39,989 nucleotides of DNA from positions 1 through 39,989 of the forward strand of contig JADGHQ010000020.1 of assembly GCA_019683805.1 (NCBI GenBank). Direction: 5' to 3'. Below are positions 1-39,989 of this stretch, one piece after another. The notes beneath the pieces are model-generated. The model saw nothing but the letters and a program-made list of their open reading frames with translations. It ran no database searches and had not been told where the DNA came from. Made by a program: the position numbers and the translations under genes. Numbering within the stretch: the first letter of the stretch is position 1; every line of letters starts with the position of its first letter. Origin of the DNA: Thermoleophilaceae bacterium (GTDB lineage Bacteria; Actinomycetota; Thermoleophilia; Solirubrobacterales; Thermoleophilaceae).

Positions 1-49
1 TTTGTACCAAATGTCACACCGCACCTGCCAGGGGCGGTAGAAGTCGCGC

Positions 50-1225
50 ATGACCACGGAGCAGGTGGCCGCGCCGCGTTTGGCCGATGACACGTCCCGG
101 AAATCCGTAGATATCAGGCTCACCCGGCTGAGCAAGGTGTACCCCGGGGGCGTGAAGGCCCTCGATTCGATCGACCTCGAGGTGCAGACGGGCGAGTTCT
201 TCACGATGCTCGGCCCGTCGGGCTCGGGCAAGACCACCTGCCTGCGCCTGATCGCCGGGTTCGAGCGCCCCGACGGGGGCACGATCGAGCTCGCCGGACG
301 CGATGTGACGAACGTCCCGCCGGAGGAGCGCGAGGTCAACACCGTGTTCCAGGACTACGCGCTCTTCCCGCACATGACGGTCGGCCAGAACGTGGAGTAC
401 GGGCTGCGCGTGAAGAAGGTGCCGAAGGCCGAGCGGGTGGAGCGCTCGCGCGAGGCGCTCGCGATGGTCCGCCTCGAGGGCTACGAGTCGCGCCGCCCGA
501 GCCAGCTCTCCGGCGGCCAGCGACAGCGCGTCGCGCTCGCGCGGGCGCTGGTGAACCGGCCGCGGGTGCTGCTGCTCGACGAGCCGCTCGGCGCCCTCGA
601 CCTCAAGCTCCGCCAGGAGCTGCAGGTCGAGCTCAAGCGGATCCAGTCGGAGGTCGGCATCACGTTCGTGTACGTGACCCACGACCAGGACGAGGCGCTC
701 ACGATGAGCGACCGGATCGCCGTGATGGACGGCGGCCGCATCCTCCAGGTCGGCGCGCCGAACGAGATCTACGACAGCCCGCGCTCGCGTTTCGTCGCCG
801 GCTTCGTGGGCGTGTCGAACCTGCTCGAGCTGCCCGTCGAGTCGGTCGGCGCCGGCGTGGCCTCCCTGCGCCTCGGGCCGGGCGACAGCGTCACGACGGA
901 CGCGCGCGACGGCCTCGTTCCGGGCGCCACCGCGATCGTGACGATCCGGCCCGAGCGGATCGCGCTCGTCGGCCCTGGCGAGCAGCCGCCGCCGGACCTC
1001 GAGTGCCGCGCCGCGGGCGTGGTGCGCGAGAGCCTCTACGCGGGGCCGGCGACGCGCTTCGTGGTGGAGCTCGGCGGCGGGGGCGAGCTGATGGTCCTGC
1101 GGCAGAACGCGGACACGAGCTTCGAGGACGCCGAGTCGCTGAGGGGTGAGTCGGTGACCCTCGCATGGGCGCGCGAGTACACGCGCGTCATCGGTAGCGC
1201 AAACGAGGAGGACACGCAGACATGA
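50..1225 (+). CDS. potA: Polyamine-type ABC transporter, ATP-binding protein (PotA-like)
   Basis: This is the ATPase of an importer of the spermidine/putrescine (PotABCD) class and would act on the inner membrane face. The 391-aa protein has a nucleotide-binding domain at about 22-260: Walker [10 protein letters not shown], signature LSGGQRQR, Walker B VLLLDEP and the switch THDQDEA. A C-terminal TOBE_2-type domain (about 290-385) is typical of PotA/FbpC-like ATPases. The stop overlaps the lipoprotein gene start (ATGA), so the genes are translationally coupled. The start is the ATG at 50; only 49 bases lie upstream and show no strong Shine-Dalgarno. The substrate could be polyamines or another small cationic or organic solute; sequence alone does not decide it. 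Confidence 0.9.
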
Positions 1226-2328
1226 GACGACTCGCGCTCCTGCTCGCCACGGTCGCCGCGATAGCGACCGGCTGCGGCAGCAGCAACGACAACGGCGGCG
1301 GGGGCGGCACCAACACCGCGTCCGGCCCCGACCTGAGCAAGCCCGGCGAGGGGCAGCTGAACGTGGTGGCCTGGGAGGGATACACCGACCCGTCCTTCGT
1401 CAAGCCGTTCGAGAAGCAGACCGGCTGCAAGGTGAACGCGGTCTACGCCGGCAGCTCGGACGAGATGTTCACCAAGTTCCGCTCGGGCGGGGGCGGTCAG
1501 TACGACCTCGTCACGCCGTCGGGCGACGCCTCGCTTCGCCTGATCCGCTCGGGCGCCGTGGCCCCGCTCGACATCTCGAAGCTCGAGAACCACAACGACC
1601 TCGCGCCGCAGCTCAAGTCGCCGAGCTTCAACACGGTCGGCGGCAAGCACTACGGGATCTCGTTCATGTGGGGCGCGAACGTCCTGATCTACAACAAGGA
1701 CAAGGTCAAGCCGGCGCCCGACTCGTGGTCCGTCCTCTACGACCCGAAGTACAAGGGCAAGATCACCGTGCCCGACAACCCGATTCAGATCGCCGACGTG
1801 GCGCTGCAGTTCGGGGGCGCGCAGGACCCGTACTCGATCGACCAGGCCACGCTCGACAAGGCCAGGGCGAAGCTGATGCAGCAGCGCCCGCTGGTGCGCA
1901 AGTACTGGGTGCTCGCCACCGATTTCGAGCAGCTGTTCAAGTCCGGCGACGCGGTCGTGGGCGCGGGCTGGCCGCTGATGACCCAGGACCTCAGGAAGGC
2001 CGGCATGAACGTCGGCGAGGTGCTGCCGAAGGAGGGCGTGACCGGCTGGTCCGACTCGTGGATGATCAGCAACAAGGCCAAGCACCCGATCTGCGCCTAC
2101 AAGTGGATGAACTACGTGACCTCGCCCAAGGTGCAGGCGCAGGTCGCCGACGTGACCGGGTACAGCCCGCCGAACCTGAAGACATGTGAGGTCGTGGGGC
2201 CGCAGCGGTGCAAGGACCTGCACATCCGCGACAGCAAGTACTACGACACGATCAAGTACTGGAAGACCCCCACCTCGCCCACGAACTACCGCCAGTGGAC
2301 GGATACCTGGGCGCAGGTCAGAGGCTGA
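1222..2328 (+). CDS. potD: Polyamine-type ABC transporter, substrate-binding lipoprotein (PotD-like)
   Basis: This is the extracellular binding protein of the importer. The N-terminus is a lipoprotein signal with a lipobox ending ATGC, so Cys18 is the predicted lipidated residue, followed by a Ser/Asn/Gly-rich linker ([10 protein letters not shown]). The mature part is a PotD/PotF-like type II periplasmic-binding fold: an LNVVAWEGY first strand, a YDLVTPSGD segment and the late GWSDSWMIS segment. At 368 aa it is of normal length. The start ATG (1222) follows GAGGAGG at a suitable distance and overlaps the ATPase stop. It is encoded inside the transporter operon, between ATPase and permeases. 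Ligand identity (spermidine, putrescine or a related compound) is inferred from the family only. Confidence 0.88.
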
Positions 2329-3236
2329 TCGGAGGCGCGTCGCGGCGGGCACTGCCGTGGCGCGCCTCCCGCTTCCTCTACGCGCACCCGCGCGGCCGGC
2401 TCGCGCTCCTGCTCGGGCCGGGCGTGCTGTGGCTGCTCGTCTTCTACCTCGTCGCGCTCTTCCTGCTGCTGCTGACCTCGCTGTGGCAGCAGGACGTCTT
2501 CACCGCGGAGCTGGTCCACAGGTGGACCCTCTCGAACTACACGAAGATCTTCAGCGGCCAGGACGGCCTCTGGCTGCGGGTGTTCGGACGCACGATCCTG
2601 CTCGCGGCGATCGTCACCGTGATGGACATCGCGCTCGCCTTCCCGCTCGCCTGGTTCATGGCGCGCGTGGCGCCGCCGCGCTGGCGCACGCTGCTCTTCC
2701 TCGCCGTCGTCGTGCCGCTGTGGTCGAGCATCCTCGTCCGCATCTTCGCCTGGCGCACGATCCTCGGCTCGAGCGGCGTCCTGAACTCGATGCTCCAGGA
2801 GATCGGGATCCTGAGCCACCCGTCGAGCGCGTTCCTCTACAACGAGAAGGCGATTGCGATCACGTGGGCGTACGTCTGGCTGCCGTTCATGGTGCTGCCG
2901 ATCTTCACGGCGCTCGAGAAGATCCCCGACTCCTACCTCGAGGCCTCGCGCGACCTCGGCGCCGGCAGCTGGACCACGTTCAAGCGCGTGATCTTCCCGC
3001 TCGCCGTGCCGGGGGTGATCGCCGGCTCGATCTTCGTCTTCTCGCTCACCATGGGCGACTTCGTGGCGCCCCAGCTCGTGGGCGGCGGCTCGCAGGTGCT
3101 CGGCGGCGCGATCAAGGACCGCTTCGGCGTGGCGGCCGACTACCCGTTCGGCGCCGCGCTCGCGATGCTCACGCTGCTCACGCTCACCGTCTTCCTCACG
3201 ATCACGAGCCGCGCCGGCGCGAAGGAGAGCCTGTGA
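2295..3236 (+). CDS. potB: Polyamine-type ABC transporter permease 1 (PotB-like)
   Basis: This is one of the two membrane subunits of the importer. It has six hydrophobic segments beginning with LLLGPGVLWLLVFYLVALFLLLL and carries the EAA loop EASRDLGAGSWTTFKRVIFP, which docks on the ATPase. The start is uncertain. An in-frame GTG at 2295 (34-nt overlap with the lipoprotein gene) is chosen; a GTG at 2208 would give an implausible 121-nt overlap, and a CTG at 2325 would just overlap the stop. No start has a good Shine-Dalgarno, so re-initiation from the upstream gene is likely. The stop overlaps the next gene (GTGA). Confidence 0.85.
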   Translation: MDGYLGAGQRLIGGASRRALPWRASRFLYAHPRGRLALLLGPGVLWLLVFYLVALFLLLLTSLWQQDVFTAELVHRWTLSNYTKIFSGQDGLWLRVFGRTILLAAIVTVMDIALAFPLAWFMARVAPPRWRTLLFLAVVVPLWSSILVRIFAWRTILGSSGVLNSMLQEIGILSHPSSAFLYNEKAIAITWAYVWLPFMVLPIFTALEKIPDSYLEASRDLGAGSWTTFKRVIFPLAVPGVIAGSIFVFSLTMGDFVAPQLVGGGSQVLGGAIKDRFGVAADYPFGAALAMLTLLTLTVFLTITSRAGAKESL

Positions 3237-4042
3237 CGAGCGCCCGCTCGAAGTGGATCTTCGGCGGCACGGCGGGGCTCGTGTTCGCGTTCCTCTACCT
3301 GCCGCTCGCGCTGATCGCGCTCTACGCGTTCAACAAGACGACCGTGAACGCGTGGCCGTTCCCGGGCTTCTCCACGCGCTGGTTCACGAAGCTCTGGCAC
3401 GACCCGGAGCCGAAGGACGCGGCCTGGCTCTCCGTCCAGATCGCGTTCTTCTCAACGTGCGTCGCGCTCGCGCTCGGCACGGCGCTCGCGTTCGCGTTCG
3501 CGCGCTTCCACTTCTTCGGCAGGGAGGCGGTCAACTTCGCGGTGACGCTCCCGATCATCCTGCCGGGCGTCATCACCGGCGTGGCGCTCGCGTCGTTCTT
3601 CCTGTTCACGGGCACCGAGCTGTCGCTGCGAACGGTGGTCATCGGACACACCACGTTCTGCATCGTGCTCGTCTTCAACAACGTGCTGGCGCGGCTGCGG
3701 CGACTGCCGCTGTCCTACGCCGAGGCGTCGCGCGACTTGGGCGCGACCGGGCTGCAGACGTTCCGCTTCGTAACGCTGCCCTCGATCCGCACGGCGCTCG
3801 TCGCGGGCGCGCTGCTGTCGTTCGCGCTCTCGTTCGACGAGATCGCGGTGACGTTCTTCCTCGCGGGCGCCGACACGACCACGCTCCCGCTCTGGATCCT
3901 CGGCGCGTTCCGCAACAGCCGCTCGCTGCCGGAGGTGAACGCGGTGGCCACCTGCATCCTGATCATCTCGCTGCCGATGATCGCCACCGCGGCGTACCTG
4001 ATGCGCGACGAGGGCGCCGCCGGTCGAATCGTCGAGAAGTGA
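3233..4042 (+). CDS. potC: Polyamine-type ABC transporter permease 2 (PotC-like)
   Basis: This is the second permease of the importer, 269 aa with about six membrane segments. The first is GTAGLVFAFLYLPLALIALYAF. The EAA motif EASRDLGATGLQTFRFVTLP lies near residue 160, as in PotC. The GTG start at 3233 overlaps the stop of the first permease (GTGA) and follows GAAGGAG. It is the last gene of the four-gene operon; 178 bases separate it from the next gene. The order ATPase-binding protein-permease-permease differs from the classic potABCD order but is common in actinobacteria. Confidence 0.87.
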   Translation: MTSARSKWIFGGTAGLVFAFLYLPLALIALYAFNKTTVNAWPFPGFSTRWFTKLWHDPEPKDAAWLSVQIAFFSTCVALALGTALAFAFARFHFFGREAVNFAVTLPIILPGVITGVALASFFLFTGTELSLRTVVIGHTTFCIVLVFNNVLARLRRLPLSYAEASRDLGATGLQTFRFVTLPSIRTALVAGALLSFALSFDEIAVTFFLAGADTTTLPLWILGAFRNSRSLPEVNAVATCILIISLPMIATAAYLMRDEGAAGRIVEK

Positions 4043-4220
4043 CCGGCGCAGGGACCAGAGCTTCCGCCTGAGCTGCGTCGCGACTCGTCGGCCGCAACCG
4101 GCAGGTCGGCCGGGCGCGCTCACCGTGCCCTGCGGCGCGCGCCAGGATGCAATCTGGCGCAATACGGGTAAGGGACCGATTAGCCCACATCGACCCGACC
4201 GCAAAGAGGGGCCTTCGCAC
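4043..4220. other. Intergenic region between transporter operon and DUF892 gene
   Basis: The 178 bases contain two copies of the self-complementary hexamer CGGCCG (4089-4094 and 4107-4112) around a small GCCG-CAAC-CGGC hairpin. This could end the transporter transcript, but it lacks a T run. A GGGTAA hexamer at 4166-4171 resembles the -10 of stress-type sigma factors, but no matching GTTT -35 is visible. A purine-rich AAAGAGGGG sits just before the DUF892 start. Confidence 0.3.
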
Positions 4221-4937
4221 ATGGCGGAACTCAGCGCCCGTGACAGCAAGCTGATCCAGTACCTGAACGAGGCTTACGGGAAGGAGAAGCAACTCGAGAC
4301 GACGCTCCAGGCGCACATCCCGATGACGGACCGCGCGCCGTACAAGAGGCGCCTCCAGCAGCACCTCAAGGAGACGAAGGGGCACTCGCGCGACCTCGAG
4401 CGGCGCATCAAGAAGCTCGGCGGCAAGGCCGAGGAGATCTCCATCCCCGGTGGCGAGGCAGCCGCGCAGGCGGCGTCCGCGGTGCAGAGCGTGGCGCAGC
4501 GCGCAGCGGCCTTCGCGCAGGGGTCTCTGCACGCGATGCGCGGCGCAAGCGGCAGCGAGAAGATGCTCAAGAACGCAAAGGACGAGCTCGCCGACGAGTG
4601 GCACGAGATCGCGGGCTACAACGCGATCGAGGCGCTCGCGACCGCGGTCGGCGACGGCGAGACCGCCGCGCTCGCGAAGCGGATCCGGCGTGAGGAGGAG
4701 CGGATGGCGAACTTCCTCGAGCGCCTGATCCCGCAGCTCGCCAAGGGCGTGGCGACCACGGAGATCCCGGCGTCCGAGCGGCACCCGACGGGCGGCCGCC
4801 GGGCGAGGACATCGCGCGCGCGGACCCGCGCCGCTACCGCGAGCCGCTCGCGCGCGTCGGCGTCGAGCCGCTCGCGAACGGCCGCCTCGCGTCGGAGCGC
4901 TGCGCGCAGGTCCGGCTCGGCCAGCTCGTCGAGCTGA
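4221..4937 (+). CDS. DUF892 (YciE/YciF-like) ferritin-like protein with histone-H1-like tail
   Basis: Residues 1-170 are mostly helical and match the DUF892/YciF family: LIQYLNEAYGKEKQLETTLQ, HLKETKGHSRDLERRIKKLG, and a late helical EWHEIAGYNAIEALA segment. Members form ferritin-like four-helix bundles and are often stress-induced, but their chemistry is unsettled. From about residue 190 to 238 the chain becomes almost only Arg, Ser, Ala and Thr, resembling the basic tail of histone H1 or of HU-like proteins of GC-rich actinobacteria, and it should bind nucleic acid. The start is the ATG at 4221 behind AAAGAGGGG; an upstream in-frame start at 4125 is unlikely because the added residues do not match the family. 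The gene is convergent with the next one. Confidence 0.8.
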   Translation: MAELSARDSKLIQYLNEAYGKEKQLETTLQAHIPMTDRAPYKRRLQQHLKETKGHSRDLERRIKKLGGKAEEISIPGGEAAAQAASAVQSVAQRAAAFAQGSLHAMRGASGSEKMLKNAKDELADEWHEIAGYNAIEALATAVGDGETAALAKRIRREEERMANFLERLIPQLAKGVATTEIPASERHPTGGRRARTSRARTRAATASRSRASASSRSRTAASRRSAARRSGSASSSS

Positions 4938-4967
4938 GCGCGCGGGGCGTACCCGCCGGCGCCAGCC

Positions 4968-5342
4968 TCAGGGGAGCGACACGCCGAGCGCCACGATCGC
5001 AAGCGACACTAGGAAGACGAGCCCCTCGATCACGTGCAGCTCGGGCCAGCGCATATGCAGGCCGACGAGCAGGCCGGCAACCACCACGAGCGTGAGCTTC
5101 ACCTGGAGCTTCGTGTCGTCCCAGAGCTGAAAGTGGTCGGCCATCGCCGAGCCGGTCGCGATCAGCACCGCGATCGCCACCAACGTGCCGACGCCGAAGC
5201 GGCGGGCGACCGATCGCAGCGCGTCGCGATCGCCCGAGCGGCGGGCGACGGGGACGACCACCGCGGCGAGCATCAACTGGCCGCCGACGAAGAAGGCCAT
5301 CGCCAGCAGGTGTAGCCAGAGGATCCAGTCCCAGCGCGTCAC
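4968..5342 (-). CDS. Small integral membrane protein, CopD/DUF2269-like
   Basis: The 124-aa protein has four predicted membrane helices: WILWLHLLAMAFFVGGQLML, GTLVAIAVLIATGSAMA, LTLVVVAGLLVGLHM and GLVFLVSLAIVALGVSL. Paired short helices with a WxxHLL...FFxGG motif resemble CopD-like or DUF2269-like proteins, some of which bind haem or copper; one His sits in helix 1 and another near the end of helix 3. The function is unknown. The start is GTG at 5342. It follows the Clp-N-like gene in the same direction with a 93-base gap and ends 30 bases from the convergent DUF892 gene. Confidence 0.65.
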   Translation of the reverse strand: MTRWDWILWLHLLAMAFFVGGQLMLAAVVVPVARRSGDRDALRSVARRFGVGTLVAIAVLIATGSAMADHFQLWDDTKLQVKLTLVVVAGLLVGLHMRWPELHVIEGLVFLVSLAIVALGVSLP

Positions 5343-5435
5343 GGCCGTGCATGATGCCGCAAACGACCCGCGGGAAGCGGGCTCAGTACCAGGGCGCGTT
5401 CGGGTCGAAGACCCAGCTCCCTCGCCGAGGGCGCC

Positions 5436-5843
5436 TCAGCGCGGGCGGCGGAGGCGCTCGAGCAGCTCGCTCGTCGCCACCCCGTGGTCCTCCAGCATGC
5501 GGTCGAAGAGCGCGCCGTAGATCTCGATCAGCGCCTCGAGCAGATCCGCCGTCGAGACGAGCTTGCGGCCGCGGCCCGCCGCGACGCGCGAGGCGCGCGC
5601 GTAGACGTCGTCGACCGCGACGCGCTCGCCCCCGTCGTCTTCCCGGTCGGGCCGTGCCAGCGGCCGCTCCAGCGTCCCGAGCGCCTGCATCGCCTGCCCC
5701 ACCTCGCCGTGCATCCGCAGGATGCGGATCCACTGCGCCACCTCGCCCGACCGGAAGCCAGCGAAGGGAAGGGCCGTCTCCGCGAGCGCGAGCGCGATCG
5801 CGGCGTCCTCGGATGGCGGAAGCTGGCGCGCCTCGGACGGCAT
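5436..5843 (-). CDS. Small protein with a single Clp-N-like repeat
   Basis: The protein is 135 aa. Residues about 78-132 (VYARASRVAAGRGRKLVSTA, then LLEALIE and GVATSELLERL) resemble one repeat of the Clp N-terminal domain that recruits substrates to ClpA/B/C. No AAA+ module follows, so it cannot be an unfoldase itself. The first ~60 residues carry no motif I recognise. The ATG start is at 5843. It lies 78 bases after the P450 stop in the same direction. Stand-alone Clp-N proteins can act as decoys or adaptors, but that role here is a guess, and the domain call itself is moderate. Confidence 0.55.
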   Translation of the reverse strand: MPSEARQLPPSEDAAIALALAETALPFAGFRSGEVAQWIRILRMHGEVGQAMQALGTLERPLARPDREDDGGERVAVDDVYARASRVAAGRGRKLVSTADLLEALIEIYGALFDRMLEDHGVATSELLERLRRPR

Positions 5844-5921
5844 CGGGCAGTGGAGTTCCCACGCGGGCGGGCAGCGAGGCCTGCGGTGGACGGATGTCCT
5901 ACGCCCGCTCCCGGCGGCGCG

Positions 5922-7388
5922 CTAGGCGGGCGAGGCGGCGGCGTCCGCGGCGCCCGCGAGGACGCCCGGCAGAGCGCGCTCGCGCACGCGCATCGGCAGC
6001 CCGCCGATCGGGCTGAGCGTGGGCATCTGGCGGATGCGCAGCGTGTAGCCGGGGCGCAGCTCGAGCCTGAAGCGCTGCAGGACCAGGGTCGCGATCGTCT
6101 TGATCTCGAGCTGGCCGAAGCGCATCCCGATGCAGGTGCGCGACCCGCCGCCGAACGGGACGTAGGCGCCCTTCGGAAGCGCGGCCTTCGCCTCGGGGGC
6201 GAAGCGCTCCGGCACGAAGGCCTCCGGCTCGGGGAACACCTCCGGCAGGTGGTGGCTCACCCACGAGGAGTAGTTCACGTAGCTGCGGGCGGGCACGCGC
6301 ACGCCGTGCAGCTCGAACGCCTCGCGGTTCATGCGCGGGCCGATCCACGCTGGCGGGTAGAGCCGCAGCGTCTCGTCGAGCGCCATCTCGAGCTCGGGCA
6401 GCGCCTCGCCGCCCATCAGCTCGGCGGCGGTGGGCAGGCGGCCGCCGAGCACGCGGTCCTGCTCGTCGAGCAGCCGCTGCAGCACCTGCGGGTGGCGCGC
6501 GAGCTCGTAGAACAGGAACGTGACCGTCGAGGTGGTGGTGTCGTGGCCCGCGAAGAGCAGCGTCATCACCTGGTCGCGGACCGCCTGGTCCGAGAGCGTG
6601 TTGCCTTCCTCGTCGCGTGCGTCGAGCAGCAGCGAGAGGATGTCGTCTCCGCGCCGGCCGCTCGCGCGCCGGCGGGCGATCTCGCCGAAGATCAGCCCGT
6701 CGAGCAGCCGGCGCGCCCGCTGCATGCGCGTCCACGGCGTGCGCGGCCCGCGGGCGATCTGCAGCGCGTAGTCGGCCGCGTAGAAGGAGAGCGCCTGCTC
6801 GAACGCCTCCGCCTCGTCGAAGCCGTGACGGCTCGCGTCGGGGTCGAAGCCGAAGAGCGCGCGCTGGGCGACGCGCATCGCGAGCGCGCGGGTCCACTGG
6901 TAGATGTCGACCTCCGTGCCCGGCTCCCAGCCGGCCAGCGCGCGCTCGGTCTCCTCGACCATGGTGCCGGCCGCCGCGGCGATCCGCTCGCGGTGGAACA
7001 CCGGCAGCATCAGCTTGCGCGAGGTGCGGTGGTAGTCGCCGTCGATCGTCAGCAGGCCGTCGCCGAGCAGCGCGATCAGGTCGGCGAAGCTGCCGTCGCG
7101 CCAGAGGAAGTTCTGCGCGTGCGAGACGGTGATGTAGTGGTTCGCCTCCGGCCCGATCGCGAACACGACCGGCTGGTGGAGCAGCCGCAGGGTGAACACC
7201 GGGCCGTAGCGCTCGTAGGAGTCGAGCAGCAGGCGCAGGGGATCGGTGCGCATCGCGCGCGTGCGCGCCCAGCTGAACTCGTGCTCGCCCGGGGGAAGCG
7301 GCTCGCTGCGGCGCCGCTCGCGCATGATGTCCGCGTGCAGGCGCGCGAGCGGGTTCATCGACACCGGGGCGGGAGGAGTCAGCGCCAT
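5922..7388 (-). CDS. Cytochrome P450
   Basis: This is a haem-thiolate monooxygenase of 488 aa. The I-helix oxygen-activation motif is AGHDTTTS, the K-helix ExxR is ETLR, and the haem-binding loop is FGGGSRTCIG with the ligand at about Cys419. It lacks an N-terminal anchor and fused reductase, so it needs separate ferredoxin/reductase partners, which are not encoded in the window. The style (GMRFGQLEIKTIATLVLQRF) is that of bacterial P450s near the CYP4/CYP110-like clans that hydroxylate fatty acids or terpenoids; the substrate is unknown. The ATG at 7388 is chosen because it begins a Pro-rich N-terminus and sits just behind a plausible promoter; the open frame upstream runs antisense-like into pucR and is ignored. 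Confidence 0.9.
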   Translation of the reverse strand: MALTPPAPVSMNPLARLHADIMRERRRSEPLPPGEHEFSWARTRAMRTDPLRLLLDSYERYGPVFTLRLLHQPVVFAIGPEANHYITVSHAQNFLWRDGSFADLIALLGDGLLTIDGDYHRTSRKLMLPVFHRERIAAAAGTMVEETERALAGWEPGTEVDIYQWTRALAMRVAQRALFGFDPDASRHGFDEAEAFEQALSFYAADYALQIARGPRTPWTRMQRARRLLDGLIFGEIARRRASGRRGDDILSLLLDARDEEGNTLSDQAVRDQVMTLLFAGHDTTTSTVTFLFYELARHPQVLQRLLDEQDRVLGGRLPTAAELMGGEALPELEMALDETLRLYPPAWIGPRMNREAFELHGVRVPARSYVNYSSWVSHHLPEVFPEPEAFVPERFAPEAKAALPKGAYVPFGGGSRTCIGMRFGQLEIKTIATLVLQRFRLELRPGYTLRIRQMPTLSPIGGLPMRVRERALPGVLAGAADAAASPA

Positions 7389-7395
7389 GGCCGAA

Positions 7396-7424
7396 AGCCT
7401 AGCGATGCTTGGCTGGCTGGCCAA
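7396..7424 (-). promoter_or_regulatory. Putative P450 promoter with overlapping inverted repeat
   Basis: On the minus strand TTGGCC (7424-7419) and TAGGCT (7401-7396) are separated by exactly 17 bases. Transcription would start only a few bases before the ATG at 7388, giving a nearly leaderless message. An inverted repeat TTGGC-N6-GCCAA (7409-7424) covers the -35 hexamer and could bind a regulator, the neighbouring PucR protein being an obvious candidate. Confidence 0.35.
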
Positions 7425-7510
7425 CCCAGGCAACGCCTCTGCATGGCGCGCCGCGGCAGGGCGAGAGTAGGCGGCAGGCCCCTCTGCGCCGGCGCCCGGG
7501 CGGGGCGCGG

Positions 7511-8632
7511 TCAGCGGGGCAGGAGCGGCTGCACGATCCGGAGCGCCTTCAGGCCGAGGCCGAGGCGCTCGCGGTCCTCCGACTTGTAGGGGTCGAGGCC
7601 CGTGAGCTCGCGCACCCGCTCGAGGCGGTAGCCGACCGTGTGCCGGTGGGCGTGGACCGCGGCCGCCGTCGCCTTGATCGAGCAGTCGTTCGCGAGGTAG
7701 GAGACGAGCGTGCCCGTGAGGTCGGTGGAGTAGGTCTCGTCGTAGCGCACGATCGGCGCCACGGTGTCCTCGTAGAAGCTGCGCACCTCCTCGGGGTGGC
7801 TCGCGAGCACGCGGAACAGCAGGCGGTAGGCGCCGCCGTCCATCTCGCCCTCCCTCGGCTCGGCGCCGGCCGAGCGCACGTCGAGCACGAGCTCGGCCTC
7901 CTCGAGCGCCCGCCGGAGCGCCGAGGGGCTCGAGTAGCGCGAGGAGAGCCCGACCTTCGCCTGCCGGCCGAGGCGGGCGGCGAGCGCGCGCGCCTCCTCC
8001 ATCCCGCCCGGGACGAGCGCGTAGACGCGCCCGCCCACCGCGTCCGCGACCGCGTCGGGCGCCTCCGCCGCGATCACCGCGAGCAGGCGCCCCGGCGCGC
8101 GGTCGCCCGGGTCGGCGCATAGCCCGACGGCCCCGCCCGAGAGGTCAACGCCGAGCCGCCGTCCGCGCCGCAGCACGTCCTCGTCGCCCAGCTCGCCCTC
8201 GAGCAGCTGCTCGATCAGCGAGCCGCGCAGCGAGCGCTCGGCCTCGGCGTGCGCCTCCTCGACCGCGAGCGCGGTCAGCGCCGCGAGCGCGGCCACCTGC
8301 GCGTACTCGCCCGCGTCGGGCCGCCCGACCCCGAGCAGCAGCACGCGGCCGAGCTCGCGGCCGCCGCTCACGATCGGAAGCTCGGCCGCGATCTCGGGCG
8401 GCCGCTCGACGCTCTTGCCCGAGAGCCTCGCCTCCACGTACCGCTCGTACGCCGCCCACGCCGCCGGCGTGCCGAGCCGAGGCAGCACGACCGCGACCGG
8501 CGCACCGGCGTAGCGGCTCGCGATCTCGGCTATCCGCTCGAGCCCCTGCCCCGCCAGCACGGCCCCCACCATCTCGAGGTGGGCGCCGCGCGGCGAGGGC
8601 AGGGTGCGCGGGAGCGGCTGGGAATCGCTCAC
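7511..8632 (-). CDS. PucR/CdaR-type transcriptional regulator
   Basis: The 373-aa protein ends in the PucR C-terminal helix-turn-helix (HTH_30): AAVHAHRHTVGYRLERVREL at about 325-345. It is preceded by a YDETYSTDLTGTLVSYLAND segment typical of CdaR/PucR proteins. Residues about 150-270 form the GGDEF-like middle domain; the N-terminal ~120 residues are a GAF-like sensory region (VAVVLPRLG, ELPIVSGGRELGRVLLLG). Such regulators usually sense a metabolite and activate adjacent catabolic genes. It starts (GTG) 21 bases after the PII gene and could be co-transcribed with amtB-glnB, or it may control the P450 gene 122 bases downstream. The effector is unknown. Confidence 0.8.
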   Translation of the reverse strand: MSDSQPLPRTLPSPRGAHLEMVGAVLAGQGLERIAEIASRYAGAPVAVVLPRLGTPAAWAAYERYVEARLSGKSVERPPEIAAELPIVSGGRELGRVLLLGVGRPDAGEYAQVAALAALTALAVEEAHAEAERSLRGSLIEQLLEGELGDEDVLRRGRRLGVDLSGGAVGLCADPGDRAPGRLLAVIAAEAPDAVADAVGGRVYALVPGGMEEARALAARLGRQAKVGLSSRYSSPSALRRALEEAELVLDVRSAGAEPREGEMDGGAYRLLFRVLASHPEEVRSFYEDTVAPIVRYDETYSTDLTGTLVSYLANDCSIKATAAAVHAHRHTVGYRLERVRELTGLDPYKSEDRERLGLGLKALRIVQPLLPR

Positions 8633-8653
8633 GTCAGAGCCGGTCGAGCGCCG

Positions 8654-9022
8654 TCACGCGGGGATGTCCCCGGCCGTGTGGGCCTGGAGGACGTCCTCGC
8701 CGGACTCGCCCGTGCGGATACGGATCGCCTCCTCGACGGGGAGCACGAAGATCTTCCCGTCGCCGATCTCGCCCGTGCGGGCGTGCTTGAGGATCGTCTC
8801 GACCACCTGCTCCACGTCGCCCGTCTCGACGACGCACTCGATCTTGAGCTTCGGCCGCAGGTGGATGGCGAGCTCCGCTCCGCGGTAGCGCTCGGTGATC
8901 CCCTTCTGCCTGCCTGAGCCCTTTACCTCGGTGATCGAGAGGCTCGGGAAGCCGGCGTCGAGCAGCTCCTGGCGGATCGGCTCGAACGCCTCGTGGCGGA
9001 TGTAGGCGACGACCATCTTCAT
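8654..9022 (-). CDS. glnB: Nitrogen regulatory protein PII lacking the modifiable T-loop tyrosine
   Basis: The 122-aa protein is a trimeric signal protein that senses ATP/ADP and 2-oxoglutarate and plugs the ammonium channel. PII hallmarks are present: MKMVVAYIRHEAFEPIRQEL at the start, Gln39 and Lys58, the B-loop TGEIGDGKIFV (83-93), and RIRTGE near 105. The T-loop reads ERYRGAEL: Tyr46 is kept, but position 51, the Tyr that is uridylylated in E. coli and adenylylated in Corynebacterium/Streptomyces, is Leu. Position 49, the phospho-Ser of cyanobacteria, is Ala. The protein therefore probably acts without covalent control. The ATG start overlaps the stop of amtB (ATGA). Confidence 0.92.
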   Translation of the reverse strand: MKMVVAYIRHEAFEPIRQELLDAGFPSLSITEVKGSGRQKGITERYRGAELAIHLRPKLKIECVVETGDVEQVVETILKHARTGEIGDGKIFVLPVEEAIRIRTGESGEDVLQAHTAGDIPA

Positions 9023-10503
9023 GCCGTCGCCTCCCCTGGAGTCACGAGCGACCCGCTCGGCACGGGCTCCGCCGAGGGCATCGCGAGCGGCCCGCGCGAG
9101 GCGGCGCCGATCTCGGGAGCCGGGATGAACTGCTCGGGGTAGCCGTACATCCCGTGCTCGGAGATGTCGAGGCCGGCCTCCTCGTGCTCGGGCGTGACGC
9201 GCAGGCCGATCGTCCGCTTGATCGCCCAGAACGTCGCGTACGAGATCGCGAACACGCAGGCGAACGCCGCGGCCACGCCGACGAGCTGGACCCAGAGCTG
9301 GTGGAGGCTCCCGCTGTACACGAGGCCGGGGTCGCCGACGGCGTTCAGCGTCGCGAGCCGCGGCGAGGTGAAGAGGCCGCACGACAGCGTGCCCCAGATG
9401 CCCGCGATGCCGTGGGCCGAGAGCGCCCCCACCGGGTCGTCGAGCACCCTGTCGATCGCGAGCACGCCCACCACCACGATCACCCCGGCCACGGCCCCGA
9501 TGATCGGAGCCGCCCAGTACTCCACGTAGCCGGACGGGGCGGTGATCGCCACGAGCGCGGCGATCGCGCCGTTGCCGACCATGCCGATGTCGACTGTCTT
9601 GCGCAGCAGCCAGATCGTCGCGGCCGCCGCGATCACGCCGGCCGCCGCCGCGAGGTTCGTGACGAGCACGACCTCGGCGAAGCGGTTGCCGATCGCCCCG
9701 AGCGTGGAGCCCGGGTTGAACCCGAACCAGCCGAGCCAGAGGATCAGCACGCCGAGGCCCACGAGCGGCATGGAGTGGCCGGGGATCACGCGCGGCTTGC
9801 CGTCGGGCCCGAACTTCCCGCGGCGCGGGCCCAGCAGCAGCAGCGCCGCGAGCGCCCCCGTCGCGCCGATCAGGTGGACCACCGTCGAGCCGGCGAAGTC
9901 CTGCATGCCGAGGTTGGCCTGCAGCCAGCCGCCGCCGAAGATCCAGTGGCTCACGATCGGGTAGATGAGCGCGCTGAAGATCACCGCGTACACGACGTAC
10001 GCCGCGAACTTGATGCGCTCGAGCGTGGTGCCCCAGACGATCGCCAGCGACACCGCACAGAACACGAACTGGAAGAACAGGAGCGCGCCCGGGCTGATGT
10101 CGTAGGCGCCGAGCAGCGGGATGTCCTTCGCCGCCTCGGCGGCGGTGTGCCCGACGTTCAGGAACCAGCCGTGCGTCCCCGCGATCGTGCCGGCACCGCC
10201 GAACGCGAGCGCGAAGCCCAGCGCCCAGTAGGCGATCGACGCGATCGAGAAGTTCACGAGGATCTTGGCCACGCCGGCACCCGCGTTCTTCATGCGCGAG
10301 AAGCCGACCTCGAGCAGCAGGAACCCGGCCTGCATGAACATCACCAGCACGCCCGCGACGATCACCCAGGTGGTGTTCACGCTCGAGACGGCGTCCGACA
10401 GGCTCGGGCCGTCCGCGGCGGAAGCGGCCGCGGGCGCCGCGAGCAGAGCGGCCCCGCAGGACGCGAGGGCGCGCAGGGCGCGACGGCGAAGATCAGCTCT
10501 CAT
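9019..10503 (-). CDS. amtB: Ammonium transporter AmtB
   Basis: This 494-aa protein is a trimeric ammonium channel. It has a cleavable-type signal sequence (LASCGAALLAAPAAASA) followed by eleven predicted membrane helices. The twin pore histidines lie in PIVSHWIFGGGW and SAHGIAGIWGTL. The family signature FxxxAxxIxxGALAER is replaced by related text around FFQFVFCAVSLAIVWGTTLE. The C-terminal cytosolic tail (from about 430) is unusually long, Pro/Glu-rich and ends EPVPSGSLVTPGEATA. The ATG at 10503 follows GGAAGGAGG. It is transcribed with the PII gene, the classic amtB-glnK arrangement, but no glnD follows; a PucR regulator does. Confidence 0.93.
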   Translation of the reverse strand: MRADLRRRALRALASCGAALLAAPAAASAADGPSLSDAVSSVNTTWVIVAGVLVMFMQAGFLLLEVGFSRMKNAGAGVAKILVNFSIASIAYWALGFALAFGGAGTIAGTHGWFLNVGHTAAEAAKDIPLLGAYDISPGALLFFQFVFCAVSLAIVWGTTLERIKFAAYVVYAVIFSALIYPIVSHWIFGGGWLQANLGMQDFAGSTVVHLIGATGALAALLLLGPRRGKFGPDGKPRVIPGHSMPLVGLGVLILWLGWFGFNPGSTLGAIGNRFAEVVLVTNLAAAAGVIAAAATIWLLRKTVDIGMVGNGAIAALVAITAPSGYVEYWAAPIIGAVAGVIVVVGVLAIDRVLDDPVGALSAHGIAGIWGTLSCGLFTSPRLATLNAVGDPGLVYSGSLHQLWVQLVGVAAAFACVFAISYATFWAIKRTIGLRVTPEHEEAGLDISEHGMYGYPEQFIPAPEIGAASRGPLAMPSAEPVPSGSLVTPGEATA

Positions 10504-10711
10504 CTATGCGAGCCCTCCTTCCGCGCCGCCCGAGGCACCCGTGCAGGGCCTCCGGTCGACGCGATCGACGACTGGAGGCAAGCTAGGTCCGCTCGAGCGC
10601 CCGGTCTTTGGACGCGTGTCGGAAATCAGGCCCCGGGCGTTTCGCCCGCCTGTCGAACCGCCGCGGGCTCGATCTTCGCCGAGATCGCCCCGCCGCGGGC
10701 GGCCCGAAAGC
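10504..10711 (-). promoter_or_regulatory. amtB leader region with a short hairpin
   Basis: The 208 bases between the ChaB-type gene and amtB hold a perfect hairpin CGGGCG-TTT-CGCCCG (10634-10648), 64 bases after the upstream stop. It is not followed by a T run on the minus strand, so it may be a weak terminator or part of the amtB leader. The Shine-Dalgarno of amtB is GGAAGGAGG (about 10511-10519 on the plus strand). I could not find a convincing -35/-10 pair. Confidence 0.3.
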
Positions 10712-11122
10712 TCAGCGGCGGGCCTTCGCGGTCGCGCGCCGACTGTGCGTCTCGAGCGCGTCGACGAGCTCGTCCTTGGTCATGCGCGAGCGGCCGCCGA
10801 TGTCGGCCTGTCGGGCGTCCTCGTAGAGCTCCTGCTTCGACTTCGCCGCGTTCACGCCGCCGCGGGTCCTGCGCGGGCGCCGGCGCGCCTCGCTCCCTTC
10901 GCGCGCCGCCTGCTCGTCCGAGGGACCCGTCCTGCGCTTGAGCTGCCAGCGGTCGCCCTTCTTCTCCGCGACGTTCTTCACCGCGGCCCAGGCGGTGGCG
11001 TGGGCGCGCCGCTCGCTGTCGTACTGCTTGTGCGCGCGGTCGAGCGCCTTCTCGTAGGTCTCCCGGACCTTCCTGGGCGAGCGCGCGATGGTGCTCGGCA
11101 GTTCCTCGCTCTTCGCCGGCAT
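10712..11122 (-). CDS. ChaB-domain protein with C-terminal Rho-N/SAP-like motif
   Basis: The protein is 136 aa. Residues about 8-62 match the ChaB domain: LPSTIARSPRKVRETYEKAL, then HATAWAAVKNVAEKKGDRW. A very basic linker (EARRRPRRTRGG) leads to about 92-127, SKQELYEDARQADIGGRSRM followed by TKDELVDALE, a short helical motif like the Rho-N/SAP/HeH modules that bind nucleic acid. ChaB is named for calcium/sodium antiport regulation in E. coli but its molecular job is unclear; the fusion suggests a DNA- or RNA-associated role. The ATG start at 11122 follows GAAGGAGGCAG. It appears to be a single-gene unit. Confidence 0.75.
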   Translation of the reverse strand: MPAKSEELPSTIARSPRKVRETYEKALDRAHKQYDSERRAHATAWAAVKNVAEKKGDRWQLKRRTGPSDEQAAREGSEARRRPRRTRGGVNAAKSKQELYEDARQADIGGRSRMTKDELVDALETHSRRATAKARR

Positions 11123-11153
11123 TCGCTGCCTCCTTCGGTCGACTGAGGTGTGG

Positions 11154-11297
11154 CTACCTCCGGTCGATGGCAGGCAAACGCCCGTCGCGGAGCGGCGCGG
11201 GCCGCTGAGCCGCGGCGCGCTCGACGGCTGCCGTGTTCACGATCAGCACGTGGCTCGACGCCCGGCGGCCGACCTCGTCGACGACGCTCCCCGCCAT
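11154..11297 (-). pseudogene. Remnant resembling the C-terminus of a universal-stress protein
   Basis: This frame, readable from an ATG at 11297, gives 47 residues. MAGSVVDEVGRRASSHVLIV looks like the last helix and strand of a UspA-fold protein (GSV..xV...A...VLIV), followed by an arbitrary-looking tail. It lacks the rest of the fold and no start signal precedes it. It lies directly downstream of the broken MarR frame and is offset from it by one reading frame, so the two look like the joined ends of two genes after a deletion. The match is short, so the family call is tentative. Confidence 0.35.
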
Positions 11298-11321
11298 GCG
11301 CGACCTTGACCGCGCCGCCGG

Positions 11322-11602
11322 TCCCCCTCGTCCCGCAGCCGCTCCACGAAGCCGCGCTCCTCGAGGCGCGACACGAGGCTCGTCATGGCGGGCTGCGTGA
11401 CCCGCTCGATCTCGGCGAGCTTGGTGATCCGCCGCGGGCCGCCGTCGCGCAGCGTGGCGAGCAGCGAGACCGAGGTGCGGCTGAGCTCGGAGGTCTGGCT
11501 CAGGAGCAGCCTGAAGAGCCGCGCCAGGCGGGGCGCGAGCTCGGCCGCGAGCTCGGCGCTGTCCGTGGACGGCTGGCGGCGGGGCTGGGATACATAACCA
11601 GG
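11322..11602 (-). pseudogene. Broken MarR-family regulator
   Basis: The minus-strand frame shows a recognisable MarR winged helix: ELAPRLARLFRLLLSQTSEL, then ITKLAEIERVTQPAMTSLVS and RLEERGFVERLRDEGDRR. The wing normally continues with AVxVxLT and a ~50-residue dimerisation helix. Here the frame instead runs into GQGRAW and soon stops, while a neighbouring frame supplies AVKV for only a few residues. No ATG, GTG or TTG exists in frame at the 5' end; the only nearby ATG (in TTATGTATCC, about 11598) is in another frame. The gene therefore seems to have lost both its start and its C-terminal half, or the assembly carries indels. Confidence 0.55.
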
Positions 11603-11620
11603 GTATATAAGAGCGTTATG
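11593..11620. promoter_or_regulatory. AT-rich inverted repeat before the MarR remnant
   Basis: A perfect dyad CATAAC-N16-GTTATG encloses GGGTATATAAGAG, a strikingly AT-rich patch in this GC-rich DNA. It overlaps the Nudix stop codon and sits where a MarR promoter/operator would be. TATATA on the minus strand could be the -10. It is probably the surviving autoregulatory operator of the broken MarR gene. Confidence 0.45.
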
Positions 11621-12275
11621 AGCGGGCCGCGACGGCCCGTGCGAGCGTGCGCAGGCGCTCGTCCCCCTCCGCCGGCCAGGCGTCCACGTCGGCCGGCCAC
11701 CAGGCGAGCTCGTCGTGCTCGTGGTCGGGCACGGGCTCGGCGTCCCGGGCGACGGTGGCGAGGCCGACGAGCATCGCGAGCCCGGTCGGCAGCGACACGA
11801 GCGCCTCGACGCTGAGCGACACCGGCTCGAGCTGCCATTCCTCCTCGAGCTCGCGCGCGAGCGTGACCGCGGGGTTCTCGCCCACCTCCACCGCGCCGCC
11901 CGCGCCGAGCGCCCAGCGCCCCGGCCACGACGCAAGCCAGGACGCGCGCCGCCCCGCGAGCCAGCGGCCGTCCTCGCTGCGCACGACGCAGAGCGCGGTG
12001 AGGCTGTGCGCGGCGCCGTCTCCCTCCACGAGGCGGAGCGCCCAGCGCGAGGGCTGGAGCTCGAGCGCGAGGCGCTCCGGGGTGCCGCGCCAGGACGCGA
12101 GCCTCGCCGCCATGCCGTCATGGGCGGGCGATCCCCGCGCGCGCAGCGCCTCCACCGCTGCGTCGGCGCGGCGCGCGACGTCGAGCGGAGGCTCGTACGG
12201 CCGCTCGAGCCACGTCACGTCCACTCGCTCGGGCGCCCACGGTCCGCGGGCGAGGATTGCTGGCTGCGCCTGCAC
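11616..12275 (-). CDS. Nudix hydrolase-domain protein
   Basis: The 219-aa protein has a C-terminal Nudix domain (about 95-215). Its box reads GAVEVGENPAVTLARELEEE and then WQL, keeping the Gx5E and REUxEE parts but with Gln where the last Gly is usual. The ~90-residue N-terminal region (RVDVTWLERPYEPPLDVA, LALELQPSRWALRLVEGDG) is not a Nudix fold and I do not recognise it. It may be a substrate lid. The substrate is unknown. The GTG start at 12275 is the first in-frame start after the divergent FadR promoter region; no strong Shine-Dalgarno is visible. It is transcribed away from the FadR-like gene, and its stop lies in the AT-rich repeat. Confidence 0.72.
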   Translation of the reverse strand: MQAQPAILARGPWAPERVDVTWLERPYEPPLDVARRADAAVEALRARGSPAHDGMAARLASWRGTPERLALELQPSRWALRLVEGDGAAHSLTALCVVRSEDGRWLAGRRASWLASWPGRWALGAGGAVEVGENPAVTLARELEEEWQLEPVSLSVEALVSLPTGLAMLVGLATVARDAEPVPDHEHDELAWWPADVDAWPAEGDERLRTLARAVAARS

Positions 12276-12322
12276 CGGCCCGAGCCTAACGCGGCTGCTC
12301 GTCGGTCCCCGCGGGCCGGGGC

Positions 12323-12352
12323 TTGCCGACGGCCGCCGCCGGGCGCTACACT
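12323..12352 (+). promoter_or_regulatory. Putative promoter of the FadR-like regulator
   Basis: TTGCCG (12323-12328) and TACACT (12347-12352) are 18 bases apart. The start of transcription would fall near 12359, immediately before the palindrome, giving a 5' leader of only about 15-22 bases. Confidence 0.45.
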
Positions 12353-12361
12353 GCCCGGCCA

Positions 12362-12376
12362 ACTGGTTGGACCAGT
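12362..12376. promoter_or_regulatory. FadR-like operator palindrome ACTGGT-TGG-ACCAGT
   Basis: A perfect 15-base dyad (6-3-6) matching the TGGTnnnACCA core known for E. coli FadR sites. It lies just downstream of the predicted transcription start and abuts the GTG start(s) of the FadR-like gene at 12375/12381, so bound protein would block its own transcription and that of the co-transcribed membrane oxygenase. Confidence 0.65.
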
Positions 12377-12380
12377 GCTC

Positions 12381-13091
12381 GTGACCGCCTCGAAGCCAAG
12401 CCCCGCCGCCCGCCGGCTCGCCTCCGACGCCGTGCACGACCGCCTGCGCGGCCAGATCCTCTCGGGCCGCCTCGCGCCCGGCGACGCGCTGCCGTCGGAG
12501 CGCGCCCTCGCCGAGCGCCACGGCGTCAACCGCCACGCCGTGCGCGAGGCGCTCAAGCGCCTCCAGCAGGCCGGGCTCGTGCGCGTCTCGCACGGCGGCG
12601 CGACCCGCGTGCTCGACTGGCGCGCGACGGGCGGGCTCGAGCTGCTCGCCGACCTGGGGTCGCTCGGCGGCGCCTCCGAGCGCCGCGAGCTGATCCGCTC
12701 GGTGGCGGAGATCCGCGCCTCGGTCGGCGCAGACGCCGCGCGCCTCTGCGCGCTGCGCGCGGACGACGGGCTGCGCGGAGAGCTGCGCGCGCTCGGCGAG
12801 GCGCCGCCCGAGCCCTCCTACGAGGAGCGCCTCGAGCGCTACGAGCGCCTCTGGGAGCTGATCGTCGAGGGCAGCCGCAACCTCGCCTACCGGCTCGCCC
12901 TCAACAGCCTCGTGGGCGCCCGGCACGGCCGCGGCGTCGACCCGGGGATCTACGCGGCGGAGGTCGACGACGCGCGCGCGGTCGCCGAGCTCGCGCGCGC
13001 CGCGGCAGGGCGCGACCCGCGCCGCGCCGAGCGCACCGCGCGCCGCCTGCTCGACCGCACGCTCGCGGCGGTCGCAGGGGAGGGTGCCTGA
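12381..13091 (+). CDS. FadR-type GntR transcriptional regulator
   Basis: The 236-aa protein has an N-terminal GntR winged helix (about 10-75): DRLRGQILSGRLAPGDALPS, ERALAERHGVNRHAVREALK, then RLQQAGLVRVSHGGATRV. The C-terminal all-helical part (about 90-230) is a FadR-like ligand domain without the His-rich FCD metal site. FadR proteins bind acyl-CoA and release DNA. The palindrome ACTGGT-TGG-ACCAGT at the gene start supports DNA recognition like that of FadR. The start is GTG at 12381, or 12375 six bases earlier. The stop overlaps the following fatty-acid hydroxylase-type gene (TGATG), so the pair is one operon and lipid-responsive control is inferred. Confidence 0.82.
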   Translation: MTASKPSPAARRLASDAVHDRLRGQILSGRLAPGDALPSERALAERHGVNRHAVREALKRLQQAGLVRVSHGGATRVLDWRATGGLELLADLGSLGGASERRELIRSVAEIRASVGADAARLCALRADDGLRGELRALGEAPPEPSYEERLERYERLWELIVEGSRNLAYRLALNSLVGARHGRGVDPGIYAAEVDDARAVAELARAAAGRDPRRAERTARRLLDRTLAAVAGEGA

Positions 13092-13945
13092 TGGTCCAGA
13101 TCCTCTACTACGCGATCCCGTTCTTCCTGCTGCTGCTCGTGGCCGAGTGGGCATCGTTCCGCCACGTCCAGGACGACCGCTTCGTCGGCTACGACCCGCG
13201 CGACACGCGCACGAGCCTGGCGATGGGCCTCGGCAACGTGCTCATCAACGCGGTCTGGAAGCTCGCGGTCGTCGCTACCTACGCCGCCCTCTACGAGCTC
13301 ACGCCGCTGCGGCTCTCGCCCCACCATTGGTGGACCTGGGTGCTGCTGTTCCTCGCCGACGACCTCTCGTACTACTGGTTCCACCGCGTCTCGCACGAGA
13401 GCCGCCTCTTCTGGGCGAGCCACGTGGTGCACCACAGCTCCCAGCACTACAACTTCTCGACGGCGCTGCGGCAGACCTGGGTCCCGATGACCTACTTCCC
13501 GTTCTGGCTCTGGCTGCCGCTGGTGGGCTTCGCGCCGTGGATGGTCCTGCTCGCCCAGAGCTGGAGCCTGATCTACCAGTTCTTCCTGCACACCGAGCGC
13601 GTCGGCAGGCTGCCCCGTCCGCTCGAGGCCGTGCTCAACACCCCGAGCCACCACCGCGTGCACCACGGGTCGAACGAGGTCTACCTCGACCGCAACTACG
13701 GCGGCATCCTGATCGTCTGGGACAGGCTCTTCGGCACCTTCGAGCCCGAGGGGGAGCGCGTCCGCTACGGGCTGACGAAGAACATCCGCACCTTCAAGCC
13801 GGTGCGCGTCGCCTTCCACGAGTACATCGCCCTCTGGCACGACATTCGGCGCGCCCCCGACCTGCGCACCAAGCTCGCGCTCGCGTTCCGCGGCCCGGGC
13901 TGGCGGCCCGAGGCCCTCGAGGCGACAGAGGCCACGCGCGGCTGA
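13091..13945 (+). CDS. Sterol desaturase/fatty acid hydroxylase superfamily protein
   Basis: This 284-aa membrane di-iron oxygenase carries the three histidine clusters of the family: HRVSH at 98-102, HVVHH at 111-115 and HHRVHH at 187-192, with His167 between them. About four hydrophobic helices flank them. Family members hydroxylate or desaturate fatty acyl chains, sterols or carotenoids; the exact substrate cannot be read from sequence. The ATG overlaps the stop of the FadR-like regulator (TGATG), so acyl-CoA-responsive expression and a role in membrane lipid modification are plausible. It lacks a fused cytochrome b5 domain. Confidence 0.85.
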   Translation: MVQILYYAIPFFLLLLVAEWASFRHVQDDRFVGYDPRDTRTSLAMGLGNVLINAVWKLAVVATYAALYELTPLRLSPHHWWTWVLLFLADDLSYYWFHRVSHESRLFWASHVVHHSSQHYNFSTALRQTWVPMTYFPFWLWLPLVGFAPWMVLLAQSWSLIYQFFLHTERVGRLPRPLEAVLNTPSHHRVHHGSNEVYLDRNYGGILIVWDRLFGTFEPEGERVRYGLTKNIRTFKPVRVAFHEYIALWHDIRRAPDLRTKLALAFRGPGWRPEALEATEATRG

Positions 13946-13953
13946 GGTCGCCC

Positions 13954-13983
13954 TTGCGCCGCGCCCCGATGCGCGGTTAGCAT
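13954..13983 (+). promoter_or_regulatory. Putative promoter of the SGNH lipase gene
   Basis: TTGCGC (13954-13959) and TAGCAT (13978-13983) are 18 bases apart. Transcription would begin near 13990, at a short repeat GCGCTAAGCGC, about 45 bases before the ATG. The same TAGCAT -10 with 18-base spacing occurs before the acyl-CoA dehydrogenase gene. Confidence 0.45.
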
Positions 13984-14033
13984 CCCGACAGCGCTAAGCG
14001 CTAGCCCACCAATAGAGGAATAGGGGGAGAGGG

Positions 14034-14819
14034 ATGCAGCACGCCCTGCGCCGGCTCGTGCCGACGCTCGCTGTGGTCGTCGCGCTCGCCGGCGCCGCGC
14101 CGGCGGTCGCGAACGACAGGTACGTCGCGCTCGGCGACTCGTACTCGTCCGGGGTCGGCACGCGCGACTACTCGCTCGACTCGACGTGTCAGCGGAGCCC
14201 GTACGCCTACCCCGCGATCATCGATCGCGAGCGCCCGAACACCGACCTCACGTTCGTTGCCTGCTCGGGGGCGAAGACGAGCGACGTGCTGGCCAACCAG
14301 GTGCAGTACGTGACCAGCAGCACGAACATCGTGACGATCACGATCGGCGGCAACGACGCCGGCTTCTCGAGCGTGATCTCGCAGTGCGCGCTGCCGTGGC
14401 CCTACACGTGCGACGGCGACATCGCCAACGCCCAGAGCTACATCAGGAACACGCTGCCGGCCAAGCTCGACCAGGTGTACGCGGCGATCAAGCAGCGGGC
14501 GCCGGGCGCGCGCGTGCTCGTGCTCGGGTACCCGCGGCTGTTCAACGGGCAGACGTGCAACCTGCTCTCGCGCATCAGCACCGACGAGGAGAACAAGCTC
14601 AACGCGACCGCCGACCTGCTGCGCGACGTGACGAAGGCGCGCGCCACGGCGGCCGGCTTCACGTTCCTCGACGCGATTCCTCCCTTCACCGGGCACGCGA
14701 TCTGCTCGTCGAGCGAGTGGATCAACGGGCTCTCGAACCCCGTCAGCGAGAGCTACCACCCGAACCGCAACGGGCAGCGCCTCGGCTACTCCGTCATGGT
14801 GCGGAACGTGATCGGCTGA
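14034..14819 (+). CDS. Secreted SGNH/GDSL-family lipase/esterase
   Basis: The 261-aa protein has a Sec signal peptide (residues 1-26, cleavage after AVA). The SGNH blocks follow: GDSYSSG with nucleophile Ser36, the oxyanion GGND (about residue 103-106) and the late SYHPN His block. Paired cysteines (STCQRS, VACSG, SQCALPWPYTC, QTCN, ICSS) suggest disulphides as in Streptomyces extracellular lipases of this type. It would cleave ester bonds of lipids or polymers outside the cell. The ATG follows GGGGGAGAGGG. It is monocistronic, with its own promoter, and a hairpin lies 35 bases after the stop. Confidence 0.88.
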   Translation: MQHALRRLVPTLAVVVALAGAAPAVANDRYVALGDSYSSGVGTRDYSLDSTCQRSPYAYPAIIDRERPNTDLTFVACSGAKTSDVLANQVQYVTSSTNIVTITIGGNDAGFSSVISQCALPWPYTCDGDIANAQSYIRNTLPAKLDQVYAAIKQRAPGARVLVLGYPRLFNGQTCNLLSRISTDEENKLNATADLLRDVTKARATAAGFTFLDAIPPFTGHAICSSSEWINGLSNPVSESYHPNRNGQRLGYSVMVRNVIG

Positions 14820-14853
14820 GCCTGCGGCTGCGCCGATGCGCCGCTCGAAGGCG

Positions 14854-14880
14854 AGGATCCCGCTCGCGCTGCGGGACCCT
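14854..14880 (+). terminator. Possible terminator hairpin after the lipase gene
   Basis: AGGATCCCGC and GCGGGACCCT pair in 9 of 10 positions around a 7-base loop, 35 bases downstream of the lipase stop. There is no T run, as is often the case in GC-rich actinobacteria. Confidence 0.4.
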
Positions 14881-14977
14881 CGCTGCGGCGGTTGGACGTC
14901 CTGTCCCTCCTTCGGTGTCCCCGGGCGGCCCCGACGGGAACCGCGCACGGACCCGATGCGACCGTACCAGGGGCAGT

Positions 14978-15008
14978 ACATCCGTACCACCCGTGCGCCC
15001 ACGGATGT
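14978..15008. promoter_or_regulatory. Inverted repeat upstream of the aldo/keto reductase
   Basis: A perfect 8-base dyad ACATCCGT-N15-ACGGATGT lies 70-100 bases before the reductase ATG. It may be an operator or an mRNA hairpin; the rest of the 258-base gap between the lipase and reductase genes shows no clear promoter. Confidence 0.35.
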
Positions 15009-15077
15009 CCGCAGCTTGCGGGAAGAGCCCGCGCGGCACCGGGCCGCGTCCGGCTGGCGGCGAGCGAGAATAGGGCC

Positions 15078-16106
15078 ATGACCTACTCCCCCGCCCCCGA
15101 CCGCTACGACCGGATGCCCTACCGCCGCTGCGGCCGCAGCGGCCTGCAGCTGCCCGCGATCTCGCTCGGCCTGTGGAACAACTTCGGCGACGACCAGCCG
15201 CTCGAGACCCAGCGCGCGATCCTGCGGCGGGCCTTCGACCTCGGCGTCACGCACTTCGATCTCGCGAACAACTACGGCCCGCCGCCGGGCTCGGCGGAGA
15301 TCAACTTCGGCCGCATCCTGCGCGAGGACCTGCGGCCGTGGCGCGACGAGCTGATCATTTCCACGAAGGCGGGCTACATCATGTGGGACGGCCCGTACGG
15401 CGAGTGGGGCTCGCGCAAGTACCTGCTCGCGAGCCTCGACCAGAGCCTCCGGCGCATGGGGCTCGACTACGTCGACATCTTCTACTCGCACCGCTTCGAC
15501 CCCGACACGCCGCTCGAGGAGACCCTCGGCGCGCTCGACTCGGCGGTGCGGCAGGGCAAGGCGCTCTACGTCGGCATCTCGTCGTACTCGGGGAGCCGCA
15601 CCGCCGAGGCGGTGCGGATCCTGCGCGAGATGGGCACGCCGCTCCTGATCCACCAACCCTCCTACTCGCTGCTCAACCGCTGGATCGAGGACGACCTGCT
15701 CGACGTGCTCGAGCGCGAGGGCGTCGGCTGCATAGTGTTCTCGCCGCTCGCGCAGGGCATGCTCACCGACAAGTACCTGAACGGGATCCCCGAGGACTCG
15801 CGCGCCGCCAGGAACTCCTTCTTCTTCAAGCGCGAGTTCCTGAGCGACGAGAACCTCGCGCGCGTCCGCGCGCTCAACGAGATCGCCGCGCGGCGCGGCC
15901 AGTCGCTCGCGCAGATGGCGATCGCGTGGACGCTGCGCGATCCGCGCGTGACCTCGTCGCTGATCGGGGCACGCACCGTCGAGCAGCTCGAGGACAGCCT
16001 CGGCGCGCTGCGCAACCTCGACTTCTCCGACGAGGAGCTGCGCGAGATCGACCGGCACGCGGTCGACGCGGGCATCAACATCTGGGAGAGCTCGAGCCGC
16101 GGCTGA
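15078..16106 (+). CDS. gpr: Aldo/keto reductase, YghZ/Gpr type
   Basis: This 342-aa NADPH-dependent reductase closely follows E. coli YghZ (L-glyceraldehyde 3-phosphate reductase): YRRCGRSGLQLPAISLGLWN, then THFDLANNYGPPPGSAE. The catalytic tetrad is visible as Asp and Tyr in FDLANNYG, Lys in ISTKAGY and His in FYSHRFDPDTP. The C-terminal LIGARTVEQLEDSL is the cofactor phosphate-binding region. The likely role is detoxification of methylglyoxal or L-glyceraldehyde 3-phosphate. The ATG at 15078 matches the start of homologues; a GTG/TTG-rich open stretch upstream is not supported. Its stop lies 2 bases from the stop of the convergent ThDP enzyme gene. Confidence 0.88.
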   Translation: MTYSPAPDRYDRMPYRRCGRSGLQLPAISLGLWNNFGDDQPLETQRAILRRAFDLGVTHFDLANNYGPPPGSAEINFGRILREDLRPWRDELIISTKAGYIMWDGPYGEWGSRKYLLASLDQSLRRMGLDYVDIFYSHRFDPDTPLEETLGALDSAVRQGKALYVGISSYSGSRTAEAVRILREMGTPLLIHQPSYSLLNRWIEDDLLDVLEREGVGCIVFSPLAQGMLTDKYLNGIPEDSRAARNSFFFKREFLSDENLARVRALNEIAARRGQSLAQMAIAWTLRDPRVTSSLIGARTVEQLEDSLGALRNLDFSDEELREIDRHAVDAGINIWESSSRG

Positions 16107-16108
16107 GC

Positions 16109-17707
16109 TCAGAAGAGCGCCATGCCCGGCTCGACGGCGATCTCGACGAGCCGCGGCTCGCTCGCCGCGATCGCGTCGGAGAGCTCGGCCCGCAGCTGCC
16201 CGACGCCGGCCGCCTTCGCCGAGCGGACCCCGTAGCTCGACGCGATCGCCGCGCAGTCGAGGCCGGGCAGGTCGAGCCCCGGCGCGCCCTCCGCCTGCGC
16301 CGCCGCCGCGAACCACTTGAGAATCCCGTACTCGCGGTTCTGGAGCACGAGGAATGTGACCGGGACGCGGTAGGCGGCGGCGGTCCAGAGGCCGGTGACG
16401 GCGTACTGCACCGACCCCTCGCCGAGCACGCAGACCACCGGCCGGCCGGGGTGGGCGAGCTGCACCCCGATCGCGGCGGCGAGGCCGTACCCGAGGCCGC
16501 CCCCCGCGGCGAAGAAGTAGCTGCCCGGGCGCGAGATCCGCAGGCGGTTGCGCAGCGCCAGCGTGCTCGTGGGCGACTCAAGCACGACGATCGCGTCGGC
16601 GGGCAGGAGCTCGCCGAGCGCGGCGTGGACCGCGGACGCGCTCGGCGGGTCGGCGTCCTCGACCGGCGGCGGGTCGCCCAGCGGCTCGGGCTCGGGCCGG
16701 GCCGACTCCGCCACCTCCGCGACGAGCGCCTCGAGCGTCAGCCTCACGTCCGCCACGAGCGCGTCGCCGACCGGCGCGCGCGCCGCCTCATCGGGGTCGC
16801 TCGTGATCGCCACGAGCCGGGCGCCCTCGGGCAGCGGCGAACCGGGGACGTAGGGGTAGTACGGAAACACCGAGGAGCCGACGACGAGGATCAGGTCGTG
16901 GCCCGCGAGCGCCTCCGCGAGCGGTCCGATCGCCGGGGGCAGCACGCCGCGGAAGCAACGGTGCGCCTCGGGGAAGCCGAGCCGGCCGCCGCCGGGAGCG
17001 GGCGTGGCCCACACCGGCAGCCGGCAGCGCTCCGCGAGCGCCACGGCGGCGTCCCAGGCGCCGCTCGCGTCCACGTCCGGCCCCGCGACGAGCACGGGGC
17101 TCCGCGCCTGCTCGAGCCGGCGCGCGAGCGCGCGCACCTCATCGGGATCGGCCATGGCGCGGCCGGCGACCCTGCGTGCGAGCGTCGGCGCGACGTCCCC
17201 GTCGTCGACCTCCTCGGCCCAGTCGTCCATCGGCAGCGACACGAACGCCGGCCCCGCGGGCGGCAGCGAGGCGTGGTGGATCGCGCGCGCGATCGCGGCG
17301 GGGACGTCCTGCGCGCGCGGCGGCTCGTAGCTCCACTTCACGAACGGGTGCGGCACGCGCACGGCGTCGCGGTTCGTGAGGTTGGCGCCCATGGTGATGT
17401 GCGCGCGCACCTGCTGGCCCGCGGTGACGAGCAGCGGCGACTTGTTCGCCTGGGCGTTGAAGATCGCCCCCATCGCGTTGCCGAGCCCGGGCGCGGTGTG
17501 GAGGTTCACGTGCGCGACGCGCCCGCTCGCCTGCGCGTAGCCGTCGGCCATCCCGACCGCCACGGCCTCGTGCAGCGCGAGCACGTACGTGAAGTCCTCT
17601 GGGAAGTCGGCGAGCATCGGCAGCTCGGTCGACCCCGGGTTGCCGAAGATCGTCGTCATGCCGTGCGTGCGGAACAGCTCGAAGGTGGCTTCGCGGACGG
17701 TGCTCAT
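16109..17707 (-). CDS. mdlC: Benzoylformate decarboxylase-like ThDP enzyme
   Basis: This 532-aa ThDP enzyme aligns end to end with Pseudomonas putida benzoylformate decarboxylase. Ser26 (GNPGS), Glu47 (LHEA) and His70 (NLHT) fall at the same numbers, and VKWSYEPP and AAGGGLGYG are also shared. Three positions differ. The active-site His281 of the reference aligns with Tyr (VFPYYPYVPG, near residue 280). The metal-binding GDG is GEG. The metal-ligand region NGTYG reads NREYG. The enzyme should bind ThDP, but its substrate may be an aromatic or another 2-oxoacid. The ATG is at 17707. It is a lone gene, divergent from murB by 59 bases; no mandelate dehydrogenase or racemase is nearby. Confidence 0.78.
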   Translation of the reverse strand: MSTVREATFELFRTHGMTTIFGNPGSTELPMLADFPEDFTYVLALHEAVAVGMADGYAQASGRVAHVNLHTAPGLGNAMGAIFNAQANKSPLLVTAGQQVRAHITMGANLTNRDAVRVPHPFVKWSYEPPRAQDVPAAIARAIHHASLPPAGPAFVSLPMDDWAEEVDDGDVAPTLARRVAGRAMADPDEVRALARRLEQARSPVLVAGPDVDASGAWDAAVALAERCRLPVWATPAPGGGRLGFPEAHRCFRGVLPPAIGPLAEALAGHDLILVVGSSVFPYYPYVPGSPLPEGARLVAITSDPDEAARAPVGDALVADVRLTLEALVAEVAESARPEPEPLGDPPPVEDADPPSASAVHAALGELLPADAIVVLESPTSTLALRNRLRISRPGSYFFAAGGGLGYGLAAAIGVQLAHPGRPVVCVLGEGSVQYAVTGLWTAAAYRVPVTFLVLQNREYGILKWFAAAAQAEGAPGLDLPGLDCAAIASSYGVRSAKAAGVGQLRAELSDAIAASEPRLVEIAVEPGMALF

Positions 17708-17766
17708 GCAACAACCCTCTCATCCCGGCCGGGCCGCACGCGACGCGGCGCGCGACACCTGCCAGG

Positions 17767-18852
17767 ATGCGCGCGGTGTCGTCTGCGCCCACGACAGGTT
17801 CCCGGGCGGCGCTCGCGCCGCTCACGACCCTGCGGCTCGGCGGTCCCGCGAAGAGGCTCGTCGAGGCAGGCAGCGAGCAGGAGCTGATCGCCGCCGTGCG
17901 CGAGGCCGACCGTGCGGGCGAGCCGGTGCTCGTCCTCGCGGGCGGCAGCAACGTGGTGGTCGCCGACGAGGGGTTCCACGGCACGGTCGTCCGCGTGCGC
18001 ACGCGCGGGGTCGAGCGGCGGCTCGAGCCCGACGGGCGCGTGTCGCTCACCGTGCAGGCCGGCGAGCCGTGGGACGCCGTCGTGGCGACGACGGTCCTCG
18101 AGGGGCTCGCCGGGCTCGAGTGCCTCTCCGGCATCCCGGGCTCCGCGGGCGCGACGCCGATCCAGAACGTCGGCGCCTACGGCGAGGAGGTGAGCTCGGT
18201 CATCACCGCCGTGCGGGTGCTCGATCGCCGCACCGGCGAGATCGTCACGCTGCCGCCGGAGGCCTGCCGCTTCGCGTACCGCACGAGCGCGCTCAGGGGC
18301 GGCGACCGCCACGTCGTGCTCGCGGTCACCTACCTCCTGGCGCGCGCCCGCGAGTCGGAGCCGATCCGCTACGCCGAGCTTGCCCGCGCCCTCGACGTCG
18401 GGCTCGGCGAGCGCGTGCCGCTGGCGGACGCGCGCGAGGCGGTGCTCGCGCTGCGGCGCTCGAAGGGGATGGTGGTCGACCCCGCGGACCCGGACTCCGT
18501 GAGCGCCGGCTCGTTCTTCACGAACCCGATCCTGAGCCGCGAGGACTTCGAGGCGCTTAAGCGGCGCGCGCGGGAGCGCCTCGGCCCTGAGACGCGCCCA
18601 CCGGCGTTCCCCGAGCCCGGCGGGCGCGTGAAGACCTCCGCCGCCTGGCTGATCGAGCGCGCCGGCTTCCACAGGGGCTACGGTGACGGCCGCGTCGGGA
18701 TCTCGTCGAAGCACACGCTCGCGCTCGTGAACCGCGGCGGCGGCACCACCGCCGAGCTGCTCGCGCTCGCCCGCGAGATCGCCGCCGGCGTCGAGGCGGC
18801 GTTCGGCGTGCGCCTGCGGCCAGAGCCGGTGCTCGTCGGGCACGAGTGGTGA
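17767..18852 (+). CDS. murB: UDP-N-acetylenolpyruvoylglucosamine reductase
   Basis: This FAD enzyme completes UDP-N-acetylmuramic acid synthesis in the cytoplasm using NADPH. The 361-aa protein shows the MurB marks: AGGSNVVVADEG and GIPGSAGATPIQNVGAYGEE in the FAD domain, catalytic Ser in SAGSFFTNP, and the final Glu in RPEPVLVG. It is of the type I, E. coli-like form, with FAYRTS as the tyrosine loop. The start is ATG 17767; a GTG at 17776 is also possible. It sits outside a cell-wall cluster, which is usual for murB in actinobacteria. Confidence 0.93.
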   Translation: MRAVSSAPTTGSRAALAPLTTLRLGGPAKRLVEAGSEQELIAAVREADRAGEPVLVLAGGSNVVVADEGFHGTVVRVRTRGVERRLEPDGRVSLTVQAGEPWDAVVATTVLEGLAGLECLSGIPGSAGATPIQNVGAYGEEVSSVITAVRVLDRRTGEIVTLPPEACRFAYRTSALRGGDRHVVLAVTYLLARARESEPIRYAELARALDVGLGERVPLADAREAVLALRRSKGMVVDPADPDSVSAGSFFTNPILSREDFEALKRRARERLGPETRPPAFPEPGGRVKTSAAWLIERAGFHRGYGDGRVGISSKHTLALVNRGGGTTAELLALAREIAAGVEAAFGVRLRPEPVLVGHEW

Positions 18853-18912
18853 CGCGGCGCGCCAGCTGAGGCGCGCCTGCCGCCCGCCCGCGGAGCCCCT
18901 AACATCCAACCG

Positions 18913-19296
18913 TTGGGGCGCTTCGCGATCACATGGGCCTTCAACGTCGTGGCGCTGTTCGTCGCGGCCTGGCTCCTGTCGGGCGTCTCCTACGGCGACA
19001 GCTGGTGGACGCTGCTCATCGCGGGCGTGGTCTTCACCGCCGCCAACATGCTGGTGAAGCCCGTGCTCACCGTGCTGTCGATCCCGTTCATCATCGTCAC
19101 TCTCGGGGTCTTCTACTTCCTCATCAACATCCTGATGCTCTACATCACCGACTGGATCGTGGGCGACTTCGAGATCGAGACCTTCTGGTGGGGCGCGCTC
19201 GCCGCGATCGTGGTGGGCGTCGTCAACGCGCTCCTGCACGGGCTGTTCGGGCGCCCCGGCGAGGCCGAGCAGCAGGGGCGGCGCGCGACCGCCTGA
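18913..19296 (+). CDS. Phage holin 4 superfamily (YvlD-like) membrane protein
   Basis: The 127-aa protein has four hydrophobic segments: WAFNVVALFVAAWLLSGVSY, WTLLIAGVVFTAANMLV, IPFIIVTLGVFYFLINILML, and WWGALAAIVVGVVNALLHGL. The pattern KPVLTVLSIPFIIVTLGVFY is diagnostic of PF04020. These small proteins are widespread in chromosomes and are not evidence for a prophage; their function is unknown. No ATG exists upstream, so TTG at 18913 is the likely start. It lies 60 bases after murB in the same direction. Confidence 0.8.
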   Translation: MGRFAITWAFNVVALFVAAWLLSGVSYGDSWWTLLIAGVVFTAANMLVKPVLTVLSIPFIIVTLGVFYFLINILMLYITDWIVGDFEIETFWWGALAAIVVGVVNALLHGLFGRPGEAEQQGRRATA

Positions 19297-19346
19297 GCGA
19301 CGCGCAGCTCGCACCGAGCGGCGGCGCCGGACGGCCGGGTGGGGCT

Positions 19347-19376
19347 TTGCATACGAGCCGGTACGCGAGGTAGCAT
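19347..19376 (+). promoter_or_regulatory. Putative promoter of the acyl-CoA dehydrogenase/kinase operon
   Basis: TTGCAT (19347-19352) and TAGCAT (19371-19376) are 18 bases apart. A GCATAC hexamer (19349-19354), the half-site seen before the livK and racemase genes, overlaps the -35; 12 bases on is GTACGC, a poor second half. Transcription would start about 30 bases before the gene. Confidence 0.45.
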
Positions 19377-19413
19377 GCGGGCTATCCTTGCCCGCTCGCT
19401 CATGGAGGACCCC

Positions 19414-20673
19414 GTGACTACGACCGCTGCCGCGGCGCCGGCCGCGCCCACCATCGACTTCCGCGTCCCGCCCGAGCTCGCGGAGCTGCTCGAGCGCGTG
19501 CGCGCCTACATCGCCGAGGACGTGATCCCGGCCGAGGCCGAGCTCGCCCACCCGACCGACGTGCTGGCCTCGTGGGACGTCGTCGAGCGCCTCCGCGAGC
19601 GCGCGCGCGAGCGCGGCATCTACACGCCGCACCTTCCCCAGGACTGGGGAGGGCTCGGCGTCGGCCCGCTGGGGATGGCGCTCATCAGCCAGGAGTGCGG
19701 CGTCAGCATGCTCGCCTCGCTGGGGCTCAACGCGATGGCGCCCGACGAGGGCAACATGCACACGCTGCTGATCGCCGGCACCAGGGAGCAGCAGGAGCGC
19801 TGGCTGCGCCCGCTCGCCGAGGGCCGCGTGCGCTCGTGCTTCGCGATGACCGAGCCCGATGTCGCCTCCTCCGACCCGACCAACCTGCGCACGACGGCGG
19901 TGCGCGACGGCGACAGCTGGGTGCTTAACGGGCGCAAGTGGTTCATCACGGGCGCCGAGGGGGCGGCCTTCGCGATCGTCGTCGCGAAGACCGGCGACGA
20001 CGACCGGCGCGGGCACCGCAACTACTCCCTCATCGTCGTCCCGACCGACACCCCCGGCTGGCGCGTCGTGCGCGACCCGGGCATCGTCGGCGCCCACTAC
20101 GCCGGGGGCCACCCCGAGATCGAGCTGCGCGACGTGCGCGTGCCGCTCGAGAACCTGCTCGGGGGCGAGGGCGAGGGGTTCGTGATCGCCCAGAAGCGCC
20201 TCGCCGGCGGCCGACTCGCGCACGCGATGCGCTGGATCGGCGTCGCCCAGCGCGCGCTCGACCTCACCGCCCGGCGCCTGCTCGAGCGCGAGGCGTTCGG
20301 CAGGCAGCTTGCCCAGCACCAGGCGCTGCAGTTCTTCCTCGCCGACAGCGCGATGGACCTCTACGCCTCGCGGCTGATGGTCCTGCACTGCGCCTGGAAG
20401 CTCGAGCACGGCCTGCCCCACCGCCAGGAGGTCGCGATGGTCAAGACGTTCGTGTCGGAGGCGCTCGGCCGCGTGCTAGACCGGGCGGTGCAGGCCTTCG
20501 GCTCGCACGGCATCGCCACCGACGAGCCGATCGCGCAGTGGTACGTGGACGCCCGCGCCGCGCGCATCTACGACGGCGCCAGCGAGGTCCACCGGATGAC
20601 GATCGCGCGCGAGCTGCTCAAGCTCGCCGCCGCGGGGGAGTCGACCAAGCGAGGCTGCGGAGACCTCGCCTGA
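19414..20673 (+). CDS. Acyl-CoA dehydrogenase, ACAD10/11 or LvaC-like
   Basis: This 419-aa flavoprotein has N-terminal helical, middle beta and C-terminal helical domains: CFAMTEPDVASSDPTNL around the FAD site, KWFITGAEGAAFAIVVAKTG, and the arginine segment EREAFGRQLAQHQ. In the catalytic-base loop, IYDGASEVHR carries Asp-Gly where short/medium-chain enzymes have Glu-Gly, as in the ACAD10/11 group. The gene overlaps the following phosphotransferase gene by one base (TGATG). That pairing is known from levulinate catabolism and ACAD10/11, which remove a phosphorylated 4-hydroxyl. GTG 19414 is chosen because GGAGG lies just upstream; ATG 19402 is an alternative. Confidence 0.85.
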   Translation: MTTTAAAAPAAPTIDFRVPPELAELLERVRAYIAEDVIPAEAELAHPTDVLASWDVVERLRERARERGIYTPHLPQDWGGLGVGPLGMALISQECGVSMLASLGLNAMAPDEGNMHTLLIAGTREQQERWLRPLAEGRVRSCFAMTEPDVASSDPTNLRTTAVRDGDSWVLNGRKWFITGAEGAAFAIVVAKTGDDDRRGHRNYSLIVVPTDTPGWRVVRDPGIVGAHYAGGHPEIELRDVRVPLENLLGGEGEGFVIAQKRLAGGRLAHAMRWIGVAQRALDLTARRLLEREAFGRQLAQHQALQFFLADSAMDLYASRLMVLHCAWKLEHGLPHRQEVAMVKTFVSEALGRVLDRAVQAFGSHGIATDEPIAQWYVDARAARIYDGASEVHRMTIARELLKLAAAGESTKRGCGDLA

Positions 20674-21761
20674 TGGGCGCGCACGCGATCGCCCCCGACG
20701 ACGTCGTCCGCACGCACGCCGAAGGCGCGCGCAACGCCCGACCGCCGCTGCTCGTCGTCGAGCCGCTGCTCGCCTTCCTCGACCGGCACGGGCTCGGGTC
20801 GGGCGACCGTCTCGACGTAGAGCCCGTGGGCGAGGGGCACTCCAACGTCACCTACCTGATCCGCCGCGACGGGCGCGAGCTGGTGCTGCGCCGGCCGCCG
20901 CGGCCGCCGCTGCCCCCGAGCGCTCACGACGTGCTGCGGGAGGCGCGCGTCCTGCGCGCGCTCGAGCGCACCCCGGTGCCGGTGCCGCGCGTGCTCTGCG
21001 TCTGCGACGACGCGCGGGTGATCGGCGCGCCGTTCTACGTCATGGACAGGGTCGAGGGCGAAGTCATCACGAGCGCGCTGCCGGCCGTGCTCGACACCCC
21101 TTCCGAGCGGCGGCGAATCGGCGAGGAGCTCGTCGACACGCTCGTCGAGCTGCACGCCGTCGACTGGCGCGCCGCCGGTCTCGAGGGGCTCGGCAGGCCG
21201 GCGGGCTACCTCGAGCGGCAGGTGCGGCGCTTCAGCGATCTCTGGCAGCACAACAAGACCCGCGAGGTCCCCGCCGTCGAGCGCGTCGGCGCCTGGCTGC
21301 GGAAGAACCTCCCCGCCTCGCCCGCGCCGACGATCGTCCACGGCGACTACCGGCTCGGCAACACGATGTTCGCGAGGAGCGCCCCCGCGCGACTCGTCGC
21401 GGTCTTCGACTGGGAGATGGCCACGATCGGCGACCCGCTCGCCGACGTCGGGTACCTCTGCGCGACATGGAGTCAAGCCGGCGATCCGAGCGGCGGGCTG
21501 TTCGACCTGAGCCCCGCGACCCGGGCGGAGGGCTTCCCGACGCGCGAGGAGCTCGTGGCGCGCTACGAGGAGCGCTCCGGCAGGTCGGCGCACGACCTGC
21601 GCTGGTACACGGTCCTCGCCCTGTGGAAGGCGGTCGTGTTCATGGAGGGCAACTACAAGCGCGCGCTCGCCGGGATGACGGACGACCCCTTCCTGCGGAA
21701 CTTCGGGGAGGGCGTGCTCGAGCTGGCGCTGCGCGCGGAGCAGACCGCGCTCTCCGGCTGA
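20673..21761 (+). CDS. Aminoglycoside phosphotransferase-fold kinase, LvaA-like
   Basis: The 362-aa protein has the APH kinase fold: VEPVGEGHSNVTYLI nucleotide loop, LVLRRPPRPPL with catalytic Arg/Lys region, the HGDYRLGN catalytic loop, and the DWEMATIGDPLADVGY metal-binding segment. This subfamily is not antibiotic resistance; it equals the N-terminal half of ACAD10/11 and the stand-alone LvaA of Pseudomonas putida, which phosphorylate the 4-hydroxyl of a 4-hydroxyacyl-CoA. It overlaps the dehydrogenase gene by one base, so the two products probably work in sequence. It is convergent with the SDR gene. Confidence 0.83.
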   Translation: MGAHAIAPDDVVRTHAEGARNARPPLLVVEPLLAFLDRHGLGSGDRLDVEPVGEGHSNVTYLIRRDGRELVLRRPPRPPLPPSAHDVLREARVLRALERTPVPVPRVLCVCDDARVIGAPFYVMDRVEGEVITSALPAVLDTPSERRRIGEELVDTLVELHAVDWRAAGLEGLGRPAGYLERQVRRFSDLWQHNKTREVPAVERVGAWLRKNLPASPAPTIVHGDYRLGNTMFARSAPARLVAVFDWEMATIGDPLADVGYLCATWSQAGDPSGGLFDLSPATRAEGFPTREELVARYEERSGRSAHDLRWYTVLALWKAVVFMEGNYKRALAGMTDDPFLRNFGEGVLELALRAEQTALSG

Positions 21762-21771
21762 GGGCGACCCG

Positions 21772-21785
21772 GCCCGGCGCCGGGC
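21772..21785. terminator. Possible bidirectional terminator between convergent genes
   Basis: The 14-base palindrome GCCCGGCGCCGGGC lies in the 37-base gap between the kinase and SDR stop codons. It can fold on either strand but has no T run. Confidence 0.4.
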
Positions 21786-21798
21786 GCGGACGTCGGCG

Positions 21799-22584
21799 TC
21801 ACCAGCCGCCGTACGCGAGCCAGCCGCCGTCCACGAGCACGCTGCTGCCGGTGATGTAGGAGGCCGCGTCGGAGGCCAGGAAGGCGACGGCGCGGGCCAC
21901 CTCCTCGGGGCTCCCGAGGCGGCCCAGCGGAGTGCGGCGCTCGAGCACCGACTTGTCGAAGTTGTCGCGGCTCATGCTGACCTGGATGAACTCCGTCGCG
22001 ATGTAGGCCGGGTCGACGGACACCACGCGGACCCCGCGGTCCGCCCACTCGGCGGCGAGCGTCTTCGTGAGCCCGATCAGCCCCGCCTTCGCCGTCGCGT
22101 ACGCGGCGCGGCGGGGCAGCGCGACGTGTCCGACGATCGACGAGACGTTCACGATGACGCCGCGCCCGGCCTCGAGCATGTGGCGCCCGGCGGCCTGGGC
22201 GCAGAGGAAGGGCGCCGTCAGCAGCAGGTCGAGCGTCCTCTCCCAGTCCTCCCGAGGCAGATCCTCGGACGGCGCGATCATGCCGTGGCCGGCGTTGTTG
22301 ACGAGGATGTCGACGCGCCCGAGCTCCTCGACCGCGCGCTCGACGAGCCTCGTGGGACCGTCGGGGGTCGAGAGGTCGGCCGCGACCGCCAGCGCGCTTC
22401 CGCCCTGCGACTCGATCTCCTCTATCACCGGGCGCAGCCGCTCGTCGGCCCGGGCGTTGACGACGACCGTCGCGCCCCAGGCCGCGAGCTCGCGGGCGAT
22501 GGCCCGCCCGATCCCGGCGGATGACCCGGTGACGATCGCCACGCGCTCGTCCAGCGACCACTCCGACCCGTTCCTGCGGCTCAT
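21799..22584 (-). CDS. Short-chain dehydrogenase/reductase
   Basis: This 261-aa classical SDR has a Rossmann fold: the cofactor motif TGSSAGIG, NNAG, catalytic Ser in VNVSSIVG, YxxxK in YATAKAG, and the C-terminal GSSVLVDGGW. The absence of an acidic residue in the expected place after the second strand and the VVVNARADE text suggest NADP(H) or NAD(H) is not decidable by eye. It is last in the catabolic array and could oxidise a hydroxyacyl product or act elsewhere. ATG 22584 has AAGGAG about 10 bases upstream. A longer form from GTG 22629, overlapping the lpd stop (GTGA), adds 15 residues unlike the family but would give coupling. Confidence 0.83.
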   Translation of the reverse strand: MSRRNGSEWSLDERVAIVTGSSAGIGRAIARELAAWGATVVVNARADERLRPVIEEIESQGGSALAVAADLSTPDGPTRLVERAVEELGRVDILVNNAGHGMIAPSEDLPREDWERTLDLLLTAPFLCAQAAGRHMLEAGRGVIVNVSSIVGHVALPRRAAYATAKAGLIGLTKTLAAEWADRGVRVVSVDPAYIATEFIQVSMSRDNFDKSVLERRTPLGRLGSPEEVARAVAFLASDAASYITGSSVLVDGGWLAYGGW

Positions 22585-22625
22585 GTCCGACACGCTCCTT
22601 TCCGTGGACGCGTTGCTCGTCCCGC

Positions 22626-24035
22626 TCACGTGACGACGTGCAGCGGCCGCCCCGCCAGCACCTCCGCCGCCTCGCCGAGCGCCTCGCTCAGGGTCGGGTG
22701 GGCGTGGATCGTGCCGGCGACGTCGTCGGGCGAAGCGACCATCTCGATCGCCAGCGTCCCCTCGGCGACAAGCTCGGAGGCGTGGGGCCCGACGGCGTGC
22801 ACGCCGACGATCCGGTCGCTGGCCCGGTCGGCGACCAGCCGCACGAACCCGTCGCGCTCGCCGAGCGTCCTGGCCCGACCGGAGGCCGCCCAGGGGAACG
22901 TGGACACCTGCACGTCCAGGCCCTCGGCGCGCGCCTCCGCCTCGGTCAGGCCGGCCGTCGCGATCTCGGGATCGCTGAAGACGACGGCGGGGATCGCCGC
23001 CGGGTCGAACTCGGCGGGCTCGCCGCTGAGCGCCTCGGCCGCGACGATCCCCTCGCGCATCGCCTTGTGCGCGAGCGCCGGCCCCGCGACCACGTCGCCG
23101 ATCGCCGCCACGCGCTCGGTCGCCCGACGGTCCGGGCCGACGGGGATGAGCCCGTCGGGACCCACCTGGACGCCGGCCTCCGGCAGGCCGAGATCGTCCG
23201 TGTTCGGCCGCCGCCCGACGGCGACGACCACGCGCTCGGCCGGGACTCGCCGCTCCCCGTCCGGGGTCTCGAGCACGAGCTCGCGGTCACCCAGCTCGCG
23301 CGCCAGCGCGCCGAGGCATAGCTCGATTCCGAGCCCGCGGAGCCGGCGCTCGACGGGCGCAGCCAGCGCCGCGTCCACCGTCGGCAGGATCCGGTCGAGC
23401 GCCTCGACGATCGTCACGCTGGCGCCGAGCTTCGCAAGCGCGGTGCCGAGCTCGAGGCCGATGTAGCCCGCGCCCACCACCGCGACGGACGCCGGGACGG
23501 CGTCGAGCGCCAGCGCGCCCGTCGAGTCGAGGACGCGCTCGCCGTCGAACGGCAGCGCGGCGAGCTCGACCGGGCGCGAGCCGGTGGCGACGATCGCCTG
23601 GCGGAACTCGAGGAAGCGCACGTCGCCGTCCGGCGTGGTGAGCGCGGCGCGGCCGGGCTGGTTGAACCGAAGCGACCCGTGGACGACCCGCACGCCGCGG
23701 CGCGACAAGAGCTGCTCGACGCCGCCGGCGAGCCCGGCGACGATCCCGCGCTTCCACTCCTGGAAGCGCCCCAGGTCCACGGAGACCTCCGGGCAGACGA
23801 GCCCGGCGGCGCCGAGCGCGCGCGTGCGCTCGACGCCCGAGGCGAGCTCGATCAGCGCCTTGGACGGAATGCAGCCGACATGCAGGCACGACCCGCCGAG
23901 CGCTTCCGGGCCTCCGCGCTCCACGAGCGTGACCTCGCGCCCGAGCTGCGCGGCGCGCAGCGCGGCGGCGTAGCCGCCGGGGCCGCCGCCTACCACCAGC
24001 AGGTCGACGGGCTCGGCCAGCTCGCCGACGACCAT
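22626..24035 (-). CDS. lpdA: Dihydrolipoyl dehydrogenase (E3)
   Basis: This 469-aa FAD disulphide oxidoreductase re-oxidises the lipoyl arms of the E2 subunit. The FAD motif is VVGGGPGGYAAA, the redox pair Cys50-Cys55 lies in GGSCLHVGCIPSK, the NAD motif is VVGAGYIGLELG, ATGS and AIGDVVAG are present, and the C-terminal His-Glu dyad is in HAHPTLSEA. The ATG overlaps the E2 stop (ATGA) behind GAGGAGG. An own E3 inside the operon indicates a dedicated complex rather than one sharing the housekeeping E3. The redox-loop Asn of most homologues (CLNVGC) is His here. Confidence 0.93.
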   Translation of the reverse strand: MVVGELAEPVDLLVVGGGPGGYAAALRAAQLGREVTLVERGGPEALGGSCLHVGCIPSKALIELASGVERTRALGAAGLVCPEVSVDLGRFQEWKRGIVAGLAGGVEQLLSRRGVRVVHGSLRFNQPGRAALTTPDGDVRFLEFRQAIVATGSRPVELAALPFDGERVLDSTGALALDAVPASVAVVGAGYIGLELGTALAKLGASVTIVEALDRILPTVDAALAAPVERRLRGLGIELCLGALARELGDRELVLETPDGERRVPAERVVVAVGRRPNTDDLGLPEAGVQVGPDGLIPVGPDRRATERVAAIGDVVAGPALAHKAMREGIVAAEALSGEPAEFDPAAIPAVVFSDPEIATAGLTEAEARAEGLDVQVSTFPWAASGRARTLGERDGFVRLVADRASDRIVGVHAVGPHASELVAEGTLAIEMVASPDDVAGTIHAHPTLSEALGEAAEVLAGRPLHVVT

Positions 24036-25303
24036 CAGCGCGCCTCCTCGAGCAGCAGGACCGGCTGCTCCATCAACTCCACCATCCGCGAGACGAAGGC
24101 GGCGAGCGTGTCGCCGTCCAGCACGCGGTGATCGCCCGAGACCGAGAGCGGGAGGATCGGGCGGATGACCACCTCGTCGCCGCGCGCGACCGGTCGACGC
24201 TCGAGGCGCCCGATGCCGAGGTTCGCGACCTCCGGCGGGTTGATGATCGGCGTCCCGAGCCAGATCCCGAGCGCGCCGAAGTTGTTCACCGTGAAGGTCG
24301 CCCCACGCAGCTGCTCGGGCGCGAGCCGGCGCTCGCGCGCCGCCTCGGCGAGCGCCGCGATCTCGAGCGCAAGCTCAGTCAGCGTCTTGCCGTCGGCGTC
24401 GCGGACCACGGGGACCATCAGCCCGTCCGGCGCCGAGGTGGCGATCCCGATGTGGTAGCTGCCGTGGAGGGCGATCTCCCCGCGCTCCATGTCCACCGAG
24501 GCGTTCGCGTACGGGTGCTCGGCGAGCGCCCGGCAGGTGATCTTCACGATCAGCGGCGTGAGCGTGATCGCCTTGGCGAGCCGCTCGTCGCCGCGCGCCG
24601 CGGCGCGCGCGCGCAGCGCGTCGCGGGCCTCGAGCAGCGCGCCGGCGTCGACCTCGCGGTAGTCGATGACGTGCGGGATCGTCTGCCAGGCCTCGGTGAG
24701 GCGCTGGGCGATCGTCTTGCGCACGCCACGTAAGGGGATCGTCCGCGTCTCGCCGGACGGCGCGGTCCGCGACGCCGCGCTCGACGCGGACGGCGCAGGA
24801 CGCGCGCCCCCGGCGCCCGCCGCCGCCTCCACGTCCTCGCGCAGGATGCGGCCGCCGGGGCCGCTGCCGGCCACCGCGGCGAGGTCGACGCCCAGCTCGC
24901 GCGCACGCCTGCGCGTCGCGGGCGAGGCGAGCGGCCGGCGCGGGGCCGCGGCGCCCGTGGCCGCAGCGGCCGGCTGGGGCGCCGACGCGGCGCCGTCCCC
25001 GCGGCCTGCGGGGACCGGCGCCCTCTCCGGCGGCCTGGACGGCGGCGCGCCCTCCGCGCCCGCTGCGCTCTCGATCACCGCGATCACCTCGCCGACGGGG
25101 ATCTCGTCGCCGGGCTCGAAGCGCAGCTCGGCGACGACGCCGTCCGCCGGGCACGGGAGGACGACGATGGCCTTGTCCGTCTCGACCTCGGCGAGCGGCT
25201 CGTCCTCCTTAACCGGGTCGCCGACCGCGACCTTCCACTCGATGAGCTGGGCGGCATCGATGCCCTCGCCGACGTCAGGGAGCTTGAACTCGTACGCGCT
25301 CAT
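24035..25303 (-). CDS. 2-oxoacid dehydrogenase acyltransferase (E2)
   Basis: The 422-aa protein is the core of the complex. Domains in order: one lipoyl domain (1-78) with lipoyl-lysine Lys44 in ETDKAIV, an Ala/Pro-rich linker, a peripheral subunit-binding domain (about 127-165, PLASPATRRRARELGVDLAA and GRILREDV), another linker, and the catalytic domain (about 195-422) ending with the HxxxDG motif His392/Asp396 in GDHRVLDGD. One lipoyl domain fits PDH or branched-chain type E2. The ATG immediately follows the TAG stop of E1beta, with GGAGG upstream. The acyl group (acetyl, branched or other) is not decidable from sequence. Confidence 0.92.
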   Translation of the reverse strand: MSAYEFKLPDVGEGIDAAQLIEWKVAVGDPVKEDEPLAEVETDKAIVVLPCPADGVVAELRFEPGDEIPVGEVIAVIESAAGAEGAPPSRPPERAPVPAGRGDGAASAPQPAAAATGAAAPRRPLASPATRRRARELGVDLAAVAGSGPGGRILREDVEAAAGAGGARPAPSASSAASRTAPSGETRTIPLRGVRKTIAQRLTEAWQTIPHVIDYREVDAGALLEARDALRARAAARGDERLAKAITLTPLIVKITCRALAEHPYANASVDMERGEIALHGSYHIGIATSAPDGLMVPVVRDADGKTLTELALEIAALAEAARERRLAPEQLRGATFTVNNFGALGIWLGTPIINPPEVANLGIGRLERRPVARGDEVVIRPILPLSVSGDHRVLDGDTLAAFVSRMVELMEQPVLLLEEAR

Positions 25304-26281
25304 CTATGCCTCCATGGCCGTGCGCACCGCCGCGAGCACGCGCTCGGCGTCGGGTAGGTACTGGTGCTCGACCGCGGCGATCGGGTACGGCGTGTCGTAG
25401 GCCGTGACGCGCGCGAGCGGCGCCTCGAGGCTCCAGAACGCCTCCTGCTGGACGGTCGCGACGACCTCCGCGCCGAAGCCGCTCGTGTACGGCGCCTCGT
25501 GGACGACGACGACGCGCCCGCAGGCCGCGGCCGCCTCGCGCAGGGCGTCGACGTCGAGCGGGACGAGCGTGCGCAGGTCGAGCACGCCGCAGGAGATCCC
25601 CTCGCGCGCGGCGAGCTCGGCCGCCTGCTCGGCGACCACCACGGCCGCGCTCCACGCCACAATCGCGACGTCGCTCCCCTCGCGCGCGCCGCGCGCGCGC
25701 CCGAACGGGACCGTGTGCTCGCCCTCCGGGACGTCGTCCCTGATCAGGCGGTACCCGCGCAGCGGCTCGCAGAACAGCACGGGATCGGGGTCGCGCAGGG
25801 CCTGCGTGAGCAGGCCCTTCGCGTCCGCCGCGGTGGCCGGCATCGCGATCTTGAGCCCTGGCGAGTTCGCGTACTTCGCCTCGTGCGCGTCGGAGTGGAG
25901 CTCCGGCGTACGGACGTTCCCGCCGAACGGGGCGCGGATCACCATCGGCATCCCGAACCGCCCTTGGGAGCGGAACCGCATGCGCGCCACCTGGCCTTCG
26001 AGCTGGTGGAACGCCTGGCTCCCGAAGCCCAGGAACTGGAGCTCGGGCACCGGGATGAGGCCGCTCGCGGCGAGGCCGACCGCCGCGCCGATGATCACTC
26101 CCTCGGCGAGCGGCATGTCGACGACGCGATCCTCCCCGTAGCGCTCCTGCAGGCCGTCGGTCGCGCGGAACACGCCGCCGTTGTGCCCGATGTCCTGGCC
26201 GAGCAGGATCACGCGCTCGTCGCGGGCCATCTCGGCGTCGAGGGTCGAGCGGATCGCCTCGACCATGTTCATCACCGCCAT
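25304..26281 (-). CDS. 2-oxoacid dehydrogenase E1 component, beta subunit
   Basis: The 325-aa protein is the partner of E1alpha in ThDP-dependent decarboxylation. Typical features are EAIRSTLDAEMARDERVILL, GQDIGHNGGVFRATDGL, the ThDP-activating Glu in DMPLAEGVIIGAAVG, PELQFLGF, and HEAPYTSGFGAEV in the C-terminal transketolase domain. It aligns with both PdhB and BkdA2-type proteins. The start ATG overlaps the E1alpha stop (ATGA) behind GAGGAGG. The near identity of this junction to the E2/E3 junction suggests similar coupling strength. Confidence 0.92.
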   Translation of the reverse strand: MAVMNMVEAIRSTLDAEMARDERVILLGQDIGHNGGVFRATDGLQERYGEDRVVDMPLAEGVIIGAAVGLAASGLIPVPELQFLGFGSQAFHQLEGQVARMRFRSQGRFGMPMVIRAPFGGNVRTPELHSDAHEAKYANSPGLKIAMPATAADAKGLLTQALRDPDPVLFCEPLRGYRLIRDDVPEGEHTVPFGRARGAREGSDVAIVAWSAAVVVAEQAAELAAREGISCGVLDLRTLVPLDVDALREAAAACGRVVVVHEAPYTSGFGAEVVATVQQEAFWSLEAPLARVTAYDTPYPIAAVEHQYLPDAERVLAAVRTAMEA

Positions 26282-27393
26282 CAGCGCACCTCCTCGCCCG
26301 CCGTCGCCCGTTCGCGCTGGGCGCGCACCCGCGGCGGCGGATCCGCATAGACGTGCTCGAAGATGTGCCGCCGGTCGGCGGCGGGGTGCGCCTCCGCCTC
26401 CGCCACGGCGGCGTTCACCTCGTCCATGAGCTGCGAGCGGAGCTGCTCCTCCTCGGCCTCGGACAGGAGCCGGCGCGCGCGCAGGTACGCCCGCACGCGC
26501 ACGATCGGGTCGAGCTCGCGCCGCGCGCGCAGCTCGTCGGGGTCGACGTAGCGCGTCGGGTCGTCGGCGGTGTTGTGCGGCCCGAGCCGGTAGGTGCGCG
26601 CCTCGATCAGCGTCGGGCCCTCGCCGGCACGCGCCCGCTCCACGGCCCAGCGCGCCGCCTCGTGCACCGCGAACAGGTCGTTGCCGTCGACCAGCACGCC
26701 CGGGAACCCGTAGCCGGGCGCGCGCAGCGCGAAGCTCTGCGCGGCGGTCTGCTTCGCCACCGGCGTCGAGATCGCCCAGCCGTTGTTCTGCAGCAGGAAG
26801 ACGACCGGCGCGCGCCTGACGCCCGCGAGGTTCATCGCCTCGTGGGCGTCGCCCTCCGAGGAGGCGCCGTCGCCGAAGTAGGTCATCACCGCGGCGTCGC
26901 TCCCCTGCTGACGCAGGCCCCACGCGAGCCCCACCGCGTGCGGGATCTGCGCGGCCAGCGAAATCTGGAAGGGCAGCACGCGCACGCCCTCGGGCATCTG
27001 GTTGCCGATCGGGTGGCCGCGGAAGTAGAGGAAGAAGCGGGTGAGCGGATATCCCTGGCGGAGCATCGCCGGCAGCTCGCGGTACTGCGGCACCACCCAG
27101 TCGCGCGCGGGGTCGAGCGCGAACGCCGAGCCGACGACCGACGCCTCCTGGCCCTCGACTGTCGAGAAGGTCCCGAGCCGGCCCTGCCGCTGCAGCGAGA
27201 AGGCGCGCTGGTCGACCGTGCGGGAGAGCAGCATCAGCCGGAAAGCGGCGAGCAGCTCCTCGTCGGACAGCGACGGCCGGTAGCCCTCCGCGAGGGTGCC
27301 GTCGGGCGCCAGCAGCGTCCAGGGCTCGAGCGACGCCGGCTCGGCCAGAGCCTGCGCCGGCGGAGCGGGCGGAGCGGGCGCGCGCCGGCTCAC
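26281..27393 (-). CDS. 2-oxoacid dehydrogenase E1 component, alpha subunit
   Basis: The 370-aa protein decarboxylates a 2-oxoacid with ThDP. The ThDP motif runs from GDGASSEGD to the NN of LLQNNGWAIS. LQRQGRLGTFSTVEGQEASV and RYGPH-like RLGPHNTADDPTRY (phosphorylation-loop region) match Bacillus-type PDH E1alpha and related branched-chain enzymes. The N-terminal ~25 residues are Pro/Ala-rich. The GTG start at 27393 overlaps the stop of the D-amino-acid dehydrogenase gene (GTGA). That tight coupling implies that the 2-oxoacid made by DadA/RidA is its substrate. Confidence 0.9.
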   Translation of the reverse strand: MSRRAPAPPAPPAQALAEPASLEPWTLLAPDGTLAEGYRPSLSDEELLAAFRLMLLSRTVDQRAFSLQRQGRLGTFSTVEGQEASVVGSAFALDPARDWVVPQYRELPAMLRQGYPLTRFFLYFRGHPIGNQMPEGVRVLPFQISLAAQIPHAVGLAWGLRQQGSDAAVMTYFGDGASSEGDAHEAMNLAGVRRAPVVFLLQNNGWAISTPVAKQTAAQSFALRAPGYGFPGVLVDGNDLFAVHEAARWAVERARAGEGPTLIEARTYRLGPHNTADDPTRYVDPDELRARRELDPIVRVRAYLRARRLLSEAEEEQLRSQLMDEVNAAVAEAEAHPAADRRHIFEHVYADPPPRVRAQRERATAGEEVR

Positions 27394-28637
27394 GACCGCA
27401 CCTCCATCCCGCGCAGGTCGATGTCGGGCTTGCGGCGCTGGAGCAGGTCGGCGGCGATCTTCGCCGTGCCGCAGGCCATGGTCCAGCCCATGTGCCCGTG
27501 GCCCGTGTTGTAGAGCAGGTTCCCGTGCCGTCCGTAGCCGAGGATCGGCGGCCCGTCCGGCGTCATCGGGCGCAGGCACGCACGGTACTCGCCGGCGGAG
27601 TAGTCCGCGGCGTTCGGGAACAGCTCGCGCGCGGCGCGCATGATGTTGTTGAAGTCGCGCTCCTGCCAGCCTCGCCCGTAACCGGCGAACTCGGCGGTCG
27701 ACGACATGCGCAGGCGGTCGCCGAAGCTCGACCACGCCACGAGCGTGGCCTCGTCGACGCCTCCGTGCGACGGCGGCTCGTGGGCGTCGCGGATCGGGAA
27801 CGTCACCGAGTACCCCTTCGCGGGGTACATCGGCAGCTGCTGGCCGACGGTCTTCGAGATCGCCGGGCTGTGCACCCCCAGCGAGAGCACGTAGGCGTCC
27901 GCGCGCAGACGGCCGCCGGAGGTGCGCACGGCCGCGATGTGGTCGCCCACGGCCTCGAGCGCCTCCACGCGGGTTCCGAGGCGGAAGCGCACGCCCCTGC
28001 GCTTGCACGCCTCCGCGAGCGCGTTCGTGAAGCGCTCGCAGTCGCCGCTGAAGTCGTCCTTGCCGTAGATCGCCCCGGCGATGCGGTCGCGCACGGGCGC
28101 GAAGGCGGGCTCGCGCTGCACGCAGCCGTCGGCGTCGAGGACCTCCTGGTCCTGGCCGTGGTCCTGGAGCAGCCGCATCTTGCGCGCGCCCTCCTCGAGC
28201 TCGCGCGCGTCCCGATAGAGGTAGAAGACGCCGCGCGCGCCCTCGCCGTACTCGATCGCCTCCTCGGCCGCGAGCGCCTCGAGCTGCGCCTGGCTGTACT
28301 GGCAGAGGCGCAGCTTGACGAGCGTGTTGCGCTGCGCGCGATCGCTCGGGCACTCGCGCAGGAAGCGCAGGCCCCAGCGGACGAGCTCGGGGTCGAGGCG
28401 CGGCTTGAGGCGAATGGCGGTCTCGGCGCCGAGCAGGGAGCGCACGAGCATCTTCGGCGCGGCGGGCGACGCCCAGGCGAACGAGTGCCCGGGCGCGATC
28501 AGCCCGGCGTTGCCCGAGCTGGCCCAGCCCGCGAGCCGGTCCTCCTGCTCGACCACCTCGACCTCGTGGCCGTCTCGGGCGAGGTAGTAGGCGGTCGTCA
28601 CGCCCGCCACTCCGCCCCCCAGGACGATGATCTTCAC
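27390..28637 (-). CDS. dadA: D-amino-acid dehydrogenase, DadA-type
   Basis: This 415-aa FAD-dependent DAO-family enzyme oxidises D-amino acids to imino acids, probably passing electrons to quinones at the membrane. The FAD motif is VLGGGVAGVTTAYYLARDGH. DadA features include WASSGNAGLIAPGHSFAW, IYGKDDFSGDCERFTNALAE, PMYPAKGYSVTF, RACLRPMTPDGPPILG and the final NTGHGHMGWTMACGTA. The GTG start follows GGGAGGTAG. It lies between ridA and the 2-oxoacid dehydrogenase genes. Which D-amino acid it prefers is unknown; DadA enzymes are generally broad. Confidence 0.9.
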   Translation of the reverse strand: MKIIVLGGGVAGVTTAYYLARDGHEVEVVEQEDRLAGWASSGNAGLIAPGHSFAWASPAAPKMLVRSLLGAETAIRLKPRLDPELVRWGLRFLRECPSDRAQRNTLVKLRLCQYSQAQLEALAAEEAIEYGEGARGVFYLYRDARELEEGARKMRLLQDHGQDQEVLDADGCVQREPAFAPVRDRIAGAIYGKDDFSGDCERFTNALAEACKRRGVRFRLGTRVEALEAVGDHIAAVRTSGGRLRADAYVLSLGVHSPAISKTVGQQLPMYPAKGYSVTFPIRDAHEPPSHGGVDEATLVAWSSFGDRLRMSSTAEFAGYGRGWQERDFNNIMRAARELFPNAADYSAGEYRACLRPMTPDGPPILGYGRHGNLLYNTGHGHMGWTMACGTAKIAADLLQRRKPDIDLRGMEVRS

Positions 28638-28666
28638 GATGCGCTACCTCCCGCCCGGCGGTCCGC

Positions 28667-29062
28667 TCAGGAGGACAGGACGGCCGTCGCCTGGATCTCG
28701 ACCACCAAGCCCTCGATGAGGAGGTCGGAGCGGAGCGTCGCGCGCGCCGGGCGGTGGTCGCCGAACTTCTCCGCCCAGCCCTCGTTGAAGGCGGCGAAGT
28801 GCGAGAGATCGGTGAGCCACACGGTCGTCGTCGCGATGTCGGAGAGCGAGCCGCCGACCTCCTTCAGGAGCGTCTCGATGCGCTCGAGCGTGGCGACGGT
28901 CTGGGCGCGCGCATCGCCGGGCGCGATCACGTTGTTGTCCTTGTCGAGCGCGACCTGGCCCGCGATGAAGACCAGGTTGCCGGCGACGGTCGCCTGCGAG
29001 TAGGGCGCGATCGCGGGGCCCAGGGAGTCGGGGTTGATGGCGGTGATGCCGTTCTTGGTCAT
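28667..29062 (-). CDS. ridA: RidA-family imine deaminase
   Basis: The 131-aa YjgF/YER057c/UK114 protein would form a trimer that hydrolyses 2-imino acids to 2-oxoacids and ammonia. APYSQATVAGNLVFIAGQVA is the family start; the catalytic Arg is in HRPARATL and the partner Glu in VEIQATA. It precedes dadA by 29 bases. RidA next to an imine-forming oxidase speeds release of the 2-oxoacid and protects PLP enzymes from damage. The ATG follows AGGAG. Confidence 0.92.
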   Translation of the reverse strand: MTKNGITAINPDSLGPAIAPYSQATVAGNLVFIAGQVALDKDNNVIAPGDARAQTVATLERIETLLKEVGGSLSDIATTTVWLTDLSHFAAFNEGWAEKFGDHRPARATLRSDLLIEGLVVEIQATAVLSS

Positions 29063-29089
29063 GGTGCTCCTGTTCGTTGTCGGGTTCGC

Positions 29090-29893
29090 CTAGAAGAAGC
29101 CGGTGTAGGGCGTGCGAACAACCGCGTGGTGGACGTAGTTGATGAAGCCGATCCAGTCGAAGACGGGCAGGCCCGTGGCGCGCTGGATCGCCGCGCCGTA
29201 GGGGGGCATGTCCGAGCACTCGAGGAGGAAGGCGCGGACCGCCGGCTCGTCCTCGACCAGCTCGAGGGCGGTCGCGACCATCTCCGCCTCCATCCGCTCG
29301 ACGTCCATCTCGCCGGTCTCCTCGAGGATCACGGAGCGGAAGTGCTCCTTGTCCTCGAGCCCGCGGAAGACGCAGCGCTCGGCGATCTCCGGCGTGATGC
29401 CGACGGTGCTCAGCAGCCGGTCGCTGACGGTGCGGCCGTTGGCGACGAGCACCGCGAGCTTGTCCTGCCGGCGCAGCATGCTCAGCACGAGCGGCACCTG
29501 CATGAGGCTCGACAGGAAGACGGGCACGTCGACGGCGTCGGCGACCGCCTGCTGGTAGGCGCCCATGTACGCGCAGTCGCCCGTGATCGCCCGCACGCCC
29601 TGGTCGGCGAGCTGGCGCGCCGCCTCGACGAAGCTCGGCGCTATCGCGGGGTCCTGGCGGTTGATGACCGCGTCGCCGGTCGCGCCCGGGACGAGCAGGT
29701 ACTGGACCGGGAAGTCGTACGACGAGGCGTTGCCGACGTCGCCGGGAACGAACGGGATGTTGCACTCGAGCATCAGCACCCCGATCGAGGTGCCGTAGCT
29801 GACCCGCCCTTGCGTCGCCTTGAAGGTCCCGCCGCCCGGCGCGGCCGCGGGGCGCGCTTGGGACCGCCTGGCGGAGCTCGTGGACAGTGTCAT
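29090..29893 (-). CDS. Aspartate/glutamate racemase-superfamily protein
   Basis: The 267-aa protein belongs to the PLP-independent two-cysteine superfamily (Asp/Glu/hydantoin racemases). The two candidate acid/base cysteines are Cys107 in TGDCAYMG and Cys226 in LLECSDMPPYG, so it looks like a racemase rather than a one-Cys arylmalonate decarboxylase. The first ~30 residues are extra. Its place before ridA and dadA suggests it converts an imported L-amino acid or derivative to the D-form, or the reverse. The substrate is unknown. The ATG follows AGGAGA; an 83-base gap with a direct repeat separates it from livF. Confidence 0.78.
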   Translation of the reverse strand: MTLSTSSARRSQARPAAAPGGGTFKATQGRVSYGTSIGVLMLECNIPFVPGDVGNASSYDFPVQYLLVPGATGDAVINRQDPAIAPSFVEAARQLADQGVRAITGDCAYMGAYQQAVADAVDVPVFLSSLMQVPLVLSMLRRQDKLAVLVANGRTVSDRLLSTVGITPEIAERCVFRGLEDKEHFRSVILEETGEMDVERMEAEMVATALELVEDEPAVRAFLLECSDMPPYGAAIQRATGLPVFDWIGFINYVHHAVVRTPYTGFF

Positions 29894-29912
29894 CGCATCT
29901 TCTCCTGTGTCT

Positions 29913-29931
29913 GCATACCGCTTGGCATACC
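29913..29931 (-). promoter_or_regulatory. Direct repeat GCATACC-N5-GCATACC before the racemase gene
   Basis: Two exact heptamers, 12 bases apart (plus-strand reading), lie 20-38 bases before the racemase ATG, in the gap between the transport and catabolic genes. On the coding strand the motif is GTATGC-N6-GTATGC. It matches repeats at the livK promoter and at the gntR start, which suggests a common regulator. No convincing -35/-10 pair is seen around it. Confidence 0.55.
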
Positions 29932-29951
29932 GTGCTTGGGCGAAGTGGCTG

Positions 29952-29989
29952 CCGGGAGGCGCGGCTTCATCGGCGCTCAGGCCCCCCGG
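29952..29989 (-). other. Hairpin at the livF 3' end
   Basis: CCGGGAGGC (29952-29960) and GCCCCCCGG (29981-29989) pair with one mismatch across a 20-base loop that includes the livF stop. It could be a partial terminator or stability element that lowers expression of the catabolic genes relative to the transporter genes. No T run follows. Confidence 0.25.
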
Positions 29990-30729
29990 GAAGCGGTCGC
30001 GGGGGTCGCGTCCGGCACGCCGCCGAGGTAGAGCTCGGAGACGCGCTGGTCATCGAGCAGGGTGGGAGCATCCCCGTCGAGCGCGACCTCGCCGGTGACC
30101 ATCACGAGGCCCCGGTCGGACACCGCGAGCGACTGCGCGGCGTTCTGCTCGACCACGAGGATCGTCACGTCCTCGCGCTCGCGGATCTCGGCCAGCATCC
30201 CGAACAGCTGCTCGACGGCCGCGGGCGAGAGCCCGGCCGACGGCTCGTCCAGCAGCAGATGGCGCGGGCGCGTCATCAGCGCCCGCGCGATCGCGAGCAT
30301 CTGCCGCTCGCCCCCGGAGAGCGAGTCGGCGCGCGCCCGCGAGCGTTCCTCGAGGCGCGGGTAGAGCCGGAGCAGCTCGCGCGTGCGCGCGCGGCGCTCC
30401 GAGCGCGAGAGGCGGGCGCCGCCGATCTCCAGGTTCTCGTGGACGCTCAGCGGACCGAAGACGTTGTCGAGCTGAGGCACGTACCCGAGGCTGTGGGCGA
30501 GCGTGCGCTCGTGGGGCGGCACGCGGGTGACGAGCTCGCCGTCGACCGCGACCTCGCCGCGCCAGATCGAGACGAACCCCATGATCGACTTGAGCAGCGT
30601 CGACTTGCCCGAGCCGTTGGGGCCGAGCACGGTGACGATCGAGCGGTCCTCGACGGTCACCCCGACCCCCTTGAGGATCGGGACGCCGGCGACGTAGCCG
30701 GCCTCGATGTCGCGGATCTGAATGCTCAC
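29977..30729 (-). CDS. livF: Branched-chain amino acid-type ABC transporter ATPase LivF
   Basis: This 250-aa ATPase is one of two for a LivFGHMK importer. Walker A is GPNGSGKST, signature LSGGERQM, Walker B HLLLDEPSAGLSP and switch VEQNAAQSL, the last typical of LivF. The C-terminal tail (GVPDATPATASRGA) is slightly extended. The GTG start overlaps the livG stop (GTGA). The class imports branched-chain amino acids, but members also take up other amino acids, amides and urea; neighbours here suggest an amino acid that can be oxidised via its D-form. Confidence 0.92.
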   Translation of the reverse strand: MSIQIRDIEAGYVAGVPILKGVGVTVEDRSIVTVLGPNGSGKSTLLKSIMGFVSIWRGEVAVDGELVTRVPPHERTLAHSLGYVPQLDNVFGPLSVHENLEIGGARLSRSERRARTRELLRLYPRLEERSRARADSLSGGERQMLAIARALMTRPRHLLLDEPSAGLSPAAVEQLFGMLAEIREREDVTILVVEQNAAQSLAVSDRGLVMVTGEVALDGDAPTLLDDQRVSELYLGGVPDATPATASRGA

Positions 30730-31538
30730 GTGCGCACCTCCGGAGGAGGCGCGGTCGCGCCTGGCGCGCGCCGCGCCGCGGTCGGCCGGACCGAGCCGAG
30801 GTAGGCCTCGACGACCCGCTCATCCTCGGCGAGCTCCGAGGGGGCGCACTCGGCGATCACGCGGCCCTTGTCGAGCACGTAGACCCGGTCGCAGAGCTCC
30901 GCGACGAAGTTCATGTCGTGCTCGACGATCAGCAGCGTCGTCCCGCGGGCGCGAATCGTGCGCAGCCGCTCGGCCAGCGTGCGGCGCAGCGTCGGGTTCA
31001 CGCCCGCCGTCGGCTCGTCGAGGAGCAGCATGCGCGGATCGCCCATCAGCGCCGCGCCGAGCGAGAGCAGCTTCTGCTGCCCGCCGGAGAGCATGCCCGC
31101 GGCGTGGTGCTCGAGCGGGAGCAGGCTCAGCTCCTCGAGCAGGCCCCGCGCGCGCTCGACCGCGGCGCGCTGCTCGGCGCGCACCCGGCGCGCCCTGAAG
31201 ACCGAGCGCCAGGCAGAGGAGCCCTCGGGCAGCCGGGCGCCCGCGAGCATGACCTCCAGCAGGCTCATGCGAGTGGGCTGCGCCGCGAGCTGGAAGGTCC
31301 GGCGCAGCCCGAGTTGCGAGACGTCCCACGGCTCGAGCCGGTGGATCGGGCGCCCCTCGTAGGTGACGCTCCCGCCGTCGGGCTCGAGGAACCCGGAGAG
31401 CACGTTGAGCAGCGTCGACTTGCCCGACCCGTTCGGGCCGACGAGCGCGACGATCTCGCCCTCGCGGATCTCGAGCGACACCCCGTCGAGCGCCGCCAGC
31501 CCGCCGAAGTGCTTGCGCACGCCCTCAGCTGCGAGCAT
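30726..31538 (-). CDS. livG: Branched-chain amino acid-type ABC transporter ATPase LivG
   Basis: The 270-aa protein is the second ATPase. Walker A is GPNGSGKST, the signature is LSGGQQKL and Walker B is MLLLDEPTAGVNP, followed by VEHDMNFV, the hallmark of LivG. RRTFQLAAQPTRMSLLEVML is the Q-loop region. The C-terminal ~20 residues (PTAARRAPGATAPPPEVRT) are a Pro/Ala-rich extension. The ATG overlaps livM by 14 bases. Confidence 0.92.
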   Translation of the reverse strand: MLAAEGVRKHFGGLAALDGVSLEIREGEIVALVGPNGSGKSTLLNVLSGFLEPDGGSVTYEGRPIHRLEPWDVSQLGLRRTFQLAAQPTRMSLLEVMLAGARLPEGSSAWRSVFRARRVRAEQRAAVERARGLLEELSLLPLEHHAAGMLSGGQQKLLSLGAALMGDPRMLLLDEPTAGVNPTLRRTLAERLRTIRARGTTLLIVEHDMNFVAELCDRVYVLDKGRVIAECAPSELAEDERVVEAYLGSVRPTAARRAPGATAPPPEVRT

Positions 31539-32421
31539 CGATCCTCCTGAGCCGCTCCGGCACGAGCCCGCCCGACCGGAAGTACAGGAACCCGAGCAGC
31601 GCCGCCCCCACCACCAGGATCCGCAGCCCGCCCGCGTTCTCCGACGGGATGTCGAAGACGTCGTCGATGAAGCGCGTGACGTCGAAGAGGAGCTGGACGA
31701 TCGCCGCGCCCGCGATCACGCCGAAGGCGTTCCCGAGCCCGCCGACGACCACCATGGTCCACACCAGGAAGGTCGCGAACGGCTCGAGCTGGCCGGGCCC
31801 GATGAACGAGATGTAGTGCGTGTAGAGAGAGCCGGCGAGGGCCGCCATGGGGGCGCTGATCGCCATCACGCGCACCTTCGCGCCGACCACGTCGTGCCCC
31901 AGGGAGGCGGCGAGATCGGGCTGCTCCCGCACGAGGCGCAGCACCCGCCCGAACTGCGCGCCGGTGACGCGCTGCGACACCCACCAGCAGAGCGCGAGGA
32001 CGAGCGCGGCCAGCCCGAGCCAGGCGAGGTCGCGGCTCTGCGGCCCGAGCCCGGAGAAGAAGCCCGGGACCGCGCTGATCCCCTGCGGGCCGCGCGTCAG
32101 CGAGTCGGTGTTGAGCGCGACGAGCCGCAGCAGCTCGGCGAGAGCGAGCGTCGCGATCGCCCAGTACTCGGCCGCGAGCGTGCGGCCGAGGCGACCGACC
32201 GCGGCGCCGGCGGCGGCCGCGAGCACGAGCCCGATCGCCATCCCGAGCGGCCACGGCGCGCCGTGCATCGTCGAGATGCCGGTCGCGTAGGCGCCGATCC
32301 CGAAGAACCCGACCAGGCCGAAGTTCAGGAGCCCCGTCGCGCCCGCCTGCAGGTTGAGGCTGATCGCGAGGATGCCGTAGATCGCCGCGACGACCGCGAC
32401 GCCGAGCAGGAAGTCAAGCAC
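31525..32421 (-). CDS. livM: Branched-chain amino acid-type ABC transporter permease LivM
   Basis: The 298-aa permease has about eight membrane helices. ISLNLQAGATGLLNFGLVGF and FFGIGAYATGI are the LivM start pattern; GHDVVGAKVRVMAISAPMAA is the cytoplasmic coupling loop, and MVVVGGLGNAFGVIAGA the late conserved segment. The GTG start overlaps livH by 8 bases. It forms the membrane channel with LivH. Confidence 0.92.
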   Translation of the reverse strand: MLDFLLGVAVVAAIYGILAISLNLQAGATGLLNFGLVGFFGIGAYATGISTMHGAPWPLGMAIGLVLAAAAGAAVGRLGRTLAAEYWAIATLALAELLRLVALNTDSLTRGPQGISAVPGFFSGLGPQSRDLAWLGLAALVLALCWWVSQRVTGAQFGRVLRLVREQPDLAASLGHDVVGAKVRVMAISAPMAALAGSLYTHYISFIGPGQLEPFATFLVWTMVVVGGLGNAFGVIAGAAIVQLLFDVTRFIDDVFDIPSENAGGLRILVVGAALLGFLYFRSGGLVPERLRRIDARS

Positions 32422-33307
32422 GGCGGGCCTCCCTTCCGAACAGGCCCTGCGGCCTGTAGAGCAGGACGACGACGAGCATCACGAACCCGACCGCCGCGCG
32501 GTAGTCGACCGGAACGAAGCCGTCGCCGCCGACGAGCGAGCCGAAGTTGATCTTCAGCACCAGGTTCTCGACCAGCGCGAGCAGGTAGGCGGCGGCGACG
32601 GCGCCCCCCACGCTGCCGAGTCCGCCGAGCAGGGCCGCCGCGAAGACCGGCAGCAGGAGGCCGAACCCCATGTCGAGGCTCACCTGCGTGTCCATCGCCA
32701 GCAGCACTCCCGCGAGCGCGCCCAGCGCACCCGCGATGAACCAGGTCACGTCCGTGATCCGCTTGCGGTTGATGCCGGCGGCGGCGGCGAGCTCCGGGTT
32801 CGCGGACACCGCCCTGATCGACCGGCCGAGCGGGGTGAGCCGCAAGACGGCGATCAGGACGGCGAGCGCGACGGCGCTGATCGCGACCAGCCGCAGCTGC
32901 GTCGGCGTGACCAGCGCCCCGCCGATGTCGACCCCCCGCTCGAGCGGCAGATCGAGCTCCTTCGGGTCCGGCCCGGTGACAGTCTGGATCACCGCCCGCA
33001 CGAGGATGGACAGCGCGAGCGACCCGATCATCGCCATCGCGGCGCTGGAGCGGAGCAGCCGGACGAAGACCACGCGGTAGACGGCGACCGCGAGCAGTCC
33101 GACGGCGACGATGGCGATCAGCGCCTGCAGGAGGATGCCGACGCCGGCGACCGAGGCGACCAGGACCATCCCGTAGGCCCCGAGCGTGGCGAACTCGACC
33201 TGGGCGATGTTGGCGAAGCGGAGCACGCCGAACACCAACGTGAGGCCCACGGCGAGCAGCGCCAGCTCGGAGCCGCGGACGAGCGAGTCGACGATGACCT
33301 GTCCCAT
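32414..33307 (-). CDS. livH: Branched-chain amino acid-type ABC transporter permease LivH
   Basis: The 297-aa permease shows the LivH pattern: SELALLAVGLTLVFGVLRFA near the N-terminus, NIAQVEFATLGAYGM, PLGRSIRAVSANPELAAAAG as the coupling loop, and AALLGGLGSVGGAVAAAYLL late. About eight membrane helices are visible. The ATG at 33307 lies 34 bases after the livK stop. Confidence 0.92.
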   Translation of the reverse strand: MGQVIVDSLVRGSELALLAVGLTLVFGVLRFANIAQVEFATLGAYGMVLVASVAGVGILLQALIAIVAVGLLAVAVYRVVFVRLLRSSAAMAMIGSLALSILVRAVIQTVTGPDPKELDLPLERGVDIGGALVTPTQLRLVAISAVALAVLIAVLRLTPLGRSIRAVSANPELAAAAGINRKRITDVTWFIAGALGALAGVLLAMDTQVSLDMGFGLLLPVFAAALLGGLGSVGGAVAAAYLLALVENLVLKINFGSLVGGDGFVPVDYRAAVGFVMLVVVLLYRPQGLFGREARRA

Positions 33308-33341
33308 GACGGCGAGTCGTGAGCGGTCCGGGCAGGTGCGC

Positions 33342-34541
33342 TCAGGCCTCGGGCCCGCGCACCTCGCCTTCCTCGGACACCTTGCCGTCCTTCATCGTCG
33401 CGATCAGGTACGGCTGCTCGCTGCGCTGGTTGTGCGCGTCGAACGAGATCGCTCCCGTGACGCCCTCGTAGCGCTTGCCGACCGTGGCGAGCGCGTCGCG
33501 GATCTTGGCGGGATCCACGCTGCCGGCCTGGTTGATCGCCTTCGCGGCCATCGTGACGGCGTCGTAGGTGTAGCCGCTGAAGCTGGTCCGGAATCCCTCG
33601 CCGTACTTCGCCTCGTAGGCGGACTTGTACGCCGAGCCGTTCGGGCCGATGTAGTTGACGTCCATGCCCTGCTGGCCGTCGACGGCCCTCGGGTCGGAGT
33701 CGGTAGTGCACATCGTGAGGTAGATCCCGAAGAACTTCCTCGGGTCCATCCCGAGCTGGTACGCCTCCTTGTTGATCGTCGCGGCCTCCTTGCCGTAGGC
33801 CGAGTAGATGACGATGTCGGCGTTCGCGGACTTCAGCCGCTGAAGCTCCTGGCGGTAGTCGGACTGGCCCTCCGTGTAGAGGAGCGACTGGACGATCTGC
33901 CCGCCGCTCTGCTGGAGCGCCGCGCGCGTCGCCTTCAGGAGGCCGGTGCCGTATGCGTTGTTCGGCGCGAGGAAGGCGACCTTGTGGTAGCCGGCCTGCA
34001 CGAGCTTCTCGGCCGTGAACTTGCCGGCGATGTTGTCGAGGCCGATGACCGAGAAAGAGAAGTCGCCGATCTTGGCGATGTCCGGCGAGGACGAGCCGGC
34101 GTTGATGTGGACGACCTTGCGCTGCTGGAGGTACTGCCCGATCGGGATCGTGTTGCCCGACGAGTACTCGCCGATGACGACCGGGGTCTTGTCGACCGAC
34201 ACCAGCTTGCGCGCTGCGTTCACGGCGGATGCGGCCTGGCCCTCGGAGTCCTCGACCTTCACGACGAGCTTCTTCCCGAGCACGCCCCCGCCCGAGTTGA
34301 TCTTGTCGACCGCGAGCTCGATCCCTCGCTGCTGGTCCTTGCCGATCGTGGCGCTCGCCCCGGTGAGCGGGAGCACGGCTCCGATCGTGACCTGACCCTT
34401 GAGCTCGGGGTTCACCTTCGGCGTGGCCTGGGCGGCGCTCGACTTCGAGTCGTCGCCTGAGCCGCAAGCGGCCAGACCGACGGTGAGCGCAGCGACGGCC
34501 GCGGTGGCGACCGCGCGGCGCGCGGCATGACGAAACGGCAT
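33342..34541 (-). CDS. livK: Branched-chain amino acid-type ABC transporter substrate-binding lipoprotein LivK
   Basis: The 399-aa extracellular binding protein has a lipoprotein signal (RRAVATAAVAALTVGLAAC, lipidated Cys26) and then a type I periplasmic-binding fold: VTIGAVLPLTGASATIGKDQ, RGIELAVDKINSGGGVLGKK, VVIGEYSSGNTIPIGQY, and HINAGSSSPDI. The ligand pocket segments (YSSGNT, NAYGTG) are of the LivK/leucine-binding type, but the ligand cannot be fixed. The ATG at 34541 follows GGAGGGAG. A longer open frame to 34610 would run across the promoter and is rejected. It is the first gene of the 13-gene unit. Confidence 0.92.
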   Translation of the reverse strand: MPFRHAARRAVATAAVAALTVGLAACGSGDDSKSSAAQATPKVNPELKGQVTIGAVLPLTGASATIGKDQQRGIELAVDKINSGGGVLGKKLVVKVEDSEGQAASAVNAARKLVSVDKTPVVIGEYSSGNTIPIGQYLQQRKVVHINAGSSSPDIAKIGDFSFSVIGLDNIAGKFTAEKLVQAGYHKVAFLAPNNAYGTGLLKATRAALQQSGGQIVQSLLYTEGQSDYRQELQRLKSANADIVIYSAYGKEAATINKEAYQLGMDPRKFFGIYLTMCTTDSDPRAVDGQQGMDVNYIGPNGSAYKSAYEAKYGEGFRTSFSGYTYDAVTMAAKAINQAGSVDPAKIRDALATVGKRYEGVTGAISFDAHNQRSEQPYLIATMKDGKVSEEGEVRGPEA

Positions 34542-34581
34542 CTCTCTCTCCCTCCAACCTGTCGGTATGGGACGGCGGGGA

Positions 34582-34610
34582 GTTCTACATACAACTTCGC
34601 ATACTGTCAA
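34582..34610 (-). promoter_or_regulatory. livK promoter with operator-like direct repeat in the spacer
   Basis: On the minus strand a perfect -35 TTGACA (34610-34605) is followed by a 17-base spacer and -10 TAGAAC (34587-34582). The spacer contains GTATGC-N6-GTATGT, the same 12-base-period repeat as before the racemase gene. A protein bound there would cover both polymerase contacts. Transcription would start near 34575, giving a leader of about 35 bases. Confidence 0.7.
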
Positions 34611-34674
34611 GTGTGCGAGTTGGAATCCGAGATTGCGTGCAGTCGTCGAGCGTTCGGCGTCCGCTCGCTACTGA

Positions 34675-34712
34675 GCGCGAAGACGCGCAGACTCCGCGGG
34701 CCCGAAGGCCCG
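34675..34712 (-). terminator. Tandem hairpins after the gntR gene
   Basis: On the minus strand CGGGCC-TTCG-GGCCCG (34712-34697), a stem closed by the very stable UUCG tetraloop, begins 19 bases after the gntR stop. It is followed by a second hairpin GCGCG-TCTT-CGCGC (34688-34675). No T run is present. Together they probably separate gntR from the livK promoter. Confidence 0.55.
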
Positions 34713-34730
34713 GCGCGGCGGAACCGGCGC

Positions 34731-35426
34731 TCAGCGGAGCTTCGAGAGCGTGACGTCGCGCGCCTCGAGGATGTGGCGCACCATCGCCTGCTCGGCTGCG
34801 CGCGAGTCGCGCGCCTGCAGGGCCCGGACGATCTCGTCGTGGCCCTCGATCGAGGCGAGCGCCTCTTCCTCGGTGTAGATGGCGGCGATGCGGTAGTTGA
34901 AGAAGAACTCGCGGTTCTGCCGCACGAGGTGGCGGAGGCGCTCGTTTCCCGACGCCTCGACGATCGCGTCGTGGAAGGCGTCGTTCACCTCGACGAGGCG
35001 CGTTCGGGGCGCCTCGATCAGCTCCGGCTCCGCGACACCCTCGAGCTCGGCGATGTGCGCGATCTGCTCGTCCGTGGCGCGGGCGGCGGCGAGGAACGCG
35101 GCCATCCCCTCGAGCGCCGCGCGAACCTCGTAGATCTCGCTGATCTCCTCGGGAGTGTGCTCGCGCACGACCCAACCGCGCCGACGGCTGGTCACAAGGC
35201 CCTCCGCTGCGAGCCTCGCCAGGCTCTCGCGGAGGGGCGTGCGGCTCACGTTGAGCCACTCGGCGAGCTCGGCCTCGACGAGCCGCTCGTTGGGACGGAA
35301 CTCACCGCGGACGATCGCGTCCCTGAGCCGCTCGTAGGCTCCTGCTGCCAGCGAGACACGCCTGCCGTCGGACGCCGCGGACCGGCGACGGGGCGCGCCC
35401 GCCTCCGTGCGCGCTCGTCCTGGCAT
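34731..35426 (-). CDS. GntR-family regulator with FCD domain
   Basis: The 231-aa protein has a winged helix (about 25-95): YERLRDAIVRGEFRPNERLV, AEWLNVSRTPLRESLARLAA, then EGLVTSRRRGWVVREHTP. The FCD ligand domain follows (about 105-225), with metal-type residues in NDAFHDAIVEASGNERL, GHDEIVRALQARD and MVRHILE. FCD regulators usually bind an organic acid or amino acid and repress transport and catabolic genes. It lies directly upstream of livK in the same direction. A -10-like TATACT (35439-35434) ends 7 bases before the ATG, so the message may be leaderless. A GTATAC-N6-GCATGC repeat overlaps this region, as expected for self-control. Confidence 0.85.
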   Translation of the reverse strand: MPGRARTEAGAPRRRSAASDGRRVSLAAGAYERLRDAIVRGEFRPNERLVEAELAEWLNVSRTPLRESLARLAAEGLVTSRRRGWVVREHTPEEISEIYEVRAALEGMAAFLAAARATDEQIAHIAELEGVAEPELIEAPRTRLVEVNDAFHDAIVEASGNERLRHLVRQNREFFFNYRIAAIYTEEEALASIEGHDEIVRALQARDSRAAEQAMVRHILEARDVTLSKLR

Positions 35427-35440
35427 GCCAGCGAGTATAC
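35423..35440 (-). promoter_or_regulatory. gntR -10 element and repeat across the start codon
   Basis: The minus strand reads GTATAC-N6-GCATGC. TATACT inside it is a good -10, and the ATG of gntR lies inside the second hexamer. No good -35 is seen (GTGCGA or TGCGAA at about the right place). The 12-base period is the same as at livK and the racemase gene, each half differing from GTATGC by one base. Confidence 0.5.
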
Positions 35441-35661
35441 GGAGTGGCGTGGCGGCTTCGCACCTTCCCGCGACGGCAGCGACTCGCTGCTGCCGCGCCC
35501 CTGCGCCCGCCTTCTCGAGCGCGCCCCCCTCGTGACCGAGTACGGTCGGGGGAGACAGCCCGCCGGTCGGTCCGGAGGGGCTATGGAGGACGGTGTGACA
35601 GACCCCGCACGCAGCCAGTCAGCGGCCCCCGCCGGGTCGACGGATCCGCGACCTCCAGCGC
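35441..35661. other. Region upstream of the unrecognised 295-aa gene
   Basis: GGAGGGG followed by an ATG at 35583 gives a good translation signal, opening a 71-residue frame (MEDGVTDPARSQ) that runs to 35798 in another frame than the downstream gene. Either it is a small or spurious frame, or the true gene starts here and a frameshift separates the parts. No promoter is clear. Confidence 0.3.
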
Positions 35662-36549
35662 GTGCATGCGCTGCCGATCATGGGGGCGATGGGGTACGAC
35701 GCCAAGAGCTTCGCGCGCGAGGGCGGCGAGTCGCGCCGCTTCGGCAGGCGCGGGGGCCTGTCCGGGATCGGAGCCGGGGTGGCCGGCGGCGAGGGTGAGT
35801 ACGTCCTCTACGAGGAGCAGCTCGGCGTCTACCTCGCCATGCGGCCGGGCCCCGACGGCTGGCTGATCGAGAGCCGCGCCACGCCCGACGGCGAGGCGCT
35901 CGCGACCTTCAAGCGCCCGCTCGTGCACGTGCTCGAGTGGCTGACGAGCGAGAAGGCGGCCTGGGCGCTGAGCTCGCACCGCGACAAGCTCGAGGCGGTG
36001 CGCGCCGCCGCGCTCGAGCTGCTCCGATCCGTTCCGCCGGGGTCCTTCATCGGCGACGAGGAGGTGAGCGCCGTGGAGCTTGCCGCCGAGCGGATGCAGG
36101 TGCTCCGCCGCGACCTCGACGAGGCGGTGGACCAGGACGTCAGAGCGGAGCGCTGGCGCCGCCTCGGCGAGCGCGTGGCGCCGGGTGCGCCGGGCCTGGA
36201 CGAGGAGGGGCCCATCGCGAGCTTCGAGGGCGCTCGCGGCGGGCGCCCCGTGATCTGCGACCTCGAGCCGTCCGGCTGGCGCCTGCGCGGGTCGGGCGCG
36301 AGCGTGTCGCTGGTGGAGGTCATCGCGCTGCTGCCGCCGCGGGACCGGCGCGCCGCCATCGAGCGCCACCACCGCGCCCTCGAGCTGGCGCGCCGGGTCG
36401 CGATGCGCCTGCTCGAGGAGGTGCCGCTCGGCGACTGGATCGAGGTGCTCGACACCGCCGCCGCCATGTACACGTTCGCCGGGCTCGCGCGCGAGCTCGA
36501 GAACGCGCTCGCCTCGCGCGCCTCGGCGGCGGACGTGCCGCTCGCCTGA
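35662..36549 (+). CDS. Protein of unknown function (295 aa)
   Basis: I do not recognise this protein. It is acidic to neutral and soluble. The N-terminus (SFAREGGESRRFGRRGGLSG) is Gly/Arg-rich and probably disordered. Residues about 45-85 (EYVLYEEQLGVYLAMRPGPD, then WLIESRATPDGE) look like a small beta unit, and the rest is largely helical: LVHVLEWLTSEKAAWALSSH, AVELAAERMQVLRRDLDEAV, and RHHRALELARRVAMRLLEEV. No membrane helix or catalytic motif is visible. The start could be GTG 35662, ATG 35680 or ATG 35689, the last with GGGGG just upstream. Codon use is normal, so it is likely real. It is convergent with phoU (12-base gap). Confidence 0.6.
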   Translation: MHALPIMGAMGYDAKSFAREGGESRRFGRRGGLSGIGAGVAGGEGEYVLYEEQLGVYLAMRPGPDGWLIESRATPDGEALATFKRPLVHVLEWLTSEKAAWALSSHRDKLEAVRAAALELLRSVPPGSFIGDEEVSAVELAAERMQVLRRDLDEAVDQDVRAERWRRLGERVAPGAPGLDEEGPIASFEGARGGRPVICDLEPSGWRLRGSGASVSLVEVIALLPPRDRRAAIERHHRALELARRVAMRLLEEVPLGDWIEVLDTAAAMYTFAGLARELENALASRASAADVPLA

Positions 36550-36561
36550 CCCGCCGGGCCG

Positions 36562-37263
36562 CTAGCCGGTCGTGCCCGGGGACAGCTCCGGGTGCGAGGC
36601 GTCCTGGAACTCGCGGAAGAGCCCCGTGACCACGAAGGCGGTCTGCTCGCCGATGTCCACCGCGTTGTCGCCGATCCGCTCGATGCTGCGCGACATCAGC
36701 ATCATCAGCATCGACCACTCGCGCGCGTCGGCGTCGTCGCCGCAGGCGAGCACCTCGCGGAAGATCTCGCGGTTGAGGCGGTCGATCACGTCGTCCTGGC
36801 GCACCAGGTCCTCCGCCAGCGCCACGTCGCGCGAGGCGAAAGCCTGCTTCGCCTGCGCCACCTGCGAGCCGGCCTGCCGCCCCATGCGGAGCAGGCGGTC
36901 GAGGATCTCGGGCTCGCGGGGCGGCTCGTGCCCGGCGACCGGGATCAGCTTGGCGACGTTCACGCACTGGTCCCCCATGCGCTCCACGTGCTTGACGACG
37001 TCGAGCAGGGCGGCGACGAGCCGCAGGTCCGTGGCCACCGGCGCCTGGCGCGCGAGCAGCGACAGGATGCCCTGGTGCACCTCGAGGTAGCGGCCGTCGA
37101 TGCGGTCGTCGTCGGCGACCACCATCGCCGCCAGCTCGATGTCCTGGTGCTCGAGCGCCTCCATCACGCGCGCGAGAGCCTGCACCACCATGTCGAGCCC
37201 GCCGAGCGCCTGCTCCTCGAGCAGCCGCAGCTCCTCCCTGAAGTGCACGCGCGTCCCGGTCAC
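36562..37263 (-). CDS. phoU: Phosphate signalling protein PhoU
   Basis: The 233-aa protein consists of two PhoU three-helix repeats. Metal-binding E/DxxxD patterns are seen: VADDDRIDGRYLEV and VKHVERMGDQCVNVAKLI in the first half; VRQDDVIDRLNREIF and SRSIERIGDNAVDIGEQ in the second. It restrains phosphate uptake and signals phosphate status to a two-component kinase. The GTG start at 37263 is 4 bases after the pstB stop, so it is part of the pst operon. Confidence 0.93.
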   Translation of the reverse strand: MTGTRVHFREELRLLEEQALGGLDMVVQALARVMEALEHQDIELAAMVVADDDRIDGRYLEVHQGILSLLARQAPVATDLRLVAALLDVVKHVERMGDQCVNVAKLIPVAGHEPPREPEILDRLLRMGRQAGSQVAQAKQAFASRDVALAEDLVRQDDVIDRLNREIFREVLACGDDADAREWSMLMMLMSRSIERIGDNAVDIGEQTAFVVTGLFREFQDASHPELSPGTTG

Positions 37264-37267
37264 CGGA

Positions 37268-38149
37268 TCACCCGAACTTCCCGGTCACGTACTGCTCGGT
37301 GCGCTCGTCGTCGGGGTTCGTGAACATCTTCTCCGTCGGCCCGACCTCGACGAGCTCGCCGTCGAGCATGAACGCCGTGGCGTCGGCGACGCGCGCCGCC
37401 TGCTGCATGTTGTGGGTGACGATGACGATCGTGTAGCGCTCCTTCAGCTCCTCGACGAGCTCCTCGATGCGCAGGGTGGAGATCGGGTCGAGCGCGGATG
37501 CCGGCTCGTCCATGAGGATCACCTCGGGCTCCACCGCCAGCGTGCGCGCGATGCAGAGGCGCTGCTGCTGGCCGCCCGAGAGGGAGACCCCGGGGCTCTT
37601 GAGCCGGTCCTTCACCTCGTCCCAGAGCCCGGCGGCGCGCAGCGACCTCTCCACGCGCTCGTGCAGGTCCGCGCCCTTCGCGCCGGTCAGCCGCAGCCCC
37701 GCGGCCACGTTGTCGAAGATCGACATGGTCGGGAACGGGTTGGGCTTCTGGAAGACCATGCCCACGAGCCGGCGCACGGCCACGACGTCGACCCGCTCGT
37801 CGTAGAGGTTCACGCCGTCCAGCACCACCTCGCCCTCGGCGCGCGCCCCCGGAACCTCCTCGTGCATGCGGTTGATGCAGCGGACCAGCGTGGACTTCCC
37901 GCACCCGGACGGGCCGATGATCGCCGTCGCCCTGTTCGGCTCGAGCTCGAGCGTCAGGCCCTTCACCGCGTGCCGGTCGCCGTACCAGGCGTGCAGGTCG
38001 CGGATCGAGACGCGCCGCGCCGCGGTGCGCGGCCGCGGCACCGTGGTCGCTGCAGCTCCCTCGTTCTCGCCGCGCTCCAGGCGGGGCGCGCGCGGGCACG
38101 GGGTGTGCGCGGTCCCGGACGCCGTTTCCCCTGCGTTCTCGAACGTCAT
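37268..38149 (-). CDS. pstB: Phosphate ABC transporter ATP-binding protein PstB
   Basis: The 293-aa ATPase of the high-affinity phosphate importer has Walker [27 protein letters not shown] (the PstB-specific Q-loop text), signature [16 protein letters not shown], Walker [14 protein letters not shown] and [10 protein letters not shown]. An N-terminal extension of about 45 residues precedes the conserved start ([20 protein letters not shown]); a start inside it is possible. The ATG overlaps the pstA stop (ATGA). Confidence 0.94.
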
Positions 38150-39009
38150 GTCAGGCGGCTCCTTCTCGCCACGAGGCGGGCGACGACGGTCAGCAGCAGG
38201 ATCATCAGCACGAGCGTGAGCGCCGCCCCCCAGGCGCGCTCCACGAGACGATCGCTCGGCTGGGTGATGTCGTTGAAGATCTGGATCGGCAGGGAGTTCA
38301 TGCGCTGGCCGAGGTCGTAGCTCGTGCCGCTCACGACCGCGGAGGTGAAGAGCAGCGGCGCGGTCTCGCCGGCGGCGCGCGCCACCGCGAGCAGGGCGCC
38401 CGTGACGAGTCCCGGCAGCGCCGTCGGGAGCACGACCCGCGCGACCACGCGCCAGCGCGGCGCGCCGAGCGCGAGCGCCGCCTCGCGCAGCGAGCCAGGC
38501 ACGAGCAGGAGCACCACCTCCGCCGAGCGCGTCACCACCGGGAGCATCAGCAGCGCGAGCGCGACGGACCCCTTCCAGCCGGCGAAGCCTCCGCCGAAGC
38601 CGCTCAGCACGAGCGTGATGTAGATGAACAGGCCGAAGACGATCGACGGCACGCCCGTCATCACGTCCACGAAGTACCTGACGGCCTTCCCGAACAGGCT
38701 CGCGCGCCCGTACTCGGTCAGGTAGAGCGCGACGCCTACGCCGAGCGGCACCGCGATCAGCGTTGCGAGCGCCACGATCTCGATGGTGCCGAGGACGGCG
38801 CTCCTGACGCCGCCCGGGTCGCCGAGGAACGCGCCCGTGGGGTCGGACGTGAAGAAGCTCACGCTGAGCGCGCCCGCGCCTTTCTTCACCAGGTAGTAGA
38901 GGACGAGCACGAGCGGAAGCATCGCGACGGCGGCGCCGAGCGCGAGCAGCCCGCGCGCGAGCGCGTCGGCGCGGCGGCGACGGGCGGACACGGCGGGGAG
39001 CACGCTCAT
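38146..39009 (-). CDS. pstA: Phosphate ABC transporter permease PstA
   Basis: The 287-aa permease has six membrane helices and is marked by [54 protein letters not shown] and the [23 protein letters not shown] loop, with [15 protein letters not shown] after it. The ATG overlaps the pstC stop (ATGA). Confidence 0.94.
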
Positions 39010-39989
39010 GCGAGCGCCGCCTCCCCGGAGGCCCGGCGGCCGCGGTTGACGAGCGCGCGAGCGGCGAGGTTCACGACCAGCGTGAGCACGAACAGCACGA
39101 GGCCGGCGGCGATCAGCGCGGCGCGGTGGAGCGGGTCGCTCGCGGCCTCGCCGAACTCGTTCGCGATCACCGCTGCGAGCGTGTACCCCTGGTCGAAGAT
39201 CGTGTCGCCGATCTGGGGCGCGTTGCCGATCACGAGCGTGACCGCGATCGTCTCGCCGATCGCGCGCCCGAGGCCGAGCATCGCGGCGCCCGAGATGCCG
39301 GCGCGCGCGTAGGGCAGCACGGCGATGCGGATCGTCTCCCAGCGCGTGGCGCCGAGCGCGAGCGCGGCCTCCTTCTGCTCCGAAGGGACCGTGGCGATCA
39401 CCTCGCGGCTGATCGCCGTGACGATCGGGACGATCATGATCGCGAGGATCAGGCCGCCGATGAAGTAGTTCGGGCCGGCTACGGGGCCGCCCACGAAGGG
39501 GAGGAAGCCGAGCTTGTCGGAGAGCCACTGCTCGGCGGGCTTCAGCTTCGGGATCAGGACGTAGACGCCCCAGAGCCCGAGCACGACCGACGGCACCGCC
39601 GCCAGCAGCTCGATCGTGAACGAGAGCGGGCCGCGCAGCCGGCGCGGGCAGAGCTCCGTGACGAACAGGGCCGTGGCGACGGCCACCGGCACGCCCAGCA
39701 GCAGCGCGACGGCCGATGTAGCGACCGTTCCCACGAGCAGCGGCAGCGCCCCGAAGATCCCCTTCGACACGTCCCAGTCGTTGTCGAAGGCAAAGCCGAG
39801 CACGCCGAAGCGGTCGAAGGCCGGCTTCGCCTCGACGTAGAGGCGGACGAAGAAGAACGCGATCAGGGCGAGGATCGCCGCGGCGAGACCCGTGAGGAGC
39901 CAGCGGAGCGCCCGGTCCGGAAGGGCGGACAGCGGCCGCCCCCCCCCCCCGCCCCCGGGCCGCGCCGCGCGGGGGGGGCCCGGCCCCCA
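39006..39989 (-). CDS. pstC: Phosphate ABC transporter permease PstC (partial, 5' end beyond window)
   Basis: This is the second permease of the phosphate importer. It is marked by [40 protein letters not shown] (EAA loop) and [24 protein letters not shown] at 39803 would cut off the first membrane helix. The frame continues upstream through FGV and [20 protein letters not shown] to RPLSALPDR, the usual PstC N-terminal helix, so the gene starts beyond about 39936. From there to the end the sequence is C/G homopolymer and still open but not credible coding. The start and a preceding pstS are outside the window. Confidence 0.9.
39937..39989. other. Low-complexity C/G run at window end
   Basis: A run of 12 C (39939-39950), then C5 and G8 runs, replaces the expected pstC 5' end. 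Nothing like it occurs elsewhere in the window, so it is probably a sequencing or assembly artefact at a contig edge. Confidence 0.6.

Follow-up and report, generated by a model that had tools for sequence, protein, structure and literature searches.

A one-strand gene array of a Thermoleophilaceae bacterium is a probable complete line for amino-acid uptake and oxidation

Layout of the array

Do 14 neighbouring genes of a Thermoleophilaceae bacterium form one catabolic line, from uptake of an amino acid to its oxidation through the D-form? An initial annotation had read them as such a closed route. We analysed the window, that is the whole stretch of 39,989 nucleotides that holds these genes, and conclude that the array is probably a complete line for amino-acid uptake and oxidation. 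The features, in the order of the array, are the following.

34731..35426, minus strand: GntR/FCD transcriptional regulator that probably senses the substrate of the operon (PF07729, PF00392)
34582..34610, minus strand: promoter-like site before livK, TTGACA-17-TAGAAC (from the sequence; one match in the window)
33342..34541, minus strand: LivK-type substrate-binding protein (PF13458, Peripla_BP_6, 1e-60)
32414..33307, minus strand: LivH permease (ORF; 42-48% to LivH of loci L078-L080 and L082)
31525..32421, minus strand: LivM permease (ORF; 42-55% to LivM of the same loci)
30726..31538, minus strand: LivG ATPase (ORF; 47-60% to LivG of the same loci)
29977..30729, minus strand: LivF ATPase (ORF; 49-54% to LivF of the same loci)
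29090..29893, minus strand: two-Cys, cofactor-independent racemase, PRK07475/NF005679 subfamily (NF005679, 283.6 bits, cut-off 231)
28667..29062, minus strand: Rid-family imine deaminase, RidA (PF01042)
27390..28637, minus strand: DadA, D-amino-acid dehydrogenase type (NF001933, 415 bits, cut-off 383)
26281..27393, minus strand: 2-oxoacid dehydrogenase E1alpha, GTG start overlapping the dadA stop (TIGR03181, 424.3 bits, cut-off 411.4)
25304..26281, minus strand: 2-oxoacid dehydrogenase E1beta (PF02779/PF02780)
24035..25303, minus strand: dihydrolipoyl acyltransferase E2 with lipoyl, E3-binding and catalytic domains (PF00364, PF02817, PF00198)
22626..24035, minus strand: dihydrolipoyl dehydrogenase E3 (TIGR01350, 456 bits, cut-off 409)
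21799..22584, minus strand: SDR oxidoreductase, likely ATG start at 22584 with RBS, ORF opening at 22629 (PF13561)

LivH, LivM, LivG and LivF were assigned from 42-60% matches to annotated Liv genes in other records, not from profiles.

The order and the single strand given by the initial annotation hold for 14 of 14 genes. Gaps from livK to the SDR gene measure -14 to +83 bp, which agrees with the overlapping or nearly touching junctions it had described from livK to E3. Within the importer they are +34 (livK-livH), -8 (livH-livM), -14 (livM-livG) and -4 bp (livG-livF), followed by +83 (livF-racemase), +27 (racemase-ridA) and +29 bp (ridA-dadA). E1alpha does start inside the dadA stop, with a GTG codon and a junction of -4 bp (GTGA). 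The complex itself is tightly packed, with -1 (E1alpha-E1beta), 0 (E1beta-E2) and -1 bp (E2-E3). Depending on the start of the SDR gene, the last junction is +41 bp (ATG 22584, with a good RBS) or -4 bp (GTG 22629). GC3 is even over the array (0.905-0.977), so there is no sign of an assembly chimera at the dadA/E1alpha junction.

The array had been taken to begin with the FCD gene. Its place in the order stands, but a gap of +189 bp sets it off from livK and, because this gap holds TTGACA-17-TAGAAC, the FCD gene may have its own transcript. This pattern was picked after the sequence was read; it is a lead only and lies outside the stricter consensus hits. Between 21500 and 35700, consensus promoters and terminators were not found above chance, and folding after the FCD gene was ordinary compared with shuffles (z -0.85). 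Relatives of the regulator, with 43-45% identity, precede the racemase in loci L013 and L014.

Recurrence of the two halves

Conservation of the order in relatives had been proposed as a check. We found no second example of the complete array in any genome, and the join of the DadA half to a dehydrogenase complex was seen at the window locus only. Both halves, on the other hand, recur separately.

In terms of the first half, LivKHMGF with Rid, DadA and an Asp/Glu-superfamily racemase recurs in Proteobacteria. The window and loci L078-L080 and L082, which are plasmid cassettes, all combine five Liv genes with Rid and DadA, at 53-65% identity for LivK, 47-60% for LivG and 46-52% for DadA. DadA-Rid-racemase-LivKHMGF clusters were found in Azospirillum, Caballeronia, Neorhizobium and B. 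cenocepacia. Cupriavidus has a racemase-Rid-DadA cluster. Cultured species among the bearers include Azospirillum ramasamyi and Cupriavidus pinatubonensis. Arg107 of RidA belongs to the PAR motif of the Rid deaminases and does not vary among the cassette Rid proteins.

Most cassettes seen contain a racemase-type gene. Relatives of DadA (45-64% identity) adjoin such genes in other genomes, and these belong to four enzymes of racemase/dehydratase type, namely PRK07475, EutA-type, PF05544 and PLP fold-II proteins. The DadA relatives at L072 and L083 have no racemase neighbour. The cassettes of L078, L079 and L081 each have a gene for a giant 2-oxoacid:ferredoxin oxidoreductase close by (one of the three was profile-scanned), and by analogy this enzyme is a plausible functional counterpart of E1-E3. 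In the open-licence literature we found nothing relevant on a cassette of DadA, Liv importer and racemase or ferredoxin oxidoreductase.

As for the second half, SDR-E1-E3 is a conserved module within the same order, without DadA. The modules at L036 and L038-L040 have the same gene set (E1alpha 70-75%, E1beta 75-80%, SDR 55-65%) and, unlike the window, no DadA, Rid or racemase. In these loci the SDR gene directly precedes E1alpha, whereas in the window it follows E3. Elsewhere E1-E3-SDR carries other upstream genes, and DadA was found in the flanks (about 1.5 kb) of 0/40 E1alpha loci.

The complex had been described as dedicated, with its own E3. The E3 gene is indeed in the array, but the dedication is doubtful, since E1-E3-SDR stands as an independent module in relatives and the source genome, a draft of 134 contigs, has 7 E1alpha loci against 3 Pyr_redox_dim loci (paralogue counts from two family searches of the genome). 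With such numbers, this E3 may serve other complexes too.

Proposed route and substrate

The separate recurrence of the two halves makes the window look like a fusion of pre-existing modules. Our main reading, to which we give a probability of roughly 0.6, is an inducible catabolic operon built by joining two older modules, with the product of DadA feeding E1. The first module (FCD, LivKHMGF, racemase, RidA and DadA) would import a neutral amino acid, and the two-Cys racemase would interconvert its enantiomers, so that both could reach the D-form. Membrane-linked DadA would oxidise the D-form to a 2-imino acid, which RidA would hydrolyse to a 2-oxo acid and ammonia. In P. aeruginosa, the imine released by DadA has been shown to be removed by a Rid protein (PMC9714295). 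The second module (E1-E2-E3-SDR) would then decarboxylate the 2-oxo acid to acyl-CoA, CO2 and NADH. The SDR, which travels with E1-E3, probably acts on a hydroxy or oxo acid of the same pool.

The analysis establishes which genes are present and how they are arranged, the close spacing of their junctions, that the racemase and RidA keep their signature residues, and that the first module recurs across phyla and the second within the order. Co-transcription, every one of these reactions, which way racemisation runs and the passage of the DadA product to E1 are what we infer. The closed route remains the best reading. It is favoured by the recurrence across phyla of a cassette for import, racemisation, oxidation and deamination, with the ferredoxin oxidoreductase nearby in three loci; it is weakened by the failure to find the full order in any other genome, the possible sharing of E3 and the indirect assignment of the racemase.

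The same facts bear on a different view, in which a D-amino-acid cassette was acquired ahead of a resident SDR-E1-E3 unit, the 4-bp overlap is accidental and the complex uses another 2-oxo acid, or pyruvate of any origin. SDR-E1-E3 does stand as its own module in the order and beyond, beside GlcD/E/F-like, LIV, UPF0261 and PEP_hydrolase genes; a DadA-E1 join is missing from the 40 E1alpha loci, and DadA and the racemase are rare in the order. However, the dadA/E1alpha overlap is of the translational-coupling type with a good RBS, and the different decarboxylating enzyme near the proteobacterial cassettes, in three of the loci, suggests selection for a decarboxylation step. We consider two metabolically unlinked units unlikely.

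A variant of the main reading has the opposite entry point. D-amino acids, for example from peptidoglycan, would be imported and scavenged, with the racemase diverting part to the L-form and DadA-E1 burning the rest. DadA is specific for D-forms, which suits this variant. There are also bacteria described as growing better with D-Val and D-Leu than with the corresponding L-enantiomers (PMC4836201). Against it, most cassettes seen have a racemase-type gene, which would be needless if only D-forms entered, and the sequence of LivK does not show which enantiomer it prefers. Entry as the D-form seems to us rather improbable.

The substrate of the line would be neutral and probably aliphatic. E1alpha passes the cut-off of the Bacillus-type PDH family, scoring 287 bits with the B. 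stearothermophilus PDH and 224 bits with the human 2-oxoisovalerate dehydrogenase, and enzymes of the Bacillus type take pyruvate and branched 2-oxo acids. The solved chains nearest to LivK are LIV-binding proteins. Because of these two likenesses, alanine or the aliphatic branched-chain amino acids would be the likeliest substrates.

The racemase

The label "two-Cys" is correct, since all 18 diverse members compared have both C107 and C226. By its sequence the protein is placed in the Asp/Glu/hydantoin superfamily, although it scores 30.8 bits with PF01177, just under the cut-off of 31. It matches NF005679 and the array has no DadX, so that a protein of a PLP-independent racemase family does stand in place of DadX, as claimed. 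The proline/hydroxyproline racemase family (PF05544) was ruled out for this protein, with no PF05544 match anywhere in the genome. There is no real similarity to the EutA-type protein of L046, and the NCBIfam models of the two differ.

Family and neighbourhood point to amino-acid epimerisation, and we found no characterised member of the PRK07475 subfamily in the literature. No solved homologue was found by sequence at E<=0.1. A structure predicted from four close sequences was weak (pLDDT 57, TM about 0.3-0.4), with arylmalonate decarboxylase as the best fold match; such a model may serve solely as support for the superfamily. Searching genome contigs through the racemase gave 4 loci only, with E1-E3 in 0/4 within the DNA available around them, two of these being 4-kb contigs. 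Relatives of the racemase also occur beside UbiD/UbiX genes or within a proteasome-type operon.

The protein could instead be one of the superfamily's other alpha-proton-abstracting enzymes, such as a lyase, isomerase or decarboxylase, and make a non-standard substrate ready for DadA. Both the fold match and the other settings of some relatives lean this way. Wild-type arylmalonate decarboxylase has one Cys, though, whereas both are invariant here, as in racemases, and at the corresponding position next to relatives of the window DadA stand racemases of other families. PRK07475 is also the sister group of the algal DMSP lyase Alma1 (PMC10349084), which lends this option some weight. Within the Alma1/PRK07475 branch, the window protein scores above the NF005679 cut-off and has retained both Cys; Alma1 acts on DMSP, whereas nothing at the window locus points to DMSP. 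A DMSP lyase role was rejected, as bacterial PRK07475 homologues are reported without this activity (PMC10349084). Overall, we regard a function other than amino-acid racemase as quite unlikely, and retain the racemase of the main reading.

Wider meaning

More tentatively, and at slightly less than even odds, the window may belong to an undescribed catabolic system that crosses phyla. Its constant core would be LivKHMGF, Rid, DadA and an FCD/GntR regulator, and two variable slots would set the substrate. One slot would hold the racemase (PRK07475, EutA-type, proline-racemase type or PLP fold II). The other would hold the enzyme that decarboxylates the 2-oxo acid, either a ferredoxin oxidoreductase or an E1-E3 complex; in the window this would be a lipoate-dependent complex that has been fused into the operon.

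If true, whole bacterial amino-acid catabolic lines would run via the D-enantiomer with cofactor-free racemases, and the uncharacterised PRK07475 subfamily would gain a first function. Furthermore, swaps of racemase and decarboxylase around a constant importer-DadA-Rid core would make substrate assignment testable from few variants.

Comparison with known systems

The proteobacterial plasmid cassettes (L078, L079, L080 and L082), apparently unnamed, share the importer, Rid and FCD/GntR regulator with the window. Their racemase is of the EutA type, whereas the window protein falls in PRK07475 and not among the EutA-type proteins. Their genes are mostly divergent and lack E1-E2-E3, in contrast to the single strand with E1-E2-E3 of the window. 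L081 has the 2-oxoacid:ferredoxin oxidoreductase nearby but no Liv genes.

Finally, the closest described relative of the array is the dadA-dadX-dadY locus of Pseudomonas, composed of dadR, dadA, dadX and dadY (PMC9714295). Both bring a racemase, DadA and a Rid protein together in one locus. The Pseudomonas racemase is the PLP-dependent DadX and its regulator the AsnC-type DadR, where the window has an NF005679 racemase and a GntR/FCD regulator. The published description lists neither an importer nor a 2-oxoacid dehydrogenase complex for the Pseudomonas locus, and the window has both. Compared with dad, the array differs in its cofactor-free PRK07475 racemase, in having a dedicated importer and in the dehydrogenase complex joined to it.

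Organization of the array

All 14 genes named in the initial annotation were found, in the order it gave:

35426 to 21799, minus strand: FCD regulator, LivKHMGF importer, racemase, RidA, DadA, E1alpha, E1beta, E2, E3, SDR
Besides these 14, 19375-21761, convergent with SDR: two genes with a 1-base overlap, for an acyl-CoA dehydrogenase and an APH-type phosphotransferase

The near-touching junctions were borne out, with spacings of -14 to +83 bp from livK to SDR. E1alpha does start within the dadA stop (GTG start, shared GTGA), and neighbours among E1alpha, E1beta, E2 and E3 are in contact or overlap by 1 base. The FCD gene lies 189 bp upstream of the livK start, and this gap contains TTGACA-17-TAGAAC on the operon strand, a candidate only, as the pattern was picked after the sequence was read. 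GC3 across the array genes is 0.905-0.977, with no break at the dadA/E1alpha junction. The convergent pair could be a candidate downstream step on the acyl-CoA.

A recurrent cassette around DadA

The strongest line of evidence is the DadA-based search. In four plasmid cassettes, relatives of LivKHMGF, DadA and Rid are clustered with a EutA-like racemase of the Asp/Glu superfamily, and three (L078, L080, L082) also carry an FCD-type regulator.

Table. Protein identity of plasmid cassettes to the window
Locus; LivK; DadA
Azospirillum ramasamyi (L078); 65%; 50%
Caballeronia (L079); 55%; 46%
Neorhizobium (L080); 56%; 49%
Burkholderia cenocepacia (L082); 53%; 52%

A Cupriavidus locus (L081) has a racemase, Rid, DadA and two FCD-type regulators, and no Liv genes. 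Within Solirubrobacterales, locus L046 contains DadA, a EutA-like racemase, LivK, LivH, LivM and the first part of livG, which runs into a masked stretch. The rule is not universal, since DadA at L083 has a different Liv set and neither racemase nor Rid. The first half of the array, from FCD to DadA, is part of a recurrent, apparently unnamed cassette.

A gene annotated as indolepyruvate ferredoxin oxidoreductase family lies close by in L078, L079 and L081; one such gene, when scanned, scored 1617 bits with NF009589. Enzymes of this type convert 2-oxo acids to acyl-CoA by decarboxylation, the same step as proposed for E1-E3 in the window.

DadA relatives (46-64% identity) have four different enzyme types as neighbours:

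L015: PRK07475 protein
L046: EutA-like protein
L073: PF05544 proline-racemase-family protein
L071: PLP fold-II enzyme, serine/threonine dehydratase type, 4-bp overlap with dadA

If this position provides the D-enantiomer, such a swap of unrelated enzymes would be expected there. The fold-II neighbour could be a dehydratase rather than such a supplier, and beside the DadA relative at L072 no racemase- or dehydratase-type neighbour was found. EutA is held to be a racemase of 5-hydroxyectoine catabolism (PMC5924519). The cassette racemases fall below the EutA profile cut-off and are therefore EutA-like, not EutA.

The racemase

The window racemase scores 284 bits with NF005679 (PRK07475; cut-off 231) and falls narrowly below the PF01177 threshold (30.8 against 31 bits). 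The proline-racemase family was ruled out, PF05544 having no match in this genome. The two-Cys label is borne out: C107 and C226 are invariant in 18/18 aligned members, the others being 28-70% identical to the window's and coming from actinobacteria and proteobacterial plasmids. In the window racemase C107 lies in GDCAY (xxCGF in most other members) and C226 in LECSDMPPY. A poor structure model (four-sequence input, pLDDT 57) best matched arylmalonate decarboxylase and hydantoin, glutamate and aspartate racemases. PRK07475 is reported to be the bacterial subfamily nearest to the algal DMSP lyase Alma1, and to be without DMSP lyase activity (PMC10349084). No characterised PRK07475 member was found. 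Close relatives are rare: 5/232 genomes in the order (the window's own counted), 5/396 in the phylum sample and 4 loci in the species-genome collection.

At L015 a 64%-identical DadA is followed by the racemase (60%); L013 and L014 have an FCD regulator (43-45% identity) ahead of the racemase gene. At 9 of 21 racemase loci (L015, L050, L054, L056-L059, L062, L063) a DAO-family flavoprotein gene is co-directional with the racemase and at most 100 bp away, in a non-random sample (plasmid matches at even rank steps, then annotated records preferred) and with a flavoprotein profile built in part from those same loci. A Rid gene is within 6 kb at 3 of the 21.

PRK07475-type genes also have other surroundings. 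In L048 (G511:C1, 8156-11700) the gene (9744-10523) sits in a proteasome/pupylation operon, flanked by dop-like and prcB-like genes (named by eye). In L047 (G195:C1, 8402-10520) it overlaps, by eye, the start of a same-strand histidine/aromatic ammonia-lyase-like gene, to which it possibly supplies substrate. On Paracoccus and Sinorhizobium plasmids (L062, L063; ~3000-8500) the row is racemase, UbiD, UbiX, FAD oxidoreductase, (2Fe-2S) protein and second FAD oxidoreductase. In Leisingera caerulea (L054, 11495-14705) the paired FAD oxidoreductase and PRK07475 genes have, at a distance of a few kb, an amino-acid adenylation-domain gene and a gene annotated as arylmalonate decarboxylase. Caballeronia plasmid NZ_CP071131.1 carries both a PRK07475 racemase (L060, 4986-5762) and the EutA-like one (L079, 6585-7376), ~13 kb apart, with indolepyruvate oxidoreductase and Liv genes between.

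The dehydrogenase module

Four genomes from a different family within the order carry SDR-E1 modules (L036, L038-L040), with identities of 55-65% for SDR, 70-75% for E1alpha and 75-80% for E1beta. All have E2; E3 is present in L036 and L040, while L038 and L039 end at contig edges. None of these clusters, two of them so cut, contains DadA, Rid or racemase. Rhodococcus ruber has the order E1alpha-E1beta-E2-E3-SDR, and L037 has GlcD/E/F-like and FAH-type genes, then E1-E2 genes (by eye). The racemase-ridA-dadA-E1-E2-E3 order was not recovered elsewhere, DadA being present within flanks of about 1.5 kb at 0/40 E1alpha loci. Since this module recurs separately without DadA, the window is an apparent fusion of two modules. 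It looks like the order's SDR-E1-E3 module with a D-amino-acid cassette set in front.

SDR-E1-E3 relatives at L040 (3585-13500) and L037 (15187-17666) lie near LIV-type importer, UPF0261, PEP_hydrolase (PF09370), cupin and metallo-beta-lactamase-fold genes, a putative catabolic pathway.

Proposed route and comparison with known systems

The array most likely serves a route of import, racemisation, oxidation, hydrolysis and decarboxylation. LivKHMGF would take up a neutral amino acid, the racemase would equilibrate its L- and D-forms, and DadA would oxidise the D-form to a 2-imino acid, passing electrons to the membrane. RidA would speed hydrolysis to the 2-oxo acid, which E1-E2-E3 would convert to acyl-CoA, CO2 and NADH. 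The Rid PAR-motif arginine is retained in the window RidA and the cassette Rid proteins.

LivK is nearest to LIV-binding proteins. E1alpha is above the Bacillus-type PDH equivalog cut-off, with 2-oxoisovalerate DH as second-best likeness. Judged by such likenesses, the substrate is best guessed to be alanine or a branched-chain amino acid. An aromatic one may also apply, because the plasmid-cassette oxidoreductases are of an arylpyruvate-type family. The initial annotation gave the complex its own E3; an E3 gene is indeed in the array, but its dedication is doubtful. Family searches found 7 E1alpha loci in this genome against 3 Pyr_redox_dim loci, one near another E1-E2 set, so E3 may be common to several complexes.

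In P. aeruginosa, experiments showed that imine from DadA is removed by the Rid protein DadY (PMC9714295). The Pseudomonas dad locus has the same working principle as the window array, but one of its defining features, PLP-dependent DadX, is absent here. The initial annotation matched the combination to no described system. Each module recurs; a lipoate-dependent 2-oxoacid dehydrogenase complex joined to a D-amino-acid cassette was seen only in the window.
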